NCBI GenBank assembly: GCA_944372365.1
Contig: CALVYP010000001.1
Coordinates: 249,691-313,690, forward strand
Direction of reading: 5' to 3'
Source of the DNA: an uncultured Clostridia bacterium
Lineage (GTDB): Bacteria; Bacillota; Clostridia; Christensenellales; UBA1242
Length of the DNA: 64,000 nucleotides
This document shows, piece by piece, positions 1 through 64,000 of the stretch; the stretch's first letter is position 1, and each line of letters opens with the position of its first letter. The position numbers and the translations under genes are program-made. The notes under the pieces were generated by a model. The model was given only the letters and a program-made list of their open reading frames with translations. It searched no databases and was not told the origin of the DNA.

Positions 1-193
1 CTTCAACTTTAACATCTGCCTTAATCTTTTTTTCGATTGAAAGATCTGTGTCCGTTGCAGAAAGAGTGAGTTCGTTGTCTTCTGCCGAAATTTTTATTCC
101 TTCTAAAATTGGGTTTGTAACCTTGTTTGAAATTGCTTTGCTAACTTTTAAAAATGCATCTGAAAGTTCAAGACCTATACAATTTAATAACAT
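1..193 (-). CDS. dnaN: DNA polymerase III beta subunit (sliding clamp), N-terminal part
   Basis: Only the first ~64 codons are in the window; the gene continues off the left edge. The minus-strand translation starts MLLNCIGLELSDAFLKVSKA and continues with NPILEGIKISAEDNELTL and ATDTDLSIE, which is the typical first domain of the beta clamp (VSKAVSSKTTLPILEG-like in other Firmicutes). The clamp is a dimeric ring that tethers the replicative polymerase to DNA. The start is the ATG at 191-193, preceded on the minus strand by a strong AAAGGAG ribosome site. It lies downstream of dnaA on the same strand, the usual dnaA-dnaN order. The oriC-like spacer lies between them. Confidence 0.93.
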   Translation of the reverse strand, partial: MLLNCIGLELSDAFLKVSKAISNKVTNPILEGIKISAEDNELTLSATDTDLSIEKKIKADVKVE

Positions 194-405
194 TTTTTCT
201 CTCCTTTGGCGCGCGCCCTTGATATAGATTATTTTTATTTTTTTTTAATACTAGATTTAATAATAGTGCGATGTGTAAATGTGGATAAGTTTTGAAAGGA
301 ACAATTTATTGTGCCAAAAACAGCCAGTTTTGTTTTTGTGACACTATATATTGTTTACATTGTTGTGGACAAAATGTTTATAAGTGTGTGTGTAACTTTG
401 ATAAG
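194..405. promoter_or_regulatory. oriC-like dnaA-dnaN intergenic region with DnaA boxes
   Basis: This 212-bp spacer contains one perfect DnaA box on the minus strand at 280-288 (TGTGGATAA), a one-mismatch box at 364-372 (TGTGGACAA), and a third, TTATCCACT, at 406-414 overlapping the dnaA stop codon. A very AT-rich stretch (about 225-262, including a run of ten T) could serve as the unwinding element. It must also carry the dnaN promoter. The dnaA-dnaN spacer is a usual place for oriC in Bacillota. The assignment as origin is inferred from these boxes and the gene order. Confidence 0.65.
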
Positions 406-1755
406 TTATCCACTTGTTAACATTTTTTTAATTTCACTGACAAAGGTTTGTGTTTTGCGATTGTGTTTTATTTCGTCGGTGATTTTATCTCTTGCATGCA
501 TTATTGTTGTGTGATCTCTGCCGCCAAAAATTTTTCCTATGGTGACAAGTGGAAGTTCAAGCATTTCACTTATCATATATATAGCAATCATTCTTGGCTC
601 AACAATTTCTTTGGACTTTTTCTTTCCAACAATATCTGATCGAGAGATGTCAAAATATTCGCACACGGCTGAAATAATTTGTTCGGTGTTTGCTCCGCCT
701 TCATTTCTCTCTTCATACTTATCGTTGAAGGCTTCTTTAACATCAGCAAGATCAGCTGTTGTTTTGCCAACAAGGTTTGAAAGAAAGCAAACTTTTGAAA
801 GCATTCCTTCAAGTTCTCTCACGTTGGAATCTATCTTGTCGGCAATGTAGGAGAGAGCTTTGTCGGTGATGGAATATTTTTCTATCTGACATTTTTTTCT
901 TAAAATTGCAACCCTTGTTTCAAAATCTGGCGATTGCAAATCTTGAATAAGCCCCATTGTAAAGCGAGAGCGCAATCTTTCTTCAAGAGTTTCAATTTCT
1001 TTAGGTGGACGATCAGATGAGATTATAATTTGTTTGCCGTATTGATGCAGATCGTTGAAAGTGTTGAAAAACTCTTCCTGAGTGCTGGTTTTTTTGGAAA
1101 TAAACTGAATGTCGTCAACCATCAAAACATCGCAGCTTCTATATTTATCTCTAAATTCCGAATAGGTTTTTGCTTTGCTGGTTGAGCCAAGCGATTCGAT
1201 ATAGTCGTTTGTAAACTGCTCGCATGTGACATACTTTATTTTCAAGTTTGGGCTTGCCGAGCGAATATAGTTGCCGATAGCGTGCAGAAGGTGAGTTTTT
1301 CCAAGCCCAACGCCGCCGTATATAAACAGCGGGTTAAAGTTTTTTCCTGGATTTTCAGCAACCGCCCTTGCAGCGGCATAAGCTGTTTGATTGCATTTGC
1401 CAACAACATAGTTGTTGAAAGTATACTTTGGGTTAAACGGATTTTTGTTTGCTTCAACATCAAGCGCGGTTTTTGTTGGTTTGTTTTTTGCAATGTATTG
1501 CGCTTCTTCTTGCGGATCTAAAATTTCAATGTCTATGTTTTCACCAAAAACGTCGCCAGTTGCACTTTTAAGCTTATCAAAATAGTTTTTAAGAATTTGA
1601 TTTTTTGCAAAGGTTGATTTTGTGGATAAAACAAGCGTGTCGTTTGCCATATCTACAACTTTCAGTGGCTTAAACCACATAACAAAAGAAACATTGGAAA
1701 CCGAAAGTTCCAATTTTTCTAAAACAATATTCCAAAGTTTGTTTATCTCTTGCAT
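406..1755 (-). CDS. dnaA: Chromosomal replication initiator DnaA
   Basis: 449 residues, the normal family length. An N-terminal domain I (MQEINKLWNIVLEKLE) is followed by a linker. The AAA+ domain has Walker A GGVGLGKTHLL (~147-157) and Walker B VLMVDDIQF. The C-terminal DNA-binding helix-turn-helix carries the signature GGRDHTTIMHARDKI, which reads DnaA boxes. The protein binds oriC, opens the duplex and loads DnaB (encoded at 24362). The start ATG at 1753-1755 is the first Met of a well-conserved N-terminus. A perfect DnaA box also lies inside the coding region at 1621-1629. The gene is divergent from recF. Confidence 0.98.
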   Translation of the reverse strand: MQEINKLWNIVLEKLELSVSNVSFVMWFKPLKVVDMANDTLVLSTKSTFAKNQILKNYFDKLKSATGDVFGENIDIEILDPQEEAQYIAKNKPTKTALDVEANKNPFNPKYTFNNYVVGKCNQTAYAAARAVAENPGKNFNPLFIYGGVGLGKTHLLHAIGNYIRSASPNLKIKYVTCEQFTNDYIESLGSTSKAKTYSEFRDKYRSCDVLMVDDIQFISKKTSTQEEFFNTFNDLHQYGKQIIISSDRPPKEIETLEERLRSRFTMGLIQDLQSPDFETRVAILRKKCQIEKYSITDKALSYIADKIDSNVRELEGMLSKVCFLSNLVGKTTADLADVKEAFNDKYEERNEGGANTEQIISAVCEYFDISRSDIVGKKKSKEIVEPRMIAIYMISEMLELPLVTIGKIFGGRDHTTIMHARDKITDEIKHNRKTQTFVSEIKKMLTSG

Positions 1756-1877
1756 GTGAAATCCTTTAATCTAATTTTACTCATATCAGCCGTTTAAGTC
1801 AAGCAAGGGTGAAACAAAAATCAAAAATAATTTTTTTGTTACATAGCCCAATTAAAACGCAAAAAGTTTTTTAAATA

Positions 1878-1892
1878 TGATATAATAATAAA
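1878..1892 (+). promoter_or_regulatory. Extended -10 promoter of recF, apparently leaderless
   Basis: TATAAT at 1881-1886 with TG at 1878-1879 forms an extended -10 element. The recF GTG follows after only 6 nt. Transcription would start at about the first base of the start codon, so the message has no room for a ribosome-binding site. No good -35 box is seen. Confidence 0.6.
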
Positions 1893-2960
1893 GTGAAAAT
1901 AAAAAGCCTTAAACTTAAAGATTTTAGAAACTATCAAAGCGCGCAAATATCTTTTTCATCGGGCGTAAACTCTTTGGTGGGAAAAAACGCACAAGGTAAA
2001 ACCAACCTTATTGAGGCAATATATTTTGCTTGCATCGGCAAAAGTTTTAGAGCGTCAAAAGAAAAACAACTTATTTCTTGGGGAAAAGATAGGGCAAACA
2101 TAGATCTTCAAGCAGACAACGGAATAAGGAAAAAAAGTATATCCGTAATTTTGCAAAGCGTTGGAAAAAAGATTGTTAAAATGGATGGATTGAATATAAG
2201 AAGAATAGGCGACGTTTTGGGCGAAGTGCCGATTGTTTTCTTTTCACCAGACGAACTTAGGCTGGTTAAAGAAAGCCCAGAAGAAAGGCGAAAGTTTATG
2301 AATATTGACATATCTCAAACAGATAAAAAATATTTCTATTTGCTTTCAAGATACGAAAAAATTTTAGATAATCGCAACAAACTTTTAAAATCTTCACAAA
2401 ACAAAGAAGTGGTTTTGCAAACGATAGATATTTGGAACAGGGCTATTGCAAGCGCGGGGATTAAAATTGCCGCGGCAAGAAAAAAGTTTATTCAAAATCT
2501 TGCGCCGTATGCCGATATGGCAAACAAATATATCTCAAACGGAGAAGAGTTGAAAATTGCTTATAACGGCGTTAAGGCGGAAAGCGAAGAAGAATATATT
2601 TCAAACCTTGAAAAAAACTTTGAAAAGGATTATAAACTTGGCTACACCACATTTGGTGTGCATCGCGATGATATAGATATATATTTAAACGGCACAGAAG
2701 TAAAAAACTTTGGATCGCAGGGGCAGCAGCGAACGGCGGCACTTTCACTTAAACTTGCCGAACTTGAAATAATAAAAAGCATAACCGGAGAGTATCCAGT
2801 GCTTATTCTAGACGATGTTTTTTCAGAACTCGATGAAGAAAGGCGAAAAAGGCTTGTTAAGTTTACATCGCGCTGCCAAACCATAATCACAACCACTGAC
2901 GAGAGTTTTTGCGAAGGAAAAATAATAAAAATTCAAGACGGCAAAGTTGTAAACAACTAG
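1893..2960 (+). CDS. recF: DNA replication and repair protein RecF
   Basis: 355 residues, normal length. This SMC-like ATPase helps load RecA at gaps. The N-terminus MKIKSLKLKDFRNYQ is characteristic. Walker A GKNAQGKTN is at ~30-38. The C-terminal part has the ABC signature-like region (GSQGQQRTAALSLKLAE) and Walker B LILDDVFSELD. The only start compatible with the conserved N-terminus is GTG at 1893, which has no ribosome site and sits 6 nt after a TATAAT box. In most Bacillota recF follows dnaN on the same strand. Here it is alone and divergent from dnaA. Confidence 0.97.
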   Translation: MKIKSLKLKDFRNYQSAQISFSSGVNSLVGKNAQGKTNLIEAIYFACIGKSFRASKEKQLISWGKDRANIDLQADNGIRKKSISVILQSVGKKIVKMDGLNIRRIGDVLGEVPIVFFSPDELRLVKESPEERRKFMNIDISQTDKKYFYLLSRYEKILDNRNKLLKSSQNKEVVLQTIDIWNRAIASAGIKIAAARKKFIQNLAPYADMANKYISNGEELKIAYNGVKAESEEEYISNLEKNFEKDYKLGYTTFGVHRDDIDIYLNGTEVKNFGSQGQQRTAALSLKLAELEIIKSITGEYPVLILDDVFSELDEERRKRLVKFTSRCQTIITTTDESFCEGKIIKIQDGKVVNN

Positions 2961-2970
2961 GCAAATGTGC

Positions 2971-2999
2971 TTGACAAATTTAAAGCAAATAAATATAAT
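2971..2999 (+). promoter_or_regulatory. Consensus sigma-A promoter for the aspS-asnS operon
   Basis: TTGACA at 2971-2976, a 17-bp spacer and TATAAT at 2994-2999 match both consensus hexamers exactly. The predicted start (~3006) leads directly into the T-box leader. Confidence 0.85.
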
Positions 3000-3005
3000 T
3001 TTTAC

Positions 3006-3223
3006 ATCAAGCGTTTGAGGAAAAACAGAGTAAGTTTTCTAAGCGGCAAACAGTGAGGCGGGATAGTGAAAACCGCTTGCGACAAGCATTAAACCCAAGA
3101 ACAGTTTTCCAAGTTTGATCGGGATAGCCCGTTAAAGCATGCATTTAAGTGGCCGTTAAGGCAAGTTAGGTGGCACCGCGGAAAAATTTTTCGTCCTAAC
3201 ACTTCTCTAGTGTTAGGTTTTTT
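3006..3223 (+). ncRNA. T-box riboswitch leader of aspS-asnS
   Basis: The leader contains the diagnostic T-box bulge AGGTGGCACCGCGG at 3168-3181, which pairs with the uncharged tRNA acceptor end. It is followed by a strong terminator hairpin (CCTAACACT / AGTGTTAGG, 3195-3217) with a T-run to 3223. The base of Stem I can form from GGAAAAAC (~3019) and GTTTTCC (~3103). An upper helix AAGCGG/CCGCTT encloses an AGTGA motif. Downstream of this helix, GAC at 3081-3083, followed by a purine, is the best specifier codon and would sense tRNA-Asp. AAC at 3092 or 3100 (Asn) cannot be excluded. Low charging would switch on both synthetases. Confidence 0.92.
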
Positions 3224-3237
3224 ATTAAGGAGAGAAC

Positions 3238-4986
3238 ATGAAACAAAACAAATTTAGAACTCACTCTTGTGAAGAACTTAGACTTTCAGATGTTGGAAAA
3301 AGCGTTTTGCTAAGCGGCTGGGTAAACTCAATTCGCAGACTTGGCGGAATAACCTTTTTAACGCTTAGAGACAGCTATGGCATCACTCAAATTTTGGTGA
3401 GAGATGAAGATATGCTTGAAGGAGTTGTTAAAGAGAGCGTTATAAAAGTTGAAGGAAAGGTTGTTGAAAGAGAAAGCAAAAACCCTAAGATGCCAACGGG
3501 AGATATTGAAGTCGAAGCAAAAAGCATTGAAATTTTAGGCAAATGCAAAAATGTTCTTCCTTTTGAAGTGGCAGACGCGCCGCAAACAAAAGAAGAGCTT
3601 AGGCTGAAATACAGGTTTTTAGATTTAAGGCATCCAGACCTTCACAGCCGCATTTTAAAAAGGGCGCAGATATTAAAATTTGTGCGCGACAGACTTACTG
3701 AGCTTGGTTTTACAGAGTTTCAAACACCAATTCTTGCCAACACATCGCCAGAAGGTGCGAGAGATTTTATTGTTCCAACCATTCTTGCCCCTGGTGAGTT
3801 TTATGCTCTTCCACAATCACCACAGCAGTTTAAACAGCTGCTTATGGCAAGCGGTTTTGACAGGTATTTTCAAATTGCGCCATGTTTTAGAAATGAAGCG
3901 GCAAGGGCAGACAGAACCCCCGGTGAGTTTTATCAAATAGACCTTGAAATGGCGTTTGCAACGCAGGACGATGTTTTTGAAGTTTGCGAAACTTTGGCAA
4001 GCGAAATTTTCCAAAACTTTACAACTTTGCAGGTTAGCAAGCCGCCGTTTAAAAGAATTAAGTGGCGCGACGCTATGCAAAAATATTGTTCTGATAAGCC
4101 AGATTTAAGAAATCCACTAACCGTAAGCGACCAAACCGAGTTTTTTAAAAACAGCGATATCGGGTTTTTAAAAGGCAAAACAGTTAAAGCAATCAAGATT
4201 GATGCCGCACAAAAATCACGCAAGTTTTTTGATGAAATAAACAGCTATATTGTTTCAATCGAAGGCAAAGGCGCAGCTTGGGTGAAGATCAACGAAGGAC
4301 AGATGACAGGCTCAATTTCAAAACTTTTAACCGACGAACAAAAGCAAATTTTGCAAAACGCTTTTGATTTAAAAGAAGGGCAAGCGCTTGTTTTTGTGGG
4401 AGATGAAGAAGAAAAGGCAATCTATCTTGCAGGAGCGCTTAGAAACTATCTTGGCGAGGCGCTTGAACTTATTGATAAAAACAAGGTTGAATTTTGCTGG
4501 ATTGTAGATTTTCCTTTCTATGAAAAAAATCCAGACACAGGCAAACCAGACTTTGCACACAATCCGTTTTCAATGCCACAAGGTGAGCTGAAAGCGCTTG
4601 AAAGTCAAAACCCATTTGACATTGTCGCTTATCAATATGACCTTGTTTGCAACGGCTATGAAATGCTTTCGGGAGCGATAAGAAACCATGATCCAGAAAT
4701 CATGGTTAAGGCGTTTGAAATTGCTGGATATCCAAAAGAAGTTGTTGAAAGCAAATTTCCAGCACTTTACAACGCGTTCCAATATGGCGCGCCACCACAC
4801 GCTGGCGCTGCGTTCGGTTTTGACAGAATGCTTATGCCAATCATGAATCAAGAAAGCATGCGCGAAGTCATCGCTTTTCCACTCAACAAAAACGGAAGAG
4901 ATTTGCTTATGGGCTCGCCGTCAAGGCCGTTTGATCAGCAGCTTAAAGATGTTCACATCAAATTAGATTTAAAGGAAGAGAAATGA
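3238..4986 (+). CDS. aspS: Aspartyl-tRNA synthetase
   Basis: 582 residues, the length of a bacterial-type AspRS. An N-terminal OB-fold anticodon-binding domain (residues ~15-105, [20 protein letters not shown]) is followed by the class II catalytic core: motif 2 [19 protein letters not shown], the bacterial GAD insertion domain (~280-420), and motif 3 [12 protein letters not shown] near the C-terminus. The gene starts 15 nt after the T-box terminator with a strong AAGGAGAG ribosome site. It overlaps asnS by 4 nt (ATGA), so the two are co-translated. Expression is expected to rise when tRNA charging falls. Confidence 0.97.
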
Positions 4987-6371
4987 AAAGGGTAGAGCTT
5001 AAAGATTTACAAAAAAACTTTGAAAAATATGATGGCAAAACCATCAGAGTTTGCGGCTGGGCAAGAACTGTTCGTGACAGCAAAAACATTGGCTTCATCG
5101 AACTCAACGACGGCGCTTTCAAAAGCGTGCAGATTGTTTTGGAGCGCGCTAAACTTGCAAACTATGACGCACTTGTAAAGCAAAATGTTGGGGCTTCTTT
5201 TGAAATAGAAGGAAAGGTTATCGTAACGCCGCAAGCAAAACAGCCGTTTGAAATCAACGCCGACAAGGCGGAGGTGCTTGGCGAAAGCGCAACTGACTAT
5301 CCACTTCAAAAGAAGGGGCACACGATTGAATTTTTGCGCAGCATTCCGTTTATCAGAGCAAGGGGAAATCTTTTTAACGCTGTGTTTAGGGTGCGTTCTG
5401 TGGCAGCGTTTGCAATTCACAAGTTTTTTAATGAAAGAAACTTTGTTTACATTCACACGCCTATCATCACTGGCAGCGACTGTGAAGGCGCAGGCGAAAT
5501 GTTTCAAGTTACAACTCTTGATATGCAAAAACCGCCTGTTAAAGATGGAAAGATCGATTATTCAAAAGATTTTTTTGGCAAGAAGGCGTCACTTACGGTT
5601 TCAGGGCAGCTTAACGAAGAGTGTTTAACTCACGCTTTCGGCAAAACCTATACTTTTGGCCCAACTTTTAGGGCTGAGAAATCCAACACCACGCGCCACG
5701 CGGCAGAATTTTGGATGATGGAGCCAGAGATGTGCTTCTGTGAGCTTGACGAGCTTATGGACAATGAAGAAGAAATGGTTAAGTATGTCATCTCATATGT
5801 GCTTGAAAACTGCAAAGACGAAATGGAATTTTTAAACAGATTTGTAGATAACGGTTTGCTTGAAAGGCTTAAAAACATTGTTGAAAGCAAGTTTGTAAGG
5901 CTGGATTATACTTCAGCAATAGACATTCTTTTAAAGGCTGACAAAAAGTTTGTTTTCCCTGTAAAGTGGGGAGTGGATTTACAATCAGAGCATGAAAGAT
6001 ATCTCACCGAAGAAGTTTACAAAAAGCCTGTGTTTTTAACCAACTATCCAAAAGAGATAAAGGCCTTCTACATGCGCCTTAATGATGATGGCAAAACCGT
6101 TGCCGCCGTGGATTTGCTTGTTCCTGCCATAGGCGAGTTGATCGGTGGAAGCCAAAGAGAAGAAAGGCTTGATGTTTTAAAATCGCGTATGGCGGAACTT
6201 GGGCTTAAAGAAGAAGATTATAAATGGTATTTAGATACCCGCCGCTATGGCACAAACAAACACTCGGGCTATGGGCTTGGTTTTGAAAGAATGGTTATGT
6301 ATCTAACCGGCATTTCAAACATCCGCGACGTGGAAATTTTTCCAAGAACGGTTGGCTCGTTGGAAGGATAA
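4983..6371 (+). CDS. asnS: Asparaginyl-tRNA synthetase
   Basis: 462 residues, normal for AsnRS. The N-terminal OB fold ([23 protein letters not shown]) is followed directly by the class II core with no bacterial AspRS insertion domain. The core has motif 2 with [21 protein letters not shown] and motif 3 [15 protein letters not shown]. The NTTRH/AEFWM sequence separates AsnRS from archaeal-type AspRS. The start overlaps the aspS stop (ATGA), so both are controlled by the same T-box. The presence of AsnRS means that Asn-tRNA can be made directly, without relying on GatCAB. Confidence 0.96.
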
Positions 6372-6400
6372 AAAAAATCAGGCAATGCCTGATTTTTTTT
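6372..6400. terminator. Rho-independent terminator after asnS (bidirectional)
   Basis: ATCAGGC-aat-GCCTGAT with an A-run on the left and eight T on the right. It can also end transcription of the minus-strand gene at 6414-7046. Confidence 0.9.
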
Positions 6401-6413
6401 GTGTTTTAAAATT

Positions 6414-7046
6414 TTATAATGTTCTATCGTGCCCTGCAGATGAAGAAGATGAAGACGGCAAAGTCATATCATATGTTGAAGCATCTTCGCCATCGGCAAT
6501 CGCTTTAACTTTTCCAATTATTGGATAGGTTGTTGTCATAAGATCTTTGTCAGTTTTAACTTGTTCTGTTTTCCACTCTAAGAAGCCGTTTAAGTTGTTG
6601 CTGTAAGCAGTGATTTTGCCATTTATGCTTTTTGCGCTCTTTCCTTTTTTTGCAAGCCTTTCTTGCTTTTTTGCAACCAAACCATCTATTGTTCTTGCAT
6701 AGGTTGCTCTAAATTCATCGTCTGCCAACAGAACATACGGCGTTTTTATCAAAACATGTTCAAGCATTTTTGGTTTGTTGTAATATTTCTTTTGACAAGC
6801 GCTTATAAGGTTTGTGAAAATTTCTTTAAGCCTTGCAATTTCAAAAGGACGATATGCCGAAGAAGAAGTTGTGTCAAACGCGCTAAAAGTGTAGGTGAAT
6901 TTAGGCCTGCGAACAGGTTTTTTTACACCTTCTTTTACAACAATTTTTAAATCTCGCCCAGCGCGCACATGAGAAACTGACTCCCAGTGGCACTCGCCTT
7001 TGTCTTTAACAGACCTGTTTTTATAATGAGTGTAATAATAACGCAT
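6414..7046 (-). CDS. Hypothetical protein, 210 residues
   Basis: I do not recognise this family. The protein starts MRYYYTHYKNRSVKDKGECHW and is basic in its middle (KKQERLAKKGKSAKS, ~130-145). It has no signal peptide or membrane segment and ends in a Ser-rich low-complexity tail (LPSSSSSSAGHDRTL). It is predicted cytoplasmic. The ATG at 7044-7046 is preceded by GGAGGATATAG, a good ribosome site. It is a single-gene unit between the asnS terminator and tRNA-Asn. The basic, helical middle would be compatible with nucleic-acid binding, but this is only a composition argument. Confidence 0.7.
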   Translation of the reverse strand: MRYYYTHYKNRSVKDKGECHWESVSHVRAGRDLKIVVKEGVKKPVRRPKFTYTFSAFDTTSSSAYRPFEIARLKEIFTNLISACQKKYYNKPKMLEHVLIKTPYVLLADDEFRATYARTIDGLVAKKQERLAKKGKSAKSINGKITAYSNNLNGFLEWKTEQVKTDKDLMTTTYPIIGKVKAIADGEDASTYDMTLPSSSSSSAGHDRTL

Positions 7047-7140
7047 CTATATCCTCCGAATTGATATAAAAATTATATCACCACACAAGGTAAATGTCAA
7101 TATGGGATTTTAATTTAGCATACGGGGCAGAGAGGAGATA

Positions 7141-7171
7141 AAAAAAACCGATGCAGCAAGGCATCGATTTT
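7141..7171 (-). terminator. Terminator of tRNA-Asn
   Basis: Read on the minus strand: ATCGATGC-cttgct-GCATCGGT followed by seven T, immediately downstream of tRNA-Asn. Confidence 0.85.
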
Positions 7172-7175
7172 ACTT

Positions 7176-7225
<50 letters not shown>

Positions 7226-7250
<25 letters not shown>

Positions 7251-7463
7251 AAATATTAAGTTGCTAGAGCACTCGGCCAGTTAACCGACTATCGGTTTAA
7301 CTACGCTTACGCTCCGTACGCAGGGCTACGCCCTTGGCGTTCAGCCTCGTGCTCCACCGCTGAGCTAAGGAGGCAAATATTAAGTTGTTAGAGCACTCGG
7401 CCAGTTAACCGACTATCGGTTTAACTACGCTTACGCTCCGTACGCAGGGCTACGCCCTTGGCG
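7226..7463. repeat. Tandem 114-bp duplication containing the 5' half of tRNA-Asn
   Basis: 7226-7339 and 7350-7463 are direct repeats (period 124) with a single visible mismatch (C/T in AAGTTG-C/T-TAGAGC). The first unit begins inside the functional tRNA-Asn. The second carries only a tRNA 5'-half fragment (positions ~7351-7374) and is not a functional tRNA. Each unit also contains an opposite-strand piece resembling the tRNA anticodon arm (GAGCACTCGGC...GTTAACCG) that can fold on itself (GTTAACCG / CGGTTtAAC), and a GC-rich block with the palindrome AGGGC-tac-GCCCT. Confidence 0.9.
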
Positions 7464-7655
7464 CAATGCGGCTAATACGGTGATAAAAGCCTAGAATTTT
7501 GCGAAAAGCCTGAAAATGGCTAATCGCAATTCTTTTGTGCTTTGCAAACAAGTTAGGGAGGGAGAAAAACTGTTTGCGTTAGATATAATATCATTCAAAA
7601 ATATAATTGTCAATTAAATTTGCAAAAATTTTTCCAACTAGTCAAAAAAAGAAAC
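7464..7655. other. Non-coding stretch upstream of the CvpA-like gene
   Basis: No gene is seen. It holds an imperfect hairpin at 7501-7527 (GCGAaaaGCC / GGCtaaTCGC), an orphan ribosome-site-like AGGGAGGGAG at ~7555 with no start codon behind it, and two TATAAT boxes (7584-7589, 7602-7607) that could drive the gene at 7656. Confidence 0.5.
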
Positions 7656-8342
7656 ATGAACACAATTTTGGTTGCGATTGTCGCGGCAACTTCTGTTTCG
7701 GGAGCAGTTAAAGGCTTCGGGAAAAGTTTGTTTTCGGTTACATGCATGCTTGTAAGTGCGATTGTGGCCTTTTTTGCGGCAAGATTGCTGTTGCAGCCGC
7801 TGGTTGACGCCGGTTTTCTTTTTCAACCCATCAAAGCGCTTACAAACAGCGTTTTGGAAGGTGTGGATGAAAACCTTGTTTGCAAATCGTTTGAAAACAT
7901 GTTGCAGATTGAAGAGTTTTTGGCGTCGGTGGATTATTCAAGCTTTACAAAAAACACCCTTTTAAACATTCTAGGCAGCATTCAATTTGCTGGAAACCAA
8001 ACTATTTCAGGGTTAATTTGCAACAGGTTGCATGCGTTTATTATAAATGTTTTATTATTTTTTATATTATATATAATAATTTACGCTCTTTTAAAGTTTT
8101 TGCAGCCGCTTTTTTGCAAAATAATAAAACTTGGCGGACTGGTTGCAACAGACAAAGTGGTTGGCTTTATTTTTGGGGTTGTTAAAGGGTTGGCCATTTA
8201 TGCGCTTTTCACTGTTTTTGCAATTTGTTTAGCAAACGCGCTCTTTTCGGATTGGATTATACAAAAAATAAATCAAGGCTATGTTTCTGCCCTGATTTAT
8301 CAAAATTATTCAAGCATGATTTTAAAATTGTTCGGGTTGTGA
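7656..8342 (+). CDS. CvpA-like membrane protein
   Basis: 228 residues with about four hydrophobic segments (~5-25, ~27-48, ~135-160, ~180-210). The N-terminus MNTILVAIVAATSVSGAVKGFGKSLFS, with a small loop and a KGF/G turn, fits the CvpA family (colicin V production-like). These are integral membrane proteins of uncertain function, often near cell-division or sporulation genes in Bacillota. The ATG at 7656 gives the usual CvpA N-terminus. A TTG at 7620 in the same frame would add 12 residues. The ribosome site is weak (AAAAGAAAC). The 3' end overlaps the convergent divIC-like gene by 21 nt. The family call is by pattern and moderately sure. Confidence 0.7.
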   Translation: MNTILVAIVAATSVSGAVKGFGKSLFSVTCMLVSAIVAFFAARLLLQPLVDAGFLFQPIKALTNSVLEGVDENLVCKSFENMLQIEEFLASVDYSSFTKNTLLNILGSIQFAGNQTISGLICNRLHAFIINVLLFFILYIIIYALLKFLQPLFCKIIKLGGLVATDKVVGFIFGVVKGLAIYALFTVFAICLANALFSDWIIQKINQGYVSALIYQNYSSMILKLFGL

Positions 8343-8507
8343 GTTTTGCAAAACTTCTTCAATTTGACTGTTTTCCTGCTGCAAATCTTGTGTGTCTTTT
8401 TTGATGATTGCCGAAGAAATAAGCATTGCTATGATTGCGACAACAACCAAAGCAAAAAGCACAATCAGCGAAATTTTAATTATTTTTTTTCTTTTTTCTT
8501 CTTGCAT
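8322..8507 (-). CDS. Small septum-initiator-like (DivIC/FtsB-type) membrane protein
   Basis: 61 residues from the ATG at 8505-8507: a basic cytoplasmic start (MQEEKRKKIIK), one membrane helix (~11-34), then a short helix rich in Q, E and N (KKDTQDLQQENSQIEEVLQ) that could form a coiled coil. This is the architecture of DivIC/FtsL/FtsB, but the extracellular part is shorter than usual. Its position directly after yabQ supports this, because divIC follows yabP-yabQ in Bacillus. The start overlaps the yabQ coding region by 32 nt. An upstream in-frame ATG (8532) is possible but lies deeper within yabQ. Confidence 0.6.
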   Translation of the reverse strand: MQEEKRKKIIKISLIVLFALVVVAIIAMLISSAIIKKDTQDLQQENSQIEEVLQNSQPEQF

Positions 8508-8820
8508 ACAGCTTATTATAGCATATTTTGGCAACTTTTACAAAAATTTTGTTTAAAACAAAAAAGGTTGCGATTATAGAGAAAACAAAAGTTGCGATTG
8601 CAAAAAGCCTAAATTGACCATAGTTTGTTGAAAGGTTTATAAAATAAAATATAGCTGCACAGCAAATGGTGCAAAAAAAGTTTGCAACATCAAAACAAAT
8701 GCGCTTTGCCTTTAAGGCTATAAGCAGAGAGTGAGCAAGAACAAACAAAAGCCCACCAGCAATTCCACCAGCAAGCATACATGCAAAAATTACAGGTTGT
8801 GAAAGCGTGGTGTAAAGCAT
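8476..8820 (-). CDS. yabQ: Spore cortex biosynthesis protein YabQ
   Basis: 114 residues, about four membrane segments and a Lys-rich cytoplasmic tail (ARRKKKKNN). The sequence NLSTNYGQFRLFAIATFVF is the YabQ family signature (TNYGQFRLF in many spore formers), and the N-terminus MLYTTLSQPVIFACMLAGG also fits. YabQ sits in the outer forespore membrane in Bacillus and is needed for cortex formation. The ATG overlaps the yabP stop (TAATG), so the two are translationally coupled. This is evidence that the organism makes endospores. Confidence 0.88.
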   Translation of the reverse strand: MLYTTLSQPVIFACMLAGGIAGGLLFVLAHSLLIALKAKRICFDVANFFCTICCAAIFYFINLSTNYGQFRLFAIATFVFSIIATFFVLNKIFVKVAKICYNKLYARRKKKKNN

Positions 8821-9071
8821 TATTTAAAAATCCTTTTCAACAACGGCTGTTTTTCAGCTTTATTAGCAAACTTAACATTGCAAATTTTGCCAGAAAAACA
8901 AACCTGCCTTCCGTCTAAGTCAAGTTTTTTAACTTCCATGTCGCTGCCAGAGATTGTTACAATGCTTTCGCCGCATTGAACGACGGCTTGGTTTTGAGTG
9001 GAAGAAAAAACTTTTGTTGCTCCATTTATTTGAATGTTGTTTTGGTTTTCAATTGTGATTAAGTCAGACAT
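8820..9071 (-). CDS. yabP: Sporulation protein YabP (YabP/YqfC family)
   Basis: 83 residues from the ATG at 9069-9071, which has GGGGGTAAAA just upstream. A TTG at 9083 in frame is less likely. The pattern SDLITIENQNNIQINGATKV ... SIVTISGSDMEVKKLDLDGRQVCFSGKI matches the YabP/YqfC beta-rich family (IxNxxxIxIxGVxxV ... IxGxxLxVxxLxLExGxVxxxGxI). In Bacillus it is sigma-E-dependent and acts in cortex assembly. It is the first gene of yabP-yabQ-divIC-like. No sigma-E promoter was convincingly identified. Confidence 0.85.
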   Translation of the reverse strand: MSDLITIENQNNIQINGATKVFSSTQNQAVVQCGESIVTISGSDMEVKKLDLDGRQVCFSGKICNVKFANKAEKQPLLKRIFK

Positions 9072-9145
9072 TTTTACCCCCAAAATAATATATTTTTTTG
9101 AAGAAAAAAATATGCAAAAACAAACATTTTATGCTATTATGTAAT

Positions 9146-9185
9146 AAAGGAGAAAAAAGAACGCAAAGTTCTTTTAATAATAATT
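9146..9185 (+). promoter_or_regulatory. 5' leader with a hairpin between ribosome site and start codon
   Basis: A strong AAAGGAG (9146-9152) lies 33 nt from the ATG at 9186. Between them is an 8-bp hairpin AAAAGAAC-gcaaa-GTTCTTTT (9155-9175). If folded, the hairpin brings the ribosome site to an effective distance of about 12 nt. An extended -10 (TGC-TATTAT, 9132-9140) would start the RNA at about 9147, close to the AAAGGAG. Confidence 0.5.
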
Positions 9186-10010
9186 ATGGAAAAATTGCAA
9201 ATAAATGTTAAAAAAAATCAAAAAATTCGTGATTTTTTATTAAATTATGGCTTTTCAAGCGCGCAAACAAACAAAATAATCAAAAACCGCGATGTAAAGC
9301 TCAACGGCGTCAGGCTGGGCGAAGACGACGAAGTTGCGGCAGGTCAAAGCGTTGTGGTTTTTTGCAGCGAACTGCCAAAGCCGAAGTTTGAAACAGTTTA
9401 TCAAGATGAAAATGTTTTGGTTGTCAATAAGGGAGACAACATTGAAGTTCAGGGTGCTGGCGGATTGGAAGAGCTGACAAAAACCATCGCAGTGCATAGG
9501 CTTGATAGAAACACGACAGGGCTTGTTATTCTTGCAAAAACGCAAGAAGCAGAAATTGCGCTTAAAAACGCCTTTAAAAATCACACAATTCAAAAAAAAT
9601 ACGTGTGTGAAGTTTACGGCAGGCCTAATTTTAGTGGAGAAGAAAAAACTGCCTATCTTGTGAAAGATAAAACCCGAAGCGAAGTTAAGATTTTTTCAAA
9701 CTTTGTGCAGGGTGCGGTTAAAATCAGCGCAAGGTTTAAAACCGTTAAGGTTGGCGAGCAAACAAGCTTGGTTGAAGTGGATTTGCTCACAGGCAGAACG
9801 CATCAAATCAGGGCGCATCTGGCATACATGGGCTTTCCAATAATTGGTGATGGGAAATATGGAAAAAACCAAATTAACAAAAAATTTAAACAAAAATATC
9901 AAAAATTACACTGTTTTTTATTAAAAATTATCAAAATAAATGCAAAATTTGAATATTTAACCCAAAAAACATTTATTGCTAAACCAGAATGGGCAAAAAA
10001 ATATGTTTAA
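9186..10010 (+). CDS. RluA-family pseudouridine synthase
   Basis: 274 residues. An N-terminal S4 RNA-binding domain (~15-60, KIIKNRDVKLNGVRL) is followed by the RluA catalytic domain. The catalytic motif is HRLDRNTTGLVI (the Asp attacks uridine), and a later motif is LTGRTHQIRAHLAYMGFPIIGDGKYG. It converts specific uridines of rRNA or tRNA to pseudouridine, and the exact target cannot be told from sequence. The gene is divergent from yabP. Its last ~45 residues are Lys/Ile-rich and encoded by very AT-rich DNA. Confidence 0.93.
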   Translation: MEKLQINVKKNQKIRDFLLNYGFSSAQTNKIIKNRDVKLNGVRLGEDDEVAAGQSVVVFCSELPKPKFETVYQDENVLVVNKGDNIEVQGAGGLEELTKTIAVHRLDRNTTGLVILAKTQEAEIALKNAFKNHTIQKKYVCEVYGRPNFSGEEKTAYLVKDKTRSEVKIFSNFVQGAVKISARFKTVKVGEQTSLVEVDLLTGRTHQIRAHLAYMGFPIIGDGKYGKNQINKKFKQKYQKLHCFLLKIIKINAKFEYLTQKTFIAKPEWAKKYV

Positions 10011-10048
10011 AAATTTTTTAAAAATATATTAAATATATATAATTTCAT

Positions 10049-10084
10049 TTGATAAATTTTGCAAAAAAGTGTTAAAATAATCTT
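10049..10084 (+). promoter_or_regulatory. Promoter of the giant lipoprotein gene, apparently leaderless
   Basis: TTGATA (10049-10054), an 18-bp spacer with TG at 10070-10071, and TAAAAT (10073-10078). The GTG start follows after exactly 6 nt (10085), so the mRNA would begin at the start codon. Confidence 0.55.
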
Positions 10085-13000
10085 GTGAAAATGCAAATGA
10101 CGAAAACAAAAATTTCATTATTGTCGGTTGTCACAATTTTTGTGATGCTGGCTTTTTTTTGCTTGACCGCTTGTACGCAAAAGTTTGATTACACCGCCGG
10201 CTTTTCGCAAGAACAGGTGACGCTTGAAAAGGGGCAGGAGTTTAATCCGCGTGACTACATTGAAATAGGAGATGGCGTCTCCTTTACTTCAAGCAGCCAA
10301 AGCGTGCTGTCTCAAACAGAACAGCAAACCTTTGTTGCAAACCAAAGCGGGCGAGCAGTTGTAAGCGCTTACGACGACGACATATTTATCGACAGCTTGC
10401 AAGTTTATGTAAAGTATCAATTTTTAACTCCAACAAATTTAAAGATGACAAACGATGGCGTGCTTAGTTGGGATAGAAGCGATGTGTCGGTTGACGGCAA
10501 AAACATCGCGCCTGTTTACGAGATAAAAATTGTAGAGCAAGGCGAAGAAACGTTTGTTGAAAGTCACACAAACTCATTCGCATTTGATAAGGCGGGCACT
10601 TTTACGGTAAGTGTCAGAGCGCAGCAAACCGACTTGGTTTCGGCATCTGATTTTTCAAGTGAAGCCACATTTTATTTTGACCTGACGCAAGGCGCGACGA
10701 ATTTTGTGGTGGAAAGCGACAAAACATTCGGCTCGCAGCAAGCCACAATCTCTTGGAACGGTTCGCAGTCTGGCTATTTGACGATCGACGGCATCACTCA
10801 ACATGTTTCGTCAACAAGCATAAGCCATGATTTTTCGCGTTTTGAAGAAGGCGAAAGAATTGATGTGGATTTGGTTTTAAGCAGTCCGTTTGGGCTTTCA
10901 AAAACACTTTCTCAAACAATTAAAAAGCTGACGACGCCACAAATTTCAGTTTCAACAAATTCTCTTTCTTGGCAGCGCGAGACAGGCGCGGAAAAATATA
11001 TTCTTAAAATCTCTTCTCCAGCAAGCGACACCTCAAAAGAAGTTGAAACCCGACAAACCTTCAGCACTCTTGAGGGCTTGGGCGAAGGCGTTTACACAAT
11101 TACATATCAAGCCATTGCAAGCGCGGGATATTTAAACGGCGAAGTTAAAAGCGTTGATCAGCTGGTTGGAAAAGTTAAAAATGTTGACGCGCAAATTGAA
11201 ATTGAAGGCGACAGCGCAAAAATAACATTCTCAACAGATTCCGTCTACAGCAGACGTTTTGTAGTTAAGCAAAACAGCATGACATTCACTTTCGAGTTTG
11301 ACAATCAGCTGCAAGACGGCAAATATGTTATGACTCAAACTTTCAAATTACAAGAGGGCGACAATGTTTTCTCTGTTCAAGCCCTGCCAACGCTTGATGA
11401 CGGCGAGTTTAAATATCAAAACTTTACAACAACCTATGCCATCGGCAGTGATGAAAAGGTTTTTTGCAATGCAATTAAAGTGCCGCAAACCACAGGGTTA
11501 TCGCACAGCATTGACGAAAACGGAAATTCGATTTTGCAATTTGATTCCAACAGCTTTGCAAACGACTATCAAGTAAAAATCAACCAAATTGCGGTTGAAG
11601 ATGCGGTGGTTGACATTGGCGACGAGACAACCACCATAAACCTTGGCAAAATTACAAAGACAAAATATGGGCAGACGCAAAGCTTTGAGATCGAGCTTTT
11701 GGCAACTCGCCTTCCACAGCAAGACGAAGCAGTTGCGCCAAGCCAAACAACAAAAACCCTTACAATGCTTTCCGCACCGAGCATGAACGGCCTCAATGGC
11801 TCAAGGTTGGGGCAAAACTCCTACACTTGGAGAGCGGTTGGCGGGGCAAAATATGTTTTCAGTTTGTTTACAACAGACGAGAGCTTTGTCACAGATGAAG
11901 TGCAGCCGCAAACGGATGTGGTTTTGCAAAATTCCGTGCAAGATTTAGTGGCAGGATATTATGTTCTGCAAGTTCAGTCTTGGCCGCTTGATGAAAACAA
12001 CTTTTTGCCAAGCGAAGAGATTGGCAGCGATTATTTCTATTACGCGCAACAGCTTGCAAGCGCGCCGATTAGGATAGACTATGATGAAGATGTCGCGTCC
12101 TTGGCTGAAAACTCTGGCTTTGTGCTTAGCATTCAAACGGTTGAGTTTGCATATGGCTACACAATCAAAGTTGACGGCGTGGAAGTTGGCAAGGTGTTTA
12201 ACGACCTTGGCGAGCAACACCTTTTAACCTTTAATTTCCCAGCAGACTATGATTTCTCACAAAACGCAAAAAGCTACAACATAACGGTTGAAGCGTTTGC
12301 CGAAAATCAGGCGCAGCAACAAATTCATCCTTCTTCTCAATCATCTTTGGTTGTCAACAAAATGGCAATGCCGCAGGATGTTGAAGTTGAAGACGGCTCG
12401 CAGATTGCAAGCGTGAAAAATTTGGATAAGCAAGCAACCATAACCATACAAAAAGACGGCGAAGATATTGTCACCGGCGAAAGTGGGCAAGATGCAAAAA
12501 TCAGTGTAAAGCAATATGACGGCGATTTTTCAATCCGCGCAAAAGTTAACGGCTACTATGAGTTTGAAGGATTCACAACAAACGGAGTTGTCAACCTTGA
12601 CAGCGATTTTGCAACCTTTATGTTCCACAGAAGTCAAACTCCAACCATGCTGAATTATTCAAATCAAACGCTTTCGTTCTCGCATGCAGATAAGGCCACT
12701 GCCTATCATGTGGACATTACGGTGTCTTCTGCAAACGGCAGCACCACAAGAGCTTTTGAAACATCGCTTTTGTCGTTTAACTTGGAAGAAGAGATTGCCG
12801 AACTTAGAGAAGGCGACGAAGTGTTTAACAGTTATTTCACTCAAAAAACGCAAATCACGCTTCGCGTTTATGCAGACATCAACCTTAGCCAAGATGGCAT
12901 ATACTATCTGCCTTCAAGATACGCAACATTGAAATATGACCCTGCAAGCACCGAGCTTGTAATTTCAAAGCTAGACAAAGTTATGCTTTCATATGACGAA

Positions 13001-16000
13001 GAAACTCAAATAATTTCGTGGGAAGGTGTTTCGCAGCAAAATCCAGAATATTTGGTATACTTGGGCGAAGAGTTGCAGCAAACAATCTCCGCTCCGTCAC
13101 AGTCGGGCAGATATGAGTTCAGTGTCAGCGACTATGACTTTTTGCAGCCTGGCGACTATAACTTCTATGTTATTGCAAGAAGCGACAACTCACTGCAAGC
13201 CGATGCTTCGGCCGCCATAATCTTCCACAAAATTTCGCCTGTTTCAAAACTAAGGGTGTTTAGGCAGGGCGACGAATATTTTGCAGACTTCAACATAGGT
13301 TCGGCAGATGTAAACTACATCACTGATATCACAGTCAACGGCAAAAGCATAGGCATAAAAAATCAATTTAAGCTTGATGCCGACGAATTTTCAATTGTTC
13401 TTAAAGGCTCATCATTCAACCAAGACGGCAATCAAATTTTCTTTATTTCAAGCACGCCGTCAGCCTTTACAATCAAGCAGGCACAAATTTCAACCTACCA
13501 GCCAAACACTAAAATTTCAAACGGCACGCTTAGTTGGGATGATTTTTCACCATATGTTTCCGATTGGGCGCTTGTTGGGCAGTTAGACAATTTGAGATAT
13601 GAAGTTGTAATTTACAATCAAGCAAAAGAAGTTGTTAGAACGATTTCGGGCATTCAAACAAACTCATTAAAATTAGACGAGCAGCAACTTGTAAACCTTG
13701 TAAACGGCGATTACACCGCAAGCGTGTTTGCATATTTTGCCGAATACGAAATCTCTTCGCAAGGCAAGGGCTATTGGGGGATTACACAGCTTGTGTCAGA
13801 GCAAAGCGTTAAAAAGCTGGAAAGCGTTTCGCTTTTGCAAGCAAGCATCGACAGCGAGACTTCCACCATTGACAACGAGCTTCAAAAAACATTAAAACTG
13901 CAATGGCAGTTTGACGGAACTTTTACAAGCCAAGTTACCTTTGAAATTTATGTAAACAATGTTTTAGCCGCAACAACCCAGCAGACATCATACGAATTGC
14001 AGCAACAGTTGTTTGATCAGCAGCAAAACAAAGTTTCGGTTGTTGCAACATCAAGCACTGATGTAAAATCGGATGAAGTTTCAATAAATGTTGGCAAATT
14101 TAACGAGTTGCAAGTTTCGGTTGACGACCGCGGCGTGCTTACGATTGCAGATGATTCCGCGCAAGCCGCAGAGCAGGGATATATTGTTGAGATAACGATA
14201 AAACAAGATGGCGGCGACTATGTTCAAACGGCGGTTATCACACAAACATCGCAAAGCATTCAGTCGCTTATCAACGACCACAGCGGGGCTGCAACCATAA
14301 GGGTTACGCACAAAGCAACGCAAGAGGTTTGTCTGCCAGACCCAGCGGTTGCCACAACAAACACAAGGGTTTTGGCTCAGCCACAAATTGTTCAAGATGC
14401 AGAAGGGCTAACTCTTTCAAGCAGCGACGAAGATGTTGTGTTCTATTTGCAATGCGAAGAGAAGCAATTTTCAACGCAGCTTAGCGGAAATTATTTTGCT
14501 TTCCCTGACGATTGGCAAAGCGGCGACTACACGATAATTGTTCACGCGCAAAAGCAGGGGTGCATTGATTCTTGGACGGGTGACAGCGCAAAAACCCTAA
14601 TCAATATTGACAGAATTCAAAATGTAAGCCAAGTTGTCTTTGACAGAGATGAAAGATATCTCGACCATACGCTTTCGTGGGATGCGATCGACAAGGCGGC
14701 AGGTTACCGCATCAGCGTGACAAAAAATTCTTCACTTGTGGGCAGCCAAGAGACAGACCAAACATCAATAAAGCTTTCACAGCTTTTCACGCTTGACGGT
14801 GAAGGTGGAGAATACATAATAACCTTTAAAACGCTGGCTGATTACGCCACAAACAAACAAACCAGCTCGCATGTTTTTGAATTTATAATTTCAGTTCGTG
14901 CAAACTCAATCAGCGATATTCGCGCCGAAGACGGCCTGTTAAGGTTTGACGCTTTATCAACAGGCGCAGGATTCTATTTAAGTATTAAAGACGCGAAAGG
15001 GCAGCAGCATGAAAACCTTCCAGCCGTGCTTGACCCAGATCAAAACTCATATTATGTGGAAGGGCTGACAGGACAGTTGCAAATTGTGCTGAGAGAGCTT
15101 GCCACAGCTCAAAGCTCGCAAACAGCTACTGCTGCGTCGACGATATACATTGACGCGGCAACTCAGCAGCAGGCAATTTACAAGTTGCAAGATTTAAAAT
15201 CTATTTCGGTTGATCCTGAAACAGGCTATTTATATGTTCTAACAGACTATGAAACTGGATCAAGAAAGTTTTATGTAACATATGTTGATGAAGAAAACAA
15301 CTCTCAAACATTGAGAATAAGCTTTAGCGAAGTATCTCAAGGCAGATATAGAGCAAGGGCGATAGACTTGTGCCGACAATTTGCATTGAAAGACGGGCAG
15401 GAATTTAAATTTACAATTTACTCCGTGATTGACGGCAACTTGAAAAGTGACAATGCAGAATTTAGTTTTATATATAGAAAAAGCAACCAAACAGTTGTTC
15501 AAGAAAAGTTAAGCGAAACGCAAGATTATGTTGTCATCAAAGATAATGGCAGCGGACAAGTTAATGAAAATGTGACGGCGATAATTCTTCGCGTGCTTGA
15601 AGGGGGCTCGTGGAAGTACCACACAATCAATGTCGATGATGTCAAAGGCTACTGGATTGAGCACACATTCGAGCAGGGTGGACAAAGCGTGGTTGAGCAC
15701 AGCTTCTCGCTTACGCCAATAGAAGACGAAGGCTATCAATCAACGCCATGCTACGCAATTTGGGTTACAGATCTTCTTAAAAACATGAACGCAGGCTCTT
15801 TTGAATTGCAGGTTGGATATATCACTCAAACACAAGAGCACTACTTTATAGCAAACGACTATAATCAATCGTTTGAATATAAAAAATTAAACGGGCCAAC
15901 AAACTTTACAATAGACCAAGGCAATTTGGTATGGCGCAACGCAGAAGGTGAGCATACCGGCTTTGTAATCAGTTTCGAAAACCAAGGCGACGAGCTGCAA

Positions 16001-19000
16001 ATCTTTTCAAGCTCAAGCGATGCAACCTACTTTATGGGCGAAGACATTCCATACTCTGGCGAATTTGAAGTGGCGTTGCAGGCAGTTTCATATCAAGTGG
16101 GCGTTTTGCCGTCAAACAAATTGTATTATGAGCAAAACAACGTTCGCCAAAAAGTGCGAAAATTGCAAGAGATCGACACAGCCTTAACAATTTCAAACGG
16201 CGTGATGTCGCTTTCGTTTGACGATGAAAGAGAGCTGCCAGCCAAGGACGAAGAAACCTCGGCAGAAGAATATATTCAGCAGCTCGACAGCCTTGAAAGA
16301 AGGCTTCAAACATATTCAAACGGTGACCTGTGGACGGGCTCAACATTCCTGACAAGGCTTTTCGATGACATTTTAAAATATCCGTTTGATTACAAGATTG
16401 AAGAACTTGAAAATGTTAGGTTTAACTTAAAGTTTGTAAACACTCAAACGCAGCAAGAATACATCACTTCGGTGAGCGCGCTCTATCTGCTTTCAAGGCT
16501 TAGCGAAAGCACTCTTACAGCGTTGGATTCTTACATAAAAACGCTTGGAAATGTTCCTGAAAGGGGAAGGTTACAAACTTTTTACAACCTGCTTACCGAC
16601 ACTCATTATTTCACAGGCGTTGCAACCGAAAGCTTGTTGTTTGACGAAATGGGAAGCTCAGGCACATATGGCAAGGTGAGCACAAACAACATTCCGGCAG
16701 GTGAGTATAACATTTACATTCAACAAAAAGGAGAATTAAGCACAAACACAATCAGTTCTGCCTTTACGCTTAAACTTAGCAATATTTCAATTTTGCCATC
16801 ACTGCAAGTTAGAACTGGCAGCCAGTCAACCGCAGGTGAGGCATCAAAATATTACATCAAGTTTATGCCATCAAAAAATGCTCAAGGTGAATATTACAAA
16901 AACTATACCCTTGTTTTGAAAGATAAAAACCTTGAAGAAGGTGAAGCCTATCACCAAATTGCTAAATATGACATAACTTTTGACGGACAAACATGGCAAA
17001 GAACATCTTTTGACGGCGAAAATAAAGTTTTACAAACAGATGAAGACGGGTTTGTTTATATTTCAATAAACGGCACAGATAGCGGCATCATATATGAAAA
17101 CAACATTAAAGACATCTATGGCAAAGCGATGCAGCTGGAAGGGAACGACTTTGCTGCAAACATATTTATAAACGGCACAAACACTTCTTTAAATGGCAAA
17201 ACCGAAGAAGTTTCGGTTGTGTTCTTGCAATTTAACATAAACACCTTAACTTTAGAAAACGGCAAATTCAGTTGGGAAAACTTTACCGTAAGCGGAAAAA
17301 CCTATTCAACCACTGTCGCATATCAACACAGCACCAATCAGCAGGTTCAAGAGATGCCAATGTCTGGGCAGCGCCCAACGCTTTCACTTACATCAACAGG
17401 TGCATACAACTATATTTCATTCCGCACGCAGGGCACGGCAAGCAACTTTGCAATCACCGTTGACAGCCCGCTTTACACAATCAGAAATGTTTATAAACTC
17501 AACTCGCCAAACGTTTCGGTGACCGACGGAAAGTTTAGCATAACCGACACCAACGCAAGCTTTACAGTGCGAGAGTTTTTGATTTCAAACAATGTTTATC
17601 AGCAGATTAGCCGTGGCGAGATGTATGCTCAATCAACACAAGGTGCAAAAAGCATAATCTATCAAACCGGCGTAAATTTGATTTCATCGTCGCAAAGTGA
17701 TAGATATGAATTAGGGCTTAGCGAGAGAGAAGCAAGCATGTTCTATTTTGCAACGGCAGGAGATAGTTTTGAAGTCACAAATTCATCTCTTACCGGCGAC
17801 GATCGTGACGGATATATTATAAACATCAACAGTGACGGCGAATACATCTACCTTCAATCTGACACTGTCAGCACTCCAGCGGCAAAACTTGAAATGTCAA
17901 GCACAATTTCAATAAGCAACGGCAATGTGATGTGGAAAACGGCAGAGCCATTTGGCAGCTTTGACATAGACACCAACAATTTTGCAATTGTTTACGAAGT
18001 TAAAGTTGAATATTACTATCAAACGGCGGGCGACGCTTGGGAGATAAGCAGTCAACACACTCAAACGCTTTACACAACGCAAAATTCTTTAAGCGCAAGC
18101 AATATTGTCGATCCAAACAGTGACGAGTTTAGATACAAAATTATTGTCAAGGCGCACATCTATCAACCTTCCCAAACAGGAAGCATAGTGTCACTGCAGG
18201 GAGACAGATATCAAACCGTCAACAATGTGCAATACTTCAACAATCAAACCTACATTTTGGAAGGAGAGACATATTCTTCAAGGTTGTTTGAAAGGGCGCA
18301 AAAAGTGGAAGACTTTAAGCTTTCTGGCGGCAAAATCACATGGACATATAGTGCTGGCACAACCACGGGCGAAGGCGAAAATCCTCAAAACGAAACTACA
18401 TTTATTGTATACATTGCCGAAGGCTCACGAAACACTCAACTTGAAGGCAGCTGGGAGCAGGCCGGCGACACATATACATTCACTTTAAGTCAAAACAAAC
18501 AGCAGCTTCAAGATGACTTGCTTTACAACTTTGCAATCGTGGCAAAGCAAAACAACAAAATCACATCAAATGTTGTTTACATGTTTGACGGCGCACAAGC
18601 AAGAATTCTTCCCGTGCTTACAGAAGAAGATTTCGCCACCGATCAGGTTGGCGAGCAAAACGGCGGAACACTTAACACAGTTGACTTCTTGTCATACTTT
18701 AAAAAAGCGCCGCTCAGCAACAAAAACCTAATTTCGCTGCAAGTTTCAGCACAGATAAGTGCAACACAAACCTATGAATGCACGATATCATACACTCAGC
18801 ACATTCTTTACATACAGATTGGCGGAACAGACACAGGCCGCGAAAACACGATCGTCTTGCCAGAGCTGAGCCAAGGCGTCAATGTTGTTGTGCTTCCAGT
18901 TCCAACAGCAGATTCTTCAACGCCACTTTTAAGCGCGTATAAACCTACGACATTGCAGCTTAGCTATGCAGACTGGTCAGACACCGATATGGTTTATTTT

Positions 19001-21277
19001 GACGAGCAAGCGCAAACATTCTATTGGACATACGGCGTCAAGTTTGCCGACAGAACAAACGGCGAAACACAGATATTTAAGGATGATCAAGGCGGAATCT
19101 ATGGCTTTGAAGAAGGTCAAACCCTGCCGCTTGAAAGCATAGTGTTGCAGCAAGAGAGTTACATTCCTATAATGTATACATCTCAGGGGCAATATCAAAC
19201 CTACTATGTTGAAATTGCAGGCACGTATTCTCAAATAAGAGATAAAGAAGACGAAGAAGGCGGGCAGGAATACTTAATCTTCACAACTCAAGAAAAGCCG
19301 ATGATGCAACTTCAAGATGGAAAGCTTGTTGATTCAACATTTGTTATGCAGGAAGGCATTGGCTATGGCTATGGCGGAGGCAATTGGGCGGTTAAAGCCA
19401 AGATGCCGTTTGACGAAGAAGAGCAAACCTACTTCGTTCCACAAAACCTAATATCCTATCAAACCGATGAAGAAGGTGTTGTTCAATTCACTGTTTTGCA
19501 AACAACACCTTGGTATGTAGATCAACAAACAGAACAAATGCCTTTGCTTGACGATAAAGTTATTTTAAACATGGCAAGCGCATACAACCCAAGCCTTGCA
19601 TATCAAGAAGTTATAATTGGCGGCGAGCATGTGTTTATTGCAACTGAAAATGTTTATCATTATTTGACGCAAGACGAAAACTTTAATGAAAACATTTCGT
19701 CGGTGCATTTTAAGGTTTCAATCACCACCGAATATAGCTACATAGAAGATAGATACACCTATGAAGTTGTTGATGAGCGCGCTTACAACAATGTGCCGCG
19801 TGGAGAAAAACAAACGCATTTCCTTGACTATAACATAGACGAAGAAGGCATATATGTAAGCAGCTTCCAACCTAACCTTATTGGAGAGATCACGCAATTC
19901 TCTGTTCAAGCAAGAAAATCTCAAAACAACCTTCTCTCGCAGCCGCTAACATGCAAGCAAGATCAGAACATCAGCTTCAGCTTGTTTGATTTGGGTGATG
20001 GCAGCGCAAGCAATCCATACAGGATTGCCAACGAAACGCATTTTGCCAATATGCAATACCGCGTTGAAAAACAGCCATATCATCTCTCTTACAATCAAAG
20101 AAAAACAATAATGCAACGCGATAATTACAATGGAACAACAAAGCCGGTGAAAACCCCAACCGAGTTTACACCTGTGGTTGAAACAGATTCAGTTTACAAA
20201 TTCCAGCAGACGGCAAGCTTGGATTTTGACATCAATGGATTTGTCATTTCTCAACCGTTTGCGGGAAGCTATGACGGAAACGGGTTCAGCATAACTGCAA
20301 ACATCACTTCACTTGCCGAACTTGATGAGGCGGTTGAAACGCTGGTGGCTTCTTCAACAGGAACGCAGACGACAACATTCAATTATGGGGCGTCGCTGTT
20401 TAAAGAGATTGCTTCGGGTGGAACGCTTGAAAATGTTGATGTGGCATTTAACTTTGCCTTTACAAAGGATATGGCAACGGTGCTTGCAAGCGATGGCGCG
20501 TTGGTAAGTGGGCTTGTGTTTGAAAACAATGGCACAATTCAAAATGTTGCTGTAATTTCATCAAATGTAAGCTTTGAAAGTGCGATAGGCGCAGCGGCAA
20601 CGGTTGCAGCTTCGCCGATCATCGCGTTTAACAGACAGGAAGCGCGCGAGCTTTCAAGCGATGTTTTGGTAAGCATCACAAACACATTCACAAGCGGTGC
20701 ACAAAACTTCATGTATGGCGGATTGGTTGCGTTCAACGATTCGGCAAACGCAAAGCTTTTGCTTTCAACCAACAATGGCGCAATCAATGTAAACTTTACA
20801 AGAAACCAAAACGGCGTTGTTATGGCTGGCGGCATTGCAATTTCAAATGTAAATGCAACCATTGAAATGACGATAAACAACGGCGCGGTCAATGCGATGT
20901 CGAGAAGCGGCATTGCCTATGCAGGTGGCATAGCCATCCACAGCACAAGAGGCTCGTTCTATCACAACGCAAACACCGCAAACATATCTGCTTCAAACGC
21001 GGGCGGTATATTATACAGCGCACTAGGCACTCTTTCAACAGGCACGGTTGCAATGGGAAGGGTAAACGGCGCGGTAGACAATTTGTTTGCTGCAACTGCA
21101 ACCTATGCATCTGGCTCTGGCACTAACTACACATATTCAAGCTATTCGCCAAGCCTAGGTTTGCGTTATGAAAAAATTGAAGCAAGCAAAAACATAAATT
21201 GCAGAAGCAGCGATTATATTCTGCAAGTCACCTACAACAACGTCAACAGTTACAGCGTGCAAATTATAGAAAACTAA
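10085..21277 (+). CDS. Giant surface lipoprotein, 3730 residues, with many fibronectin/Ig-like beta repeats
   Basis: The first 30 residues are a lipoprotein signal peptide ending in lipobox LTAC (Cys30). The rest has no membrane segment and no LPXTG motif, so it should be anchored to the outer face of the membrane only by its N-terminal lipid. The body is a long series of diverged beta-sandwich-like units, recognisable by recurring LSW/VSW/ISW strands followed ~10 residues later by Y-x-I/V (TNDGVLSWDRSD, STNSLSWQRETGAEKYILKI, ETQIISWEGV, HTLSWDAIDKAAGYRISV, NGTLSWDDF, NLVWRNAEG). The last ~400 residues change to a GLUG-like region (GDGSASNPYRIANETHFANM, AGSYDGNGFSI). It is expected to be an adhesin or glycan-binding stalk. 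Starts GTG at 10085 with no ribosome site. Confidence 0.9.
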   Translation: MKMQMTKTKISLLSVVTIFVMLAFFCLTACTQKFDYTAGFSQEQVTLEKGQEFNPRDYIEIGDGVSFTSSSQSVLSQTEQQTFVANQSGRAVVSAYDDDIFIDSLQVYVKYQFLTPTNLKMTNDGVLSWDRSDVSVDGKNIAPVYEIKIVEQGEETFVESHTNSFAFDKAGTFTVSVRAQQTDLVSASDFSSEATFYFDLTQGATNFVVESDKTFGSQQATISWNGSQSGYLTIDGITQHVSSTSISHDFSRFEEGERIDVDLVLSSPFGLSKTLSQTIKKLTTPQISVSTNSLSWQRETGAEKYILKISSPASDTSKEVETRQTFSTLEGLGEGVYTITYQAIASAGYLNGEVKSVDQLVGKVKNVDAQIEIEGDSAKITFSTDSVYSRRFVVKQNSMTFTFEFDNQLQDGKYVMTQTFKLQEGDNVFSVQALPTLDDGEFKYQNFTTTYAIGSDEKVFCNAIKVPQTTGLSHSIDENGNSILQFDSNSFANDYQVKINQIAVEDAVVDIGDETTTINLGKITKTKYGQTQSFEIELLATRLPQQDEAVAPSQTTKTLTMLSAPSMNGLNGSRLGQNSYTWRAVGGAKYVFSLFTTDESFVTDEVQPQTDVVLQNSVQDLVAGYYVLQVQSWPLDENNFLPSEEIGSDYFYYAQQLASAPIRIDYDEDVASLAENSGFVLSIQTVEFAYGYTIKVDGVEVGKVFNDLGEQHLLTFNFPADYDFSQNAKSYNITVEAFAENQAQQQIHPSSQSSLVVNKMAMPQDVEVEDGSQIASVKNLDKQATITIQKDGEDIVTGESGQDAKISVKQYDGDFSIRAKVNGYYEFEGFTTNGVVNLDSDFATFMFHRSQTPTMLNYSNQTLSFSHADKATAYHVDITVSSANGSTTRAFETSLLSFNLEEEIAELREGDEVFNSYFTQKTQITLRVYADINLSQDGIYYLPSRYATLKYDPASTELVISKLDKVMLSYDEETQIISWEGVSQQNPEYLVYLGEELQQTISAPSQSGRYEFSVSDYDFLQPGDYNFYVIARSDNSLQADASAAIIFHKISPVSKLRVFRQGDEYFADFNIGSADVNYITDITVNGKSIGIKNQFKLDADEFSIVLKGSSFNQDGNQIFFISSTPSAFTIKQAQISTYQPNTKISNGTLSWDDFSPYVSDWALVGQLDNLRYEVVIYNQAKEVVRTISGIQTNSLKLDEQQLVNLVNGDYTASVFAYFAEYEISSQGKGYWGITQLVSEQSVKKLESVSLLQASIDSETSTIDNELQKTLKLQWQFDGTFTSQVTFEIYVNNVLAATTQQTSYELQQQLFDQQQNKVSVVATSSTDVKSDEVSINVGKFNELQVSVDDRGVLTIADDSAQAAEQGYIVEITIKQDGGDYVQTAVITQTSQSIQSLINDHSGAATIRVTHKATQEVCLPDPAVATTNTRVLAQPQIVQDAEGLTLSSSDEDVVFYLQCEEKQFSTQLSGNYFAFPDDWQSGDYTIIVHAQKQGCIDSWTGDSAKTLINIDRIQNVSQVVFDRDERYLDHTLSWDAIDKAAGYRISVTKNSSLVGSQETDQTSIKLSQLFTLDGEGGEYIITFKTLADYATNKQTSSHVFEFIISVRANSISDIRAEDGLLRFDALSTGAGFYLSIKDAKGQQHENLPAVLDPDQNSYYVEGLTGQLQIVLRELATAQSSQTATAASTIYIDAATQQQAIYKLQDLKSISVDPETGYLYVLTDYETGSRKFYVTYVDEENNSQTLRISFSEVSQGRYRARAIDLCRQFALKDGQEFKFTIYSVIDGNLKSDNAEFSFIYRKSNQTVVQEKLSETQDYVVIKDNGSGQVNENVTAIILRVLEGGSWKYHTINVDDVKGYWIEHTFEQGGQSVVEHSFSLTPIEDEGYQSTPCYAIWVTDLLKNMNAGSFELQVGYITQTQEHYFIANDYNQSFEYKKLNGPTNFTIDQGNLVWRNAEGEHTGFVISFENQGDELQIFSSSSDATYFMGEDIPYSGEFEVALQAVSYQVGVLPSNKLYYEQNNVRQKVRKLQEIDTALTISNGVMSLSFDDERELPAKDEETSAEEYIQQLDSLERRLQTYSNGDLWTGSTFLTRLFDDILKYPFDYKIEELENVRFNLKFVNTQTQQEYITSVSALYLLSRLSESTLTALDSYIKTLGNVPERGRLQTFYNLLTDTHYFTGVATESLLFDEMGSSGTYGKVSTNNIPAGEYNIYIQQKGELSTNTISSAFTLKLSNISILPSLQVRTGSQSTAGEASKYYIKFMPSKNAQGEYYKNYTLVLKDKNLEEGEAYHQIAKYDITFDGQTWQRTSFDGENKVLQTDEDGFVYISINGTDSGIIYENNIKDIYGKAMQLEGNDFAANIFINGTNTSLNGKTEEVSVVFLQFNINTLTLENGKFSWENFTVSGKTYSTTVAYQHSTNQQVQEMPMSGQRPTLSLTSTGAYNYISFRTQGTASNFAITVDSPLYTIRNVYKLNSPNVSVTDGKFSITDTNASFTVREFLISNNVYQQISRGEMYAQSTQGAKSIIYQTGVNLISSSQSDRYELGLSEREASMFYFATAGDSFEVTNSSLTGDDRDGYIININSDGEYIYLQSDTVSTPAAKLEMSSTISISNGNVMWKTAEPFGSFDIDTNNFAIVYEVKVEYYYQTAGDAWEISSQHTQTLYTTQNSLSASNIVDPNSDEFRYKIIVKAHIYQPSQTGSIVSLQGDRYQTVNNVQYFNNQTYILEGETYSSRLFERAQKVEDFKLSGGKITWTYSAGTTTGEGENPQNETTFIVYIAEGSRNTQLEGSWEQAGDTYTFTLSQNKQQLQDDLLYNFAIVAKQNNKITSNVVYMFDGAQARILPVLTEEDFATDQVGEQNGGTLNTVDFLSYFKKAPLSNKNLISLQVSAQISATQTYECTISYTQHILYIQIGGTDTGRENTIVLPELSQGVNVVVLPVPTADSSTPLLSAYKPTTLQLSYADWSDTDMVYFDEQAQTFYWTYGVKFADRTNGETQIFKDDQGGIYGFEEGQTLPLESIVLQQESYIPIMYTSQGQYQTYYVEIAGTYSQIRDKEDEEGGQEYLIFTTQEKPMMQLQDGKLVDSTFVMQEGIGYGYGGGNWAVKAKMPFDEEEQTYFVPQNLISYQTDEEGVVQFTVLQTTPWYVDQQTEQMPLLDDKVILNMASAYNPSLAYQEVIIGGEHVFIATENVYHYLTQDENFNENISSVHFKVSITTEYSYIEDRYTYEVVDERAYNNVPRGEKQTHFLDYNIDEEGIYVSSFQPNLIGEITQFSVQARKSQNNLLSQPLTCKQDQNISFSLFDLGDGSASNPYRIANETHFANMQYRVEKQPYHLSYNQRKTIMQRDNYNGTTKPVKTPTEFTPVVETDSVYKFQQTASLDFDINGFVISQPFAGSYDGNGFSITANITSLAELDEAVETLVASSTGTQTTTFNYGASLFKEIASGGTLENVDVAFNFAFTKDMATVLASDGALVSGLVFENNGTIQNVAVISSNVSFESAIGAAATVAASPIIAFNRQEARELSSDVLVSITNTFTSGAQNFMYGGLVAFNDSANAKLLLSTNNGAINVNFTRNQNGVVMAGGIAISNVNATIEMTINNGAVNAMSRSGIAYAGGIAIHSTRGSFYHNANTANISASNAGGILYSALGTLSTGTVAMGRVNGAVDNLFAATATYASGSGTNYTYSSYSPSLGLRYEKIEASKNINCRSSDYILQVTYNNVNSYSVQIIEN

Positions 21278-21293
21278 ATAAAAGGCGAAAGAG

Positions 21294-22181
21294 TTGAATA
21301 AAATTAGTTTTATGAAAAAATTCTTTATGCTGCTTGTTTGTTTGGCGCTTGTGTTTCCGCTTTTAGGCTGCCAAACGCAAACCAAGCCACAATTAAACAA
21401 AAATGCATACGAAATAGATCTGTCAGTGGGGCAAAGCGCGGTTGCGCAGCGCTTTGCTTTTCCTGCGCAGACAGATTTTCTTGCAGAAAACGAAGTTTCT
21501 CAGCAGCAGATTGAAGAATATCTGGCAAGTTTAATCAAACAAATCAGGTTGCAAGTTTGGAATGTTTTGTTTTTAAACTATTTTGCAATCTATTCGCAAA
21601 TGCCAAACAATGATTATGTCATCGGCGGCGATCTGGTCGACTTTGGCGAAGTTGAATACAACCCAAGCTATGATTGCGTTGAGTTTACGCTTATGTTTAA
21701 AAGCTATGCCGCTTGGAATTATTATCACAAGGCAGAAGATGATGATAAACAACAGGACGACGGCAACTTGTTTTTAGATGAAGAGCTGTCGCAATCAAAA
21801 TTCATCTTTTCTCAGCAAAGCGGCGGAATCACGCTCGGGCAAAGATATTACGACATAGTGCATTCGGTTATGGAAGAACATTTTGCAGATATTGCGCAAA
21901 GCGCTCCAGCGCCGCAGTTTAGATATGATTATGCCACCTTCCACAAACGCGTGCATTCAAATGCCGATATAACTTACTATGACGGGCTGTATCATCATGT
22001 TTGGCAGCAAAACATGCAAGATTTAGGGCAAGAAAAAATTGTGGAAATCAAAACCGTCAATGCCGAGCGCGGCTGGTGGTATTTGGTTGTGCTGTGCAGC
22101 GCGCTAGGCGTGGCAGGCATCGGGGCACTGAGCATATTTATTGTTGACAAATGTAAAAAAAGCAAAAAAAGCAAGGCGTAA
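21294..22181 (+). CDS. Lipoprotein with additional C-terminal membrane anchor, 295 residues
   Basis: A signal peptide ends in lipobox LLGC (Cys26 from TTG 21294). The mature part (~27-260) is acidic with Trp/Tyr-rich stretches and no family I recognise. A C-terminal membrane helix (~263-285, WWYLVVLCSALGVAGIGALS) is followed by a Lys-rich cytoplasmic tail (KCKKSKKSKA), so both ends would be in the membrane. The TTG at 21294 has a better-spaced AAAAGG site than the ATG at 21312, which would remove six residues and leave the lipobox intact. It starts 16 nt after the giant lipoprotein, so the two are probably co-transcribed and functionally linked. Confidence 0.8.
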   Translation: MNKISFMKKFFMLLVCLALVFPLLGCQTQTKPQLNKNAYEIDLSVGQSAVAQRFAFPAQTDFLAENEVSQQQIEEYLASLIKQIRLQVWNVLFLNYFAIYSQMPNNDYVIGGDLVDFGEVEYNPSYDCVEFTLMFKSYAAWNYYHKAEDDDKQQDDGNLFLDEELSQSKFIFSQQSGGITLGQRYYDIVHSVMEEHFADIAQSAPAPQFRYDYATFHKRVHSNADITYYDGLYHHVWQQNMQDLGQEKIVEIKTVNAERGWWYLVVLCSALGVAGIGALSIFIVDKCKKSKKSKA

Positions 22182-22250
22182 ACCTTGTTTTTTTATTGAA
22201 ATTAAATAATTTTGTGATATACTAAATCGTTAAAAGGGAAACATAGACTT

Positions 22251-24083
22251 ATGACAAATGAAAAAATTAGAAATATTGCAATCATCGCGCATGTAGACCA
22301 CGGCAAAACATCGCTTGTAAACGAAATGCTTAAACAGGGGCATGTGTTTAGAGAAAATCAAGTGGTGGAAGACAGGGTTATGGACAGCAACGCGCTTGAA
22401 AAAGAACGGGGAATCACAATCTTGGCAAAAAACACCTCTTGCATTTATAATGGCGTTAAAATCAACATCATCGACACCCCAGGGCACGCGGATTTCGGCG
22501 GAGAAGTTGAAAGGGTTCTTAAAATGGTGGATGGCGTTTTGCTGCTTGTGGATGCGTTTGAAGGCCCTATGCCGCAGACACGATTTGTTTTGCAAAAAGC
22601 TTTGGAACTCAATCTGAAAGTTGTGGTTGTTGTAAACAAAATTGACAAGCCAGACGCAAGGTGTAAAGAAGTTGTTGATGAAGTTTTGGAGTTGTTTTTA
22701 GAGCTGGATGCAAACGACGATCAGTTAAATTCACCTTTTGTTTTCTGCTCTGCAAAAAAAGGCACAGCTTCAACCGATTTCAACAAGCCGCAAGATAATT
22801 TAAACGCGCTTTTTGAAACAATTTTAAACTATATTCCAGCGCCAACTGGCGACGAGACCAAACCGCTGCAACTGCTCATTTCATCTGCTGAGCATAACGA
22901 CTATGTCGGCAGGCTTGCGGTTGGAAAAATCACTCAGGGCAGCATTAAGGAGGGGCAAAATGTGATTGTTTGCAACTTCTATGAGCCAGAAAAAAAGCAG
23001 AAGGCAAAAATTGTTTCGCTTTTTGTTTTTGAAGGGTTAAAGCGCTTGCCAGTAAAACAGGCTGAGATTGGCGAAATTGTTTGCGTTGCGGGTTTAGATC
23101 AAGTCAATATCGGCGACACAATATGTGGAGAAGAAAATCCTGCGCCTGTTGAATTTGTTAAGATTGCCGAGCCAAGCATTGAAATGACTTTTATGGTAAA
23201 CAATTCACCTTTCGCTGGAACCGAAGGCAAGTTTGTAACAAGCAGGCATTTGCGAGACAGGCTTTATAAAGAAGCGGTTAAAGATTTGTCTCTTAAAGTT
23301 GAAGACGGGCAAACCGCTGATCAATTTATCGTGCGCGGCAGGGGCGAGATGCACCTTTCAATTTTGATAGAAAATATGCGCCGTGATGGCTATGAATTTC
23401 AAGTTTCCATGCCAAAAGTTCTCATCAAGCAGATTGATGGCGTCAAGTGCGAGCCGATTGACAGGCTGTTTTTAGATGTGCCAGAAGATTGCGTTGGCAC
23501 GGTTATGAATAAAATGGGCGTAAGAAAGGGCGATTTAGTGCAAATGACGCCGCACGGCAGCCGAATGAAAATGGAATTTTTAATTCCTTCGCGCGGGCTG
23601 TTTGGGTTTAAAAGTGAACTTCTCACCGATACGCGCGGCGAAGGAGTTATCAACTCTATCTTCGATGGTTATGCACCATACAAAGGAGAGATTCAAAGGC
23701 GAGATGTAGGTTCGTTGATTGCGCATGAAGCAGGCGAAGCCATTGCCTATGGGCTTTTCAATGCGCAAGAGCGTGGCGATTTATTTATTGGCGCTGGCAC
23801 AAAGGTTTATGCAGGCATGGTTGTTGGCGAAAACCCTAAGGGCGGCGATATTGTTGTGAACGTCTGCAAGAAAAAACACCTTTCAAACATGCGCGCGTCA
23901 GGCTCTGATGAAGCGTTAAGGCTTTCTCCGCCAAAGGTTTTAAGCCTTGAAGATGCGATAGAATTTTTAGCTGACGATGAATTGTTGGAAATTACTCCAA
24001 AAAATGTTAGAATAAGAAAAATAATTCTTGATCACACCATGCGCATGCGTGATAAAGCAAAGCAAATGCGCGGCGATGTTTAG
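22251..24083 (+). CDS. typA: Ribosome-associated translational GTPase TypA/BipA
   Basis: 610 residues, the normal length. The GTPase domain has G1 [10 protein letters not shown], a G2/G3 region with [11 protein letters not shown] and [17 protein letters not shown]4 NKIDKPDAR and G5 CSAKKG. Then come the EF-G-like domains II, III and V, and a C-terminal BipA-specific domain ([45 protein letters not shown]). It binds 70S ribosomes, helps 50S assembly and is important under cold or stress. It is followed after 8 nt by a small membrane protein gene. Confidence 0.97.
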
Positions 24084-24091
24084 GGGGAGAG

Positions 24092-24352
24092 ATGCAAAAC
24101 AACAAAAACGATTACAAAAAGCAGATCAAACGAACAATGTGGTTTATATTAGCGTATGCGATTGTTGCGCTTGTTATTTCATCGCTATTGATTATTTACA
24201 CATCAATTCCACAATGGCTTAACATGATTATTGTTGTGCTGCTTGCTGGGGCGTTTTATTTGTTGTTTCTTGGGATTTGTGCTATCATTGATAAAAAGAA
24301 GAAGCAAAAGCAGGAGCAATCGCCAACCGACGATCCGTTTATTGAAGAATAA
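24092..24352 (+). CDS. Small two-helix membrane protein, 86 residues
   Basis: I do not recognise a named family. A basic start (MQNNKNDYKKQIKR) is followed by two hydrophobic helices (~15-37, ~44-66) and a Lys/Gln-rich acidic-ended tail (DKKKKQKQEQSPTDDPFIEE). Predicted topology puts both ends in the cytoplasm. GGGGGAG lies 4 nt before the ATG. It is squeezed between typA (8 nt) and dnaB (9 nt), so all are in one transcription unit. Confidence 0.8.
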   Translation: MQNNKNDYKKQIKRTMWFILAYAIVALVISSLLIIYTSIPQWLNMIIVVLLAGAFYLLFLGICAIIDKKKKQKQEQSPTDDPFIEE

Positions 24353-24361
24353 GGAGTTGTT

Positions 24362-25792
24362 ATGCCAGATTACAAAATGATGCCGCACAATCTTGATGCC
24401 GAGCAAGCCACTTTGGGCTGCTTGCTGATAGATTCTATGTGCCAAACAGAAATCATGTCGATGCTGAAAAGTGAAGATTTTTATACCGATGCGCATAAAA
24501 ATGTTTTTTCCGCCATGGTTAAAATCTTCCAAAAAAACACGCCGATAGATTTTGTTACGCTTACAGAAGAGCTTGAACGCGAAGGCAAAATTGATGCAAT
24601 CGGCGGCATTGATTACATAAACTTTCTTACAAACGTTGTTCCATCTGCCGCAAACTATAAATTTTATGTTGACATTGTAAAATCAAATTCTATTCGCCGC
24701 ATGCTTATCAAAAGCGGCCAAAACATCATTGAAAGCGCATATTCAAACGAAGATAAAGATGATGTTTTGTCAAATGCAGAAGCAGAAATTTATTCTATTG
24801 CCGAAAACGAAGAAGTTTCGCAGCTTGAACACATCGGCAAACCAAATGGCGCGATAAAGTCGGTGATAGATAAGTTTGACAAGGTTGCAAAAGATCCAAA
24901 CTCTTTGCGCGGCTTGTCAACTGGCTATCGTGATGTAGATGACATCACCAACGGCTTGCAAAACAGCGACCTAATTTTGCTTGCAGCAAGGCCAAGTGTT
25001 GGTAAAACAAGTTTTGCAATGAACCTTGTAACCAACATCGCAGTTAAAGAAGGCAAAAGTTGCGCGGTGTTCTCACTTGAAATGTCCAAGGAACAGTTGA
25101 CGCAAAGAGCGCTTTGCTCTCTTGCAAAAGTTCCAATGCAAAACGCACTTACTGGAAAGATGTCAAGTGATGAGTGGAAGAGAATTTGGACCGCAACCAA
25201 ACAACTTGAAAACAGCAAATTGTTTATCGATGATTCCAGCCTTACAACTCCTGCAACACTGCTTTCAAAGTGCCGCCGCCTTAAAGCCAAAGAAGGCAAG
25301 CTTGACTTGATTATGATCGACTATTTGCAGCTTATGACATCTGACAGCAGAAAAAAGGAAAACAGGCAAAGCGAAATTTCAGAAATTTCAAGAAATTTAA
25401 AGGTTGCGGCAAAAGAACTTAATGTGCCAATCGTCGTGCTTAGCCAGCTTTCGCGTGACATTGAAAAGCGTGAAGGGCACAGGCCGCAGCTTTCTGACCT
25501 GAGAGACTCAGGCGCGATTGAGCAAGACGCCGACATTGTTATGTTCTTGCACAATCCAGAAAAATATAACGACTCTCCAACGGCGGAAGAGCCGGGGGTG
25601 GTTGAACTTATCTTCGCAAAGCATCGTAATGGCAGGGTCGGTTCGGTTAAACTCAGGTGGATTGGCGAATACACCACTTTTGTGGGAATGGAAGAAAAGG
25701 TTAAGTATCAAAAACCTAAAAAACTTGAAGAAGCGCCGGTTGAAGAAGGTGCACTTAAAGAATTGGAAGAGGATTATGACGAACTCATTTAA
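24362..25792 (+). CDS. dnaB: Replicative DNA helicase DnaB (DnaC in Bacillus naming)
   Basis: 476 residues. The N-terminal primase-binding domain starts MPDYKMMPHNLDAEQATLGCLLID. After a linker, the RecA-like motor has Walker A ARPSVGKTSFAMNL, Walker B LIMIDYLQLM and the C-terminal motif LSDLRDSGAIEQDADIVMFLHNP. It forms the hexamer that unwinds the fork after DnaA opens the origin. The ribosome site AAGGAGTTGTT precedes the ATG. The tail ends in a Glu-rich segment. The last 17 nt overlap the gltX start. Confidence 0.97.
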   Translation: MPDYKMMPHNLDAEQATLGCLLIDSMCQTEIMSMLKSEDFYTDAHKNVFSAMVKIFQKNTPIDFVTLTEELEREGKIDAIGGIDYINFLTNVVPSAANYKFYVDIVKSNSIRRMLIKSGQNIIESAYSNEDKDDVLSNAEAEIYSIAENEEVSQLEHIGKPNGAIKSVIDKFDKVAKDPNSLRGLSTGYRDVDDITNGLQNSDLILLAARPSVGKTSFAMNLVTNIAVKEGKSCAVFSLEMSKEQLTQRALCSLAKVPMQNALTGKMSSDEWKRIWTATKQLENSKLFIDDSSLTTPATLLSKCRRLKAKEGKLDLIMIDYLQLMTSDSRKKENRQSEISEISRNLKVAAKELNVPIVVLSQLSRDIEKREGHRPQLSDLRDSGAIEQDADIVMFLHNPEKYNDSPTAEEPGVVELIFAKHRNGRVGSVKLRWIGEYTTFVGMEEKVKYQKPKKLEEAPVEEGALKELEEDYDELI

Positions 25793-27233
25793 CAATAAGG
25801 TTGTGACAAGGTTTGCACCAAGTCCAACAGGTTTTATGCATGTGGGAAACTTGCGAACCGCGCTTTATGCCTATCTTATTGCACGGGCAAACAACGGCAA
25901 GTTTATCTTGCGCATTGAAGACACCGATCAAGAAAGGTTTGTTGAAGGCGCAACCCAGCTTATTTACAAAACGCTTAAAGAAGCGGGCATCGACTATGAC
26001 GAAGGGCCGGACAAGGGTGGCGAGAATGCTCCGTATGTGCAAAGCCAGCGCAAGCACATATATAAAAAATATGCCGAGCTGCTTGTTGAAAAGGGCGGAG
26101 CATATTACTGTTTCTGCACAAAACAAAGGCTTGAAGAGCTTAAAAACGACGAGGGTGCGTTTGAGTATGATCGTCACTGCCGCAACTTAACCAAGCAGGA
26201 AATCCAAGAAAAATTAAGCCGTGGCGAGCCATATGTGATCAGACAAAAAATGCCGTTGCAAGGCGAAACAAGCTTTGACGACATGGTTTTTGGACATGTA
26301 AGTGTTAAAAATCAGGAATTGCAAGATATAATTTTGCTGAAATCAGACGGCCTGCCAACCTATAATTTTGCGCATGTTGTGGACGATTATCTTATGGGCG
26401 TAACGCATGTTGTCAGGGGCAGCGAGTATATCTCTTCATCGCCAAAGCATGTTTTGCTTTATGATGCGTTTGGTTGGGAAAGGCCAAAATATGTGCATCT
26501 GCCGCTGCTTATGGGAAAAAATCCAGACGGCAGTTTTTCAAAGTTGTCTAAGCGTCACGGCGCCGTCAGCTTTCAAGACTTAACGCAAGAAGGATATCTT
26601 CCACAGGCGATAGTAAATTATATCGCATTTTTAGGATGGAAATCGAAACAGACCACGCAAGAGTTTTTTACGCTTGACGAGCTTAAAACCTTGTTTAAAA
26701 TTGAAGAGATCAATAAGTCTCCATCAGTTTTTGACTATGAAAAACTAAATTGGTTTAACAAGGCCTACATTTCAAATTTGCCGTTTGAAGAGTTTAAGCA
26801 AGCTGCGCAGCAATATTTGCCGCCACAACTTAAAGGCAAAAATCAAGACAAAATTTTGCGTCTCATTCAGCCAAGGCTTGAAAAACTTGGCGATATTAAA
26901 GCAGTGACAAGCATTTTTGTTGAGAATGCAGCTTTCAACGCCGATTTGTTTGAAAACAAAAAAAATAAAACCACAGCGTTGCAAGCTAAAGTTATGCTGC
27001 CAAAAGTGGTTAAAGCGCTTGAAGGGCAAACAGATTTTTCAAACGATGCTCTCTTTGCAAGTCTTTCTGCGCTGGCAGAGCAAGAGGGGGTAAAAGTTGG
27101 CGCGCTTATGTGGATTGTAAGAATTGCAATCACATTCACCGCAGCAACACCTGGTGGAGCAACAGAAATTTTGGAAATTCTTGGAAAAGATGAGAGTTTA
27201 AACAGGCTTAAACAAACAATAAAAAACCTCTAA
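25776..27233 (+). CDS. gltX: Glutamyl-tRNA synthetase
   Basis: 485 residues from the ATG at 25776, which overlaps the dnaB end by 17 nt and has AGAGG upstream. The frame is open further upstream, but that part is the out-of-frame shadow of dnaB. This is a class I synthetase: HIGH-type motif APSPTGFMHVGNLRTALYAYLIAR at the N-terminus and KMSKS-type motif KLSKRHGAVSF at mid-protein, then the helical anticodon-binding domain. It charges tRNA-Glu. Whether it is discriminating or also charges tRNA-Gln cannot be told here. It is placed downstream of dnaB, presumably co-transcribed. Confidence 0.96.
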   Translation: MTNSFNNKVVTRFAPSPTGFMHVGNLRTALYAYLIARANNGKFILRIEDTDQERFVEGATQLIYKTLKEAGIDYDEGPDKGGENAPYVQSQRKHIYKKYAELLVEKGGAYYCFCTKQRLEELKNDEGAFEYDRHCRNLTKQEIQEKLSRGEPYVIRQKMPLQGETSFDDMVFGHVSVKNQELQDIILLKSDGLPTYNFAHVVDDYLMGVTHVVRGSEYISSSPKHVLLYDAFGWERPKYVHLPLLMGKNPDGSFSKLSKRHGAVSFQDLTQEGYLPQAIVNYIAFLGWKSKQTTQEFFTLDELKTLFKIEEINKSPSVFDYEKLNWFNKAYISNLPFEEFKQAAQQYLPPQLKGKNQDKILRLIQPRLEKLGDIKAVTSIFVENAAFNADLFENKKNKTTALQAKVMLPKVVKALEGQTDFSNDALFASLSALAEQEGVKVGALMWIVRIAITFTAATPGGATEILEILGKDESLNRLKQTIKNL

Positions 27234-27250
27234 AATTTTAGAGGTTTTAT
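27221..27250. terminator. Bidirectional terminator between gltX and the 27254 gene
   Basis: A perfect palindromic stem AAAACCTCTAAA / TTTAGAGGTTTT. The gltX stop codon lies inside the stem. The A and T runs serve both strands. Confidence 0.85.
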
Positions 27251-27253
27251 TTT

Positions 27254-27643
27254 TTAAGCTCTCACGAAAGGTTCGGTTATCATTGGCCCGATTGCAGAGC
27301 AAACAGTCATATTGGAAATCACATTCGCAATTTGTGCAGCAAGTGCGCGACAAATTGGGGTGCGTTTGAAATAGTCGGCAGGGTCTTTTAATTCATCAAA
27401 ATATTTTTTTTCTATCAGCACATCAGCGCTCATTTCAACGTAGATTTTAAAAATGCGCTCTGGCTCTGAAACCACGCTTCTTGCAACAGACACCTTTGCA
27501 ACTTGGTCGCCAATCAGTTTAACGGTTACTTCGTCGCCAATTTGAAAATTTACCGATTCGCCTTGCTTCGGCATTTCAACCCTTTCAAATTCTGCTCTTT
27601 CCAACATAGGCCTGATATTCATGTTTTTTATTACATTTTCCAT
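27254..27643 (-). CDS. Hypothetical protein, possibly SecB-like fold
   Basis: 129 residues with no signal peptide or membrane segment. The pattern of alternating beta-strand-like segments (VNFQIGDEVTVKLIGDQVAKVSVARS, IFKIYVEMSADVLIE) followed by a C-terminal helix and a hydrophobic tail (CRALAAQIANVISNMTVCSAIGPMITEPF) resembles SecB-type chaperones, whose C-terminus also ends in a helix plus a Pro-containing hydrophobic stretch. This is a pattern-level guess and there is no diagnostic motif. GGAGATAAAGCA lies before the ATG at 27641-27643. It is a single-gene unit sharing the terminator with gltX. Confidence 0.7.
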   Translation of the reverse strand: MENVIKNMNIRPMLERAEFERVEMPKQGESVNFQIGDEVTVKLIGDQVAKVSVARSVVSEPERIFKIYVEMSADVLIEKKYFDELKDPADYFKRTPICRALAAQIANVISNMTVCSAIGPMITEPFVRA

Positions 27644-27883
27644 TGCTTTATCTCCTTAATCACAAATATTACCACATTTTGGCAAAAATTGCAATTTTAT
27701 TTTGATAAAGTTTTATCAGACTGCATTATTTTTATATTAAAACAAAACTTAAACAAATCAACAATTTGATTTTGGTTATCGGGAGAAAATATAAAGAAGT
27801 TTCAAAACTTTGACTTAAAAAACACTGCAACTGAAAAGTTTGATTATTTTTAAATATCTGCTAAAATAAATTGGGAGATAAAA

Positions 27884-28315
27884 ATGAAGGTTGTTGTTCA
27901 AAGAGTTGACAGAGCAAGCGTCAGCGTGGATAAAAAAGTTGTTTCAAAAATTGGCAAAGGTTTTTTGGTGCTGGTTGGAATTGAAGAAGGCGACAGCGCC
28001 GAGATGGTTATAAAAAAGGCGAACAAGGTTGCGGGGCTTAGAATTTTTAGTGATCAAAATGGAAAAACCAACTTGTCGCTAGCAGACGTGGGCGGCGAAG
28101 TTTTGGCGGTTTCGCAGTTTACTCTTTGCGCAGATTGCTCTCACGGGTTTAGGCCAAGTTTTGCCGCGGCTATGGGCGCGGACGGAGCGAACAAACTTTT
28201 CGAGATGTTTGTGAAACAAATTGAAAAGGCGGGCATAAAGGTGCAGACGGGTGTTTTTGGCGCGCACATGAGCGTTTGCTTAAAAAACAATGGGCCGTTT
28301 ACAATAATTTTATAA
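27884..28315 (+). CDS. dtd: D-aminoacyl-tRNA deacylase
   Basis: 143 residues, the normal Dtd length. The conserved start MKVVVQRVDRASVSV, the active-site SQFTLCAD (Ser-Gln-Phe-Thr-Leu) and the C-terminal NNGPFTIIL (cross-subunit GP motif) are all present. The enzyme is a cytoplasmic homodimer that removes D-amino acids, and Gly mischarged on tRNA-Ala, from tRNA. The usual KGxRPSF segment reads HGFRPSF here. GGGAGAT precedes the ATG. Probable -10 AAAATA at ~27862. Confidence 0.95.
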   Translation: MKVVVQRVDRASVSVDKKVVSKIGKGFLVLVGIEEGDSAEMVIKKANKVAGLRIFSDQNGKTNLSLADVGGEVLAVSQFTLCADCSHGFRPSFAAAMGADGANKLFEMFVKQIEKAGIKVQTGVFGAHMSVCLKNNGPFTIIL

Positions 28316-28335
28316 ACAAAATTCGTAAAAATACT

Positions 28336-28369
28336 TTGTTATTCGACAAAAAATTATTAAAATATAAGC
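28336..28369 (+). promoter_or_regulatory. Promoter of the 28370 gene, apparently leaderless, with a 0A-box-like heptamer
   Basis: TTGTTA (28336-28341), a 16-bp spacer, TAAAAT (28358-28363), then 6 nt to the GTG at 28370. TTCGACA (28342-28348), the complement of the Spo0A box TGTCGAA, lies in the spacer. A heptamer occurs by chance several times in 64 kb, so this is weak evidence. Confidence 0.45.
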
Positions 28370-29488
28370 GTGAAAAATCGTTTGGCAAAAATTAAATGGA
28401 GTTTGATAGGCATGGTGATTGTGGTGGTTGTAGCAGCAATCACTCTTGCTTTTGTTTTTGCTCAGCCAGATCAAAGCGCGATTTCGCTTTCGGTTGAAAA
28501 CATAACCCTGCAAGTGGGAGAGAGCAAACAGCTTAACATAACTTGCAGCGACTCTAACGCGCAATATTCGTTTGAAGTGTATGACGAAGAAATCGCGCGG
28601 GTTGAAGACGGCAAGGTTTTTGGGATGAGAATTGGCGACACATCAATAAGAATAACCGCTGTAAGCGACGGCAAAAGAGCGGTTTCTGTGGCAAAGATAT
28701 TTGTTGTTGAAAGCAGCAGCCTGCCGATTGTCAATTTGCCAAGCCAAATTCAGCTTTATCTCATTGACAAAAATTTGCAAGAAGCAGAGTTGGCAGGGCT
28801 AAAAAATCAAATTGAAATTTCTGCAAACAGAGAGTATAATGTCTCCATCTCTGGCGACGCAGTTAAAATTAAAAACAACACAATTTGTGCAAACAAGCAG
28901 GGAGAGGCGACAATCACATTTGTTTCAAAAACAGGCGGCGATGCTCAACAGGTTTTGGTGAAGGTTAAAAGCATTCCTGCAACAATATCAAATCTTCCGT
29001 CGCAAATCAATCTTGCCGTCGATGAACAGGCATCTATAGATTTTGCCATTGTGCCAAGCTATTATTCTGGCGACGCTGATGTTACATTTAAATCGCAAAG
29101 TCAAATTATAAAGATAGACGGCAACACGCTTAGCGCAATTTCTGCTGGCAGCGGCGTTATTGATGTTTATCTCAACGATGAAAAAGTGGATGAAATTGAA
29201 GTTTTAATTGAAAGTCAGTTTGATTGCGTTGTCGATGTGATAAGCGGCGGCGTGTTTAAAGATGACACAATCTTTCTTTCGCCAAATCAAAGCGCGTGCG
29301 TGAGCATTCAAATTTATTCTTCAACCGGTCAGCCTGTAAATTTTAGTGGGACGCAAATTTTAACTGACGGCGTGCAAATAAAAAGAGATATGAACTATTT
29401 TCACATCTCTTCTCAAAACGGCGGCAAAATTGTTATAAACTTGCCAGATCTTGGCGGATTTGTGACAATTTTTGTTGCAATCATTTAG
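28370..29488 (+). CDS. Membrane-anchored Ig-like (BIG2-type) surface protein
   Basis: 372 residues. An N-terminal membrane helix (~11-32, no lipobox or clear cleavage site) is followed by Ig-like beta domains. The first is a clear bacterial Ig-like group 2 type: NITLQVGESKQLNITCSD ... IARVEDGKVFGMRIGDTSIRITAVSDG. Further repeats include VNLPSQIQLYLID and ISNLPSQINLAVDEQASIDFAIVPSY, each ending in a GxGxA/D-type strand. It is expected outside the membrane, binding wall or host glycans, but the function is unknown. The start codon GTG at 28370 lacks a ribosome site. It overlaps the convergent 29481 gene by 8 nt. Confidence 0.85.
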   Translation: MKNRLAKIKWSLIGMVIVVVVAAITLAFVFAQPDQSAISLSVENITLQVGESKQLNITCSDSNAQYSFEVYDEEIARVEDGKVFGMRIGDTSIRITAVSDGKRAVSVAKIFVVESSSLPIVNLPSQIQLYLIDKNLQEAELAGLKNQIEISANREYNVSISGDAVKIKNNTICANKQGEATITFVSKTGGDAQQVLVKVKSIPATISNLPSQINLAVDEQASIDFAIVPSYYSGDADVTFKSQSQIIKIDGNTLSAISAGSGVIDVYLNDEKVDEIEVLIESQFDCVVDVISGGVFKDDTIFLSPNQSACVSIQIYSSTGQPVNFSGTQILTDGVQIKRDMNYFHISSQNGGKIVINLPDLGGFVTIFVAII

Positions 29489-29993
29489 CGCGTTTTTTAG
29501 CAAACGCTTTTGATTTAAGTTTAATCAAATTTTCAACTTGTTCTTCGTCTTCTGGTTTTTCAAATCCGCTTCTTGCCATAAGCAGGGTTATGGTTTTGTC
29601 GGCAACAAGCGTGAAATATTTTTTATCCTTTTGAAATTTAGTCACATTTTCAATCTTAACGCTTGCGCTTTCGTTGTTTGTGCCGTCATCTGCGGTTGCA
29701 GAAATTTCGGTGTCGGTTATTTGATAGGTGTAAACAGTTTTCTGCGGCAGGCGTTTGTTTTGTCTTTCCATAAGAATAATTACAATGATAAGATAAAGCG
29801 GAATAGTGATTGTGCCAAGCACAGCAAAAAACACGCTTTCAAAAACAAACCTGCCGTCAACAATTCTAAAAGCAAGCAACACAAAAACCACGGCAAAGAT
29901 TGCCACAATCCATGAGCTTTTTAAAAGTGCAATATATTGCATTTTTTTTATGTCTTTTTTAGTTACTATTGTTGTGTTTTTTGCTATTTGCAT
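29481..29993 (-). CDS. Two-helix membrane protein, YcxB-like
   Basis: 170 residues. Two hydrophobic helices (~26-45 and ~52-75, KSSWIVAIFAVVFVLLAFRIV and FAVLGTITIPLYLIIVIILM) are followed by a cytoplasmic beta-rich domain (YTYQITDTEISATADDG ... KIENVTKFQKDKKYFTLVADK). This layout fits YcxB-like proteins, small membrane proteins of unknown function in Bacillota. The tail is Lys-rich. GGAAGGTAAAAA precedes the ATG. The family assignment is by layout and moderately sure. Confidence 0.72.
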   Translation of the reverse strand: MQIAKNTTIVTKKDIKKMQYIALLKSSWIVAIFAVVFVLLAFRIVDGRFVFESVFFAVLGTITIPLYLIIVIILMERQNKRLPQKTVYTYQITDTEISATADDGTNNESASVKIENVTKFQKDKKYFTLVADKTITLLMARSGFEKPEDEEQVENLIKLKSKAFAKKRAK

Positions 29994-30095
29994 TTTTTAC
30001 CTTCCACGAATAGTATACACGCGCGCGGCGGCGTTGTCAAAGAAAATCACATTTTTTATAACCATTGCATACAAAGAGTTAGAAAAGGTTAAAAA

Positions 30096-30719
30096 ATGAA
30101 AAAAAACATCAAAATTTTTGATAAAAAAAGCGTTTTTATAGACGAAAAAGCAAAGTTGGGCGACAATGTTGTAATCCATGAAAATGTAAATATAAGTGGC
30201 GAATGCGAAATTGGCGACAATGTTGAAATTTTTGGATGCACCCTCATCAGCAACAGCAAAATTGGCGCGGGCTGCAAGATTGTTGCAAGTTTTATTGAAG
30301 ACAGCCAAATAGGCGAAAACAACGCTATCGGACCTTTTGCAAGAATAAGACCCAACACAAAAACCAAGGCAAATGTCAAGATTGGAAATTTTGTGGAGAT
30401 AAAAAATTCTTCAATCGGAGAAGGTTGCAAGATCGCGCATCTAGCATATGTTGGAGACGCCGATGTCGGCAAGCGTGTAAACATCGGCTGCGGAGTTATA
30501 TTTGTAAACTATGACGGCAAGCAAAAACACAGAACAAAGGTTTGCGACGATGCTTTTATTGGAAGCAACTGCAACTTGATTGCGCCGCTTTGCATTGCCG
30601 AAAAAAGCTATATTTGTGCGGGAACAACCGTCACTCAATCCACTCAGCAAGCCGATTTTGTCATTGGCAGAGTTGTGCCAACAATCAAGCCAGGCAGGGG
30701 CGAAAAATATTTAAAATAG
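30096..30719 (+). CDS. Glucosamine-1-phosphate acetyltransferase (GlmU C-terminal domain only)
   Basis: 207 residues of left-handed beta-helix hexapeptide repeats. The sequence matches the acetyltransferase half of GlmU: GPFARIRPNTKTKANVKIGNFVE, AHLAYVGDADVG (catalytic His), NIGCGVIFVNYDGKQKHRT and ICAGTTVTQS. The N-terminal uridyltransferase domain of normal GlmU (~230 residues, GxGxRM motif) is absent, and nothing upstream encodes it. It should acetylate GlcN-1-P made by GlmM, which starts 9 nt downstream. Another enzyme elsewhere would have to make UDP-GlcNAc. An alternative reading is a related sugar acyltransferase, but the active-site segments are GlmU-like. Confidence 0.82.
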   Translation: MKKNIKIFDKKSVFIDEKAKLGDNVVIHENVNISGECEIGDNVEIFGCTLISNSKIGAGCKIVASFIEDSQIGENNAIGPFARIRPNTKTKANVKIGNFVEIKNSSIGEGCKIAHLAYVGDADVGKRVNIGCGVIFVNYDGKQKHRTKVCDDAFIGSNCNLIAPLCIAEKSYICAGTTVTQSTQQADFVIGRVVPTIKPGRGEKYLK

Positions 30720-30728
30720 GGGGAGGAT

Positions 30729-32036
30729 ATGGGGATTTATTTTGGAACAGACGGCGTGCGCGGCGTTGTAAACAATGATCTAACCGAACAACTTGCACAA
30801 ATGGTGGGAAATTCGCTTGCAAGGGTGAAAAAAGGTGCAAAAATCATTGTTGGCAGAGACACGCGCATAAGCGGCAGCTATCTTTGCGCAGCGTTTTCAA
30901 CGGGTGCGCTTAAAGGCGGCGCAAATGTTTTGGATGTTGGAATATTACCAACAGCTGGCATTTCCTATCTTGTAAAAAGAAGAAAAGCGGATTTTGGCGT
31001 GGTTATAAGCGCTTCACACAACCCAAAAGAATACAACGGTATAAAAATTTTTGACAGCGAAGGCAGGAAGATTGGTGAAAAACAAGAATCAGCGCTTGAA
31101 AGGTTTTTTGCCTGCCCAAGCGTCGCGCCGCCCACCAAGGTGGGAAGGTATAAATTTTCGTCAGCGCCAGCAAGAGAGTATGCCAACTTTTTGATCTCGT
31201 CGGTTAAAACAAAACTTGGCGGGTTGAGAGTCGTTTTGGATTGCGCAAACGGCGCAGCATACAAGATTGCTCCGCAGGTTTTTAAAAAACTTGGTTGCGA
31301 AGTTATTAAAATAAATTGCCTTGCAAATGGCAAGAAAATAAACGAAAAATGTGGCTCAACATGCATTGACGGTTTGGCGGCGAGAGTGGTGAGAGAAGGC
31401 GCGGATGTGGGGTTTGCCTATGACGGCGACAGCGACAGGGTTGTTGCGGTCGACGAAAAAGGCAAGGTTTTGGATGGCGATCAGCTTATCTACATTTTGG
31501 CTAAACATTTTGCAAAACTTGGCTTGCTTAACGGCAATACGGTGGTTGGCACAAGCCATACAAACACAGGGTTGCTGATTGCTCTTAACGCGAATAAGAT
31601 AAACTTAATAAGAACCGATATTGGCGATAAATATGTTATCGAAGCCATGCAAAAAATGAATCTCACTTTGGGTGGCGAGCAATCTGGGCATATAATCATG
31701 CGCAACTTTTTGCCAACAGGCGACGGCGTGCTGGCGTCGCTTCAAATTGCAAGCATATTAAAATCTTCTTCAAAAACCATGTCGCAACTTTGCGATGCAA
31801 AACTGTTTTATCAGGCAAACAAAAGCGTGGTGGTTGAAGACAAATTGAAGGTTTTAAACAGCGAAGTGCTGTCACAAAAAATTTCGCAAATATTAAATCA
31901 AATTTCGCCCAATGGCAGAGTGCTTGTTCGGGCGAGTGGAACAGAACCTAAAATACGCATTATGGTTGAGCATCAAAACAAGCAGAAGGCAGACGAATAT
32001 TTAAATCAAATACAAAAAATAATTTGCAGCATATAA
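30729..32036 (+). CDS. glmM: Phosphoglucosamine mutase
   Basis: 435 residues, slightly short of the usual ~445. It has the GlmM N-terminus YFGTDGVRGVVN, the active-site phosphoserine loop VVISASHNPKEYNGIK, the metal-binding loop AYDGDSDRVVAVDE, the sugar-binding GGEQSGHIIM and the C-terminal phosphate-binding RASGTEPKIRIMVE. It interconverts glucosamine-6-P and glucosamine-1-P for peptidoglycan precursor synthesis. The ribosome site GGGGGAGG lies just before the ATG. It directly follows the acetyltransferase-only glmU-like gene, and the two form a UDP-GlcNAc-pathway operon. Confidence 0.97.
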   Translation: MGIYFGTDGVRGVVNNDLTEQLAQMVGNSLARVKKGAKIIVGRDTRISGSYLCAAFSTGALKGGANVLDVGILPTAGISYLVKRRKADFGVVISASHNPKEYNGIKIFDSEGRKIGEKQESALERFFACPSVAPPTKVGRYKFSSAPAREYANFLISSVKTKLGGLRVVLDCANGAAYKIAPQVFKKLGCEVIKINCLANGKKINEKCGSTCIDGLAARVVREGADVGFAYDGDSDRVVAVDEKGKVLDGDQLIYILAKHFAKLGLLNGNTVVGTSHTNTGLLIALNANKINLIRTDIGDKYVIEAMQKMNLTLGGEQSGHIIMRNFLPTGDGVLASLQIASILKSSSKTMSQLCDAKLFYQANKSVVVEDKLKVLNSEVLSQKISQILNQISPNGRVLVRASGTEPKIRIMVEHQNKQKADEYLNQIQKIICSI

Positions 32037-32048
32037 TTAAATCAATTA

Positions 32049-32081
32049 AAAAATCTAACTTAAAAATAGTTAGATTTTTAT
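32049..32081 (+). terminator. Terminator after glmM
   Basis: AAAAATCTAACT-taaaaat-AGTTAGATTTTT followed by further T. It may also serve the minus-strand gene starting at 32742. Confidence 0.85.
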
Positions 32082-32130
32082 TTTTTTGCTATATTTTTTA
32101 ATTTTTTTTGAAATTTTTAACAATTTTTAT

Positions 32131-32742
32131 TTAATTATTTCTAATTCTGCAATTGTTGTATAGTTTTGTAAGTTTTCTCTCCTGCGAGATAAGAGTTGCG
32201 TTTATTATCCAAAGTTGCCGATCGATTGACGAAATATTTACAAGACCTAATAAATCCACAACCTTGTCGCTGACATCACCGGCAAAGTTTGCAACCTTGT
32301 TATAGTTTGCGCACAGATTTTCTTCAAGCTTCAAACGATTTTTGTTTAAAGGCGGAAGGGCGTTGCTTGAAAGCGAGCGATATATGTTGCCCATGGTTGT
32401 GCGCAAAATCAAAGTTTGGTTTTCAAAGTTGGAAAAAAGCTCTTTGTCTACATCGGCATATTCTTGCAAGTCGCGATATGCCAAAAGCAGCGTGTCAAGG
32501 TCATTGTAAATTTCGCCACTTAAATTTGCAGCAGGGTTTGTGACAGGTGGCGGGGGCGGGGGATCTGGACGCGGCGGTCTATCTGGTGGTGGGGGCTGCT
32601 GTTGAGATTTTTGAGCAAAAAGCCTGCCAAACAAGCCAAATGAAGAAGCCTTTGAAGATGCGTCTTTTTCACAGACAACATATTTTTCACTTAGCGCGTC
32701 AAAAACCAGTTGTTTGTCAGGTGCAAGATTTTGTTGATTCAT
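32131..32742 (-). CDS. Hypothetical protein with Pro-rich linker, 203 residues
   Basis: I do not recognise the family. An N-terminal segment (~1-55, MNQQNLAPDKQLVFDALSEK) is followed by a Pro/Arg/Asp-rich linker (~60-80, PPPPDRPPRPDPPPPPP). The C-terminal helical domain (~90-203) contains NLSGEIYNDLDTLLLAYRDLQEY and LLGLVNISSIDRQLWIINATL. There is no signal peptide or membrane segment. The helical C-terminal part has heptad-like spacing but no clear coiled coil. AAGGAGAAAAAT precedes the ATG at 32740-32742. It is monocistronic. Confidence 0.75.
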   Translation of the reverse strand: MNQQNLAPDKQLVFDALSEKYVVCEKDASSKASSFGLFGRLFAQKSQQQPPPPDRPPRPDPPPPPPVTNPAANLSGEIYNDLDTLLLAYRDLQEYADVDKELFSNFENQTLILRTTMGNIYRSLSSNALPPLNKNRLKLEENLCANYNKVANFAGDVSDKVVDLLGLVNISSIDRQLWIINATLISQERKLTKLYNNCRIRNN

Positions 32743-32824
32743 ATTTTTCTCCTTATCACGCTTTTTATATGCGCCTGTTTAAAGTAAGGTTACATAGATG
32801 TGCTTTTTAAAAGGCTGCGGACAT

Positions 32825-32844
32825 AAAAAAAGCGCCTAAGGCGC
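32825..32844 (-). terminator. Terminator of tRNA-Met
   Basis: On the minus strand, GCGCC-tta-GGCGC followed by seven T, directly after the tRNA. Confidence 0.9.
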
Positions 32845-32850
32845 GGTGTT

Positions 32851-32927
32851 TGGTAGCGGTAACTGGGTTTGAACCAGTGACCTTGCGGGTATGAACCGCA
32901 CGCTCTAGCCAACTGAGCTATACCGCC
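32851..32927 (-). tRNA. tRNA-Met, elongator (anticodon CAT)
   Basis: 77 nt with encoded CCA. Acceptor GGCGGTA/TACCGCT (G1-U72), D arm GCTC-AGTTGGCTA-GAGC, anticodon stem-loop TGCGG-TTCATAC-CCGCA with CAT, T arm ACTGG-TTCAAAC-CCAGT. The sequence closely follows elongator tRNA-Met of Bacillus type, including the G1-U72 pair. It is not the initiator (no C1-A72 mismatch, no GGG/CCC anticodon stem), nor a tRNA-Ile2 type acceptor. Confidence 0.93.
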
Positions 32928-33056
32928 ATAAGTTTGTTTGCGTTTCAATTATAGACTTTTTTTGGGCATTTTGTCAATAGATTTTAAACAATTTACTTGG
33001 AAAAGATTGCTTATTTTTGATATAATGATAAAGTAAAAATTTTAAGGGGGCAAAAA

Positions 33057-33482
33057 ATGATATTAGATGAAATAAAAAAAGCCAACATTCAAGCGATAAA
33101 AGATAAAGATGCAACGGCAAGGGCGCTTTACAGCGTGGTTTTAAACAAAATTAAATTGGAAGAAATCAATAAAAGACAGGCTGGCGCGGAGCTTAGCGAT
33201 GGCGACGTTGCGGCAATTTTGCAAAAAGCAAGCAAAGAACTTAATGAAGAGATGCAAAACTATTTAAAGGCCAACAATCAGCAAATGGCGCAGAACATCG
33301 CAAGCCAAATTGCTCTTGTTGAAAAATATATGCCTAAAATGCTGAGCGATGAAGAGATTAAAAACATAATCGCTTCGCTTGACGACAAAAGCATTCCGGC
33401 GGTTATGAAGCATTTTAAACAAAACTATCAAGGCGCTTGCGACATGAAGCGCGTAAATGAAATTTTAAAAGGGTTGCAATGA
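33057..33482 (+). CDS. yqeY: YqeY / GatB-like tail domain protein
   Basis: 141 residues, all-helical. It matches the GatB/YqeY family: LDEIKKANIQAIKDKDATARALYSVVLNKIKLEEI at the start, then SDGDVAAILQKASKELNEEM and EKYMPKMLSDEEIKNII, ending in a short helix. Such stand-alone proteins resemble the tRNA-contacting tail of GatB. Their own role is unproven. AAGGGGG precedes the ATG, and a -10 TATAAT lies at ~33020. The 3' end overlaps the phosphoesterase by 4 nt (ATGA). Confidence 0.92.
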   Translation: MILDEIKKANIQAIKDKDATARALYSVVLNKIKLEEINKRQAGAELSDGDVAAILQKASKELNEEMQNYLKANNQQMAQNIASQIALVEKYMPKMLSDEEIKNIIASLDDKSIPAVMKHFKQNYQGACDMKRVNEILKGLQ

Positions 33483-34177
33483 AAATTTTTGCTATAAGCG
33501 ATCTGCACCTTTCAATCAACAATCCAAAGCCTATGGATGTTTTTGGAGAAAGGTGGGAAGGATATGTTGAAAAAATTTTTGACGACTGGAAGCAAAAGGT
33601 GACCGATGACGATGTTGTTTTGCTTGCAGGCGACTTTTCATGGGCAATGAAATTGCAAGATGCGCTTGCCGACTTTGATTTGCTTAAATCGCTTCCCGGC
33701 AAAAAGGTTATAATCAAAGGCAATCATGACTATTGGTGGCCGTCGATTTCAGTTTTAAGGCAGGCTTTGCCAGAAAACATTTTTGCTTTACAAAACGATG
33801 CAATCAAGTTTGGAGATGTTATTGTTTGTGGAACGCGTGGGTGGACTGTGCCAGAGCCTGGCGAGAGCCAATCAAGCGAAGATGAAAAAATTTATAAGCG
33901 CGAAGTGATTCGCTTGGAGCTTACACTGCAAGCCGCACAAAAACTTCAAACAAATGGCGAAAAAATTGTGTGCATGATGCATTATCCGCCTTGCAATTTT
34001 AGGCGCGAAGCAAGTGGGTTTACAACTTTGATTGAAAAATATAATGTAAACGCTGTGGTTTTTGGGCATTTGCACGGATACAAAAAAATTCAAACAAAAT
34101 TTGTTTTAAACGGCATTGATTACTATCTCACTTCATGTGACATGGTGGAAAACAGGCTGACGGCGATTGATGTTTAA
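33479..34177 (+). CDS. Calcineurin-like metallophosphoesterase
   Basis: 232 residues. The metal-binding motifs are all present in order: ISDLHLS (D-x-H), LLAGDFSW (GD), IIKGNHDYWW (GNHD), MMHYPP (H) and VFGHLHGYK (GHxH). A WTVPEPGESQSSEDEKIYKRE insertion matches a subfamily common in Clostridia. The natural substrate is unknown; relatives act on phosphodiesters or nucleotides. It is cytoplasmic with no signal peptide. It is translationally coupled to yqeY through ATGA and ends before an unrelated promoter at 34199. Confidence 0.93.
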   Translation: MKIFAISDLHLSINNPKPMDVFGERWEGYVEKIFDDWKQKVTDDDVVLLAGDFSWAMKLQDALADFDLLKSLPGKKVIIKGNHDYWWPSISVLRQALPENIFALQNDAIKFGDVIVCGTRGWTVPEPGESQSSEDEKIYKREVIRLELTLQAAQKLQTNGEKIVCMMHYPPCNFRREASGFTTLIEKYNVNAVVFGHLHGYKKIQTKFVLNGIDYYLTSCDMVENRLTAIDV

Positions 34178-34198
34178 TTATTCATTAAGCGGAAATAA

Positions 34199-34227
34199 TT
34201 GACACAACGGCGGATTTAGTGTAAAAT
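34199..34227 (+). promoter_or_regulatory. Sigma-A promoter of the 34253 lipoprotein gene
   Basis: TTGACA (34199-34204), 17-bp spacer, TAAAAT (34222-34227). A normal 5' leader with TTTGGAG precedes the ATG at 34253. Confidence 0.75.
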
Positions 34228-34252
34228 TAAACAGAATTTGGAGATTAAAAAT

Positions 34253-35710
34253 ATGAAAAATTGGCTTAAAGGCTGCCTATGTGCGGCAGGAATGATTGGT
34301 TGTTTATCGTTGGGGCTTGTGGGCTGCACAACACAAACCGACATCAAAAATTCAAGCACCGACATTGTTTATAACGGCGGCGTTGTGAGTGTGGTTGACG
34401 AACACATAATTTTTTCAAACGGCTATGCTTCAAACGAGATTACAACCATGGATGAATACAACGCGGCTGCCAACACATCATATCTTGCAAGCATCAAAAA
34501 GGATGGGCTTAACGGCGATTTATATTCTTCGCCTACAAGCTTAAAAATTAAGGGAGAAGTTACTGGCTTTGAAAATATGTATAGTTTTGTTTATGGAAAC
34601 AGCATCTACTATGCAATTCCAAACAAACACAAAACAAGCTCAAACGAACATGTTTTCACCTATGTGTCATTCTTTAAATGCGGCTTTGACGGCGAAGGCG
34701 AGAAAGAACTTTTAATCACTAAGTCATATGACAGTGCAACGGCACAAGTTCGTGCGCTTAAACATGGCGAAGACGCCTACTTATTTGTGTATGACGGCAC
34801 AGAACTCAACTGCATCGATCTTGAAAGCCAAAGTGTTAAAACAATTTCATCCGCGGCAACAAGCGTGGCTCTGCCAAATGAAGGCGAGGCGTGGGACGGC
34901 TGTGTTTACTACACAGAAAGCTCTCAATCCAGCACTCAGGGCAATCTGGCGTTTAAATATTCTCTAGATGAAAAGCAATCAACCCAGCTTTCAGTTCCAT
35001 TAAGCTGCACAGTTAAATTTTGCGGAAGAAGCCAAGATCAATTGTTTTACACTTTAACAACTCCTGCATCCACCAACACTAGAACGGCAACAGCCAAAGA
35101 AGTGCAAAGCACATCGCTCAACTCTGCCGGATCAATATTTTATAGTGCCGAAATTTCAGACATCATGCCTGTTGGCGGACAAAACTTGCAGAGCGGATAC
35201 ATTTTTAAATCCGCAGGTTTAGGCAGCGAAAAAATAATGTATATGCAATCTTCTGGCGCAACGCCTAGCGTGCTTCTTGCCAACGGAGAATACACAGATG
35301 TTTTGCTTGCTTTTGGTGACTATGTTTACTATTCAACCGACACTTCAATCAGTTTTAAAACAATTTCAACAGGCGAGATTACTACTCTGGTTGAAGACCT
35401 AACCATTCAAAGCGATAAAATCGGTTACGACTATTATGATTCTGGCAACTTGAAAAACATCTATTTCTTCGCTCAACGCGAATATGCAGAAGATGATGAA
35501 ACAGCAGAAGAAGATCGCGACACGGCTTATTATCTTTACACAGTAAGCGCAACAGGTGGAGATGTTTCACTTGTTGGGCAGGTGACAAACCCTCAAAACG
35601 ATCAGCCAAATCTTGCCTTAATCATTTCTCTTTCAGTGGTTGGCGGAGTGTTGCTTCTTGGCATAATCATCGGTGCGGTGGTTGCTATTAGAAGAAGACG
35701 CGGCTACTAA
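34253..35710 (+). CDS. Beta-propeller-like lipoprotein with C-terminal membrane helix
   Basis: 485 residues from the ATG at 34253, since the TTTGGAG site excludes the in-frame TTG at 34238. A signal peptide ends in lipobox LVGC (Cys25). The extracellular part (~30-445) has repeated short beta blades with YxxG, VYY and IYF motifs (NSIYYAIPNK, GCVYYTESSQ, DYVYYSTDTS, KNIYFFAQRE), as in DUF5050-type propellers. A C-terminal membrane helix (~455-480) is followed by RRRRGY, so both ends are membrane-attached. It is probably an envelope sensor or scaffold. No catalytic motif is seen. Confidence 0.85.
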   Translation: MKNWLKGCLCAAGMIGCLSLGLVGCTTQTDIKNSSTDIVYNGGVVSVVDEHIIFSNGYASNEITTMDEYNAAANTSYLASIKKDGLNGDLYSSPTSLKIKGEVTGFENMYSFVYGNSIYYAIPNKHKTSSNEHVFTYVSFFKCGFDGEGEKELLITKSYDSATAQVRALKHGEDAYLFVYDGTELNCIDLESQSVKTISSAATSVALPNEGEAWDGCVYYTESSQSSTQGNLAFKYSLDEKQSTQLSVPLSCTVKFCGRSQDQLFYTLTTPASTNTRTATAKEVQSTSLNSAGSIFYSAEISDIMPVGGQNLQSGYIFKSAGLGSEKIMYMQSSGATPSVLLANGEYTDVLLAFGDYVYYSTDTSISFKTISTGEITTLVEDLTIQSDKIGYDYYDSGNLKNIYFFAQREYAEDDETAEEDRDTAYYLYTVSATGGDVSLVGQVTNPQNDQPNLALIISLSVVGGVLLLGIIIGAVVAIRRRRGY

Positions 35711-35774
35711 TCGGGCGAGAAATGTCGCAAACTGGCGCAATTTAATTTATGTGCAAATTTAGACTTTTTTAGAC

Positions 35775-35805
35775 AAAACTCGGAAGTTATCTCCCGAGTT
35801 TTTAT
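35775..35805 (+). terminator. Terminator upstream of spo0A
   Basis: AAAACTCGG / CCGAGTTTT hairpin with a T-rich tail, ending the 34253 transcript. Confidence 0.8.
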
Positions 35806-35898
35806 TTTATTTTGTCGGTAGAGTGTGGTAAGTTAGAAATGTTTCACGGAATTCGTTGAAAAATAGGTTATTTCCAAGCTAAAAAGGAGGAATAAAAA

Positions 35899-36663
35899 AT
35901 GGAGAAAACCACACAAAGCAAAGGCAAATTGCGCATATACATTGCAGATAAAACCGAAGAAAATTCAATTATAACATATTTTAAAGCAAGCGATAAATTC
36001 ACGCTTGTGGGCTCAAGCCCAAACGGCGAAGATGTTTTAAACGACCTGCCACTACTTAAACCAGATTTTTTGATTATGGAAGTTTTGCTTAGCGGAATCG
36101 ACGGCTTTGAAGTTTTAGAAAAGCTTAAACAAAAAATGCAAAACCAAATGCCAAAGGTTATTTTTGTAACCAATCTTTCTCACACAGGATTTGTTGCCAA
36201 AGCTATGAATGAAGGCGCAAGTTATTTTATGGTTAAGCCGGTTAAGCCAGAAGTGCTTGAAGAGAGAATGTTTGACCTGCTAAATCAAACGCAGCCTTCA
36301 AATGAACATAAGTTCAGCAAGCAGCTTGACGAAAAGATTTCAAACATCTTTATTTCAATCGGCATTCCAGCGCACATAAAGGGCTATCAATTCTTGCGAG
36401 AGGCTGTTAAGCTTGCGGTGGAAAAACCAGAGATAATCGGTTCGATAACCAAACAGCTTTATCCAACCATTGCCGAGCGTTTTGAAACCAGTTCCAGCAA
36501 GGTGGAGCGCGGCATGCGTCATGCAATAGAAGTTGCTTGGAATAGGGGAAAGATTGAAAATATCAACTCTTTGTTTGGGCTTAAAATTTACAACAGCAAC
36601 GAAAAACCTACAAATGGCGAGCTTATTGCACTTATTGCCGACAAAATGATTATGGAAGGCTAA
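35899..36663 (+). CDS. spo0A: Sporulation master regulator Spo0A with a degenerate receiver
   Basis: 254 residues. Receiver domain (~9-125) plus the Spo0A-specific DNA-binding domain (~145-254: ISIGIPAHIKGYQFLREAV, YPTIAERFETSSSKVERGMRHAIEVAWNRG). The receiver keeps Thr91 (FVTNLS) and Lys113 (MVKPVKPE). The phospho-acceptor Asp is Glu61 (FLIMEVLLSG, versus VLVLDIIMP in Bacillus), and the acidic pair is Asp17-Lys18 (IADKTE) instead of two Asp. Normal phosphorylation therefore looks impossible. The DNA-binding half is well conserved, including the helix that reads 0A boxes. AAAGGAGG precedes the ATG. No sigma-H promoter was recognised. Confidence 0.93.
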   Translation: MEKTTQSKGKLRIYIADKTEENSIITYFKASDKFTLVGSSPNGEDVLNDLPLLKPDFLIMEVLLSGIDGFEVLEKLKQKMQNQMPKVIFVTNLSHTGFVAKAMNEGASYFMVKPVKPEVLEERMFDLLNQTQPSNEHKFSKQLDEKISNIFISIGIPAHIKGYQFLREAVKLAVEKPEIIGSITKQLYPTIAERFETSSSKVERGMRHAIEVAWNRGKIENINSLFGLKIYNSNEKPTNGELIALIADKMIMEG

Positions 36664-36669
36664 AATTGT

Positions 36670-36704
36670 TTGACAAGATTTTTAAATAACACTATAATAA
36701 AAAC
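36670..36704 (+). promoter_or_regulatory. Perfect consensus promoter with leaderless geometry
   Basis: TTGACA (36670-36675), exactly 17 bp, TATAAT (36693-36698), then 6 nt to the ATG at 36705. Both hexamers are perfect. The expected transcription start is the A of the ATG. Confidence 0.8.
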
Positions 36705-37010
36705 ATGGAAGCAAAATTGACGAAAGCAGAAAAAATTAGATTATGGTCGGCAAGGATTGTTGGAATTTTTGCTTGTGGGCTGCTTGTCGCTTTTTTGGTG
36801 CTGTATTACATTGGCAACATAGATTCAAGCATGTTTACAATTGCAATGCTTGGGTTAAGCGGAGTTGTGCTTTTTGTGGCATCATCATTTTTGGCAATCA
36901 AGTCAACACAATTTTGGATGAGCTTTTGCTTTGTGCTTGCAATCTTGTTTATCATAGCGTTTGTAACCGTGCTGATCGTGTTTTCGGTTAACGGAACTAT
37001 TCAAATGTAA
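36705..37010 (+). CDS. Small three-helix membrane protein, 101 residues
   Basis: No family is recognised. A charged start (MEAKLTKAEKIRLWSAR) precedes three hydrophobic helices (~17-37, ~44-64, ~72-96) with almost no loops. There are no catalytic residues. The gene has a perfect sigma-A promoter and no ribosome site, so it should be strongly transcribed as a leaderless mRNA. It lies between spo0A and a terminator, as its own unit. Confidence 0.75.
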   Translation: MEAKLTKAEKIRLWSARIVGIFACGLLVAFLVLYYIGNIDSSMFTIAMLGLSGVVLFVASSFLAIKSTQFWMSFCFVLAILFIIAFVTVLIVFSVNGTIQM

Positions 37011-37034
37011 AAAAGCTGCCTTGTGGCAGCCTTT
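37011..37034. terminator. Terminator shared by the 36705 and 37034 genes
   Basis: GCTGCC-ttgt-GGCAGC with an A-run on the left and a T-run on the right. It works for both converging genes. Confidence 0.85.
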
Positions 37035-37810
37035 TATTTATATCCTTCAACTCTTTCTATCATGCCATATGTGCGCTGATCGGTTTCTGTAAACGTAACC
37101 GTGGCGTCTGTTTCGCAGTCTCCAGAAAATTTTAATATGTAGGTTGATAAAAATGATAGATTTGACATGGAAGCATTAAGTTTAAGTGTTGAAATTACAA
37201 GTTGAGTGTTGGCGGTTGGTGAAATGTATGCAAAGCGGCTGTCACCCACCCAAATATCCTCGGTTTTCACAGTGCGAATGTTCCAAAATGGAACGCGGAA
37301 ATAAAGCTTGATGTATTTGTATTGCGAAAAGTTGTGATTGATGCCAAGCCCTGCATAAAAGCCATTTGTCATGCCGCGGTTTTCGTCTTCATCAGTGCTT
37401 TCCCAGTCATAGATTACAGTCATTTGGGTGGCAGAAGAGTTGTCTTCCAAATTTTCAACTCTATCTGTGAGAGATGTGATGGTGGATTGCAAAGAAGAAA
37501 GCGAATCTTGCAAGTCTTCAATACTCAGCGTTGCAGATGCTGCTTGCAGATCTATGCGATGCACATCGCTTTCAATTTCATCGATGTCTGTTGACATGGT
37601 TGTGTTTTGATCTTCAACGGCGTCAACACGAGTAGAGAGCGAACCAACGCTTTGGCTGAGCGATTGCAACTGCGAGTTTATGGTTTCGTCGCCGCCAGGC
37701 GATAGAGCAGAAAGCTGTTGTTTAATCTCTGGAATTTGCTTTTTTGCAATCGAGTAAACTTCCTTTTGCAAATTGTCAGTTGTGGTTAAAAGATCTTCAA
37801 AATTGTTCAT
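37034..37810 (-). CDS. Coiled-coil stalk protein with beta-rich head, 258 residues
   Basis: The first ~135 residues are a long coiled coil (heptads such as LQSLSQSVGSLSTRVDAVEDQ, SIEDLQDSLSSLQSTITSLTDRVENLED). The remaining ~120 residues are beta-rich (FYAGLGINHNFSQYKYIKLYFRVPFW, FAYISPTANTQLVISTLKLNAS). This stalk-plus-head plan resembles trimeric fibre proteins such as phage tail fibres or receptor-binding proteins. There is no signal peptide, membrane segment or neighbouring phage gene, so export and function are open. AAAGGAGTTTTATT precedes the ATG at 37808-37810. I do not recognise a named family. Confidence 0.78.
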   Translation of the reverse strand: MNNFEDLLTTTDNLQKEVYSIAKKQIPEIKQQLSALSPGGDETINSQLQSLSQSVGSLSTRVDAVEDQNTTMSTDIDEIESDVHRIDLQAASATLSIEDLQDSLSSLQSTITSLTDRVENLEDNSSATQMTVIYDWESTDEDENRGMTNGFYAGLGINHNFSQYKYIKLYFRVPFWNIRTVKTEDIWVGDSRFAYISPTANTQLVISTLKLNASMSNLSFLSTYILKFSGDCETDATVTFTETDQRTYGMIERVEGYK

Positions 37811-37856
37811 AATAAAACTCCTTTTTAAAGGAGTTTATCAAAGCAGATGCGCGCAT

Positions 37857-38459
37857 TCAACTTGCAGTGCCATCTTTTTGTTTGCGCTTTTGTTTTTTCT
37901 TGGTTATGCCAAACAGTATGATTATTATTGTAACAAGCGCCACGATAGCGGTGATTGAAACTATAAGCGCGGCGTTGACGCCGTCTGGGTTTATCATGTC
38001 GGTGCTGATTCTGCCAACAACCACCTTGCCGTTTTGAACAAAGCTGACATTTAAAAATTCTTTTTCTCTGTCATAGCCTTCATACAAACAAACTCGTGCG
38101 CCCTTAGCTATTTCGCAAACAACGCTGTCGTCGGTTAAAGAATAAACCTGCGCATCTTCAAGAAGGGTGGCATTGTAGGAAAGCACAACATCCTGATCGG
38201 GCACTAAACTTCCAACAAGGTCGGCGGGAACATAGCCTTGAAGTTGTAAAGAGTCTATGCTGACAAAATAAAATCCGTTAAAGTTTTGCTCGTCAAGCAA
38301 AGTTAAGCTGTCGCCATATTCTGCTGTGGCAACAATCTCGCTTGAATATGAAGCGCTTTGATATATGCTGACGCTTTCTGCCACAACAAAAACTTCTTCG
38401 CCAGCTGTGAGCGAAAGTGGAGAAAGCGTCAAGCATATTGCCAATAAAAATGATTTCAT
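37857..38459 (-). CDS. Secreted SH3-like protein with C-terminal membrane anchor
   Basis: 200 residues. Signal peptide (1-19, MKSFLLAICLTLSPLSLTA), then a bacterial SH3-type domain (EEVFVVAESVSIYQSASYSSEIVATAEYGDSLTLLDE ... GYVPADLVG), a second beta segment, a membrane helix (~165-187) and a basic tail (KKKQKRKQKDGTAS). It would be held on the outer face by the C-terminal helix. SH3-like domains often bind peptidoglycan peptides. The start ATG (38457-38459) has no ribosome site but sits 6 nt after a promoter. Confidence 0.82.
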   Translation of the reverse strand: MKSFLLAICLTLSPLSLTAGEEVFVVAESVSIYQSASYSSEIVATAEYGDSLTLLDEQNFNGFYFVSIDSLQLQGYVPADLVGSLVPDQDVVLSYNATLLEDAQVYSLTDDSVVCEIAKGARVCLYEGYDREKEFLNVSFVQNGKVVVGRISTDMINPDGVNAALIVSITAIVALVTIIIILFGITKKKQKRKQKDGTAS

Positions 38460-38494
38460 ATTTTAATTATGAAAAAATCCTTAAAATTTGTCAA
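38460..38494 (-). promoter_or_regulatory. Promoter of the SH3-like gene, leaderless geometry
   Basis: On the minus strand, TTGACA (38489-38494), 17-bp spacer, CATAAT (38466-38471), 6 nt, ATG. This is the same spacing as at recF, 10085, 28370 and 36705. Confidence 0.65.
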
Positions 38495-38610
38495 GAAAGT
38501 TTAAGCAGGTTGGGCTGTAATGTTTTTCTATTGTATATATTAAATGAAAAAATTGTATCGGTTGATATGTTTAAATTTATATCTTACAAAGGCCAATAAA
38601 TTTAAGGTGC

Positions 38611-38872
38611 TTGCCGATTAGGTTTTTAACATTTAGCTGAGTTGAGAAAAGTCCGGCGGCGTTATATTTTGTTTTTATTTTTTTGTTATATAAAACAAAA
38701 AGTAAAAATATGTTATAATATGAATTTTTTTGTAATAAAAAAGCGGCATTTGTGTTTAATTTTGTGTGCGATTTTGCTTTTGGTTGGGCTTGGCACTTAT
38801 TTTGGCTTGACGGCGCAGGCATGCCAACCAAATCTTTCGCCAACAGTTGTGATAGACGCAGGGCACGGCGGA
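38611..38872 (+). repeat. 262-bp direct repeat, copy 1 (cwlD promoter and 5' coding end)
   Basis: Aligns with 39782-40043 without a single gap and with 7 mismatches (about 97% identity). It contains the upstream region and the first ~51 codons of cwlD, up to the AGHGG zinc motif, where homology stops abruptly. Confidence 0.95.
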
Positions 38873-38932
38873 GTAGATGTCAAGTTAGGACAGTATATAA
38901 AACAAAAAAGCATATTACCTGATATGCTTTAA
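38720..38932 (+). pseudogene. Truncated copy of cwlD (first ~51 codons)
   Basis: The signal-anchor and first beta strand of the amidase (MNFFVIKKRHLCLILCAILL ... VVIDAGHGG) are present. The sequence then departs into 20 unrelated residues (VDVKLGQYIKQKSILPDML) and a stop. Only the first zinc ligand (His) remains, so it cannot be active. It may still be transcribed from the duplicated promoter region and run into the terminator at 38904. The intact gene is at 39891. Confidence 0.92.
38904..38930. terminator. Hairpin terminator at the end of the toxin/immunity cassette
   Basis: AAAGCATAT-tacctg-ATATGCTTT with an A-run to the left, which is a T-run for the minus-strand immunity gene ending at 38938. 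It lies just past the cwlD homology break. Confidence 0.8.
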
Positions 38933-38937
38933 TTATT

Positions 38938-39393
38938 TTATTGTAGCCAATTTCTTTCGGTTGTGTCATTCCATATAACTTTTAAAAGCTTGCCTTCAAC
39001 TTTGGCATTGTTTTTGAAATCGTCATCATTATTAAAAAATGTTGTTTCTTTTGTTTGAGAATTATAAAGACTGATTTCTGGTTCGCTTTTATCATTAAAA
39101 ATAAGTTCAACAGCATAGTAAGCTCCATTATATTCAAATTGCATTTCGCTATAACTGTGCAAAGCTTCCATAAATTCATCTAAATCAGGGTCAAAAGGTT
39201 TTCCTTCGCTATAAAGTTTTCTCGCTTTATTTAATGAGATTAAATTAGGCATTGCGATAATATCAGGGTTTTCTTCATTCAAAAAACAATTCCACCAACC
39301 GCAGTAAGGACATTTACCTTGTTTATAAATGTCAACATCAATTGTTTTTTGGCATATCTCGCACTTTTTACTATATTTTTTTTCATTATTCAT
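38938..39393 (-). CDS. Putative immunity protein with CPCC-type zinc ribbon
   Basis: 151 residues from the ATG at 39391-39393, with AAGGAGAAGATAT upstream. The N-terminal zinc-ribbon-like part has CEIC and CPYCGWW, followed by a helix with SLNKARKLY. This layout (CxxC, CPxCGW, LNxAR) is that of Cys-rich CPCC proteins, which often act as immunity proteins beside polymorphic toxins. A second beta-rich domain follows (FEYNGAYYAVELIFNDKSEPEISLYN). It lies 13 nt downstream of the toxin-like gene, and the toxin stop codon abuts its ribosome site, so the two are co-translated. Confidence 0.75.
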   Translation of the reverse strand: MNNEKKYSKKCEICQKTIDVDIYKQGKCPYCGWWNCFLNEENPDIIAMPNLISLNKARKLYSEGKPFDPDLDEFMEALHSYSEMQFEYNGAYYAVELIFNDKSEPEISLYNSQTKETTFFNNDDDFKNNAKVEGKLLKVIWNDTTERNWLQ

Positions 39394-39406
39394 ATATCTT
39401 CTCCTT

Positions 39407-39700
39407 TTAACAGTAGCTTGAATTAGTTTTTTCTCCATTATGGCCAATATAAGGTGGTCTTGGATTTTTATTATTTTCCCAATCAACATAATGATCATGT
39501 GGCCATTCATGTTTGGCGCCGCCATGCGACCAGTCGCGATACCAAATTATCCTACCATCTGGCCCATACCAACCCTGTTGTAGAAGTTTTCCATTTTCAT
39601 CATATAAATCTATTCTTGTATTTGGCAGCCATATTTTAGGTAAAGATCCAACTCTTCCAGTTTGAGAATATACTCCGCCACTTGGTTTACACATTCCCAT
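39407..39700 (-). CDS. Stand-alone toxin-like C-terminal domain, 97 residues
   Basis: The sequence LPKIWLPNTRIDLYDENGKL, then QQGWYGPDGRIIWYRDWSHGG and KHEWPHDHYVDW, resembles the C-terminal toxin tips of RHS/WXG-type polymorphic toxins (PNSxxDLYDxxGxLxxxRxYGxDGRxxxDxDxxxHG ... HPHxHxW). His and Asp clusters (DWSHGG, HDH) could be catalytic. It lacks any delivery domain or signal peptide. The start ATG (39698-39700) has a strong GGAGGTG site and overlaps the stop of an upstream minus-strand frame (TAATG). This is by-pattern recognition and no biochemical class is claimed. Confidence 0.7.
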   Translation of the reverse strand: MGMCKPSGGVYSQTGRVGSLPKIWLPNTRIDLYDENGKLLQQGWYGPDGRIIWYRDWSHGGAKHEWPHDHYVDWENNKNPRPPYIGHNGEKTNSSYC

Positions 39701-39781
39701 TATAGCACCTCCTGTGGCAATAGTTCAAAGTTTTTTGAGATTGTTTCTCCGCCTATTCCAATAATTTTGAATTTGAGATTT

Positions 39782-40043
39782 TTGCCGATTAAGTTTTTAA
39801 CATTTAGCTGAGTTGAGAAAAGTCCGGCGGCGCTATATTTTGTTTTTATTTTTTTGTTATATAAAACAAAAAGTAAAAATAAGTTATAATATGAATTTTT
39901 TTGTAATAAAAAAGCGGCATTTGTGTTTAATTTTGTGTGCGATTTTGCTTTTGGTTGGGCTTGGCACTTATTTTGGCTTGACGGCGCAGGCATATCAACC
40001 AAACCTTTCGCCAACAGTTGTGATAGACGCAGGACACGGCGGA
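39782..40043 (+). repeat. 262-bp direct repeat, copy 2 (intact cwlD side)
   Basis: Same length as 38611-38872 and about 97% identical. The sequence between the copies (38873-39781, 909 bp) holds the immunity and toxin genes. After this copy cwlD continues normally. Confidence 0.95.
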
Positions 40044-40580
40044 CGCGATGGCGGCGCGGTGGGCAGAAAGACGGGCGTGACCGAAAGTCAAATCAATTTG
40101 CAGTATGCACAAACACTTAAAGAAATTTTGCAAAGCTTTGGCGTAAATGTGGTTATGACTCGAACCGATTTAAACGGGCTGTATTCGCCGTTTGCCGCCA
40201 ACAAGAAAAAAGACGATATGCAAAAGCGCAAACAAATTATTGACGAAAGCGGTGCCGATTTGGTGGTAAGTGTGCATATGAATGCTTTTCCGCGCTCGTC
40301 AACAAGGGGCGCGCAGGCGTTTTATGCGATGGAAAATTCAAGCGGGGCGGAGCTTGCGCAAAGCGTGCAAAAGCAGCTGCAAAATGTTTCGCAGTATGCG
40401 CACAGCGTTGCTAAGCAAGGCGATTACTATATTTTAAACTGCACTTCGCTGCCGGGGGTGCTTGTTGAGTTTGGGTTTCTTTCCAACGCCGAAGAAGAAT
40501 CCCTTTTGATTGAAAGCACATATCGCCAAAGCATGTGCGAAGCGGTTGCGATGGGCATTTTAAATTTCTATCAAATGTGA
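39891..40580 (+). CDS. cwlD: N-acetylmuramoyl-L-alanine amidase, CwlD type
   Basis: 229 residues. An N-terminal signal-anchor (~10-33) is followed by an Amidase_3 domain. Zinc ligands are His of AGHGGRDGGA, Glu of VTESQINL and His of VSVHMNAF. The catalytic Glu is in LVEFGFLSN. CwlD trims peptides from muramic acid during spore cortex maturation (muramic-delta-lactam formation). No ribosome site precedes the ATG, and a TATAAT abuts it directly. The start is chosen because it begins the hydrophobic segment. An in-frame TTG at 39813 would add a basic, Tyr/Phe-rich stretch. Confidence 0.92.
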   Translation: MNFFVIKKRHLCLILCAILLLVGLGTYFGLTAQAYQPNLSPTVVIDAGHGGRDGGAVGRKTGVTESQINLQYAQTLKEILQSFGVNVVMTRTDLNGLYSPFAANKKKDDMQKRKQIIDESGADLVVSVHMNAFPRSSTRGAQAFYAMENSSGAELAQSVQKQLQNVSQYAHSVAKQGDYYILNCTSLPGVLVEFGFLSNAEEESLLIESTYRQSMCEAVAMGILNFYQM

Positions 40581-40626
40581 TTGACTTAAAAAATAATGTT
40601 TGCTAAAATTTTACAAAGGAGAAAAC

Positions 40627-41169
40627 ATGCTTATTTTAATTTCAGGGCCATCGGGCGTGGGGAAGAGCTCGGTTATTGAAACGCTGATTCAAAGAAACAA
40701 AAATTTGGCACTTATGAAAACCTGCACAACGCGTAAACAGCGTGCGCAGATTGACGGAGCATACATTCATGTTTCCAAAAAAAAGTTTGACCAAATGATT
40801 GCGAATGGCGAGCTTTTTGAATATGAAAATGTGCATGCCGACATCTTTTACGGCACGCCTTTTTCATCGCTGAAAAAGGTTATAGAAGGCGGCAGAGACT
40901 ATATCAAGGATATTGATGTGAATGGAATTGAAAAGCTGCAAAAATATTTAAAAGATAAATGCAGGGTTGTAAGTGTGTTTTTGGATAGCCCAGATTCGCT
41001 TTTGCGCCAAAGGCTTGCAAAGCGTGGCGAAAGCCAAGAGATGATTGAAAAACGCCTTTCGCGCGCCGATATGGAACGCAGCAAGAAGCATATTTTTGAT
41101 TTGGTGCTGGATTGCGATGACATTTTGCAAACGGCAATAGACATTGAAAATTTTGTAAAAAACGCATAA
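40627..41169 (+). CDS. gmk: Guanylate kinase
   Basis: 180 residues from the ATG at 40627 with AAAGGAGAAAAC upstream. P-loop ISGPSGVGKSSVIE, the GMP-binding region with TCTTRKQRAQIDGAYIH and VHADIFYGTPFSSLKK, and the lid with RLAKRGESQEMIEKRL. It phosphorylates GMP to GDP. The TTRKxR segment lacks the usual RxxR-PGE spacing (it reads RKQRAQIDG), a modest departure. It is followed by a strong terminator. Confidence 0.93.
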   Translation: MLILISGPSGVGKSSVIETLIQRNKNLALMKTCTTRKQRAQIDGAYIHVSKKKFDQMIANGELFEYENVHADIFYGTPFSSLKKVIEGGRDYIKDIDVNGIEKLQKYLKDKCRVVSVFLDSPDSLLRQRLAKRGESQEMIEKRLSRADMERSKKHIFDLVLDCDDILQTAIDIENFVKNA

Positions 41170-41214
41170 AAAACGCAAAAAATATTATAAATTATCCACA
41201 TTTTTAATTTATTT

Positions 41215-41243
41215 AGAAAATCCATTTTGGATTTTCTTTTTTT
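41215..41243 (+). terminator. Terminator after gmk
   Basis: AGAAAATCC-atttt-GGATTTTCT followed by a run of T. Confidence 0.85.
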
Positions 41244-41304
41244 ATTTATCCACAAAACCACAAAAAAATCTTTTAAAAAATAAATTAAACAAACTTAAAA
41301 TTGC

Positions 41305-41334
41305 TTGACTAAGAGCGAGCGAGCGAGATATACT
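41305..41334 (+). promoter_or_regulatory. Promoter with a GAGC tetranucleotide tract in its spacer
   Basis: TTGACT (41305-41310), 18-bp spacer, TATACT (41329-41334). The spacer is almost entirely GAGC repeats (41313-41327). Downstream, a hairpin TTTAGTGA-aaaa-TCACTAAA and a DnaA box lie in the leader before the AGGGGTGAAAAT ribosome site. Confidence 0.65.
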
Positions 41335-41383
41335 ACTTTTAGTGAAAAATCACTAAATTTTTATCCACAATAGGGGTGAAAAT

Positions 41384-43591
41384 ATGAAAAAAGTTAAAAG
41401 TAAGTTATCCACATATATGCAAAATTTTGTTGCGATGGGCTTGCTTATACTGCTTACGCTGCTGTTGTGCTTTACCACAAGCCCCTTTGAAAAATCCCAA
41501 CCAAAAACCATCGATGCGGTTTCGATAATTCCAGATTCAACAGCCATGTATGAATGGAATCAAGACGAGCGTGGCTGGTATACATACTTGGGCACCTATC
41601 CGCAAACATACGTTGGCGATGAGTTAAACACTCAACTTGTTTCTTTGCTTGAAAGTGGAGCTCTTGATGATGCCGCAACAGGCAACAGCTACATATCCAA
41701 CAACCGTGCTAGTGAAGAGGGTGAATCATCTGGAGAATGGTTTTACGAAGAAAAACAAAACCGAGAATATGAATATAACGGCGAATTGTATGTTGCAGTA
41801 GAAAATCAGCGCATTTCTTTTATGGTGAATCCGCATGTTTTTTCGACGGGAGAAGATATTGGTGAGACGGGTAAAACAAAATTTTTCAAAGTTGAACCGA
41901 TTAAGTGGTATATTATTGATGATACAAACCCGCAGACTGCTCCAGAAGGCACGCAATGCCGAGTAATTAGTGATACTATGCTTAATACTATGCCATACAC
42001 GGTTGCCCCTAATAAAGCAGCATCGTATAAAGATAGTTTCATAAGAAATTATTTAAACAATGTTTTTTATTCTGAAACAGGATTGAACAAATTAAACTGC
42101 GTGTTTTTGCAACATAATTTAAACAACGAAGATCCGACAACTGCAGAGATATTAGAAACCCCCGATCCTGAAACAGATGACTATATATATCTTTTATCTA
42201 AAAGTGAAGTTGAAACTAAATTTCAATTTATTACCAATACTGCCAAAGCTACAACTATACCAAGCGATTTTACTTTGTCGAATGGTGTAGTATATTTAAA
42301 TTTGAATATGGAAAATGCTGGATTGGGCGGATATTGGCTTAGGAATGCCGAGGAGGGAGATGATTATGGCTTGTATGCAAAATTTAATTGTTGGTATGGT
42401 AATGAACACAGAGATTGCACTTACTATACCGTCCGTCCTGCTTTAACACTTGATTTGGACAGCATGCCAGAGCCGGGAGAAGTTGAGCCTATTTACATCT
42501 CCACGGCGGATGAGTTAAAGCAACTCAGCGATTACTCAGCCGCTGGCGGCATCTTCAGTCCAAACTGGAAATTCTATCTCACCAATGACATCGATATGTC
42601 CGGCGTTGAAAACTTTATGATCGGTGGCAACAACCCATTCACCGGCTATTTCAACGGGCAAGGGTATACAATTTCAAATTTGAATTTAAGCTCATCAACG
42701 GGACAAGCAGGAATGTTTGCCACAGCAGAAAACTGCAAAATTGTTAATTTAAAAATAAAAGATGACAGAATGCCTGCGCCCGAACTTACGATTGCAGGAG
42801 CATTGATAGGTAATTGCAGCGGAAACGTTATGATAGACAATGTTATGGTAGAATATGCCGGCATGGCGGGCGGTTATTGCGGCGGATTGATCGGCACTGG
42901 GGCGAAAATGCAGCAAGCAAGTTTTCTAAACTTAGTTGTCACCAACTGCACCATTTATGTTGGAGAAGTTGCTTGTTATGCCTTCGGCGGTGTTATCTCA
43001 ATGGCAAGCACATACAATTATGATTATGCAAATATTGATGTTTCTGCGTGCACGATAATGATAGGCAAAGTGATAGATCCCACTGTGAATCAAGCCGTAG
43101 CATCGGGCGTGATGTACGGGTTTATGCAGTCAAAAGAAAAAGTTCCAATAAGTATAAGCCTAAATCAAATTTATTGTGAATTTAGAGATGTTGATATAAG
43201 CGATCGTGGAGGAGGAGTCATAGGGCTTCTTGCAGCTGCGCCAAATGGTTCTTTAACATACAGCGAAGTTGCAGTAAGCGCAAATGTTACAAACGGAGAT
43301 TTTGTGTATGAAACTGGCAGCGCTGATTCGTTAAATATAATCGGCTCAAATAGTTATTTTAATATTGTTGGAGGCAACATTATTAGTCGCCTTTCGGGAA
43401 CAGGTTATTACGCCGGTGTGTTTGATGTGGCGAGGAAGCAGTATTATTCTGGGTTCAGCGACAACCAGTGGCTTGTCTTCTCAACAAATAAGCATCCAAC
43501 GCTTCGCGAGTTTATGGCGGTTGGTGATTTTGCCACTGTGCAGAGCGTGGAAGACAAACTGATTGAACTGGGCTATACCAAGATTATGTAA
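41384..43591 (+). CDS. Surface protein with DUF6273-like and GLUG-type domains, 735 residues
   Basis: A membrane/signal segment (~14-32, FVAMGLLILLTLLLCF) is followed by an extracellular part. Residues ~45-365 fit DUF6273-like domains: KFFKVEPIKWYIIDD, SFIRNYLNNVFYSE, YIYLLSKSEVE, GGYWLRNAEEGD and VRPALTLDL. Residues ~375-735 are GLUG-like beta-helix (ISTADELKQLSDYSAAGG, NPFTGYFNGQGYTISNLNLSS, GLIGTGAKM). It is expected on the cell surface. There is no LPXTG motif. The upstream region carries a repeat-containing promoter and four DnaA boxes, so expression may respond to DnaA. Codon use in the middle is more AT-rich than in neighbours. Confidence 0.85.
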   Translation: MKKVKSKLSTYMQNFVAMGLLILLTLLLCFTTSPFEKSQPKTIDAVSIIPDSTAMYEWNQDERGWYTYLGTYPQTYVGDELNTQLVSLLESGALDDAATGNSYISNNRASEEGESSGEWFYEEKQNREYEYNGELYVAVENQRISFMVNPHVFSTGEDIGETGKTKFFKVEPIKWYIIDDTNPQTAPEGTQCRVISDTMLNTMPYTVAPNKAASYKDSFIRNYLNNVFYSETGLNKLNCVFLQHNLNNEDPTTAEILETPDPETDDYIYLLSKSEVETKFQFITNTAKATTIPSDFTLSNGVVYLNLNMENAGLGGYWLRNAEEGDDYGLYAKFNCWYGNEHRDCTYYTVRPALTLDLDSMPEPGEVEPIYISTADELKQLSDYSAAGGIFSPNWKFYLTNDIDMSGVENFMIGGNNPFTGYFNGQGYTISNLNLSSSTGQAGMFATAENCKIVNLKIKDDRMPAPELTIAGALIGNCSGNVMIDNVMVEYAGMAGGYCGGLIGTGAKMQQASFLNLVVTNCTIYVGEVACYAFGGVISMASTYNYDYANIDVSACTIMIGKVIDPTVNQAVASGVMYGFMQSKEKVPISISLNQIYCEFRDVDISDRGGGVIGLLAAAPNGSLTYSEVAVSANVTNGDFVYETGSADSLNIIGSNSYFNIVGGNIISRLSGTGYYAGVFDVARKQYYSGFSDNQWLVFSTNKHPTLREFMAVGDFATVQSVEDKLIELGYTKIM

Positions 43592-43695
43592 AAGAAAAAA
43601 ACTTAGACAAAATGTTTTTGAATATGACAAAAAGCACGCAAATGCTGTTTTGAAATAGGATGGAAGCAAAGATATAATTTTCCAAAGGAGTTGAA

Positions 43696-45990
43696 ATGAA
43701 GTTCTTTGGAAAATTTTATTATGTCTTTCTTGCGGTTGTGTTTTTGGCGCTCTTCTTTATTTTAGAAAATGCTGGCATAAACGGGCTGATCTTTCCATTT
43801 TCGTTTGCCATGCTGTTTGCTCTTGTGTGGGCAAATCAAAAAATTTGGTTGGTTGTGCCCGCCTATCTTATTGCGGCGATAGTTGTAAATCATTCGCTTG
43901 CAGGAATAATCGGTGCGATAGTCTGCGCGGTGATGATTGCTGCGCCGTTTGTTTTGCACACGATTTTTAAAAAGAACATTCAAGTTTGGATGCTGGCAAT
44001 CTATGCGTTTTTAAGCCAAGCGGGCTATATCGGTTTTGCAGCAGCAACCGGAACAAACGCCGTTATTTTTGCCCTTGTGTCTGCCGTGGTCGGCGTGGTA
44101 TTTTTGCTGGGATTTGTCAAGCTTTTTGAAGCGCTTTTTATGCGTGGCTTTGCTTACAGGCTCTCCGCCATTGAGTATGTGGCGGGCGGAATAATTTTAA
44201 TCGGGCTTTCTGCGGGACTTGTAAATTTGGATTTGTATGGCTTTTCGTTTTTGAAACTTTTTGTAAGTTTTGTGCTGCTTGCAATCACATATTGCTCTAA
44301 AAATTATTATTCTGTGTTCATCGCTTCTATTTTGGGGCTGGGAACGCTGCTTTCTGCAAACAATCCCGTCTTCTTTGCGCCGTTTGTGATTTGGGCGCTG
44401 GCAATTTCGCCGTTCAAAACCTATCGAAAATATTTCACCGCACTTGCAATAATTTTGGCGGAGCTTGCGATTGGCTTTTATTTTAATCTTTATTATTCCT
44501 TCGATTGGCTGGGCATTTTGCCGGTTGCGATCAGCGCTTTGGTGTTTGTGGCGATCCCCGACAAGGTTTACGCTATGGTTAAAAGCATATTTGATTTGCG
44601 TGGCGACAGGGCAGCAATCAAAAATGTTGTCAATCAAAATCGAGAACTGCTGCACAGGCGGCTGCTGTCACTGAGCGATGTGTTTGGCGAAATGGACAGG
44701 GTTTTTCGCGGGCTTGTTCGAAAAAACTTAAGCGAAGATGAAGTAAAAAAACTGCTGCGTGATGAGATTATTGCCAGAAACTGCGAAAGTTGCCCAGACA
44801 GAGTGCGCTGCCATCGAACCAGACAGCAAGACACCCTGCGCGTTATGGATGAACTAACTTCCATCGCGTTTGAAAAGGGCAAGGTGACTCTTTTGAATGT
44901 TCCAAGCTATCTTTCTGCCAATTGTTCAAGGGTTAATGGCATAATCTCATCGGCGGCAACGCTGGCAAGGCAGTATAAATCATACAGCGGTATGCTTTCA
45001 AACATCGACACTTCCAAGCTGCTTATTGCCGATCAACTTAAAGGCATATCTTCGGTTATGAAAAACTTGTCGCAAGAAGTTGACCGCGAAATCGCGTTCG
45101 ACGGCAAAAGAGAAGATAAAATTGTTGAAGAGCTGTTGTTTAACGATATTGTTTGCACCGATGCGATTGTTTTTGAAAAGGATTGTCACACTTTTGAAGT
45201 AAATTTGATTGTTCGCTCGCTTGACGCCGACAGCATCAAAATTGCACCAATCGTTGGTAAAATTTGCAAGTGTGACATGGCGGTGACAGATAAATTTGTT
45301 GCATCGAAACCGGGGTTTACATCGTTGTTTTTAAAAACCGCGCCAAAGTTTGATTGCGCGTTTGCAATTTCAAGCACGCCAAAAGCGGGCAGCGAAAAAA
45401 GCGGCGACACGCACTCGATTATGCGCCTAGATGGAGATAGGTTTATGTTTGCAATCTGCGATGGCATGGGCAGCGGAAGCGAGGCAGAGAAAGTTAGCCA
45501 AACATCGATAAGCTTGATTGAAAATTTTTACAAGGCGGGCTTTGACAGCGAGCTTGTGCTTTCGTCAGTCAACAAACTTCTCACTCTGCAAAAGCAAGAT
45601 AGTTTTTCGGCGCTGGATGTTTGTGTGCTTGATTTAAAAAGTGGGCTTGGCGATTTTATTAAGATGGGTGCGCCTTGCGGGTTTGTTGTCAGCGAAGAAG
45701 AATGCAGGCTTGTTCAAAGCGGTGCGTTGCCGCTTGGCGTTGTGGAAAAGGCAAGCCCTGTCACACAAAAAATTGTGATAGGTGGCGGAGATGTGGTTGT
45801 TATGTTTTCAGACGGCGTGGCGGATAGCTTTGCATCCGATCAAAGCATAGGCGACTTCATCAAACAAAACTTTTCGCCCAACCCGCAATCGCTTGCAGAC
45901 GAAATATTAAATCAGGCTCTTGCAAACTGCAATGGCAGGGCGGTGGACGACATGACTGTGCTGGTTGTAAAAATTTTTAACAATCAATAA
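43696..45990 (+). CDS. spoIIE: Stage II sporulation protein E (PP2C phosphatase)
   Basis: 764 residues. About ten membrane helices in the first ~300 residues, a central domain with a Cys cluster (CESCPDRVRCHRTR, ~370), and a C-terminal PP2C phosphatase (~555-764) with CDGMGSGSEAEKVS and MFSDGVADSF and VDDMTVLVVK. In Bacillus, SpoIIE binds FtsZ at the polar septum and dephosphorylates SpoIIAA to activate sigma-F. AAAGGAGTTGAA precedes the ATG. It is followed by tilS, the same order as in the B. subtilis spoIIE-tilS region. Its presence supports a complete forespore programme. Confidence 0.95.
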   Translation: MKFFGKFYYVFLAVVFLALFFILENAGINGLIFPFSFAMLFALVWANQKIWLVVPAYLIAAIVVNHSLAGIIGAIVCAVMIAAPFVLHTIFKKNIQVWMLAIYAFLSQAGYIGFAAATGTNAVIFALVSAVVGVVFLLGFVKLFEALFMRGFAYRLSAIEYVAGGIILIGLSAGLVNLDLYGFSFLKLFVSFVLLAITYCSKNYYSVFIASILGLGTLLSANNPVFFAPFVIWALAISPFKTYRKYFTALAIILAELAIGFYFNLYYSFDWLGILPVAISALVFVAIPDKVYAMVKSIFDLRGDRAAIKNVVNQNRELLHRRLLSLSDVFGEMDRVFRGLVRKNLSEDEVKKLLRDEIIARNCESCPDRVRCHRTRQQDTLRVMDELTSIAFEKGKVTLLNVPSYLSANCSRVNGIISSAATLARQYKSYSGMLSNIDTSKLLIADQLKGISSVMKNLSQEVDREIAFDGKREDKIVEELLFNDIVCTDAIVFEKDCHTFEVNLIVRSLDADSIKIAPIVGKICKCDMAVTDKFVASKPGFTSLFLKTAPKFDCAFAISSTPKAGSEKSGDTHSIMRLDGDRFMFAICDGMGSGSEAEKVSQTSISLIENFYKAGFDSELVLSSVNKLLTLQKQDSFSALDVCVLDLKSGLGDFIKMGAPCGFVVSEEECRLVQSGALPLGVVEKASPVTQKIVIGGGDVVVMFSDGVADSFASDQSIGDFIKQNFSPNPQSLADEILNQALANCNGRAVDDMTVLVVKIFNNQ

Positions 45991-46063
45991 TTGTAAACAA
46001 AATAACAAAAAAGCATTGATTTTGGCTGATTTTTGTGTATAATTAACTCTTGCGAGGCTAATT

Positions 46064-47392
46064 ATGCAAAATGTTAAAAATTTTATTCTTCAAAACAATT
46101 TAATCAACCCTGGCGAGCGCATCGGTGTGGGCGTGAGCGGCGGAAGCGATTCTATGGCGCTTGTGCATTTTTTGCACTCACTCAGCGAAGAGCTTGACAT
46201 TGAAGTTATCGCCATCCACATCGACCATGGCATTAGAGAAGAATCTAGAGACGAGGCAAATTTTGTTATTGATAAATGCCGCGAAATGGGTGTTAGAGCA
46301 TATAAGTTTAGAATCGACTCGCCAAAGATTGCAAAAGAAAAAAATATAAGTTTGGAAACCGCTGCGCGCGAGGGCAGATATGGCGTGTTTAATTCGCTGT
46401 TTAAAAAAGATGTTGTGGATAAAATCGCACTGGCGCATCATTTAAGCGATCAAGCAGAAACAATTTTAATGCACATCTTCCGCGGCAGCGGAGTGGCTGG
46501 CGCAAGGGGTATGGAGCCAATCAGAGACGGCAGATATATCAGGCCGCTTCTTACAACTTCCAAAGAAGAGATCTTGGATTACATCAACTTCAACAACCTT
46601 GATTATGTCAGCGATTTTTCCAATGCGGACAACACCTTCACAAGAAACTATTTGCGTAATGTGCTTGTTCCGCAGATCACAAAAAGATGGCCGGGGGCAA
46701 TAAGTGCAATTGTAAACTTTGGCAAAGCGGTTAAAGAAGATGACGACTACATCAACTCACAAATTTTTGACGACGCAATCATCTATGAAGATAAAGAAGC
46801 CAAAATTCCGCTTTCATATTTTATCTATCCCTCATCAATAATTTCTAGGATGATTATTAAAGCGTTAAAAAACATTGGTGTTAAGGTTGACTTTGAAAAG
46901 AAGCACATCGATGCGATCAAAGATTTGGCAAGCGGGCACGATAACGGCAAGCGCATTTCGCTGCCATTTGATGTTGTGGCAATCAAGGATTATGACTATC
47001 TCACTCTTGCCAATCGCAAAAAGGTGATTCCACAATTTAAGTGCGAGCTCCGCTGCGGCGAGTTTGACTTGCCAGACGGCCGCAAGCTTGTGGTAAGGCG
47101 CGTTAAGGACATGTTGCCAAAAGAAGGCGTTGTTTATTTCGACTATCGCAAAGTGCCAAAGTCGGCAATGTGGCGTTTTAGGCAGGACGGTGATGTGTTC
47201 ACTAAGTTTGGCGGAGGCAGCAAAAAACTTAAATCATTTTTGATTGATAAAAAAATTCCGCAGCGCAAACGCGACACTTTGCCAGTGCTTGCAGATGAAA
47301 ATCAAGTTTTCGTGATTGCCGGCGTGGAGATCAGCGAGCTTGTTAAGGTTGACGGCGTTCCAACCGCATATTCAGTTGAAATTAAAGAATAA
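46064..47392 (+). CDS. tilS: tRNA(Ile)-lysidine synthase
   Basis: 442 residues. N-terminal PP-loop ATPase GVGVSGGSDSMALVHFL with the TilS signature HIDHGIREESRDEANFV and LAHHLSDQAETILMHIFRGSG, then the C-terminal tRNA-binding domains (CGEFDLPDGRKLVVRRVKD ... KKLKSFLIDKKIPQRKRDTLPVL). It makes lysidine at C34 of tRNA-Ile(CAT), so AUA is read as Ile. Its AUA-reading substrate tRNA is not in this window. The ribosome site is GCGAGG. Promoter TTGATT/TATAAT at 46016-46043. Confidence 0.96.
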   Translation: MQNVKNFILQNNLINPGERIGVGVSGGSDSMALVHFLHSLSEELDIEVIAIHIDHGIREESRDEANFVIDKCREMGVRAYKFRIDSPKIAKEKNISLETAAREGRYGVFNSLFKKDVVDKIALAHHLSDQAETILMHIFRGSGVAGARGMEPIRDGRYIRPLLTTSKEEILDYINFNNLDYVSDFSNADNTFTRNYLRNVLVPQITKRWPGAISAIVNFGKAVKEDDDYINSQIFDDAIIYEDKEAKIPLSYFIYPSSIISRMIIKALKNIGVKVDFEKKHIDAIKDLASGHDNGKRISLPFDVVAIKDYDYLTLANRKKVIPQFKCELRCGEFDLPDGRKLVVRRVKDMLPKEGVVYFDYRKVPKSAMWRFRQDGDVFTKFGGGSKKLKSFLIDKKIPQRKRDTLPVLADENQVFVIAGVEISELVKVDGVPTAYSVEIKE

Positions 47393-47420
47393 AAATTTGA
47401 TAACTGACAAAAATATATGT

Positions 47421-48797
47421 ATGAAAAACGCATGGGATTTTTGTTCAGATAATCAAATTAAACAAATAGGCTTGTTTTCTAACGAATACAAGTCTTTTTT
47501 ATCGCAGTGCAAAACCGAGCGCGAATGTATTAAATATTTTTGCGCGTTGCTTGAAGAAAGCGGCTTTGTAAAACTAAACAGCCTAATCCAAAGCAAAACT
47601 CCATTAAAGGCGGGTGATAAGGTTTATACTGTCAACATGAATAAAGCGCTTGTTGCTTTTGTGGTGGGACAGCAGGATTTGCAAAACGGGCTTAACATTC
47701 TTTGTGCGCACATCGACAGCCCTAGGCTGGATTTAAAAAGCAATCCGGTGTATGAAGAAGATGGTTTTTGTATGTTTGACACGCACTACTATGGCGGCAT
47801 AAAGCACTATCATTGGGTGGCACTGCCGCTTGCGCTGCACGGGCTTGTTTGCAAAAAGGACGGCAGCAAAATCGATATTTGCATAGGCGAAAAAGATGGC
47901 GATCCAGTTTTCGGCGTAACCGACCTTTTGCCGCATTTGACGGAGAAGCAAAAGGGATTTAACAAGCTGCTTTCAAAGCAGGAAGAAATTGAAGGTGAAG
48001 TTTTAAACTTGATTGTGGGCAGCAGGTTTAAAGAAGGCTCTGCAAAGTCTAAAATTTTGGACATTTTGCAAGAAAAGGGCATTCAGGAAAAGGATTTCTA
48101 TTCGGCAGAAATAGAAGTTGTGCCGGCTGGCAAAGCGCGTGATTTTGGGCTTGATGAAAGCATGATAATCGGCTATGGACACGATGATCGCAGCTGCGCA
48201 TATTGCTGCATTAGGGCGCTGATTGATTCTAAAAATCTGCAAAAAACCGCAGCAGTGGTTTTGGTGGATAAGGAAGAAACAGGCTCGCCTGGCGCAACAG
48301 GCATGAAAAGCAAGTTTTTCGAAAACATGGTGGCAGAAGTGATGAGTTTGCGGGGAGAATACAAAGAACTTTGCTTTAAGCGCGCGCTAAACAAAAGTCA
48401 GGTTATTTCGTGCGATGTAACCGCGGCGTTTGACCCAAATTGGAAGCAGCCATACAACAAAAACACCGAAGCGTTTTTAAACGGCGGCGTAGCGTTTTCA
48501 AAATATACGGGCAGCAAGGGTAAAAGCGACTCAAACGACGCCAACCCCGAATTTATTGCTCGTCTGCGCAATATTTTGGATGAAAACAAAATTGTATATC
48601 AGTTCACCGAAATGGGCAGGGTGGATCAAGGCGGCGGAGGCACAATTGCAAGCATACTTGCCGAATACGGCATGGAAGTGATTGATGCCGGTTTGCCTGT
48701 GCTTTCCATGCATGCGCCGTGGGAAGTGATTTCAAAGCTTGATTTGTTTGAAAATTATAGGTTTTACAAAGCATTCGTGGAGACGGCCAATTTTTAA
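47421..48797 (+). CDS. M18-family aminopeptidase
   Basis: 458 residues from the ATG at 47421. This is a zinc metallopeptidase of the M18 (aspartyl aminopeptidase-like) family: ILCAHIDSPRLDLK (metal His/Asp), FDTHYYGGIKHYHW, IIGYGHDDRSCAYCCIRAL (metal Asp), VLVDKEETGSPGATGMKS (catalytic Glu pair) and LSMHAPWEVISKLD (C-terminal metal His). It is cytoplasmic, probably a dodecamer, and trims N-terminal residues from peptides. No clear ribosome site precedes the ATG; the gene starts 28 nt after tilS. An earlier non-ATG start within that gap is possible. Confidence 0.93.
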   Translation: MKNAWDFCSDNQIKQIGLFSNEYKSFLSQCKTERECIKYFCALLEESGFVKLNSLIQSKTPLKAGDKVYTVNMNKALVAFVVGQQDLQNGLNILCAHIDSPRLDLKSNPVYEEDGFCMFDTHYYGGIKHYHWVALPLALHGLVCKKDGSKIDICIGEKDGDPVFGVTDLLPHLTEKQKGFNKLLSKQEEIEGEVLNLIVGSRFKEGSAKSKILDILQEKGIQEKDFYSAEIEVVPAGKARDFGLDESMIIGYGHDDRSCAYCCIRALIDSKNLQKTAAVVLVDKEETGSPGATGMKSKFFENMVAEVMSLRGEYKELCFKRALNKSQVISCDVTAAFDPNWKQPYNKNTEAFLNGGVAFSKYTGSKGKSDSNDANPEFIARLRNILDENKIVYQFTEMGRVDQGGGGTIASILAEYGMEVIDAGLPVLSMHAPWEVISKLDLFENYRFYKAFVETANF

Positions 48798-48814
48798 CGC
48801 GGGCTTAAAAAAAT

Positions 48815-48840
48815 AAAACAGGGCAAGCCCTGTTTTTTTA
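48815..48840 (+). terminator. Terminator after the M18 aminopeptidase gene
   Basis: AACAGGGC-aa-GCCCTGTT followed by seven T. Confidence 0.9.
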
Positions 48841-48890
48841 ATCTTCTAAGCCTAACAAATAATTCGAACGGTTGCTTATAATTATATTAA

Positions 48891-49028
48891 CCAAGTGGTA
48901 AAAAATATGAAAAACTAAACGAAAGAAAGCATGTTTCTAAAATAAAAAGAACCGCGCGCTCGATAATTGAAAACATGGATGCCAAACTTCAAAAAATTGC
49001 TGATTTCATTGATGCTGCGAAAAAATAA
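48891..49028 (+). pseudogene. Possible gene remnant (open frame of ~45 codons, no start)
   Basis: The frame reads SGKKYEKLNERKHVSKIKR, then TARSIIENMDAKLQKIADFI and DAAKK before a stop. It has a strongly amphipathic helical character and typical local codon use, but no start codon except an internal ATG and no ribosome site. It may be the 3' remnant of a deleted gene. A TATAAT lies just upstream (48879), so a short transcript is possible. I do not recognise the protein. Confidence 0.35.
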
Positions 49029-49053
49029 AATCTCATTCAAAGCGAATGAGATT
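49028..49053 (-). terminator. Terminator of the XRE regulator gene
   Basis: AAATCTCATTC-aaagc-GAATGAGATTT. It lies just 3' of the regulator and at the end of the possible remnant, so it can act on both strands. Confidence 0.75.
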
Positions 49054-49055
49054 TA

Positions 49056-49259
49056 TTATTTTCTGCTAAACTCTTTGCCGTTTATTAAATAGTCGATGGA
49101 AACATTGAAAAATTTGCTCATCGCGTTAAGCGTGGCAAAACTTGGCTCGCGCTTGGCATTTTCGTAATATGACAAGGCTTCTCTCGAAATGTTGAGTTTT
49201 CGAGCGACATATTGTTGGTTGAAACCTTTTTGTTTTCTAATCTCTTTTAAACCTTTCAT
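49056..49259 (-). CDS. XRE-family helix-turn-helix regulator, 67 residues
   Basis: A single Cro/C1-type domain: MKGLKEIRKQKGFNQQYVARKLNISREALSYYENAKREPS is the classic five-helix HTH (recognition helix around ISREALSYYE), followed by LNAMSKFFNVSIDYLINGK. There is no effector domain. The start ATG (49257-49259) is preceded within 5 nt by TTCGACA, i.e. a Spo0A-box heptamer (TGTCGAA at 49264-49270) on the opposite strand. It is divergent from lemA and could regulate it or itself. The target is unknown. Confidence 0.9.
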   Translation of the reverse strand: MKGLKEIRKQKGFNQQYVARKLNISREALSYYENAKREPSFATLNAMSKFFNVSIDYLINGKEFSRK

Positions 49260-49328
49260 ATTTTGTCGAAATTTATCCTCTTTTTACATTTTCATGTTAA
49301 CATTTTGTTGGATTATATTTGTAACAAG

Positions 49329-49403
49329 GTGTTGCTTGCGCTGTGCGGCGTGGTTATATGCTTAGTTTTTGCAGTTTTTTTTAAAAAATTCACAATCCAA
49401 TAA
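49329..49403 (+). CDS. Possible small hydrophobic peptide, 24 residues
   Basis: GTG-started frame MLLALCGVVICLVFAVFFKK then FTIQ: a single membrane helix with a basic end, the plan of small membrane peptides or type I toxins. The frame is open further upstream without ATG. The ribosome site is poor (AACAAG). There is no sign of an antisense RNA beyond AT-rich DNA. Low confidence that it is translated. Confidence 0.2.
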   Translation: MLLALCGVVICLVFAVFFKKFTIQ

Positions 49404-49486
49404 AAGTTTGTATATAGCAAAAAAACTTTACAACATTTATATTTTGTGGTATCATATACATATATTTAACAAAGGAGATTAAAGTT

Positions 49487-50062
49487 ATGGAATGGTGGAT
49501 TATTTTGATAATTGCACTTGGGGCGGTGCTTTTGTTGGGTGTTATTTTTGCAATTTGGTGGATTTGCACCTACAACAAGCTTGTTCGCATGGAAAACGAT
49601 GTGGACGAAGGTTATTCAACCATGGATGTTTACATGAAAAAGAGATACGATCTTATTCCAAACCTTGTTGAAACCGTTAAAGGTTATGCAAAGCACGAAA
49701 AAGAAGCGCTTGAAGATGTTATGAAAGCAAGGTATTCATGTATGACAGCTGACAATCCAACCGACAAGGCAAAAAACGAAAACTGGCTTGCTGGAACTTT
49801 GAAATCATTGTTTGCAGTTGCTGAAAACTATCCAGACCTTAAAGCAAATCAAAACTATATGGAGATGATGAACTCTCTTCAAAACATTGAAACCGAAATT
49901 GCTTCTTCAAGAAAGTATTACAACGGGGCTGTAAAATCTTTCAATAACAAAAGAGAAACTTTCCCATCCAACATTGTTGCAAAACATTATAAATTTGAAG
50001 AAAAAGTGCTGTTTGCTATTGATGATATTTCTCAGCGCAATGCGCCAAAAGTGGAGTTTTAA
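49487..50062 (+). CDS. lemA: LemA family protein
   Basis: 191 residues. An N-terminal membrane helix (~3-27) is followed by the LemA four-helix domain: TYNKLVRMENDVDEGYSTMDVYMKKRYDLIPNLVETVKGYAKHEKEALEDV, then YPDLKANQNYMEMMNSLQNIETEIASSRKYYN and YNGAVKSFNNKRETFPSNIVA. It is a membrane-anchored protein of unclear function, often paired with DUF2207-type or TPM proteins. The strong AAAGGAG site and promoter region are upstream. It overlaps the next gene by 1 nt (TAATG). Confidence 0.95.
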   Translation: MEWWIILIIALGAVLLLGVIFAIWWICTYNKLVRMENDVDEGYSTMDVYMKKRYDLIPNLVETVKGYAKHEKEALEDVMKARYSCMTADNPTDKAKNENWLAGTLKSLFAVAENYPDLKANQNYMEMMNSLQNIETEIASSRKYYNGAVKSFNNKRETFPSNIVAKHYKFEEKVLFAIDDISQRNAPKVEF

Positions 50063-51273
50063 TGAAACTTGCTAATTTTATAGGGATCGGCATCTTTTTG
50101 CTGATCTTTTTGTTTGTAGGGATTGGAGTTGTGCCATTTGAAAAACTTATTGGCATAGATTCTTTCACGATCATGTTTATTGTTTTCATGGTGCTGTTTG
50201 CAATCTATTTGATCGGGCTTATTGTTTTTGTGGTGCTAAACAGGCGAAAGAGAATTATAGAAGTTGTGGAATTTTCAGCGCCAGAAGGCATGACACCTGC
50301 CGATGCAGGATATGTTATCGACAAAACCATTGATGACCGTGATATAAGCGCGCTGCTTGTTTATTGGGCTGCAAAAAAATATTTGGAAATAGACGAAAAA
50401 GAAGATAAAAATGTTTTGCTTAAAAAACTTAAAGATGCCGACGAAAAGATGAAAGATTATGAAAAAATCTTGTTTAATGCAATCTTTTCTCGTGGCACAG
50501 AAGTCAATGTCAAAGACCTGCCAAAAATTTTGCAACCAAGTGCGGTTAATATTTCAAGCCTTATTAAAAAAGAAAATAATAAAAAATATTTTAGTTCAAA
50601 AGCGTCAAACGGGGCGACGATGTTTACGCTTGGCATCACGGCAGTGCTTGTGTTTTTGTCATATTTCTTTGGCACTGGCGGCAATTTCTCAGTTTTTTGC
50701 GGCGTGGCAATCTTCATCATAAGCACAATTTTTTCAAGCGTGTCAAGCAAGGTTTATGTGCAGAAAAAGATTACAGGCATTGCAGCGTATGTTGCAGGTT
50801 TGATTTTGTTTTTAGTGTGTGCCGCTTTAAACATGGTGTTTGCAGCCAACCATTTTTATGTGCTGCTGTTGCTTGGAATGGCAAGTTTGCTGTGTTTGAT
50901 CACTTTTATTCTTTGTCCGCTTATTGAATATCGCAACAAAGAGGGCAGAGCGGTGCTGGGCAGGTTGCTGGGTTTGAAAAAATATATCGAACTTGCCGAA
51001 AAAGATAAGATGGAAAAGATGGTTAACGAAAATCCTGAACTATATTATGAAGTTATGCCTTACGCCTATGTTTTAAATGTAAGTGACGAATGGATTGAAC
51101 AATTTAATTTTGTCAAAAAAATTAACAGCAAAGAACGAAAAAACACCGCCATTGCAATCGGCGTGTTGGGCACTGCATTTATGTTAGGCGCGGGCGGTGA
51201 AATATTGGGCGGATTGTTAAGCCATCCACGCAGAAGCAATTTGCGCGGCAGGCGAAATCGAAGGCGAAGATAA
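50062..51273 (+). CDS. DUF2207-like membrane protein lacking the extracellular domain
   Basis: 403 residues. Two N-terminal membrane helices (~5-25, ~32-55), a cytoplasmic segment (VVEFSAPEGMTPADAGYVID ... DRDISALLVYWAAKKYLEI), a block of four helices (~195-290), then the DUF2207 C-terminal part (GRAVLGRLLGLKKYIELAEKDKMEKMVNENPELYYEVMPYAYVLNVSDEW) and an Arg-rich tail (RRSNLRGRRNRRRR). Typical DUF2207 proteins have a ~200-residue secreted N-terminal domain, missing here. It is translationally coupled to lemA (TAATG), a common pairing. The function is unknown. Confidence 0.85.
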   Translation: MKLANFIGIGIFLLIFLFVGIGVVPFEKLIGIDSFTIMFIVFMVLFAIYLIGLIVFVVLNRRKRIIEVVEFSAPEGMTPADAGYVIDKTIDDRDISALLVYWAAKKYLEIDEKEDKNVLLKKLKDADEKMKDYEKILFNAIFSRGTEVNVKDLPKILQPSAVNISSLIKKENNKKYFSSKASNGATMFTLGITAVLVFLSYFFGTGGNFSVFCGVAIFIISTIFSSVSSKVYVQKKITGIAAYVAGLILFLVCAALNMVFAANHFYVLLLLGMASLLCLITFILCPLIEYRNKEGRAVLGRLLGLKKYIELAEKDKMEKMVNENPELYYEVMPYAYVLNVSDEWIEQFNFVKKINSKERKNTAIAIGVLGTAFMLGAGGEILGGLLSHPRRSNLRGRRNRRRR

Positions 51274-51290
51274 AAAAAATAGAAAAAACA

Positions 51291-51327
51291 CTTGATTATT
51301 TTTAATTTTTAATATAAAATAATCAAG
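51291..51327 (+). promoter_or_regulatory. tRNA-Ser promoter covered by a 12-bp palindrome
   Basis: TTGATT (51292-51297), 17 bp, TAAAAT (51315-51320). A perfect inverted repeat CTTGATTATTTT (51291-51302) / AAAATAATCAAG (51316-51327) spans from -35 to the start site with a 13-nt centre. Confidence 0.65.
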
Positions 51328-51330
51328 CAT

Positions 51331-51419
51331 GGAGGATTGGCTGAGTGGTTTAAAGCGGCGGTCTTGAAAACCGTTGATGTTAACAGCATCCGCAGGTTCG
51401 AATCCTGTGTCCTCCGCCA
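51331..51419 (+). tRNA. tRNA-Ser (anticodon TGA)
   Basis: 89 nt with encoded CCA. Acceptor GGAGGAT/GTCCTCC-type pairing, D arm, anticodon stem-loop CGGTC-TTGAAAA-CCG with TGA, a long variable arm (TTGATGTTAACAGCATCC) as expected for Ser, and T arm CGCAGG-TTCGAAT-CCTGTG. The 3' end is duplicated twice downstream (51564-51579 and 53663-53677). Confidence 0.94.
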
Positions 51420-51492
51420 ATGCTTGGCGTCAGCACATGATAAAAAGGCTGGCGCCTTTTTCTTTGCTGATGCAAAGTCGAACCTGCTCCGC
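51405..51492 (+). repeat. Direct repeat A: tRNA-Ser 3' end plus terminator
   Basis: 88 bp that recur at 53663-53749. It contains the last 15 nt of the tRNA, a hairpin CGCCAA-tgc-TTGGCG and the tRNA terminator AAAAAGGC-tggc-GCCTTTTT (51442-51461). Beyond it, 51493-51563 is GC-rich and non-coding. A third copy of the tRNA end (CGAATCCTGTGTCCTC) lies at 51564-51579. 51580-51771 is AT-rich and holds only the methyltransferase promoter (TATAAT 51730-51735). Confidence 0.92.
51442..51461 (+). terminator. Terminator of tRNA-Ser
   Basis: AAAAAGGC-tggc-GCCTTTTT, 23 nt after the tRNA. A second copy lies inside repeat B. Confidence 0.85.
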
Positions 51493-51563
51493 AGTCGGCC
51501 CTGTCTTTGCGGGTAGGGCTGGCAGGTTTGCGGCTCATTCGTGCAAGCCCGCCGCCGCTGCAC

Positions 51564-51579
51564 CGAATCCTGTGTCCTC
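51564..51579 (+). repeat. Third copy of the tRNA-Ser 3'-end core (16 bp)
   Basis: CGAATCCTGTGTCCTC is identical to 51399-51414 inside tRNA-Ser, 165 bp upstream. Compatible with an attachment-site core. Confidence 0.8.
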
Positions 51580-51771
51580 TTTTAATTCATTCCAAGAGTT
51601 CTTACGTCAAGAATCTTATAGAATAAAATGTGTTTTAGGTTTAACTATAAAATTCCACTAATATGTCAATCAGTCCATACTGGGTTTTGTTTTGATGTCA
51701 AATATGTTTTAATTTTTATTTTAGTTTGTTATAATATCTAATATAAAAATTATATGATGAGGAATATATCA

Positions 51772-53049
51772 ATGAATGTCTTTAAACAATTTTCTTTATT
51801 TGATGAATTATCAAAAAAAGATGAACCAATTGCGAGTAAATGTATGGATATGACAGATGCTTCCATGACTTTATTATTTGATTATTATGATAACTTAAAT
51901 AAGGAAAAGGAACATAAACTTTCCAATGATGATATATGCACTCCTATGAATTGTGTTAGAACTATGATTGATTATGTTCCTAACGAATTATGGAATAGAA
52001 AGAATATTAAAGTTTTTGATCCTTGCTGTGGGAATGGAAATTTCGGTGCCTATTGTAAATTTAAAACTTCAATTGATAATATATGGTTTAATGAGTTAAA
52101 CCCAATTAGATTTGCAAATTGCAAAAAAATATTAAATCCAAAACATATTAACAACGGAGATGCCTTTCATCTAAAAGGAGAGTTTTTATCAAAATGGGAT
52201 TTAATAATGGCTAATCCTCCTTATTCTGGCGGAGGGAATAAGAATAGAAGTTTGTCTAACCAATTCATTGAATATGCTATTGAATTGTTAAATGACAAGG
52301 GCTATTTATGCTTCATTACACCAAATAATTGGATGACATATAACAATGATAATACTACATTAAAAAAATTACTAACGCAAGGCTCCTTCATTGTAATTGA
52401 TAATGATGCAAAAAAATATTTTCCAGGAATAGGATCTTCTTTTACTATTATAGTATGGCAGAAAGGAGTAATGGATAATAAAACCAAAATTTATAACAAT
52501 TATCTTATAAAAGATATTCAAAATGATGTTATTATTCCTAACTCATTACCATTTATTCCGCTTTATATCTCTCAAAATGTAATTAATATTTTAAAAAAAA
52601 CATTGCAGAAAAATGAAAATAACTTTAAGTATAGATGTGATTTGCATAATTTTACTAAAAAACAACTACTAAGTGATGTTAAGAATGATGTTTTTAAATT
52701 TTCAACCATTCACACTCCTAAAAAAACTAGATATGCTAGCATTAAGCAAGATATTTTTGACAAATGGATAATTGTAGTGCCGTTATCTACATATTTTAAG
52801 CCATATATACTAACAAATGTCAATGTAACCCAATCTGTTGGATATTTCTCTTTCCCAACGAAAAATGAAGCAGAAGAATATTTAGAAAAACTCTTGCAGC
52901 CTCATTTTAAAGTTGTTATTCATTTGACTAGATATGGCAATTTTAATAATATAATGGTTTTAAAGCATTTAAAATTTGATGACGAAATTGATTTAAGTGA
53001 AGACGAGCAACAAGAGATCAAAAAACTTATATCAAAAATGAAATACTAA
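51772..53049 (+). CDS. DNA adenine methyltransferase of a type II restriction-modification pair
   Basis: 425 residues from the ATG at 51772 (GAGGA site about 9 nt upstream); an earlier in-frame ATG at 51754 lacks a ribosome site. AdoMet-binding motif I VFDPCCGNGNFG (~81-92), catalytic motif IV IMANPPYSGGG (~146-154), then a target-recognition region with no recognisable family. NPPY identifies N6-adenine (or N4-cytosine) methylation. The DNA is clearly more AT-rich than the flanks and favours codons such as ATA, AGA and TTA, so it looks acquired. It ends 4 nt into the convergent nuclease gene. Confidence 0.9.
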   Translation: MNVFKQFSLFDELSKKDEPIASKCMDMTDASMTLLFDYYDNLNKEKEHKLSNDDICTPMNCVRTMIDYVPNELWNRKNIKVFDPCCGNGNFGAYCKFKTSIDNIWFNELNPIRFANCKKILNPKHINNGDAFHLKGEFLSKWDLIMANPPYSGGGNKNRSLSNQFIEYAIELLNDKGYLCFITPNNWMTYNNDNTTLKKLLTQGSFIVIDNDAKKYFPGIGSSFTIIVWQKGVMDNKTKIYNNYLIKDIQNDVIIPNSLPFIPLYISQNVINILKKTLQKNENNFKYRCDLHNFTKKQLLSDVKNDVFKFSTIHTPKKTRYASIKQDIFDKWIIVVPLSTYFKPYILTNVNVTQSVGYFSFPTKNEAEEYLEKLLQPHFKVVIHLTRYGNFNNIMVLKHLKFDDEIDLSEDEQQEIKKLISKMKY

Positions 53050-53588
53050 TTTTGTTTATTGCCGATTGGTTTGAAGTGATACTGATCTGCAAAAGCTTTT
53101 ATAATCTTTCCTTCAATTTCTTTTGATATCCTATTGTGGTATTTCCATCCCATAAATTCGCCCTCAGTTTGCGGTATGTATAAGACATAGATTTCTACAG
53201 GCATAGCGATAGATAAAACTGATTGTAATATAAACCAATTTGTAGCAGAATTTGTTGCATTGGGCTTTTCTCTATATGCTTGTTTTCCACAATGATATGA
53301 TTGAATGCGTTTTTTCATTGTTGTTATACTTTTACCTATTTTTAACAACTTGCCAGCAACAACGAGAGCATAAATTAAATCCTCTTGTGTATTATATCTA
53401 GTATCTTTTATTACCATATCCCATCTTTCTTGTTCTTGATTAGGATATCCAACTGCAACCAATTCAAAATTTTTATATGTTAAAAAAGAATTATTTGGTG
53501 TTTTTATTTTAAAATCTTTCCAATTTAATTCATTTTTTAAATCGTTTATGTTTGTTAAATGCGTAACTGATATGGTTTCTCTTGGCAT
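53046..53588 (-). CDS. GIY-YIG-type restriction endonuclease
   Basis: 180 residues. The GIY-YIG fold motifs can be followed: LIYALVVAGKLLKIGKS (Tyr73, KIGK at 83-86), Arg94 in KKRIQSY, Glu159 in KEIEGKII and Asn177 near the C-terminus (PIGNKQN). This is the arrangement of Hpy188I/Eco29kI-type restriction enzymes. It is convergent with the methyltransferase and shares four bases at the stops, so the two form a compact R-M cassette. The recognition sequence cannot be read from sequence. The composition is AT-rich, like the methyltransferase. GGAGGATTT precedes the ATG at 53586-53588. Confidence 0.8.
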   Translation of the reverse strand: MPRETISVTHLTNINDLKNELNWKDFKIKTPNNSFLTYKNFELVAVGYPNQEQERWDMVIKDTRYNTQEDLIYALVVAGKLLKIGKSITTMKKRIQSYHCGKQAYREKPNATNSATNWFILQSVLSIAMPVEIYVLYIPQTEGEFMGWKYHNRISKEIEGKIIKAFADQYHFKPIGNKQN

Positions 53589-53662
53589 AAATCCTCCTAC
53601 AATTTATGTATATTGTAGCAAATATCTTGAAGAATGTCTAGTAATTTAGTCGTTTAACATCT

Positions 53663-53749
53663 CTGTGTCCTCCGCCATTGCATGGCGTCAGCACATGATA
53701 AAAAGGCTGGCGCCTTTTTCTTTGCTTTGCAAAGTCGAACCTGCTTCGC
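53663..53749 (+). repeat. Direct repeat B: second copy of the tRNA-Ser 3' end and terminator
   Basis: 87 bp matching 51405-51492 with a few differences. Only 15 nt of the tRNA are present, so it is not a functional gene. In the first hairpin the changed pair is compensated (CCAA/TTGG in copy A, CCAT/ATGG in copy B), suggesting the hairpin is maintained. The R-M genes lie between A and B. Confidence 0.9.
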
Positions 53750-53806
53750 GGCAGTGATACTCCAACATAATATGTTATTGGAACAAAATGTAAAGGAGAT
53801 ATGATT

Positions 53807-53944
53807 ATGTTTTGTTTTAATGATTGTGGCGCAGCAGATTTTAACTTTAACACCAGCGATGTGCTAAAAATTAAAAACGAAGGTGTGTCATACGGCGCTG
53901 TAAACGGCCATTTGTATTTCCAAATTCGAAAACTTTATTTTTAA
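53807..53944 (+). CDS. Small ORF, 45 residues, unknown
   Basis: Starts MFCFNDCGAADFNFNTSDVL and continues KIKNEGVSYGAVNGHLYFQI, ending RKLYF. TAAAGGAGATATGATT gives a well-spaced ribosome site for the ATG at 53807; an ATG at 53801 is too close. Codon use is like the host, not like the R-M genes. No family is recognised. It lies 57 nt after repeat B and may be the gene originally following tRNA-Ser. Confidence 0.5.
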   Translation: MFCFNDCGAADFNFNTSDVLKIKNEGVSYGAVNGHLYFQIRKLYF

Positions 53945-53945
53945 T

Positions 53946-53973
53946 AAAAAAAACCTGTGGAAATCCACAGGTT
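53946..53973 (-). terminator. Terminator of the 53972 gene
   Basis: AACCTGTGG-aaat-CCACAGGTT with an A-run (T-run on the minus strand) directly after the stop codon. It could also end the small plus-strand ORF. Confidence 0.8.
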
Positions 53974-54598
53974 ACATATCTGTTTGATTTTTTTTGTGGC
54001 TTGTTATTGAAGAGATAAACTCGTCATAGCCTTGTGTTTTTGAAAGAGATGTTTGGTATCCCAAAATCTTTTGGCCATGTTTGATTTTATATTTTTCCCA
54101 TTTTTGATGAAGAATGTATATACCTTGATAGTAATCCTTTGATGGAATAATTTCCTTTTCTTGAATTTCTTTGTTGTTTACAATCAGGAAGAAGCGGTAA
54201 GCAAATGGCGCATCTATTGCGCTTATCGACAAAACATTTTCCACCACAAGCGATGCAAGTGACTCGCACCATTGCAGGTAGGCAACGATATCGTCATAAT
54301 CATCGGTTGTGATTTTTTGTTTGCCTAAAACATTGTTTGGGTCTAGTTTGTTCATAATTTTGCCAAGGTTTACAGGGTCATAGAAGCTTTTGCTGAATTC
54401 AAGCAAAAATGATGATTGGTTGATTTTTTTATCACGCATAAACTGCACAAACAATGCGGCCGCACCGATAAGGGCGGTGGTTAATGTTACAATTTGTGAG
54501 ATGCGGCCACCAAGAGTGTCGTCAAAAAACAGTGAAACAATAAGTGCCACAGAAATTAAAAATGTGCTTACGCTGGTAATTACAATATTCTTTTTCAT
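53972..54598 (-). CDS. Membrane protein with two N-terminal helices, 208 residues
   Basis: Two helices (~5-25, ~33-53: TSVSTFLISVALIVSLFF and IVTLTTALIGAAALFVQFM) are followed by a soluble cytoplasmic domain of ~150 residues rich in helices (FLLEFSKSFYDPVNLGKIMNKLDP, DDYDDIVAYLQWCESLASLVVENVLS). This plan resembles small DUF4760-type membrane proteins. I am not sure of the family, and the role is unknown. AGGAGAAAATT precedes the ATG at 54596-54598. Single-gene unit. Confidence 0.78.
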   Translation of the reverse strand: MKKNIVITSVSTFLISVALIVSLFFDDTLGGRISQIVTLTTALIGAAALFVQFMRDKKINQSSFLLEFSKSFYDPVNLGKIMNKLDPNNVLGKQKITTDDYDDIVAYLQWCESLASLVVENVLSISAIDAPFAYRFFLIVNNKEIQEKEIIPSKDYYQGIYILHQKWEKYKIKHGQKILGYQTSLSKTQGYDEFISSITSHKKNQTDM

Positions 54599-54763
54599 AA
54601 TTTTCTCCTACGCTTATTTTATAATAATATTTTAGAAAAACAAAGCAATAATCATAAATTATTTCATACAATCAGTTTAAGCGGCGCAATTTCCGCTTTT
54701 TTTGTCAATCGTTTTGAAAATTTTGGCGGAAATTATATAATTTTAAGTGTAGGAGGAGCGCTT

Positions 54764-54898
54764 ATGAAACTTACCAAAGAAGAAAAGGACATTTTAAACG
54801 GCGCGCAAGGGCAGACAAAAGCCAAAATTATGAAAACTCTTGTGGAGTTTGGCGATTTATTTGATAAAAAAATTAAAATTTGTTATTATAATTTGTAA
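54764..54898 (+). pseudogene. Truncated 5' copy of the aconitase X gene
   Basis: The frame reads MKLTKEEKDILNGAQGQTKA then KIMKTLVEFGDLF, matching the first 33 residues of the intact gene at 58033 (about 85% nucleotide identity, changes mostly at third positions). It then ends in DKKIKICYYNL and a stop. It has its own AGGAGG site. No downstream acnX sequence is present. The surface-protein gene follows 48 nt later. Confidence 0.9.
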
Positions 54899-54946
54899 GT
54901 GGCATGGTTTTTTCTTGCATTGTACATTTTTTTAAATGGAGTTGAT

Positions 54947-57900
54947 ATGAAAAAACAGTTTGCAAACAACATACATAACAGAACTTTTAGTAATAAGTTT
55001 ATTTTATTCAGCGTTGCGCTGATTGTTTTAGTTGTGTCAATTTTTGCTTGTATAGCAGTTATAGGTAACACATCATCAAATCAAAACTCAACAACTATAA
55101 CAACCGAAGCCGAAGAAGCAACAGGCCCAACCAATACAGCCGGATGGTGGATTGATGAAGGAAGATACAGCATTGATTGGTTCACAAACGCCCAGTCGGT
55201 TGTGATTGATGGCGTAACTTACAAGGCGGGGACTGAACAAAATCCATACATTATTTCAAGCGCGCAGGATCTTGCTGGGCTTTCATGGTTGGTTTACACA
55301 TGCGGGCAATCAGGCAACCCGCTTGTTTCGGGAACAGATTATTCAAGTTATTACACCTTTCGAGGCAAATACTTTAAACAAACTGCAAACATAGACCTTT
55401 CAGAATACTATTGGCAACCTATTGGAACTTACTATAATCGTTCTGGAAGCACTTCTCGACATTACTTTTCTGGCAGTTATGACGGAGGCAGCTACATTAT
55501 TTCTGGTGTTTTCACCCCATCGGGTTCAACAAACGCATATTCTTATCAAGGTTTGTTTGGATATATTTATGCGAATAGTTCTTCTTATCCAATAACAATT
55601 AAAAACATTGGAATAACAAATTCAAACATACAAGGATATCATCAGGTTGGCGGAGTTGTGGGTTATGCTAATGCCTCTTCTGGCACAATTACTATAACCA
55701 ACTGCTATAACACTGGTTCGGTTTCAGGGACAAAAAATTATGTTGGCGGAGTTGTGGGTTATGCTGTTGCTTCTGGTACACTTACAATAACCAACTGCTA
55801 TAACACTGGTTCGGTTTCAGGATCAAGTGAGGTTGGCGGAGTTGTGGGTTATGCTGCTGCTTCTGGTACACTTACAATAACCAACTGCTATAATACAGGC
55901 TCAGTTACAGGGACAGGTAATTATGTTGGCGGAGTTGTGGGTTATGCTTATGCATCTTCTGGCACTCTTACTATAACCAACTGCTATAACACAGGCTCAG
56001 TTACAGGGACAGGTAATTATGTTGGCGGAGTTGTGGGAGGAGTTATTGCAACTCTTTCTGGCAATCTTACTATAACCAACTGCTATAACACTGGTTCGGT
56101 TTCAGGAACAAGTGAGGTTGGCGGAGTTGTGGGAAGAGCTAATGCATCTTCTAGCACAATTACTATAACCAGCTGTTATTATGGTGTGAACTGTTCGCAA
56201 AGCACAGGAGGAATTAGAGGAAGCGATGTTCCTGGACAAGCGACATATGATAGTTCACTTACAACAGAAACGCCCAAAACGCTTTCATGGTATACAACAG
56301 AGGCTAATTGGAATTCAGCCTATCCATGGGAGTTTGAAAATGTGTGGACGATAGATTCAGGTGTAAATGACGGGTACCCAAGTTTCAAGATTAAGTGGTG
56401 GATTGATGAAGGAAGATACAGCATTGATTGGTTCACAAACGCCCAGTCGGTTGTGATTGACGGCGTAACTTACAAGGCGGGGACTAAACAAAATCCATAC
56501 ATTATTTCAAGCGCACAGGATCTTGCTGGGCTTTCTTGGCTGGTTTACACATGCGGGCAATCAGGCAACCCGCTTGTTTCGGGAACAGATTATTCAAGCG
56601 CTTACACCTTTCGAGGCAAATACTTTAAACAAACTGCAAACATAGACCTTTCAGAATATTATTGGCAACCTATTGGAACTTACTATAATCGTTCTGGAAG
56701 CACTTCTCAACATTACTTTTCTGGCAGTTATGACGGTGGGGGCTACACTGTTTCTGGCATTTTCACCCCATCGGGTTCAAGAAACGCATGTTCTTATCAA
56801 GGGTTGTTTGGATATATTTGTGCGAATGGTTCTTCTTATCCAATAACAATTAAAAACATTGGAATAACAAATTCAAACATACAAGGATATACGTATGTTG
56901 GCGGAGTTGTGGGTTATGCTTTTGCCCCTTCTTCTGACACTCTTACAATAACCAACTGCTATAACACTGGTTCGGTCACGGGTAGTTATTATGGTGTTGG
57001 CGGAGTTGTGGGTCAGGCTGTTGTGGGTCAGGCTGGTGTAACTTCTATTTATTCTGGCACAATTACTATAACCAACTGCTATAACACTGGTTCGGTTGAG
57101 GGCGGTAGTAGTGTTGGCGGAGTTGTGGGTTATGCTTTTGCCCCTTCTTCTGACACTCTTACAATAACCAACTGCTATAACACCGGTTCGGTTGAGGGCG
57201 GTAGTAGTGGTGTTGGCGGAGTTGTGGGTGTGGCTGGTGTAAATTCTCGTTTTGGCACAATTACGATAACCAACTGCTATAACACTGGTTCGGTTGCAGG
57301 GATAGAACGTGTTGGCGGAGTTGTGGGTGAGGCTTTTGCATATTCTTCTAGCACCCTTACTATAACCAACTGCTATAATACAGGCTCAGTTACAGGGACA
57401 GGTAATTATGTTGGCGGAGTTGTGGGTCGGGCTGGTGTAACTTCTTCTAGCGCAATTTATATTTCCAAATGCGCTAACCTAGGGGATATTACTTTAACCG
57501 GATCTTCTTCGAGTGTTGGCGGTATTATAGGTTATGTTCAGGTGGGAAGCGCATCAGGAATTTTGCAAGTTGCAAATTGCTATTCAGAAGGCACAATTTT
57601 TGTGCAAGGTGCAAGCGCAACCGTAGGCGGGTTTGTTGGCGGGGCATATGCAAATTATTCCACATATTCGAATGTATATTTTGAGTTTTGTGCGGTTGAC
57701 ATGAATGTTTCAACTTCTGGAAGTGGTTCAATATCAAGCCAAGGTGCATTTTATGGTGGGACATATGTGGTAACAGCAAAAAACAGTTATTCCATATTAA
57801 ATGGTGCGAAATCGTTGACGTCAACAGTTAATGAAATGGACAATAATTTTGCTTACATACTAAATTTTAAAGATGGCAAACCACTCCCTCTGGGGCTGTA

Positions 57901-57958
57901 TGCTATTTCACAGTTTGGCACGGAAACAAACATAGTTGAAAGAATAAATGCGTTATAA
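54947..57958 (+). CDS. GLUG-repeat surface protein, 1003 residues
   Basis: Starts at ATG 54947 (AATGGAGTTGAT site); the frame is open upstream to 54899. Signal-anchor helix (~18-42). The body consists of two near-identical blocks of ~165 residues (WWIDEGRYSIDWFTNAQSVV ... FSGSYDGG), each followed by GLUG repeats of ~31-38 residues (VGGVVGYAxxSSGTLTITNC, YNTGSVTG), 14 repeats in all, ten with the exact NCYNTGSV core. The repeats should form a beta-helix rod. There is no LPXTG or C-terminal helix, so attachment relies on the N-terminal segment. DNA-level repeat identity allows recombination between units. Confidence 0.9.
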   Translation: MKKQFANNIHNRTFSNKFILFSVALIVLVVSIFACIAVIGNTSSNQNSTTITTEAEEATGPTNTAGWWIDEGRYSIDWFTNAQSVVIDGVTYKAGTEQNPYIISSAQDLAGLSWLVYTCGQSGNPLVSGTDYSSYYTFRGKYFKQTANIDLSEYYWQPIGTYYNRSGSTSRHYFSGSYDGGSYIISGVFTPSGSTNAYSYQGLFGYIYANSSSYPITIKNIGITNSNIQGYHQVGGVVGYANASSGTITITNCYNTGSVSGTKNYVGGVVGYAVASGTLTITNCYNTGSVSGSSEVGGVVGYAAASGTLTITNCYNTGSVTGTGNYVGGVVGYAYASSGTLTITNCYNTGSVTGTGNYVGGVVGGVIATLSGNLTITNCYNTGSVSGTSEVGGVVGRANASSSTITITSCYYGVNCSQSTGGIRGSDVPGQATYDSSLTTETPKTLSWYTTEANWNSAYPWEFENVWTIDSGVNDGYPSFKIKWWIDEGRYSIDWFTNAQSVVIDGVTYKAGTKQNPYIISSAQDLAGLSWLVYTCGQSGNPLVSGTDYSSAYTFRGKYFKQTANIDLSEYYWQPIGTYYNRSGSTSQHYFSGSYDGGGYTVSGIFTPSGSRNACSYQGLFGYICANGSSYPITIKNIGITNSNIQGYTYVGGVVGYAFAPSSDTLTITNCYNTGSVTGSYYGVGGVVGQAVVGQAGVTSIYSGTITITNCYNTGSVEGGSSVGGVVGYAFAPSSDTLTITNCYNTGSVEGGSSGVGGVVGVAGVNSRFGTITITNCYNTGSVAGIERVGGVVGEAFAYSSSTLTITNCYNTGSVTGTGNYVGGVVGRAGVTSSSAIYISKCANLGDITLTGSSSSVGGIIGYVQVGSASGILQVANCYSEGTIFVQGASATVGGFVGGAYANYSTYSNVYFEFCAVDMNVSTSGSGSISSQGAFYGGTYVVTAKNSYSILNGAKSLTSTVNEMDNNFAYILNFKDGKPLPLGLYAISQFGTETNIVERINAL
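55145..55645 (+). repeat. Internal duplication of the GLUG gene, copy 1 (~500 bp)
   Basis: Matches 56396-56896 at a constant offset of 1251 bp without gaps and with few mismatches. It covers the block WWIDEGRYSIDW to NSNIQGY. Confidence 0.88.
56396..56896 (+). repeat. Internal duplication of the GLUG gene, copy 2 (~500 bp)
   Basis: Second copy, offset 1251 bp (417 codons). Differences are scattered, for example TATTACACC versus GCTTACACC. The duplicated unit includes the head block, while the GLUG tracts behind each differ in number and spacing. Confidence 0.88.
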
Positions 57959-58032
57959 CTATAAAATTTTATAAGTATATCTTTTTATATTTTAAATTTA
58001 AGTTGTATAATTTTGATTGATAGGAGGGAGAG

Positions 58033-59304
58033 ATGAAACTGACAAAAGAAGAAAAAGAGATTTTAAATGGCTTGCAGGGCGAAACAAAAGCCAAAATCAT
58101 GCGAACTCTTGTGGAGTTTGGCGATTTGTTTGGGGCCGAAAAGTTTGTGCCTGTTTCAACCAGTGGGCATTTGGTTACTTCTTTTGGGATTGGTCTTTTA
58201 AAGCCTGTTTACAGAATTATGGATGAAATCATCGCCGCAGGGCTTAAAACGCCATATCCATTTACGGTTGATCCTAGGCCGATTGATTATAAAAATGTCA
58301 AGTGCGGGCTTTTAAACAAACTTGTTTTTTCAAAAATAATGTATTCTCAGCAAGAGCATTATGAGCAGCAGCTTGCCCAAATTGGTTTAAAGGATAAAAA
58401 CGCCTTCACATGCACTTGCTATCTCGACGAAGTGGGCAACACTCCAAAATATGGCGACATCCTTTCTTGGGCAGAGAGCAGTGCGGTTGTCTATGCCAAC
58501 TCGGTGCTTGGCGCAAGATGTAACCGTAACAGCGGCATGCTTGATATATTTGGTGCGCTGTTAGGCAAAGTGCCAAAGTTTGGGTTGCTTACAGACGAGG
58601 GCAGGAAAGCCGACTGGGTGATTGAAATCAAAACAAAAACTCTTCCGCAAGCACAGGTTCTCGGCAGTGCAATAGGAATGAAAGTTATGGAACAAGTGCC
58701 ATATGTGATTGGGCTTGACAAATTTCTTGGCAGTGAACTTACCGATGAAGTGAAAGCGTATCTCAAAGATTTCGGTGCGGCAACCGCTTCAAACGGTGCA
58801 GTTGGATTGTATCATATTGAAAACCTAACGCCAGAAGCCAAAAAACTTAAACAAAAACTTTTGAAAGACAAAGTTAAAAAATATGTGATAGACGATAAAG
58901 AACTTGAAAGAGTTTATCAAAGCTATCCAGTTATGTGGAAAAATAAAGATGCAAAGCCAACACTCTGCTTTATTGGCTGTCCACACCTGACATATTCACA
59001 ACTGATTGATTGGACGCAAAAAATTCAAAAAACTCTTGAAAGCGCAGGGCGCAAAAAGGTTTGCGTGCGAACAATCATGACGGCAGCGCCAGATGTTGTT
59101 GAAAAATTTAAGCAGACTGAAGATTACAAACTTCTCATGCGCATGGGTGTTAAACTTTCGTCGATATGTCCGCTTATGTACACCAACAATCCTATCGCTG
59201 GCGGTAAACCGATTATTACAAACAGCAACAAATTGAGAACTTATTCAAAGTCGAGATATTATAAAGATGACGAAATTGCAAAAATTATTTGTGGGGTGAA
59301 GTGA
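58033..59304 (+). CDS. Aconitase X, large (catalytic) subunit
   Basis: 423 residues. This is the DUF521/AcnX catalytic domain: VSTSGHLVTSFGIG, CTCYLDEVGNTPKYGDILSWAESSAVVYANSVLGARCNRNSG, IGCPHLTYSQLIDW and SICPLMYTNNPIAGGKPIITNSNKLRTYS. The Cys residues can hold an iron-sulfur cluster. Bacterial AcnX members include cis-3-hydroxy-L-proline dehydratase; archaeal ones act on phosphomevalonate. No hydroxyproline or mevalonate genes are nearby, so the substrate is open. AGGAGGGAGAG precedes the ATG. It is followed after 1 nt by the small subunit. Confidence 0.92.
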   Translation: MKLTKEEKEILNGLQGETKAKIMRTLVEFGDLFGAEKFVPVSTSGHLVTSFGIGLLKPVYRIMDEIIAAGLKTPYPFTVDPRPIDYKNVKCGLLNKLVFSKIMYSQQEHYEQQLAQIGLKDKNAFTCTCYLDEVGNTPKYGDILSWAESSAVVYANSVLGARCNRNSGMLDIFGALLGKVPKFGLLTDEGRKADWVIEIKTKTLPQAQVLGSAIGMKVMEQVPYVIGLDKFLGSELTDEVKAYLKDFGAATASNGAVGLYHIENLTPEAKKLKQKLLKDKVKKYVIDDKELERVYQSYPVMWKNKDAKPTLCFIGCPHLTYSQLIDWTQKIQKTLESAGRKKVCVRTIMTAAPDVVEKFKQTEDYKLLMRMGVKLSSICPLMYTNNPIAGGKPIITNSNKLRTYSKSRYYKDDEIAKIICGVK

Positions 59305-59305
59305 T

Positions 59306-59755
59306 ATGGCAAAAAAAGTTTTTAAAGGCAGGGTGATTTGCCCAGGCGAATATCAAGGCGAAGTTGTTGTTTCAAGGCAGGGGCTTAATACACTTGCAAC
59401 ATTTCAAAAATCAGCGTTAAAAAATGCCAAAAACATCATCGGCTCTGATCAAAACAACCCAGATGTTTATGGCAAAAACCTTACAGGCATAGCGCTTGTT
59501 CTGCCACAGACGATTGGCTCAACCACAGGCGGGCTGGTTATTCAAACGGTTTGCCAAATGGGGATAAATCCTGCGGCACTGCTTTTCAGCGAAGAGATCG
59601 ACTCGCTTGCAGCAAGCGGAGTTATCCTTGCAAAAAATTGGGAGAACTCAAAGATTATTGCCATCGACAAACTTGGCAAAAACATTTTAAAAGATGTTAA
59701 AACGGGCGACAAAATCAGCATTTCACAAGATGGCATTGTCACAGTTTTAGATTAA
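59306..59755 (+). CDS. Aconitase X, small (swivel) subunit
   Basis: 149 residues. DUF126-type swivelling domain: FKGRVICPGEYQGEVVVSRQGLN at the start, and LVLPQTIGSTTGGLVIQTVCQMGINPAALLFSE carrying the substrate-binding GST loop, ending in KTGDKISISQDGIVTVLD. In many organisms it is a separate subunit that closes over the active site of the large subunit, as here. The gene starts 1 nt after the large-subunit stop, and GGGGTGAAGTGAT provides the ribosome site. The two genes surely form one enzyme. Confidence 0.92.
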   Translation: MAKKVFKGRVICPGEYQGEVVVSRQGLNTLATFQKSALKNAKNIIGSDQNNPDVYGKNLTGIALVLPQTIGSTTGGLVIQTVCQMGINPAALLFSEEIDSLAASGVILAKNWENSKIIAIDKLGKNILKDVKTGDKISISQDGIVTVLD

Positions 59756-59769
59756 AATGAGAGATACGA

Positions 59770-60321
59770 ATGAATAAGATTAAAAATTTCTTTAAGGATT
59801 TTAAAAAATTTATCAGCCGTGGCAACATTCTAGACCTTGCTGTTGCATTGGTTGTTGGCTCGGCGTTCACAAAAATTGTCACAAGTTTGGTTAACGACAT
59901 AATCATGCCGTTCATCTGTGCAATTTTTGGCTCTGCAACGGTGGACGAATTGTTCTTTGTTGTCAACGGCGCAGAAATTTACTATGGAAGGTTTTTACAA
60001 GCGATAATTGATTTCTTGCTTGTGGCGCTTGTGTTGTTCTTGATTTTGAGGCTAGTGATGAACGCAAGCAACATGTTCAAGCGCACGCTCAGCGAGCAGC
60101 CTACTAAGGAAGAGAAAAAAGTTTTGAAAGAGCAAGGCGTGAACATGAAAGATCACAAAGCTGTTATTGCCGCAACCAAAGAGTTGCGTGAGAAAAACGC
60201 ACCAGCACCTGTTCCACCAAAGCCAACGCAAGAAGAACTTTTAACACAAATTTTGGCAGAACTTAAAAAACAAAATGCGCCGCTTGAAAAAATTGAGGAA
60301 ATTGGCAAAGAAAATAAATAA
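59770..60321 (+). CDS. mscL: Large-conductance mechanosensitive channel MscL, extended C-terminus
   Basis: 183 residues against the usual 120-150. The N-terminal part is typical: FKKFISRGNILDLAVALVVGSAFTKIVTSLVNDIIMPFI (TM1), a periplasmic-type loop, TM2 (~75-97) and the cytoplasmic helix. The extra ~45 C-terminal residues carry a Pro-rich linker (APAPVPPKPTQEE) and an amphipathic helix (LTQILAELKKQN). The channel opens under membrane tension to release solutes after hypo-osmotic shock. It starts 14 nt after the aconitase X small subunit with a weak GAGA site and may be co-transcribed with it. Confidence 0.95.
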   Translation: MNKIKNFFKDFKKFISRGNILDLAVALVVGSAFTKIVTSLVNDIIMPFICAIFGSATVDELFFVVNGAEIYYGRFLQAIIDFLLVALVLFLILRLVMNASNMFKRTLSEQPTKEEKKVLKEQGVNMKDHKAVIAATKELREKNAPAPVPPKPTQEELLTQILAELKKQNAPLEKIEEIGKENK

Positions 60322-60346
60322 ACGCTCAAAAATTGAGCGTTTTTTG
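60321..60346 (+). terminator. Terminator after mscL
   Basis: AACGCTCA-aaaat-TGAGCGTT followed by six T, starting at the stop codon. Confidence 0.9.
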
Positions 60347-60357
60347 TTTTCAAACAC

Positions 60358-60386
60358 TTGAAAAGAAATTATTTTTTTAGTATAAT
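60358..60386 (+). promoter_or_regulatory. Promoter of tRNA-Leu
   Basis: TTGAAA (60358-60363), 17 bp, TATAAT (60381-60386). Confidence 0.75.
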
Positions 60387-60400
60387 AATCATGCAAATAT

Positions 60401-60486
60401 GCGGTTATGGCGGAATGGCAGACGCGCTAGGTTCAGGTCCTAGTGGAGGCAACTCCATGGAGGTTCAAGTCCTCTTAACCGCACCA
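60401..60486 (+). tRNA. tRNA-Leu (anticodon CAG)
   Basis: 86 nt with encoded CCA. Acceptor GCGGTTA/TAACCGC, anticodon stem-loop CTAGG-TTCAGGT-CCTAG with CAG, long variable arm TGGAGGCAACTCCA typical of Leu, T arm GAGG-TTCAAGT-CCTC. Confidence 0.95.
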
Positions 60487-60489
60487 CAC

Positions 60490-60553
60490 AAAAATTGCCG
60501 TCTTGAAAGCTCACTTTCTTTTCGTTAGTTCGCGCTGACAGGCGCAATTTTTT
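60490..60553 (+). terminator. Terminator of tRNA-Leu with a long insert in its loop
   Basis: The outer stem AAAAATTGC / GCAATTTTT encloses ~45 nt with a smaller GAAAG/CTTTC hairpin, followed by TTT. The large loop is unusual for a tRNA terminator. A second hairpin further right (AAGGtttaaaGCCTT) serves the minus-strand DegV gene. Confidence 0.65.
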
Positions 60554-60590
60554 ATATATAAACAACAAAAAAGAAGGTTTAAAGCCTTTT

Positions 60591-61463
60591 TTATTTTATT
60601 ATTCTTGTCACGCCAACTGCGAGTGCGCCTGGGCCCGTGTGGCAGGCAATGCTAAGCGAGAGAGGGTTGGCATAGGCAAAAGGGATGTCGGGAAATTCTT
60701 TTTTTATTTGTTTAACAAAATCAGCTGCCTTTTCTTCACAATTTGTGTAAGCCACCGCAAGTTCAAGCTCGCCGTTTTCATATAAATGTTTAAAGCGTGT
60801 GGAAATATCTTTTTTTACGGCATCAATCATCTTTTGTCTGCCGGCGCGCTCGTTCATCACCTTCGTAAAGCAATCAAGTTTGCCGCCTTGAATTTGCAGC
60901 ACGGGCTTAATCTTTAAAAGTGTGCCAATCGCTGCTGCGGCAGGGGTGATGCGTCCGCCTCGTTTTAAATATTTTAAAGTGTTAACCATGATATATATGC
61001 TTGATTGCAGTGCGGTTTCTTCCAAATATTTTTTGATTTGCTCGCCGTCAAAGCCTTGATCAATGAGTTTTAAAGTATCAAACATGGCTTGTTTCAATGT
61101 GACACTAATGCGTTTGTTATCCACAACAAAAACCTTGCCTTCAAAATCTTTTGCAAAGTTTTGTGCAGTCGCATATGTTTGGCTTAGGGCGCTTGACATA
61201 GGGATATGCACAACTTGCTTGTATTTGTTTAAAAGCTTTTTCCAAAGTTCAACCACCTCGCCGATTGCAGGCTGAGAGGTTGAAATTTGTGCGTCTTCGC
61301 CTAGAAGCTTGTAAAAATTTTGCTGGGTTAAGTTTGTTTCTTCAAAATATTCTTCGCCATTGATGGTAAACGGCATAGGCACAACAAAAACATCCTGCAA
61401 GAATGTTAATTCTTGCTTTGTTACGCCCGCATTTGAATCCACAACAATGGCAATGTCTCTCAT
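60591..61463 (-). CDS. DegV-family fatty-acid-binding protein
   Basis: 290 residues, typical length. N-terminal IAIVVDSNAGVTKQEL, then VVPMPFTINGEEYFE, ISTSQPAIGEVVELWKKL (the TSQP lipid-head-binding motif), HIPMSSALSQTYATAQNFA (SSxLSxTY) and the C-terminal HTGPGALAVG (HxGPG). DegV/FakB proteins hold a fatty acid for phosphorylation by FakA, feeding exogenous fatty acids into lipids. It is cytoplasmic. The gene is monocistronic. A perfect DnaA box falls in its coding region (61117-61125), probably by chance. Confidence 0.94.
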   Translation of the reverse strand: MRDIAIVVDSNAGVTKQELTFLQDVFVVPMPFTINGEEYFEETNLTQQNFYKLLGEDAQISTSQPAIGEVVELWKKLLNKYKQVVHIPMSSALSQTYATAQNFAKDFEGKVFVVDNKRISVTLKQAMFDTLKLIDQGFDGEQIKKYLEETALQSSIYIMVNTLKYLKRGGRITPAAAAIGTLLKIKPVLQIQGGKLDCFTKVMNERAGRQKMIDAVKKDISTRFKHLYENGELELAVAYTNCEEKAADFVKQIKKEFPDIPFAYANPLSLSIACHTGPGALAVGVTRIIK

Positions 61464-61639
61464 CTTAGCCCCTTAAAAGAAAATATGGCTTTTAAAGCCC
61501 TTAGTATTTTAGCATATTGTGCGATTTTTTTAAAAGCAATTTGACGGCAATTTAATGATTTTGTATGACAAATTTAACACATCTTTTGCATGCAGCATAC
61601 AATGCCAATGGAGCAACATTGCTTCGTGCGAGGTATAAT

Positions 61640-62926
61640 ATGCTAAACTTATTTAACAACAGATGTTGCTGTTCTAGAAAATGTTGTGCGCCAATTTTCC
61701 CTAGGCCGCCGGTGGGCGCTACTGGACCGATGGGGCCTGTGGGACCAACCGGACCAACCGGGCCAACTGGACCAACTGGGCCGACGGGTGCAACCGGACC
61801 AACAGGGCCAACTACAACGGCGATAAATGTGCTTACCACAAGCACTCTTCCAGCTGGCGATCAGGCTTCCGTTGTGCAAAGCGGTGTGGGTTCGACTGCG
61901 GAACTATCTTTCTTTATTCCGCAAGGTGCGACAGGCCCGACAGGGCCAACCGGGCCTACTGGACCGACGGGTGCGCAAGGCGCAACCGGAGCAACTGGCC
62001 CGCAAGGCGTTCAGGGCATTCAAGGGGCGGCTGGTGCAACTGGCCCAACTGGTGATGCTGGCGCAACTGGGCCAACGGGGCCGCAAGGCGTTCAGGGCAT
62101 TCAAGGGGCAACCGGAGCAACTGGCCCAACTGGTGATGCTGGCGCAACCGGAGCAACTGGCCCGCAAGGCGTTCAGGGCATTCAAGGGGCAACCGGAGCA
62201 ACTGGTCCAACTGGTGATGCTGGCGCAACTGGGCCAACGGGGCCGACAGGACCAACCGGCCCGACAGGGCCTACTGGGCCAACTGGCCCGACTGGTGCAG
62301 CTGCAACAATAACGGCTGGCACTGCAACGGCGCTTGCCGCGGGAGCGCAACCAACTGTAACCAATTCGGGTTCAAATTCTGCGGCTGTGTTTGATTTCGG
62401 CATTCCAGCGGGGGCGACGGGCGCGACAGGTGCAACTGGTGCGACAGGTGCGACGGGTGCAACTGGCATGGGGCTTGCTGCATATGGCGGGCTTTACAAC
62501 AACGCAACCCAAACGCCAACGCTTACAGCGGCAAACACATTTGTGCAAGTTGAATTAAACACTGAAATGCCACTTTTAAACACAACAACTTCTGCAAACG
62601 CCATCACAGTGGAACAGGCGGGCGACTATGAAATCAACTTCCATGTTCAAGTGAACTCAACGCAGGAACTCACGTTCAATGTTGTGGCAAGAAACAACAC
62701 CACAAACATTGATTCGTCGCTGGTGGCAAAAACTGCACTTGAAACAGCAACCGGCGGCACTTTTGTGGCTGACACTATGGCGAGCGTGATTGTAACCTTG
62801 GCGGCTAACGATGTGATTGATTTGGCGCTTGCAGCGACAACCGACCCATCAGGCGCAACGGTTACGATTTTAGGCAACGGCGATGCAACGCTAAGTGTGA
62901 AAAAGTTAACCGAAACAACAATCTAA
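61640..62926 (+). CDS. Collagen-like, BclA-type exosporium or surface protein
   Basis: 428 residues from the ATG at 61640, which has GCGAGG 6 nt upstream. An in-frame ATG at 61568 is possible but lies where a promoter (TTGACG-17-TATGAC) is seen. The Cys-rich N-terminus ([11 protein letters not shown]) is followed by three collagen blocks of Gly-x-Thr/Pro triplets ([30 protein letters not shown]), with non-collagen spacers such as [14 protein letters not shown]. The C-terminal ~135-residue beta domain ([20 protein letters not shown] ... [12 protein letters not shown]) resembles the BclA/C1q-like trimerisation head. It is likely a spore-surface filament protein in this sporulating organism. Confidence 0.9.
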
Positions 62927-62937
62927 CAGCAACACGC

Positions 62938-62965
62938 AAAAAAGGCGACGCGTTCGCCTTTTTTT
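62938..62965 (+). terminator. Terminator after the collagen-like gene
   Basis: AAGGCGA-cgcgt-TCGCCTT with a T-run. Confidence 0.9.
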
Positions 62966-62995
62966 GTAAAAAATTTGTAAAATAACGCAAAACAT

Positions 62996-63036
62996 TTGAC
63001 ATAATTGTAAAAAAAGTGTTACATTACGAATGTAAC
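62996..63036 (+). promoter_or_regulatory. Promoter of the tracrRNA with a palindrome over the -10
   Basis: TTGACA (62996-63001), 17 bp, TTACAT (63019-63024). An inverted repeat GTTACATT-acg-AATGTAAC (63018-63036) covers the -10 and the predicted start, a good place for a repressor. Confidence 0.6.
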
Positions 63037-63145
63037 TTAATTATACCATACCAAATAAAGTTAGGTTACTAAAACAAGGGTTCCTTACGAGGAGACCCGC
63101 AAAGCTCTAAGTTCGCTGGGTTTCTCAGCGGACTTATCTTTTTTT
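63031..63145 (+). ncRNA. tracrRNA for the adjacent Cas9
   Basis: From 63040 to 63075 the sequence is a candidate 36-nt anti-repeat ending in TTACTAAAAC, which pairs with a repeat starting GTTTTAGTAA. Then follow AAGGG and a nexus-like hairpin (GGGT-TCCT-tacg-AGGA-g-ACCC, 63078-63098) and a terminator hairpin (AAGTTCGCTG / CAGCGGACTT, 63109-63135) with seven T. The element TTACTAAAACAAGG is the same as in Staphylococcus aureus-type tracrRNAs. The 5' end is inferred from the promoter. Confidence 0.85.
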
Positions 63146-63156
63146 AGGGAGGAAAC

Positions 63157-64000
63157 ATGAAATATAGATTGGCTCTTGATATAGGCATAACGTCAGTTGG
63201 TTGGGCGGTTTTAGAACATGATGAAAACGACAATCCTTGTAGAATTGCAGATTTTGGAGTGAGAGTTTTTGAGCCTGCAGAAAATACAAAGGATGGTTCA
63301 TCACCGGCGGTTGATAGAAGGGTTGCGCGCGGTCTTCGAAGAACTGTCCGCAGGAAACGAGCAAGGCTTGATAAGATGAAAAAGGTTTTGTCGAAGGCTC
63401 TTTTAGATGGCAAGACGATTGATTTTTCGCCTTGTGATATCTATTCACTACGCGTTGAGGCGCTAGATAAGCTGATTGATAACAACGCTCTTGCACGAAT
63501 TATCTATTCAATGGCTAAGCACAGAGGGTTTAAATCGATTAAAAAATCTGAAGAGACGGAAAAAGAAAATTCAAAGCTTCTTAGCGCAATATTGGTTAAC
63601 AGTGAAAATATTAAAAACTATCGTTCAATCGGCGAAATGTTTTTTAATGATGAAAAATATTTTGAAGAAAAAACAAAGACAAGAAACGGTAAAACTATCA
63701 CATACCGCGTTTATAATGTAAGAAATCATGCCGATGGATTTAAAAACACCTTAGCAAGAGCAGATGTTTTAAATGAAATAAAATTGATATTGTCCTCGCA
63801 ACAAAAACTGGGAAATAAGAAAATAACGCCCGAATTTATAAATAAAATTGTGGATATTTTCAGTCTGCAACGCTCGTATGATGAAGGGCCAAATGCACCA
63901 TCACCATTTTTAGTTGATTTTAAGGTGGGAGATTGCACATTCTTTCCTGACGAGAAAAGAGCGCCAAAAGGCTCGCTGAGTTATGAATATTTCACCATGC
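63157..64000 (+). CDS. cas9: CRISPR-associated endonuclease Cas9, N-terminal part
   Basis: 281 codons are in the window and the gene continues beyond the edge. RuvC-I motif LALDIGITSVGWAV with catalytic Asp8, then the Arg-rich bridge helix (~53-78, DRRVARGLRRTVRRKRARLDKMKKVL) and the start of the recognition lobe, including CTFFPDEKRAPKGSLSYEYF, a motif common in compact Cas9 proteins of type II-C or II-A (Sa-like). GGGAGGAAAC precedes the ATG at 63157. Only 11 nt separate it from the tracrRNA terminator, with no separate promoter visible. Other cas genes and the array must lie to the right or elsewhere. Confidence 0.96.
   Translation, partial: MKYRLALDIGITSVGWAVLEHDENDNPCRIADFGVRVFEPAENTKDGSSPAVDRRVARGLRRTVRRKRARLDKMKKVLSKALLDGKTIDFSPCDIYSLRVEALDKLIDNNALARIIYSMAKHRGFKSIKKSEETEKENSKLLSAILVNSENIKNYRSIGEMFFNDEKYFEEKTKTRNGKTITYRVYNVRNHADGFKNTLARADVLNEIKLILSSQQKLGNKKITPEFINKIVDIFSLQRSYDEGPNAPSPFLVDFKVGDCTFFPDEKRAPKGSLSYEYFTM

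Follow-up and report, generated by a model that had tools for sequence, protein, structure and literature searches.

Can endospore formation be started by a Spo0A that has lost the aspartate at which this regulator is normally phosphorylated? Textbooks place the decision to sporulate at the phosphorylation of Spo0A, and histidine kinases are thought to relay the condition of the cell to this step. The window analyzed here, a 64,000-nucleotide stretch of DNA from an uncultured Clostridia bacterium, encodes a full-length Spo0A with glutamate at this very position. An earlier note, based on the letters of the sequence, had placed Glu61 at the phosphorylation site and Lys18 in the acidic pocket, and had suspected a Spo0A that is not run by a phosphorelay. 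The reading preferred here, with a probability of roughly 0.7, is that of a Spo0A which lacks the aspartate, works independently of phosphorylation and is set by protein level or partners, in a genome-reduced predicted spore-former that lacks two-component signaling. The whole evidence comes from genomes that look metagenome-assembled.

A Spo0A with glutamate at the phospho-acceptor site

The protein scores 228.7 bits against the Spo0A equivalog TIGR02875 (spore_0_A), above the curated cut-off of 200, and in the Pfam profile search its Response_reg domain reached 57.1 bits (over 30.2) and its Spo0A_C domain 131.3 bits. A receiver is followed by Spo0A_C, and both are predicted to fold as known (Pfam, AlphaFold2, Foldseek): the receiver model has a mean pLDDT of 91.7 and an rmsd of 1.5 Å to 1qmp, and the predicted DNA-binding domain lies within 1.3 Å of B. 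subtilis 1lq1, with 54% identity over 112 columns. Residue positions were read off alignments with two solved structures, the Spo0A receiver of Geobacillus (1dz3) and the DNA-binding domain of B. subtilis (1lq1).

35899..36663, plus strand: spo0A-like gene, receiver and Spo0A_C, 254 amino acids (TIGR02875, Pfam; predicted fold matches 1qmp/5wq0 and 1lq1)
35929..36282, plus strand: receiver, about residues 11-128, aspartate-less, predicted intact (beta/alpha)5 fold (Pfam stretch 26-123, AlphaFold2, Foldseek)
35947..35949, plus strand: Asp17 codon, first acid of the pair (kept in 73/73 genus sequences)
35950..35952, plus strand: Lys18 codon, replacing the second, metal-binding Asp (alignment to 1dz3)
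36079..36081, plus strand: Glu61 GAA codon, phospho-acceptor position (alignment; Glu in 72/73 genus sequences)
36091..36093, plus strand: Ser65 codon, Pro (D+4) in canonical receivers (alignment)
36169..36171, plus strand: Thr91, conserved Thr/Ser switch residue (Ser or Thr in every aligned sequence)
36235..36237, plus strand: Lys113, conserved receiver Lys (invariant in 79/79 family sequences tested)
36334..36657, plus strand: Spo0A_C DNA-binding domain (131.3 bits; Foldseek against 1lq1)

In the receiver, ADKTEE of the window protein aligns on ADDNRE of 1dz3, and DFLIMEVLLSGIDG aligns on DILLLDIIMPHLDG, so that both residues named by the earlier note are confirmed, as is its statement that the protein retains Thr91, Lys113 and the DNA-binding domain. 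Its claim that the acidic pair is lost holds for one half only, as the second acid has given way to Lys18 but Asp17 is retained. Because Glu61 occupies the phospho-acceptor site, the protein is not classed among the canonical phospho-activated Spo0A proteins; with its Response_reg homology and no Asp at the phosphorylation site, it belongs to the aspartate-less receivers (ALR). It shares the Thr and Lys of canonical receivers (Thr91, Lys113), and it has Asp17-Lys18 in place of the Asp-Asp pair for the metal ion. Ser65 may be comparable to the sof-class suppressor alleles of B. subtilis spo0A, which alter residues near Pro60.

Kinases and receivers in the genome

The genome comprises 862,550 bp in 8 contigs, and its completeness is rated 100%. 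It contains a single Response_reg domain, that of the window Spo0A, and the earlier note's failure to see a spo0F-like gene thus extends to the whole genome. Profile searches for HisKA and HATPase_c_5 gave no match, while the same HMMs match in control genomes, and the three HATPase_c proteins are GyrB, MutL and SpoIIAB, none of which is a kinase. The own genome as searched has thus neither a histidine kinase for Spo0A nor the parts of a phosphorelay. Among 197 genomes sampled from the family as a whole, 23 have HisKA, none of them belonging to the 18 that represent the genus, and most family genomes have a single receiver domain. In 3 of 21 sampled genus genomes, however, a kinase-like HATPase adjoins a response regulator, which counts against the preferred reading.

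A second canonical Spo0A, which the earlier note had named as a finding that would speak against its claim, was looked for and not found. Three genes of the genome encode Spo0A_C, but no other full-length Spo0A is present, as the remaining two encode stand-alone DNA-binding domains without a receiver:

L002:1453-1845, minus strand: stand-alone Spo0A_C, 131 amino acids, beside murC
L003:1378-1857, minus strand: stand-alone Spo0A_C, 160 amino acids, beside a YsxC-like GTPase

Two or three Spo0A_C genes per genome are present in most family members, and the two stand-alone proteins could compete with or modulate Spo0A. As separate observations, a genome of genus g3 (G002) carries two similar full-length spo0A genes (L072 and L073, on contigs C77 and C76), and the window has, at 10085-21277, an ORF of 3730 amino acids that begins like a lipoprotein and matches no Pfam family, in a genome of 0.86 Mb, and, at 54899-57958, a protein of 1019 amino acids with GLUG repeats that is probably surface-exposed.

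Fixation and recurrence of the glutamate

Whether glutamate is fixed in a clade, as the earlier note had asked, can be answered for the genus: of 73 distinct Spo0A proteins, 72 have Glu at position 61 and 1 has Asp. The codons are GAA (50), GAG (22) and GAT (1): synonymous change is free, whereas only one lineage has retained the single-base change to Asp. Among the same 73 sequences, Asp17, Asp68, Phe110 and Lys113 are invariant and residue 91 is Ser or Thr, and position 18 can be N, K, S, T, A or I, with an acid in rare members only. Pairwise dN/dS in the genus is about 0.08 for the receiver and about 0.01 for the DNA-binding domain, both rough values as dS is near saturation. This conservation pattern, together with dN/dS, indicates that the receiver is under selection, though not as a canonical phospho-receiver. 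A close relative (G187, loci L008/L093) is back to Asp61 (GAT), still with Lys18, one receiver domain and no HisKA.

Beyond the genus, 79 Spo0A proteins of the family, a set that leaves out genus g42, comprise 25 with Glu, 34 with Asp and a broken acidic pair, and 20 with an intact triad. The intact triad is found in 23 of 35 Spo0A proteins from other families of the order, and Pro at D+4 in 30 of these 35 versus 26 of the 79. Glu occupies the phospho-site in the family genera g1, g20 and g6 and in some members of four other sampled families; on the Spo0A tree of the order, a quick gene tree with the pocket columns left out and SH-aLRT as its only support, at least 8 changes between Asp and Glu are needed, at least 5 of which are forced by well-supported branches. 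The Glu-type sequences of the four other families (L200, L206, L207, L209, L211 and L220) come mostly from larger genomes.

HisKA is absent alongside all 25 Glu-type proteins of the family, but also alongside most Asp-type proteins (as counted in a phylogenetically clustered set), and the loss of kinases is therefore insufficient to predict Glu. That most family members keep Asp, though most are without HisKA, counts against the preferred reading, since Asp is evidently not quickly lost when the kinases are gone.

A genus with a receiver-less Spo0A

In g42, a sister genus within this family, the genomes give strong Spo0A_C matches (up to 146 bits), and in at least six of them a Response_reg search found no receiver domain anywhere; of the other g42 genomes, G130 has a regulator adjoining a kinase and G058 one very weak receiver match. 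The five g42 proteins that were read have about 170 amino acids, of which about 55 residues of predicted helix precede a canonical Spo0A_C:

L244:1324-1833, plus strand: receiver-less spo0A of g42, Spo0A_C without receiver
L245:1480-1995, minus strand: receiver-less spo0A of g42, Spo0A_C without receiver
L248:1480-1986, minus strand: receiver-less spo0A of g42, Spo0A_C without receiver
L250:1480-1989, minus strand: receiver-less spo0A of g42, Spo0A_C without receiver
L255:1480-1989, minus strand: receiver-less spo0A of g42, Spo0A_C without receiver

As in-frame stops lie upstream and the contigs run on to both sides, the receiver has been cleanly lost and not cut off by a contig end. In the AlphaFold model of the receiver-less Spo0A the N-terminal helices are of low confidence and are not relied on.

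Spo0A-box-like sites upstream of spo0A and spoIIE

Boxes were counted within 200 nt upstream of spo0A as TTCGACA or TCGACAA, which is the classical 0A box in reverse. As allowing one mismatch across the entire window produced more chance hits than could be used, counting was limited to upstream regions with shuffled controls. Such boxes precede spo0A at 40 of 70 loci of the genus (shuffled mean 1.7, maximum 6) and at 40 of 59 loci of the family's other genera (shuffled mean 0.7, maximum 4), and upstream of spoIIE a box occurs at 6 of 8 loci (shuffled mean 0.45, maximum 3), all these counts coming from related species and hence not being independent. The TTCGACA-type boxes lie mostly at -110 to -140 from spo0A and almost never in the opposite orientation. 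The receiver-less spo0A of g42 is preceded, at about 60 nt, by CGACAAAA-like boxes, and in the window the boxes upstream of spo0A are two copies of the variant TTAGAC:

35759..35777, minus strand: pair of Spo0A-box-like sites in tandem, spaced by 10 nt, upstream of spo0A; plus strand TTAGACTTTTTTAGACAAA
43603..43631, minus strand: two Spo0A-box-like sites upstream of spoIIE, 20 nt apart

This orientation and position are hard to explain otherwise and point to autoregulation through a Spo0A that presumably still reads its old site, and the conserved one-way boxes favor a control by amount through such putative autoregulation.

Sporulation genes

The cascade that Spo0A would have to switch on is well represented, with spoIIE lying 7 kb downstream of spo0A:

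43696..45990, plus strand: spoIIE, stage II sporulation protein E, 764 amino acids (TIGR02865 377 bits over the full length, below the cut-off of 490.8; PF07228 104 bits)
39813..40580, plus strand: cwlD-like spore-cortex amidase (182 bits to TIGR02883, whose cut-off lies at 221.55)

A short ORF at 38642-38932 of the window repeats the N-terminus of the CwlD-like protein, as if it were a truncated duplicate. Outside the window there are the clusters SpoIIAA-SpoIIAB-SigF and SpoIIGA-SigE-SigG as well as SigK, SigH and SpoIVA, the last of which is found in 97 of 98 family genomes. SigE, SigF, SigH, SpoIIE, SpoIIGA, SpoIIAA and CwlD score under their curated equivalog cut-offs, as is expected for a divergent lineage, and the sporulation genes were named by best match and operon order. 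On this set, made up of SigH, SigF, SigE, SigG and SigK together with SpoIIAA, SpoIIAB, SpoIIGA, SpoIIE, SpoIVA and CwlD, the bacterium is a predicted spore-former.

Proposed mechanism and alternatives

Read at the sequence level, the genome combines a glutamate kept at the phospho-acceptor position and a broken metal pocket with the lack of any kinase or second receiver, and it keeps the DNA-binding domain and the early cascade. As histidine kinases are missing, Glu is fixed at the phospho-site and the early spore genes are kept, sporulation probably starts here without phosphorylation. The receiver would no longer be a phosphate switch and may be retained as a folded part for interaction or dimerization, in which Glu61 probably pairs with Lys113. 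Unphosphorylated Spo0A would bind the TTCGACA-type boxes upstream of spo0A and spoIIE, and the entry into sporulation would be set mainly by the amount of Spo0A, through autoregulation and probably with SigH; as an alternative input, some protein or ligand may act on the receiver. The kinases were probably lost first, followed by the decay of the pocket, the fixation of Glu and, in one genus, the loss of the whole receiver. That such a phosphate-free circuit is workable is suggested by sad67, an engineered constitutive Spo0A of B. subtilis, which supports the start of sporulation given a second condition (PMC4689505).

The suspicion of a Spo0A not run by a phosphorelay is thereby supported, from the lack of kinases and other receivers, from a Glu that is fixed and recurrent, from the receiver-less g42 and from the intact early genes. 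Of the modes that the earlier note had listed (constitutive activity or control by ligand, level or partner), the phosphorelay-free class as a whole is supported and the boxes favor level, and no single mode is singled out. Somewhat better than even are the chances of the wider claim that a family of gut Clostridia with genomes of about 1 Mb starts endospores largely without two-component signaling, having lost the kinases, fixed Glu repeatedly and independently and, in one genus, dropped the receiver, with Spo0A acting via abundance and autoregulation.

The closest competitor overlaps with this and differs in giving Glu an activating role: Glu61 would mimic the phosphorylated state, Spo0A would be permanently active and dimeric, and gating would take place downstream or by promoter strength only. 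Glu at the phospho-site does activate some response regulators (PMC4395418), it has been reached repeatedly on the Spo0A tree, and it is retained together with Lys113, Ser/Thr91 and an aromatic residue at 110. However, in B. subtilis Spo0A the change from Asp to Glu alone does not render the protein constitutive, according to work cited in PMC4395418, which is why the case is not rested on phosphomimicry; the activity of ChxR is not abolished when Asp or Ala replaces its Glu (PMC4395418); G187, which has neither HisKA nor another receiver, has returned to Asp61, and g42 manages without a receiver at all. Phosphomimicry is thus a serious possibility that falls somewhat short of even odds.

It is also conceivable that a phosphodonor still acts, be it an undetected or unassembled kinase, acetyl phosphate, or a modification of Glu, of Ser/Thr91 or of another residue. 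In favor of this are an assembly split into 8 contigs, a kinase adjoining a regulator in a few members of the genus, the retention of Asp in most of the family, and the methylation or phosphorylation of Glu that has been suggested for aspartate-less receivers (PMC4395418). This is nevertheless unlikely with a completeness estimate of 100%, with searches for HATPase_c, HATPase_c_5, HisKA and Response_reg that yielded no kinase here and have HMMs that match in control genomes, and with the second metal-binding acid gone.

Still less probable is a dying sporulation program with Spo0A as its decaying relic. The small genome would fit, as the cultured spore-formers of a 2012 survey have genomes above 2.3 Mb with Candidatus Arthromitus at about 1.5 Mb as the only exceptions (PMC3533761), and 0.86 Mb is far below both; yet the DNA-binding domain and the receiver evolve at the low dN/dS given above, SpoIVA is nearly universal in the family, the SigF operon, the SigE/SigG operon, SpoIIE, SigK and SigH are intact, and the boxes upstream of spo0A are conserved. 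A sequencing or assembly error at codon 61, or contamination by a foreign Spo0A paralogue, can practically be dismissed, as nothing was found in its favor, Glu is fixed genus-wide through both GAA and GAG and recurs in dozens of assemblies obtained independently from different animals, spo0A shares a contig of 344 kb with spoIIE and gyrB, and the genome holds no other full-length Spo0A.

The preferred reading of a Spo0A working without phosphorylation makes this lineage a natural experiment, in which the kinase input is missing, the sporulation genes are under selection and the genomes are far smaller than those of all cultured spore-formers surveyed in 2012. It offers a test of Spo0A level alone as a driver, of a non-phosphate role of the receiver and of the smallest working sporulation circuit, and predictors that expect kinases or large genomes may miss such spore-formers.

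Comparison with known systems

Aspartate-less receivers as such are already known. A literature search, with most subscription journals and preprints outside its scope and therefore weak as evidence, found no aspartate-less Spo0A in a kinase-free predicted spore-former and nothing useful on D56 variants of Spo0A, and it is this combination that appears to be the new part.

Like the Spo0A of Bacillus and Clostridia, the window protein consists of a receiver and Spo0A_C, keeps the Thr and Lys, is 54% identical to B. subtilis in the DNA-binding domain and has box-like sites upstream; unlike in these, Glu stands for the phospho-Asp, Lys for the second acid and Ser for the Pro at +4. Whereas the former are activated by a phosphorelay or by orphan histidine kinases, there is neither a kinase nor a Spo0F-like receiver in this genome; of 48 spore-formers surveyed, Erysipelatoclostridium ramosum was the only one without any orphan kinase (PMC6136694).

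The closest match at the level of residues is with the ALR regulators. In a survey of aspartate-less receivers, Glu was the commonest replacement, the first acid was kept, the second lost and the Lys kept (PMC4395418), and like in ChxR and RitR, the phospho-Asp is replaced with the same residue pattern and a kept receiver fold, the latter predicted here (PMC4395418). Unlike ChxR and RitR, the window Spo0A is a predicted top developmental switch, and the whole kinase repertoire is missing. With sad67 of B. subtilis it would share phosphate-independence, as proposed here, and the capacity to start sporulation given a second condition (PMC4689505), but sad67 is a laboratory allele, whereas here a natural Glu is fixed genus-wide and a natural receiver-less form exists in g42. 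Finally, Candidatus Arthromitus (1.5-1.6 Mb; PMC3533761) is likewise an uncultured gut spore-former, which is a prediction in the present case, with a reduced genome, and the genome described here is about half that size.
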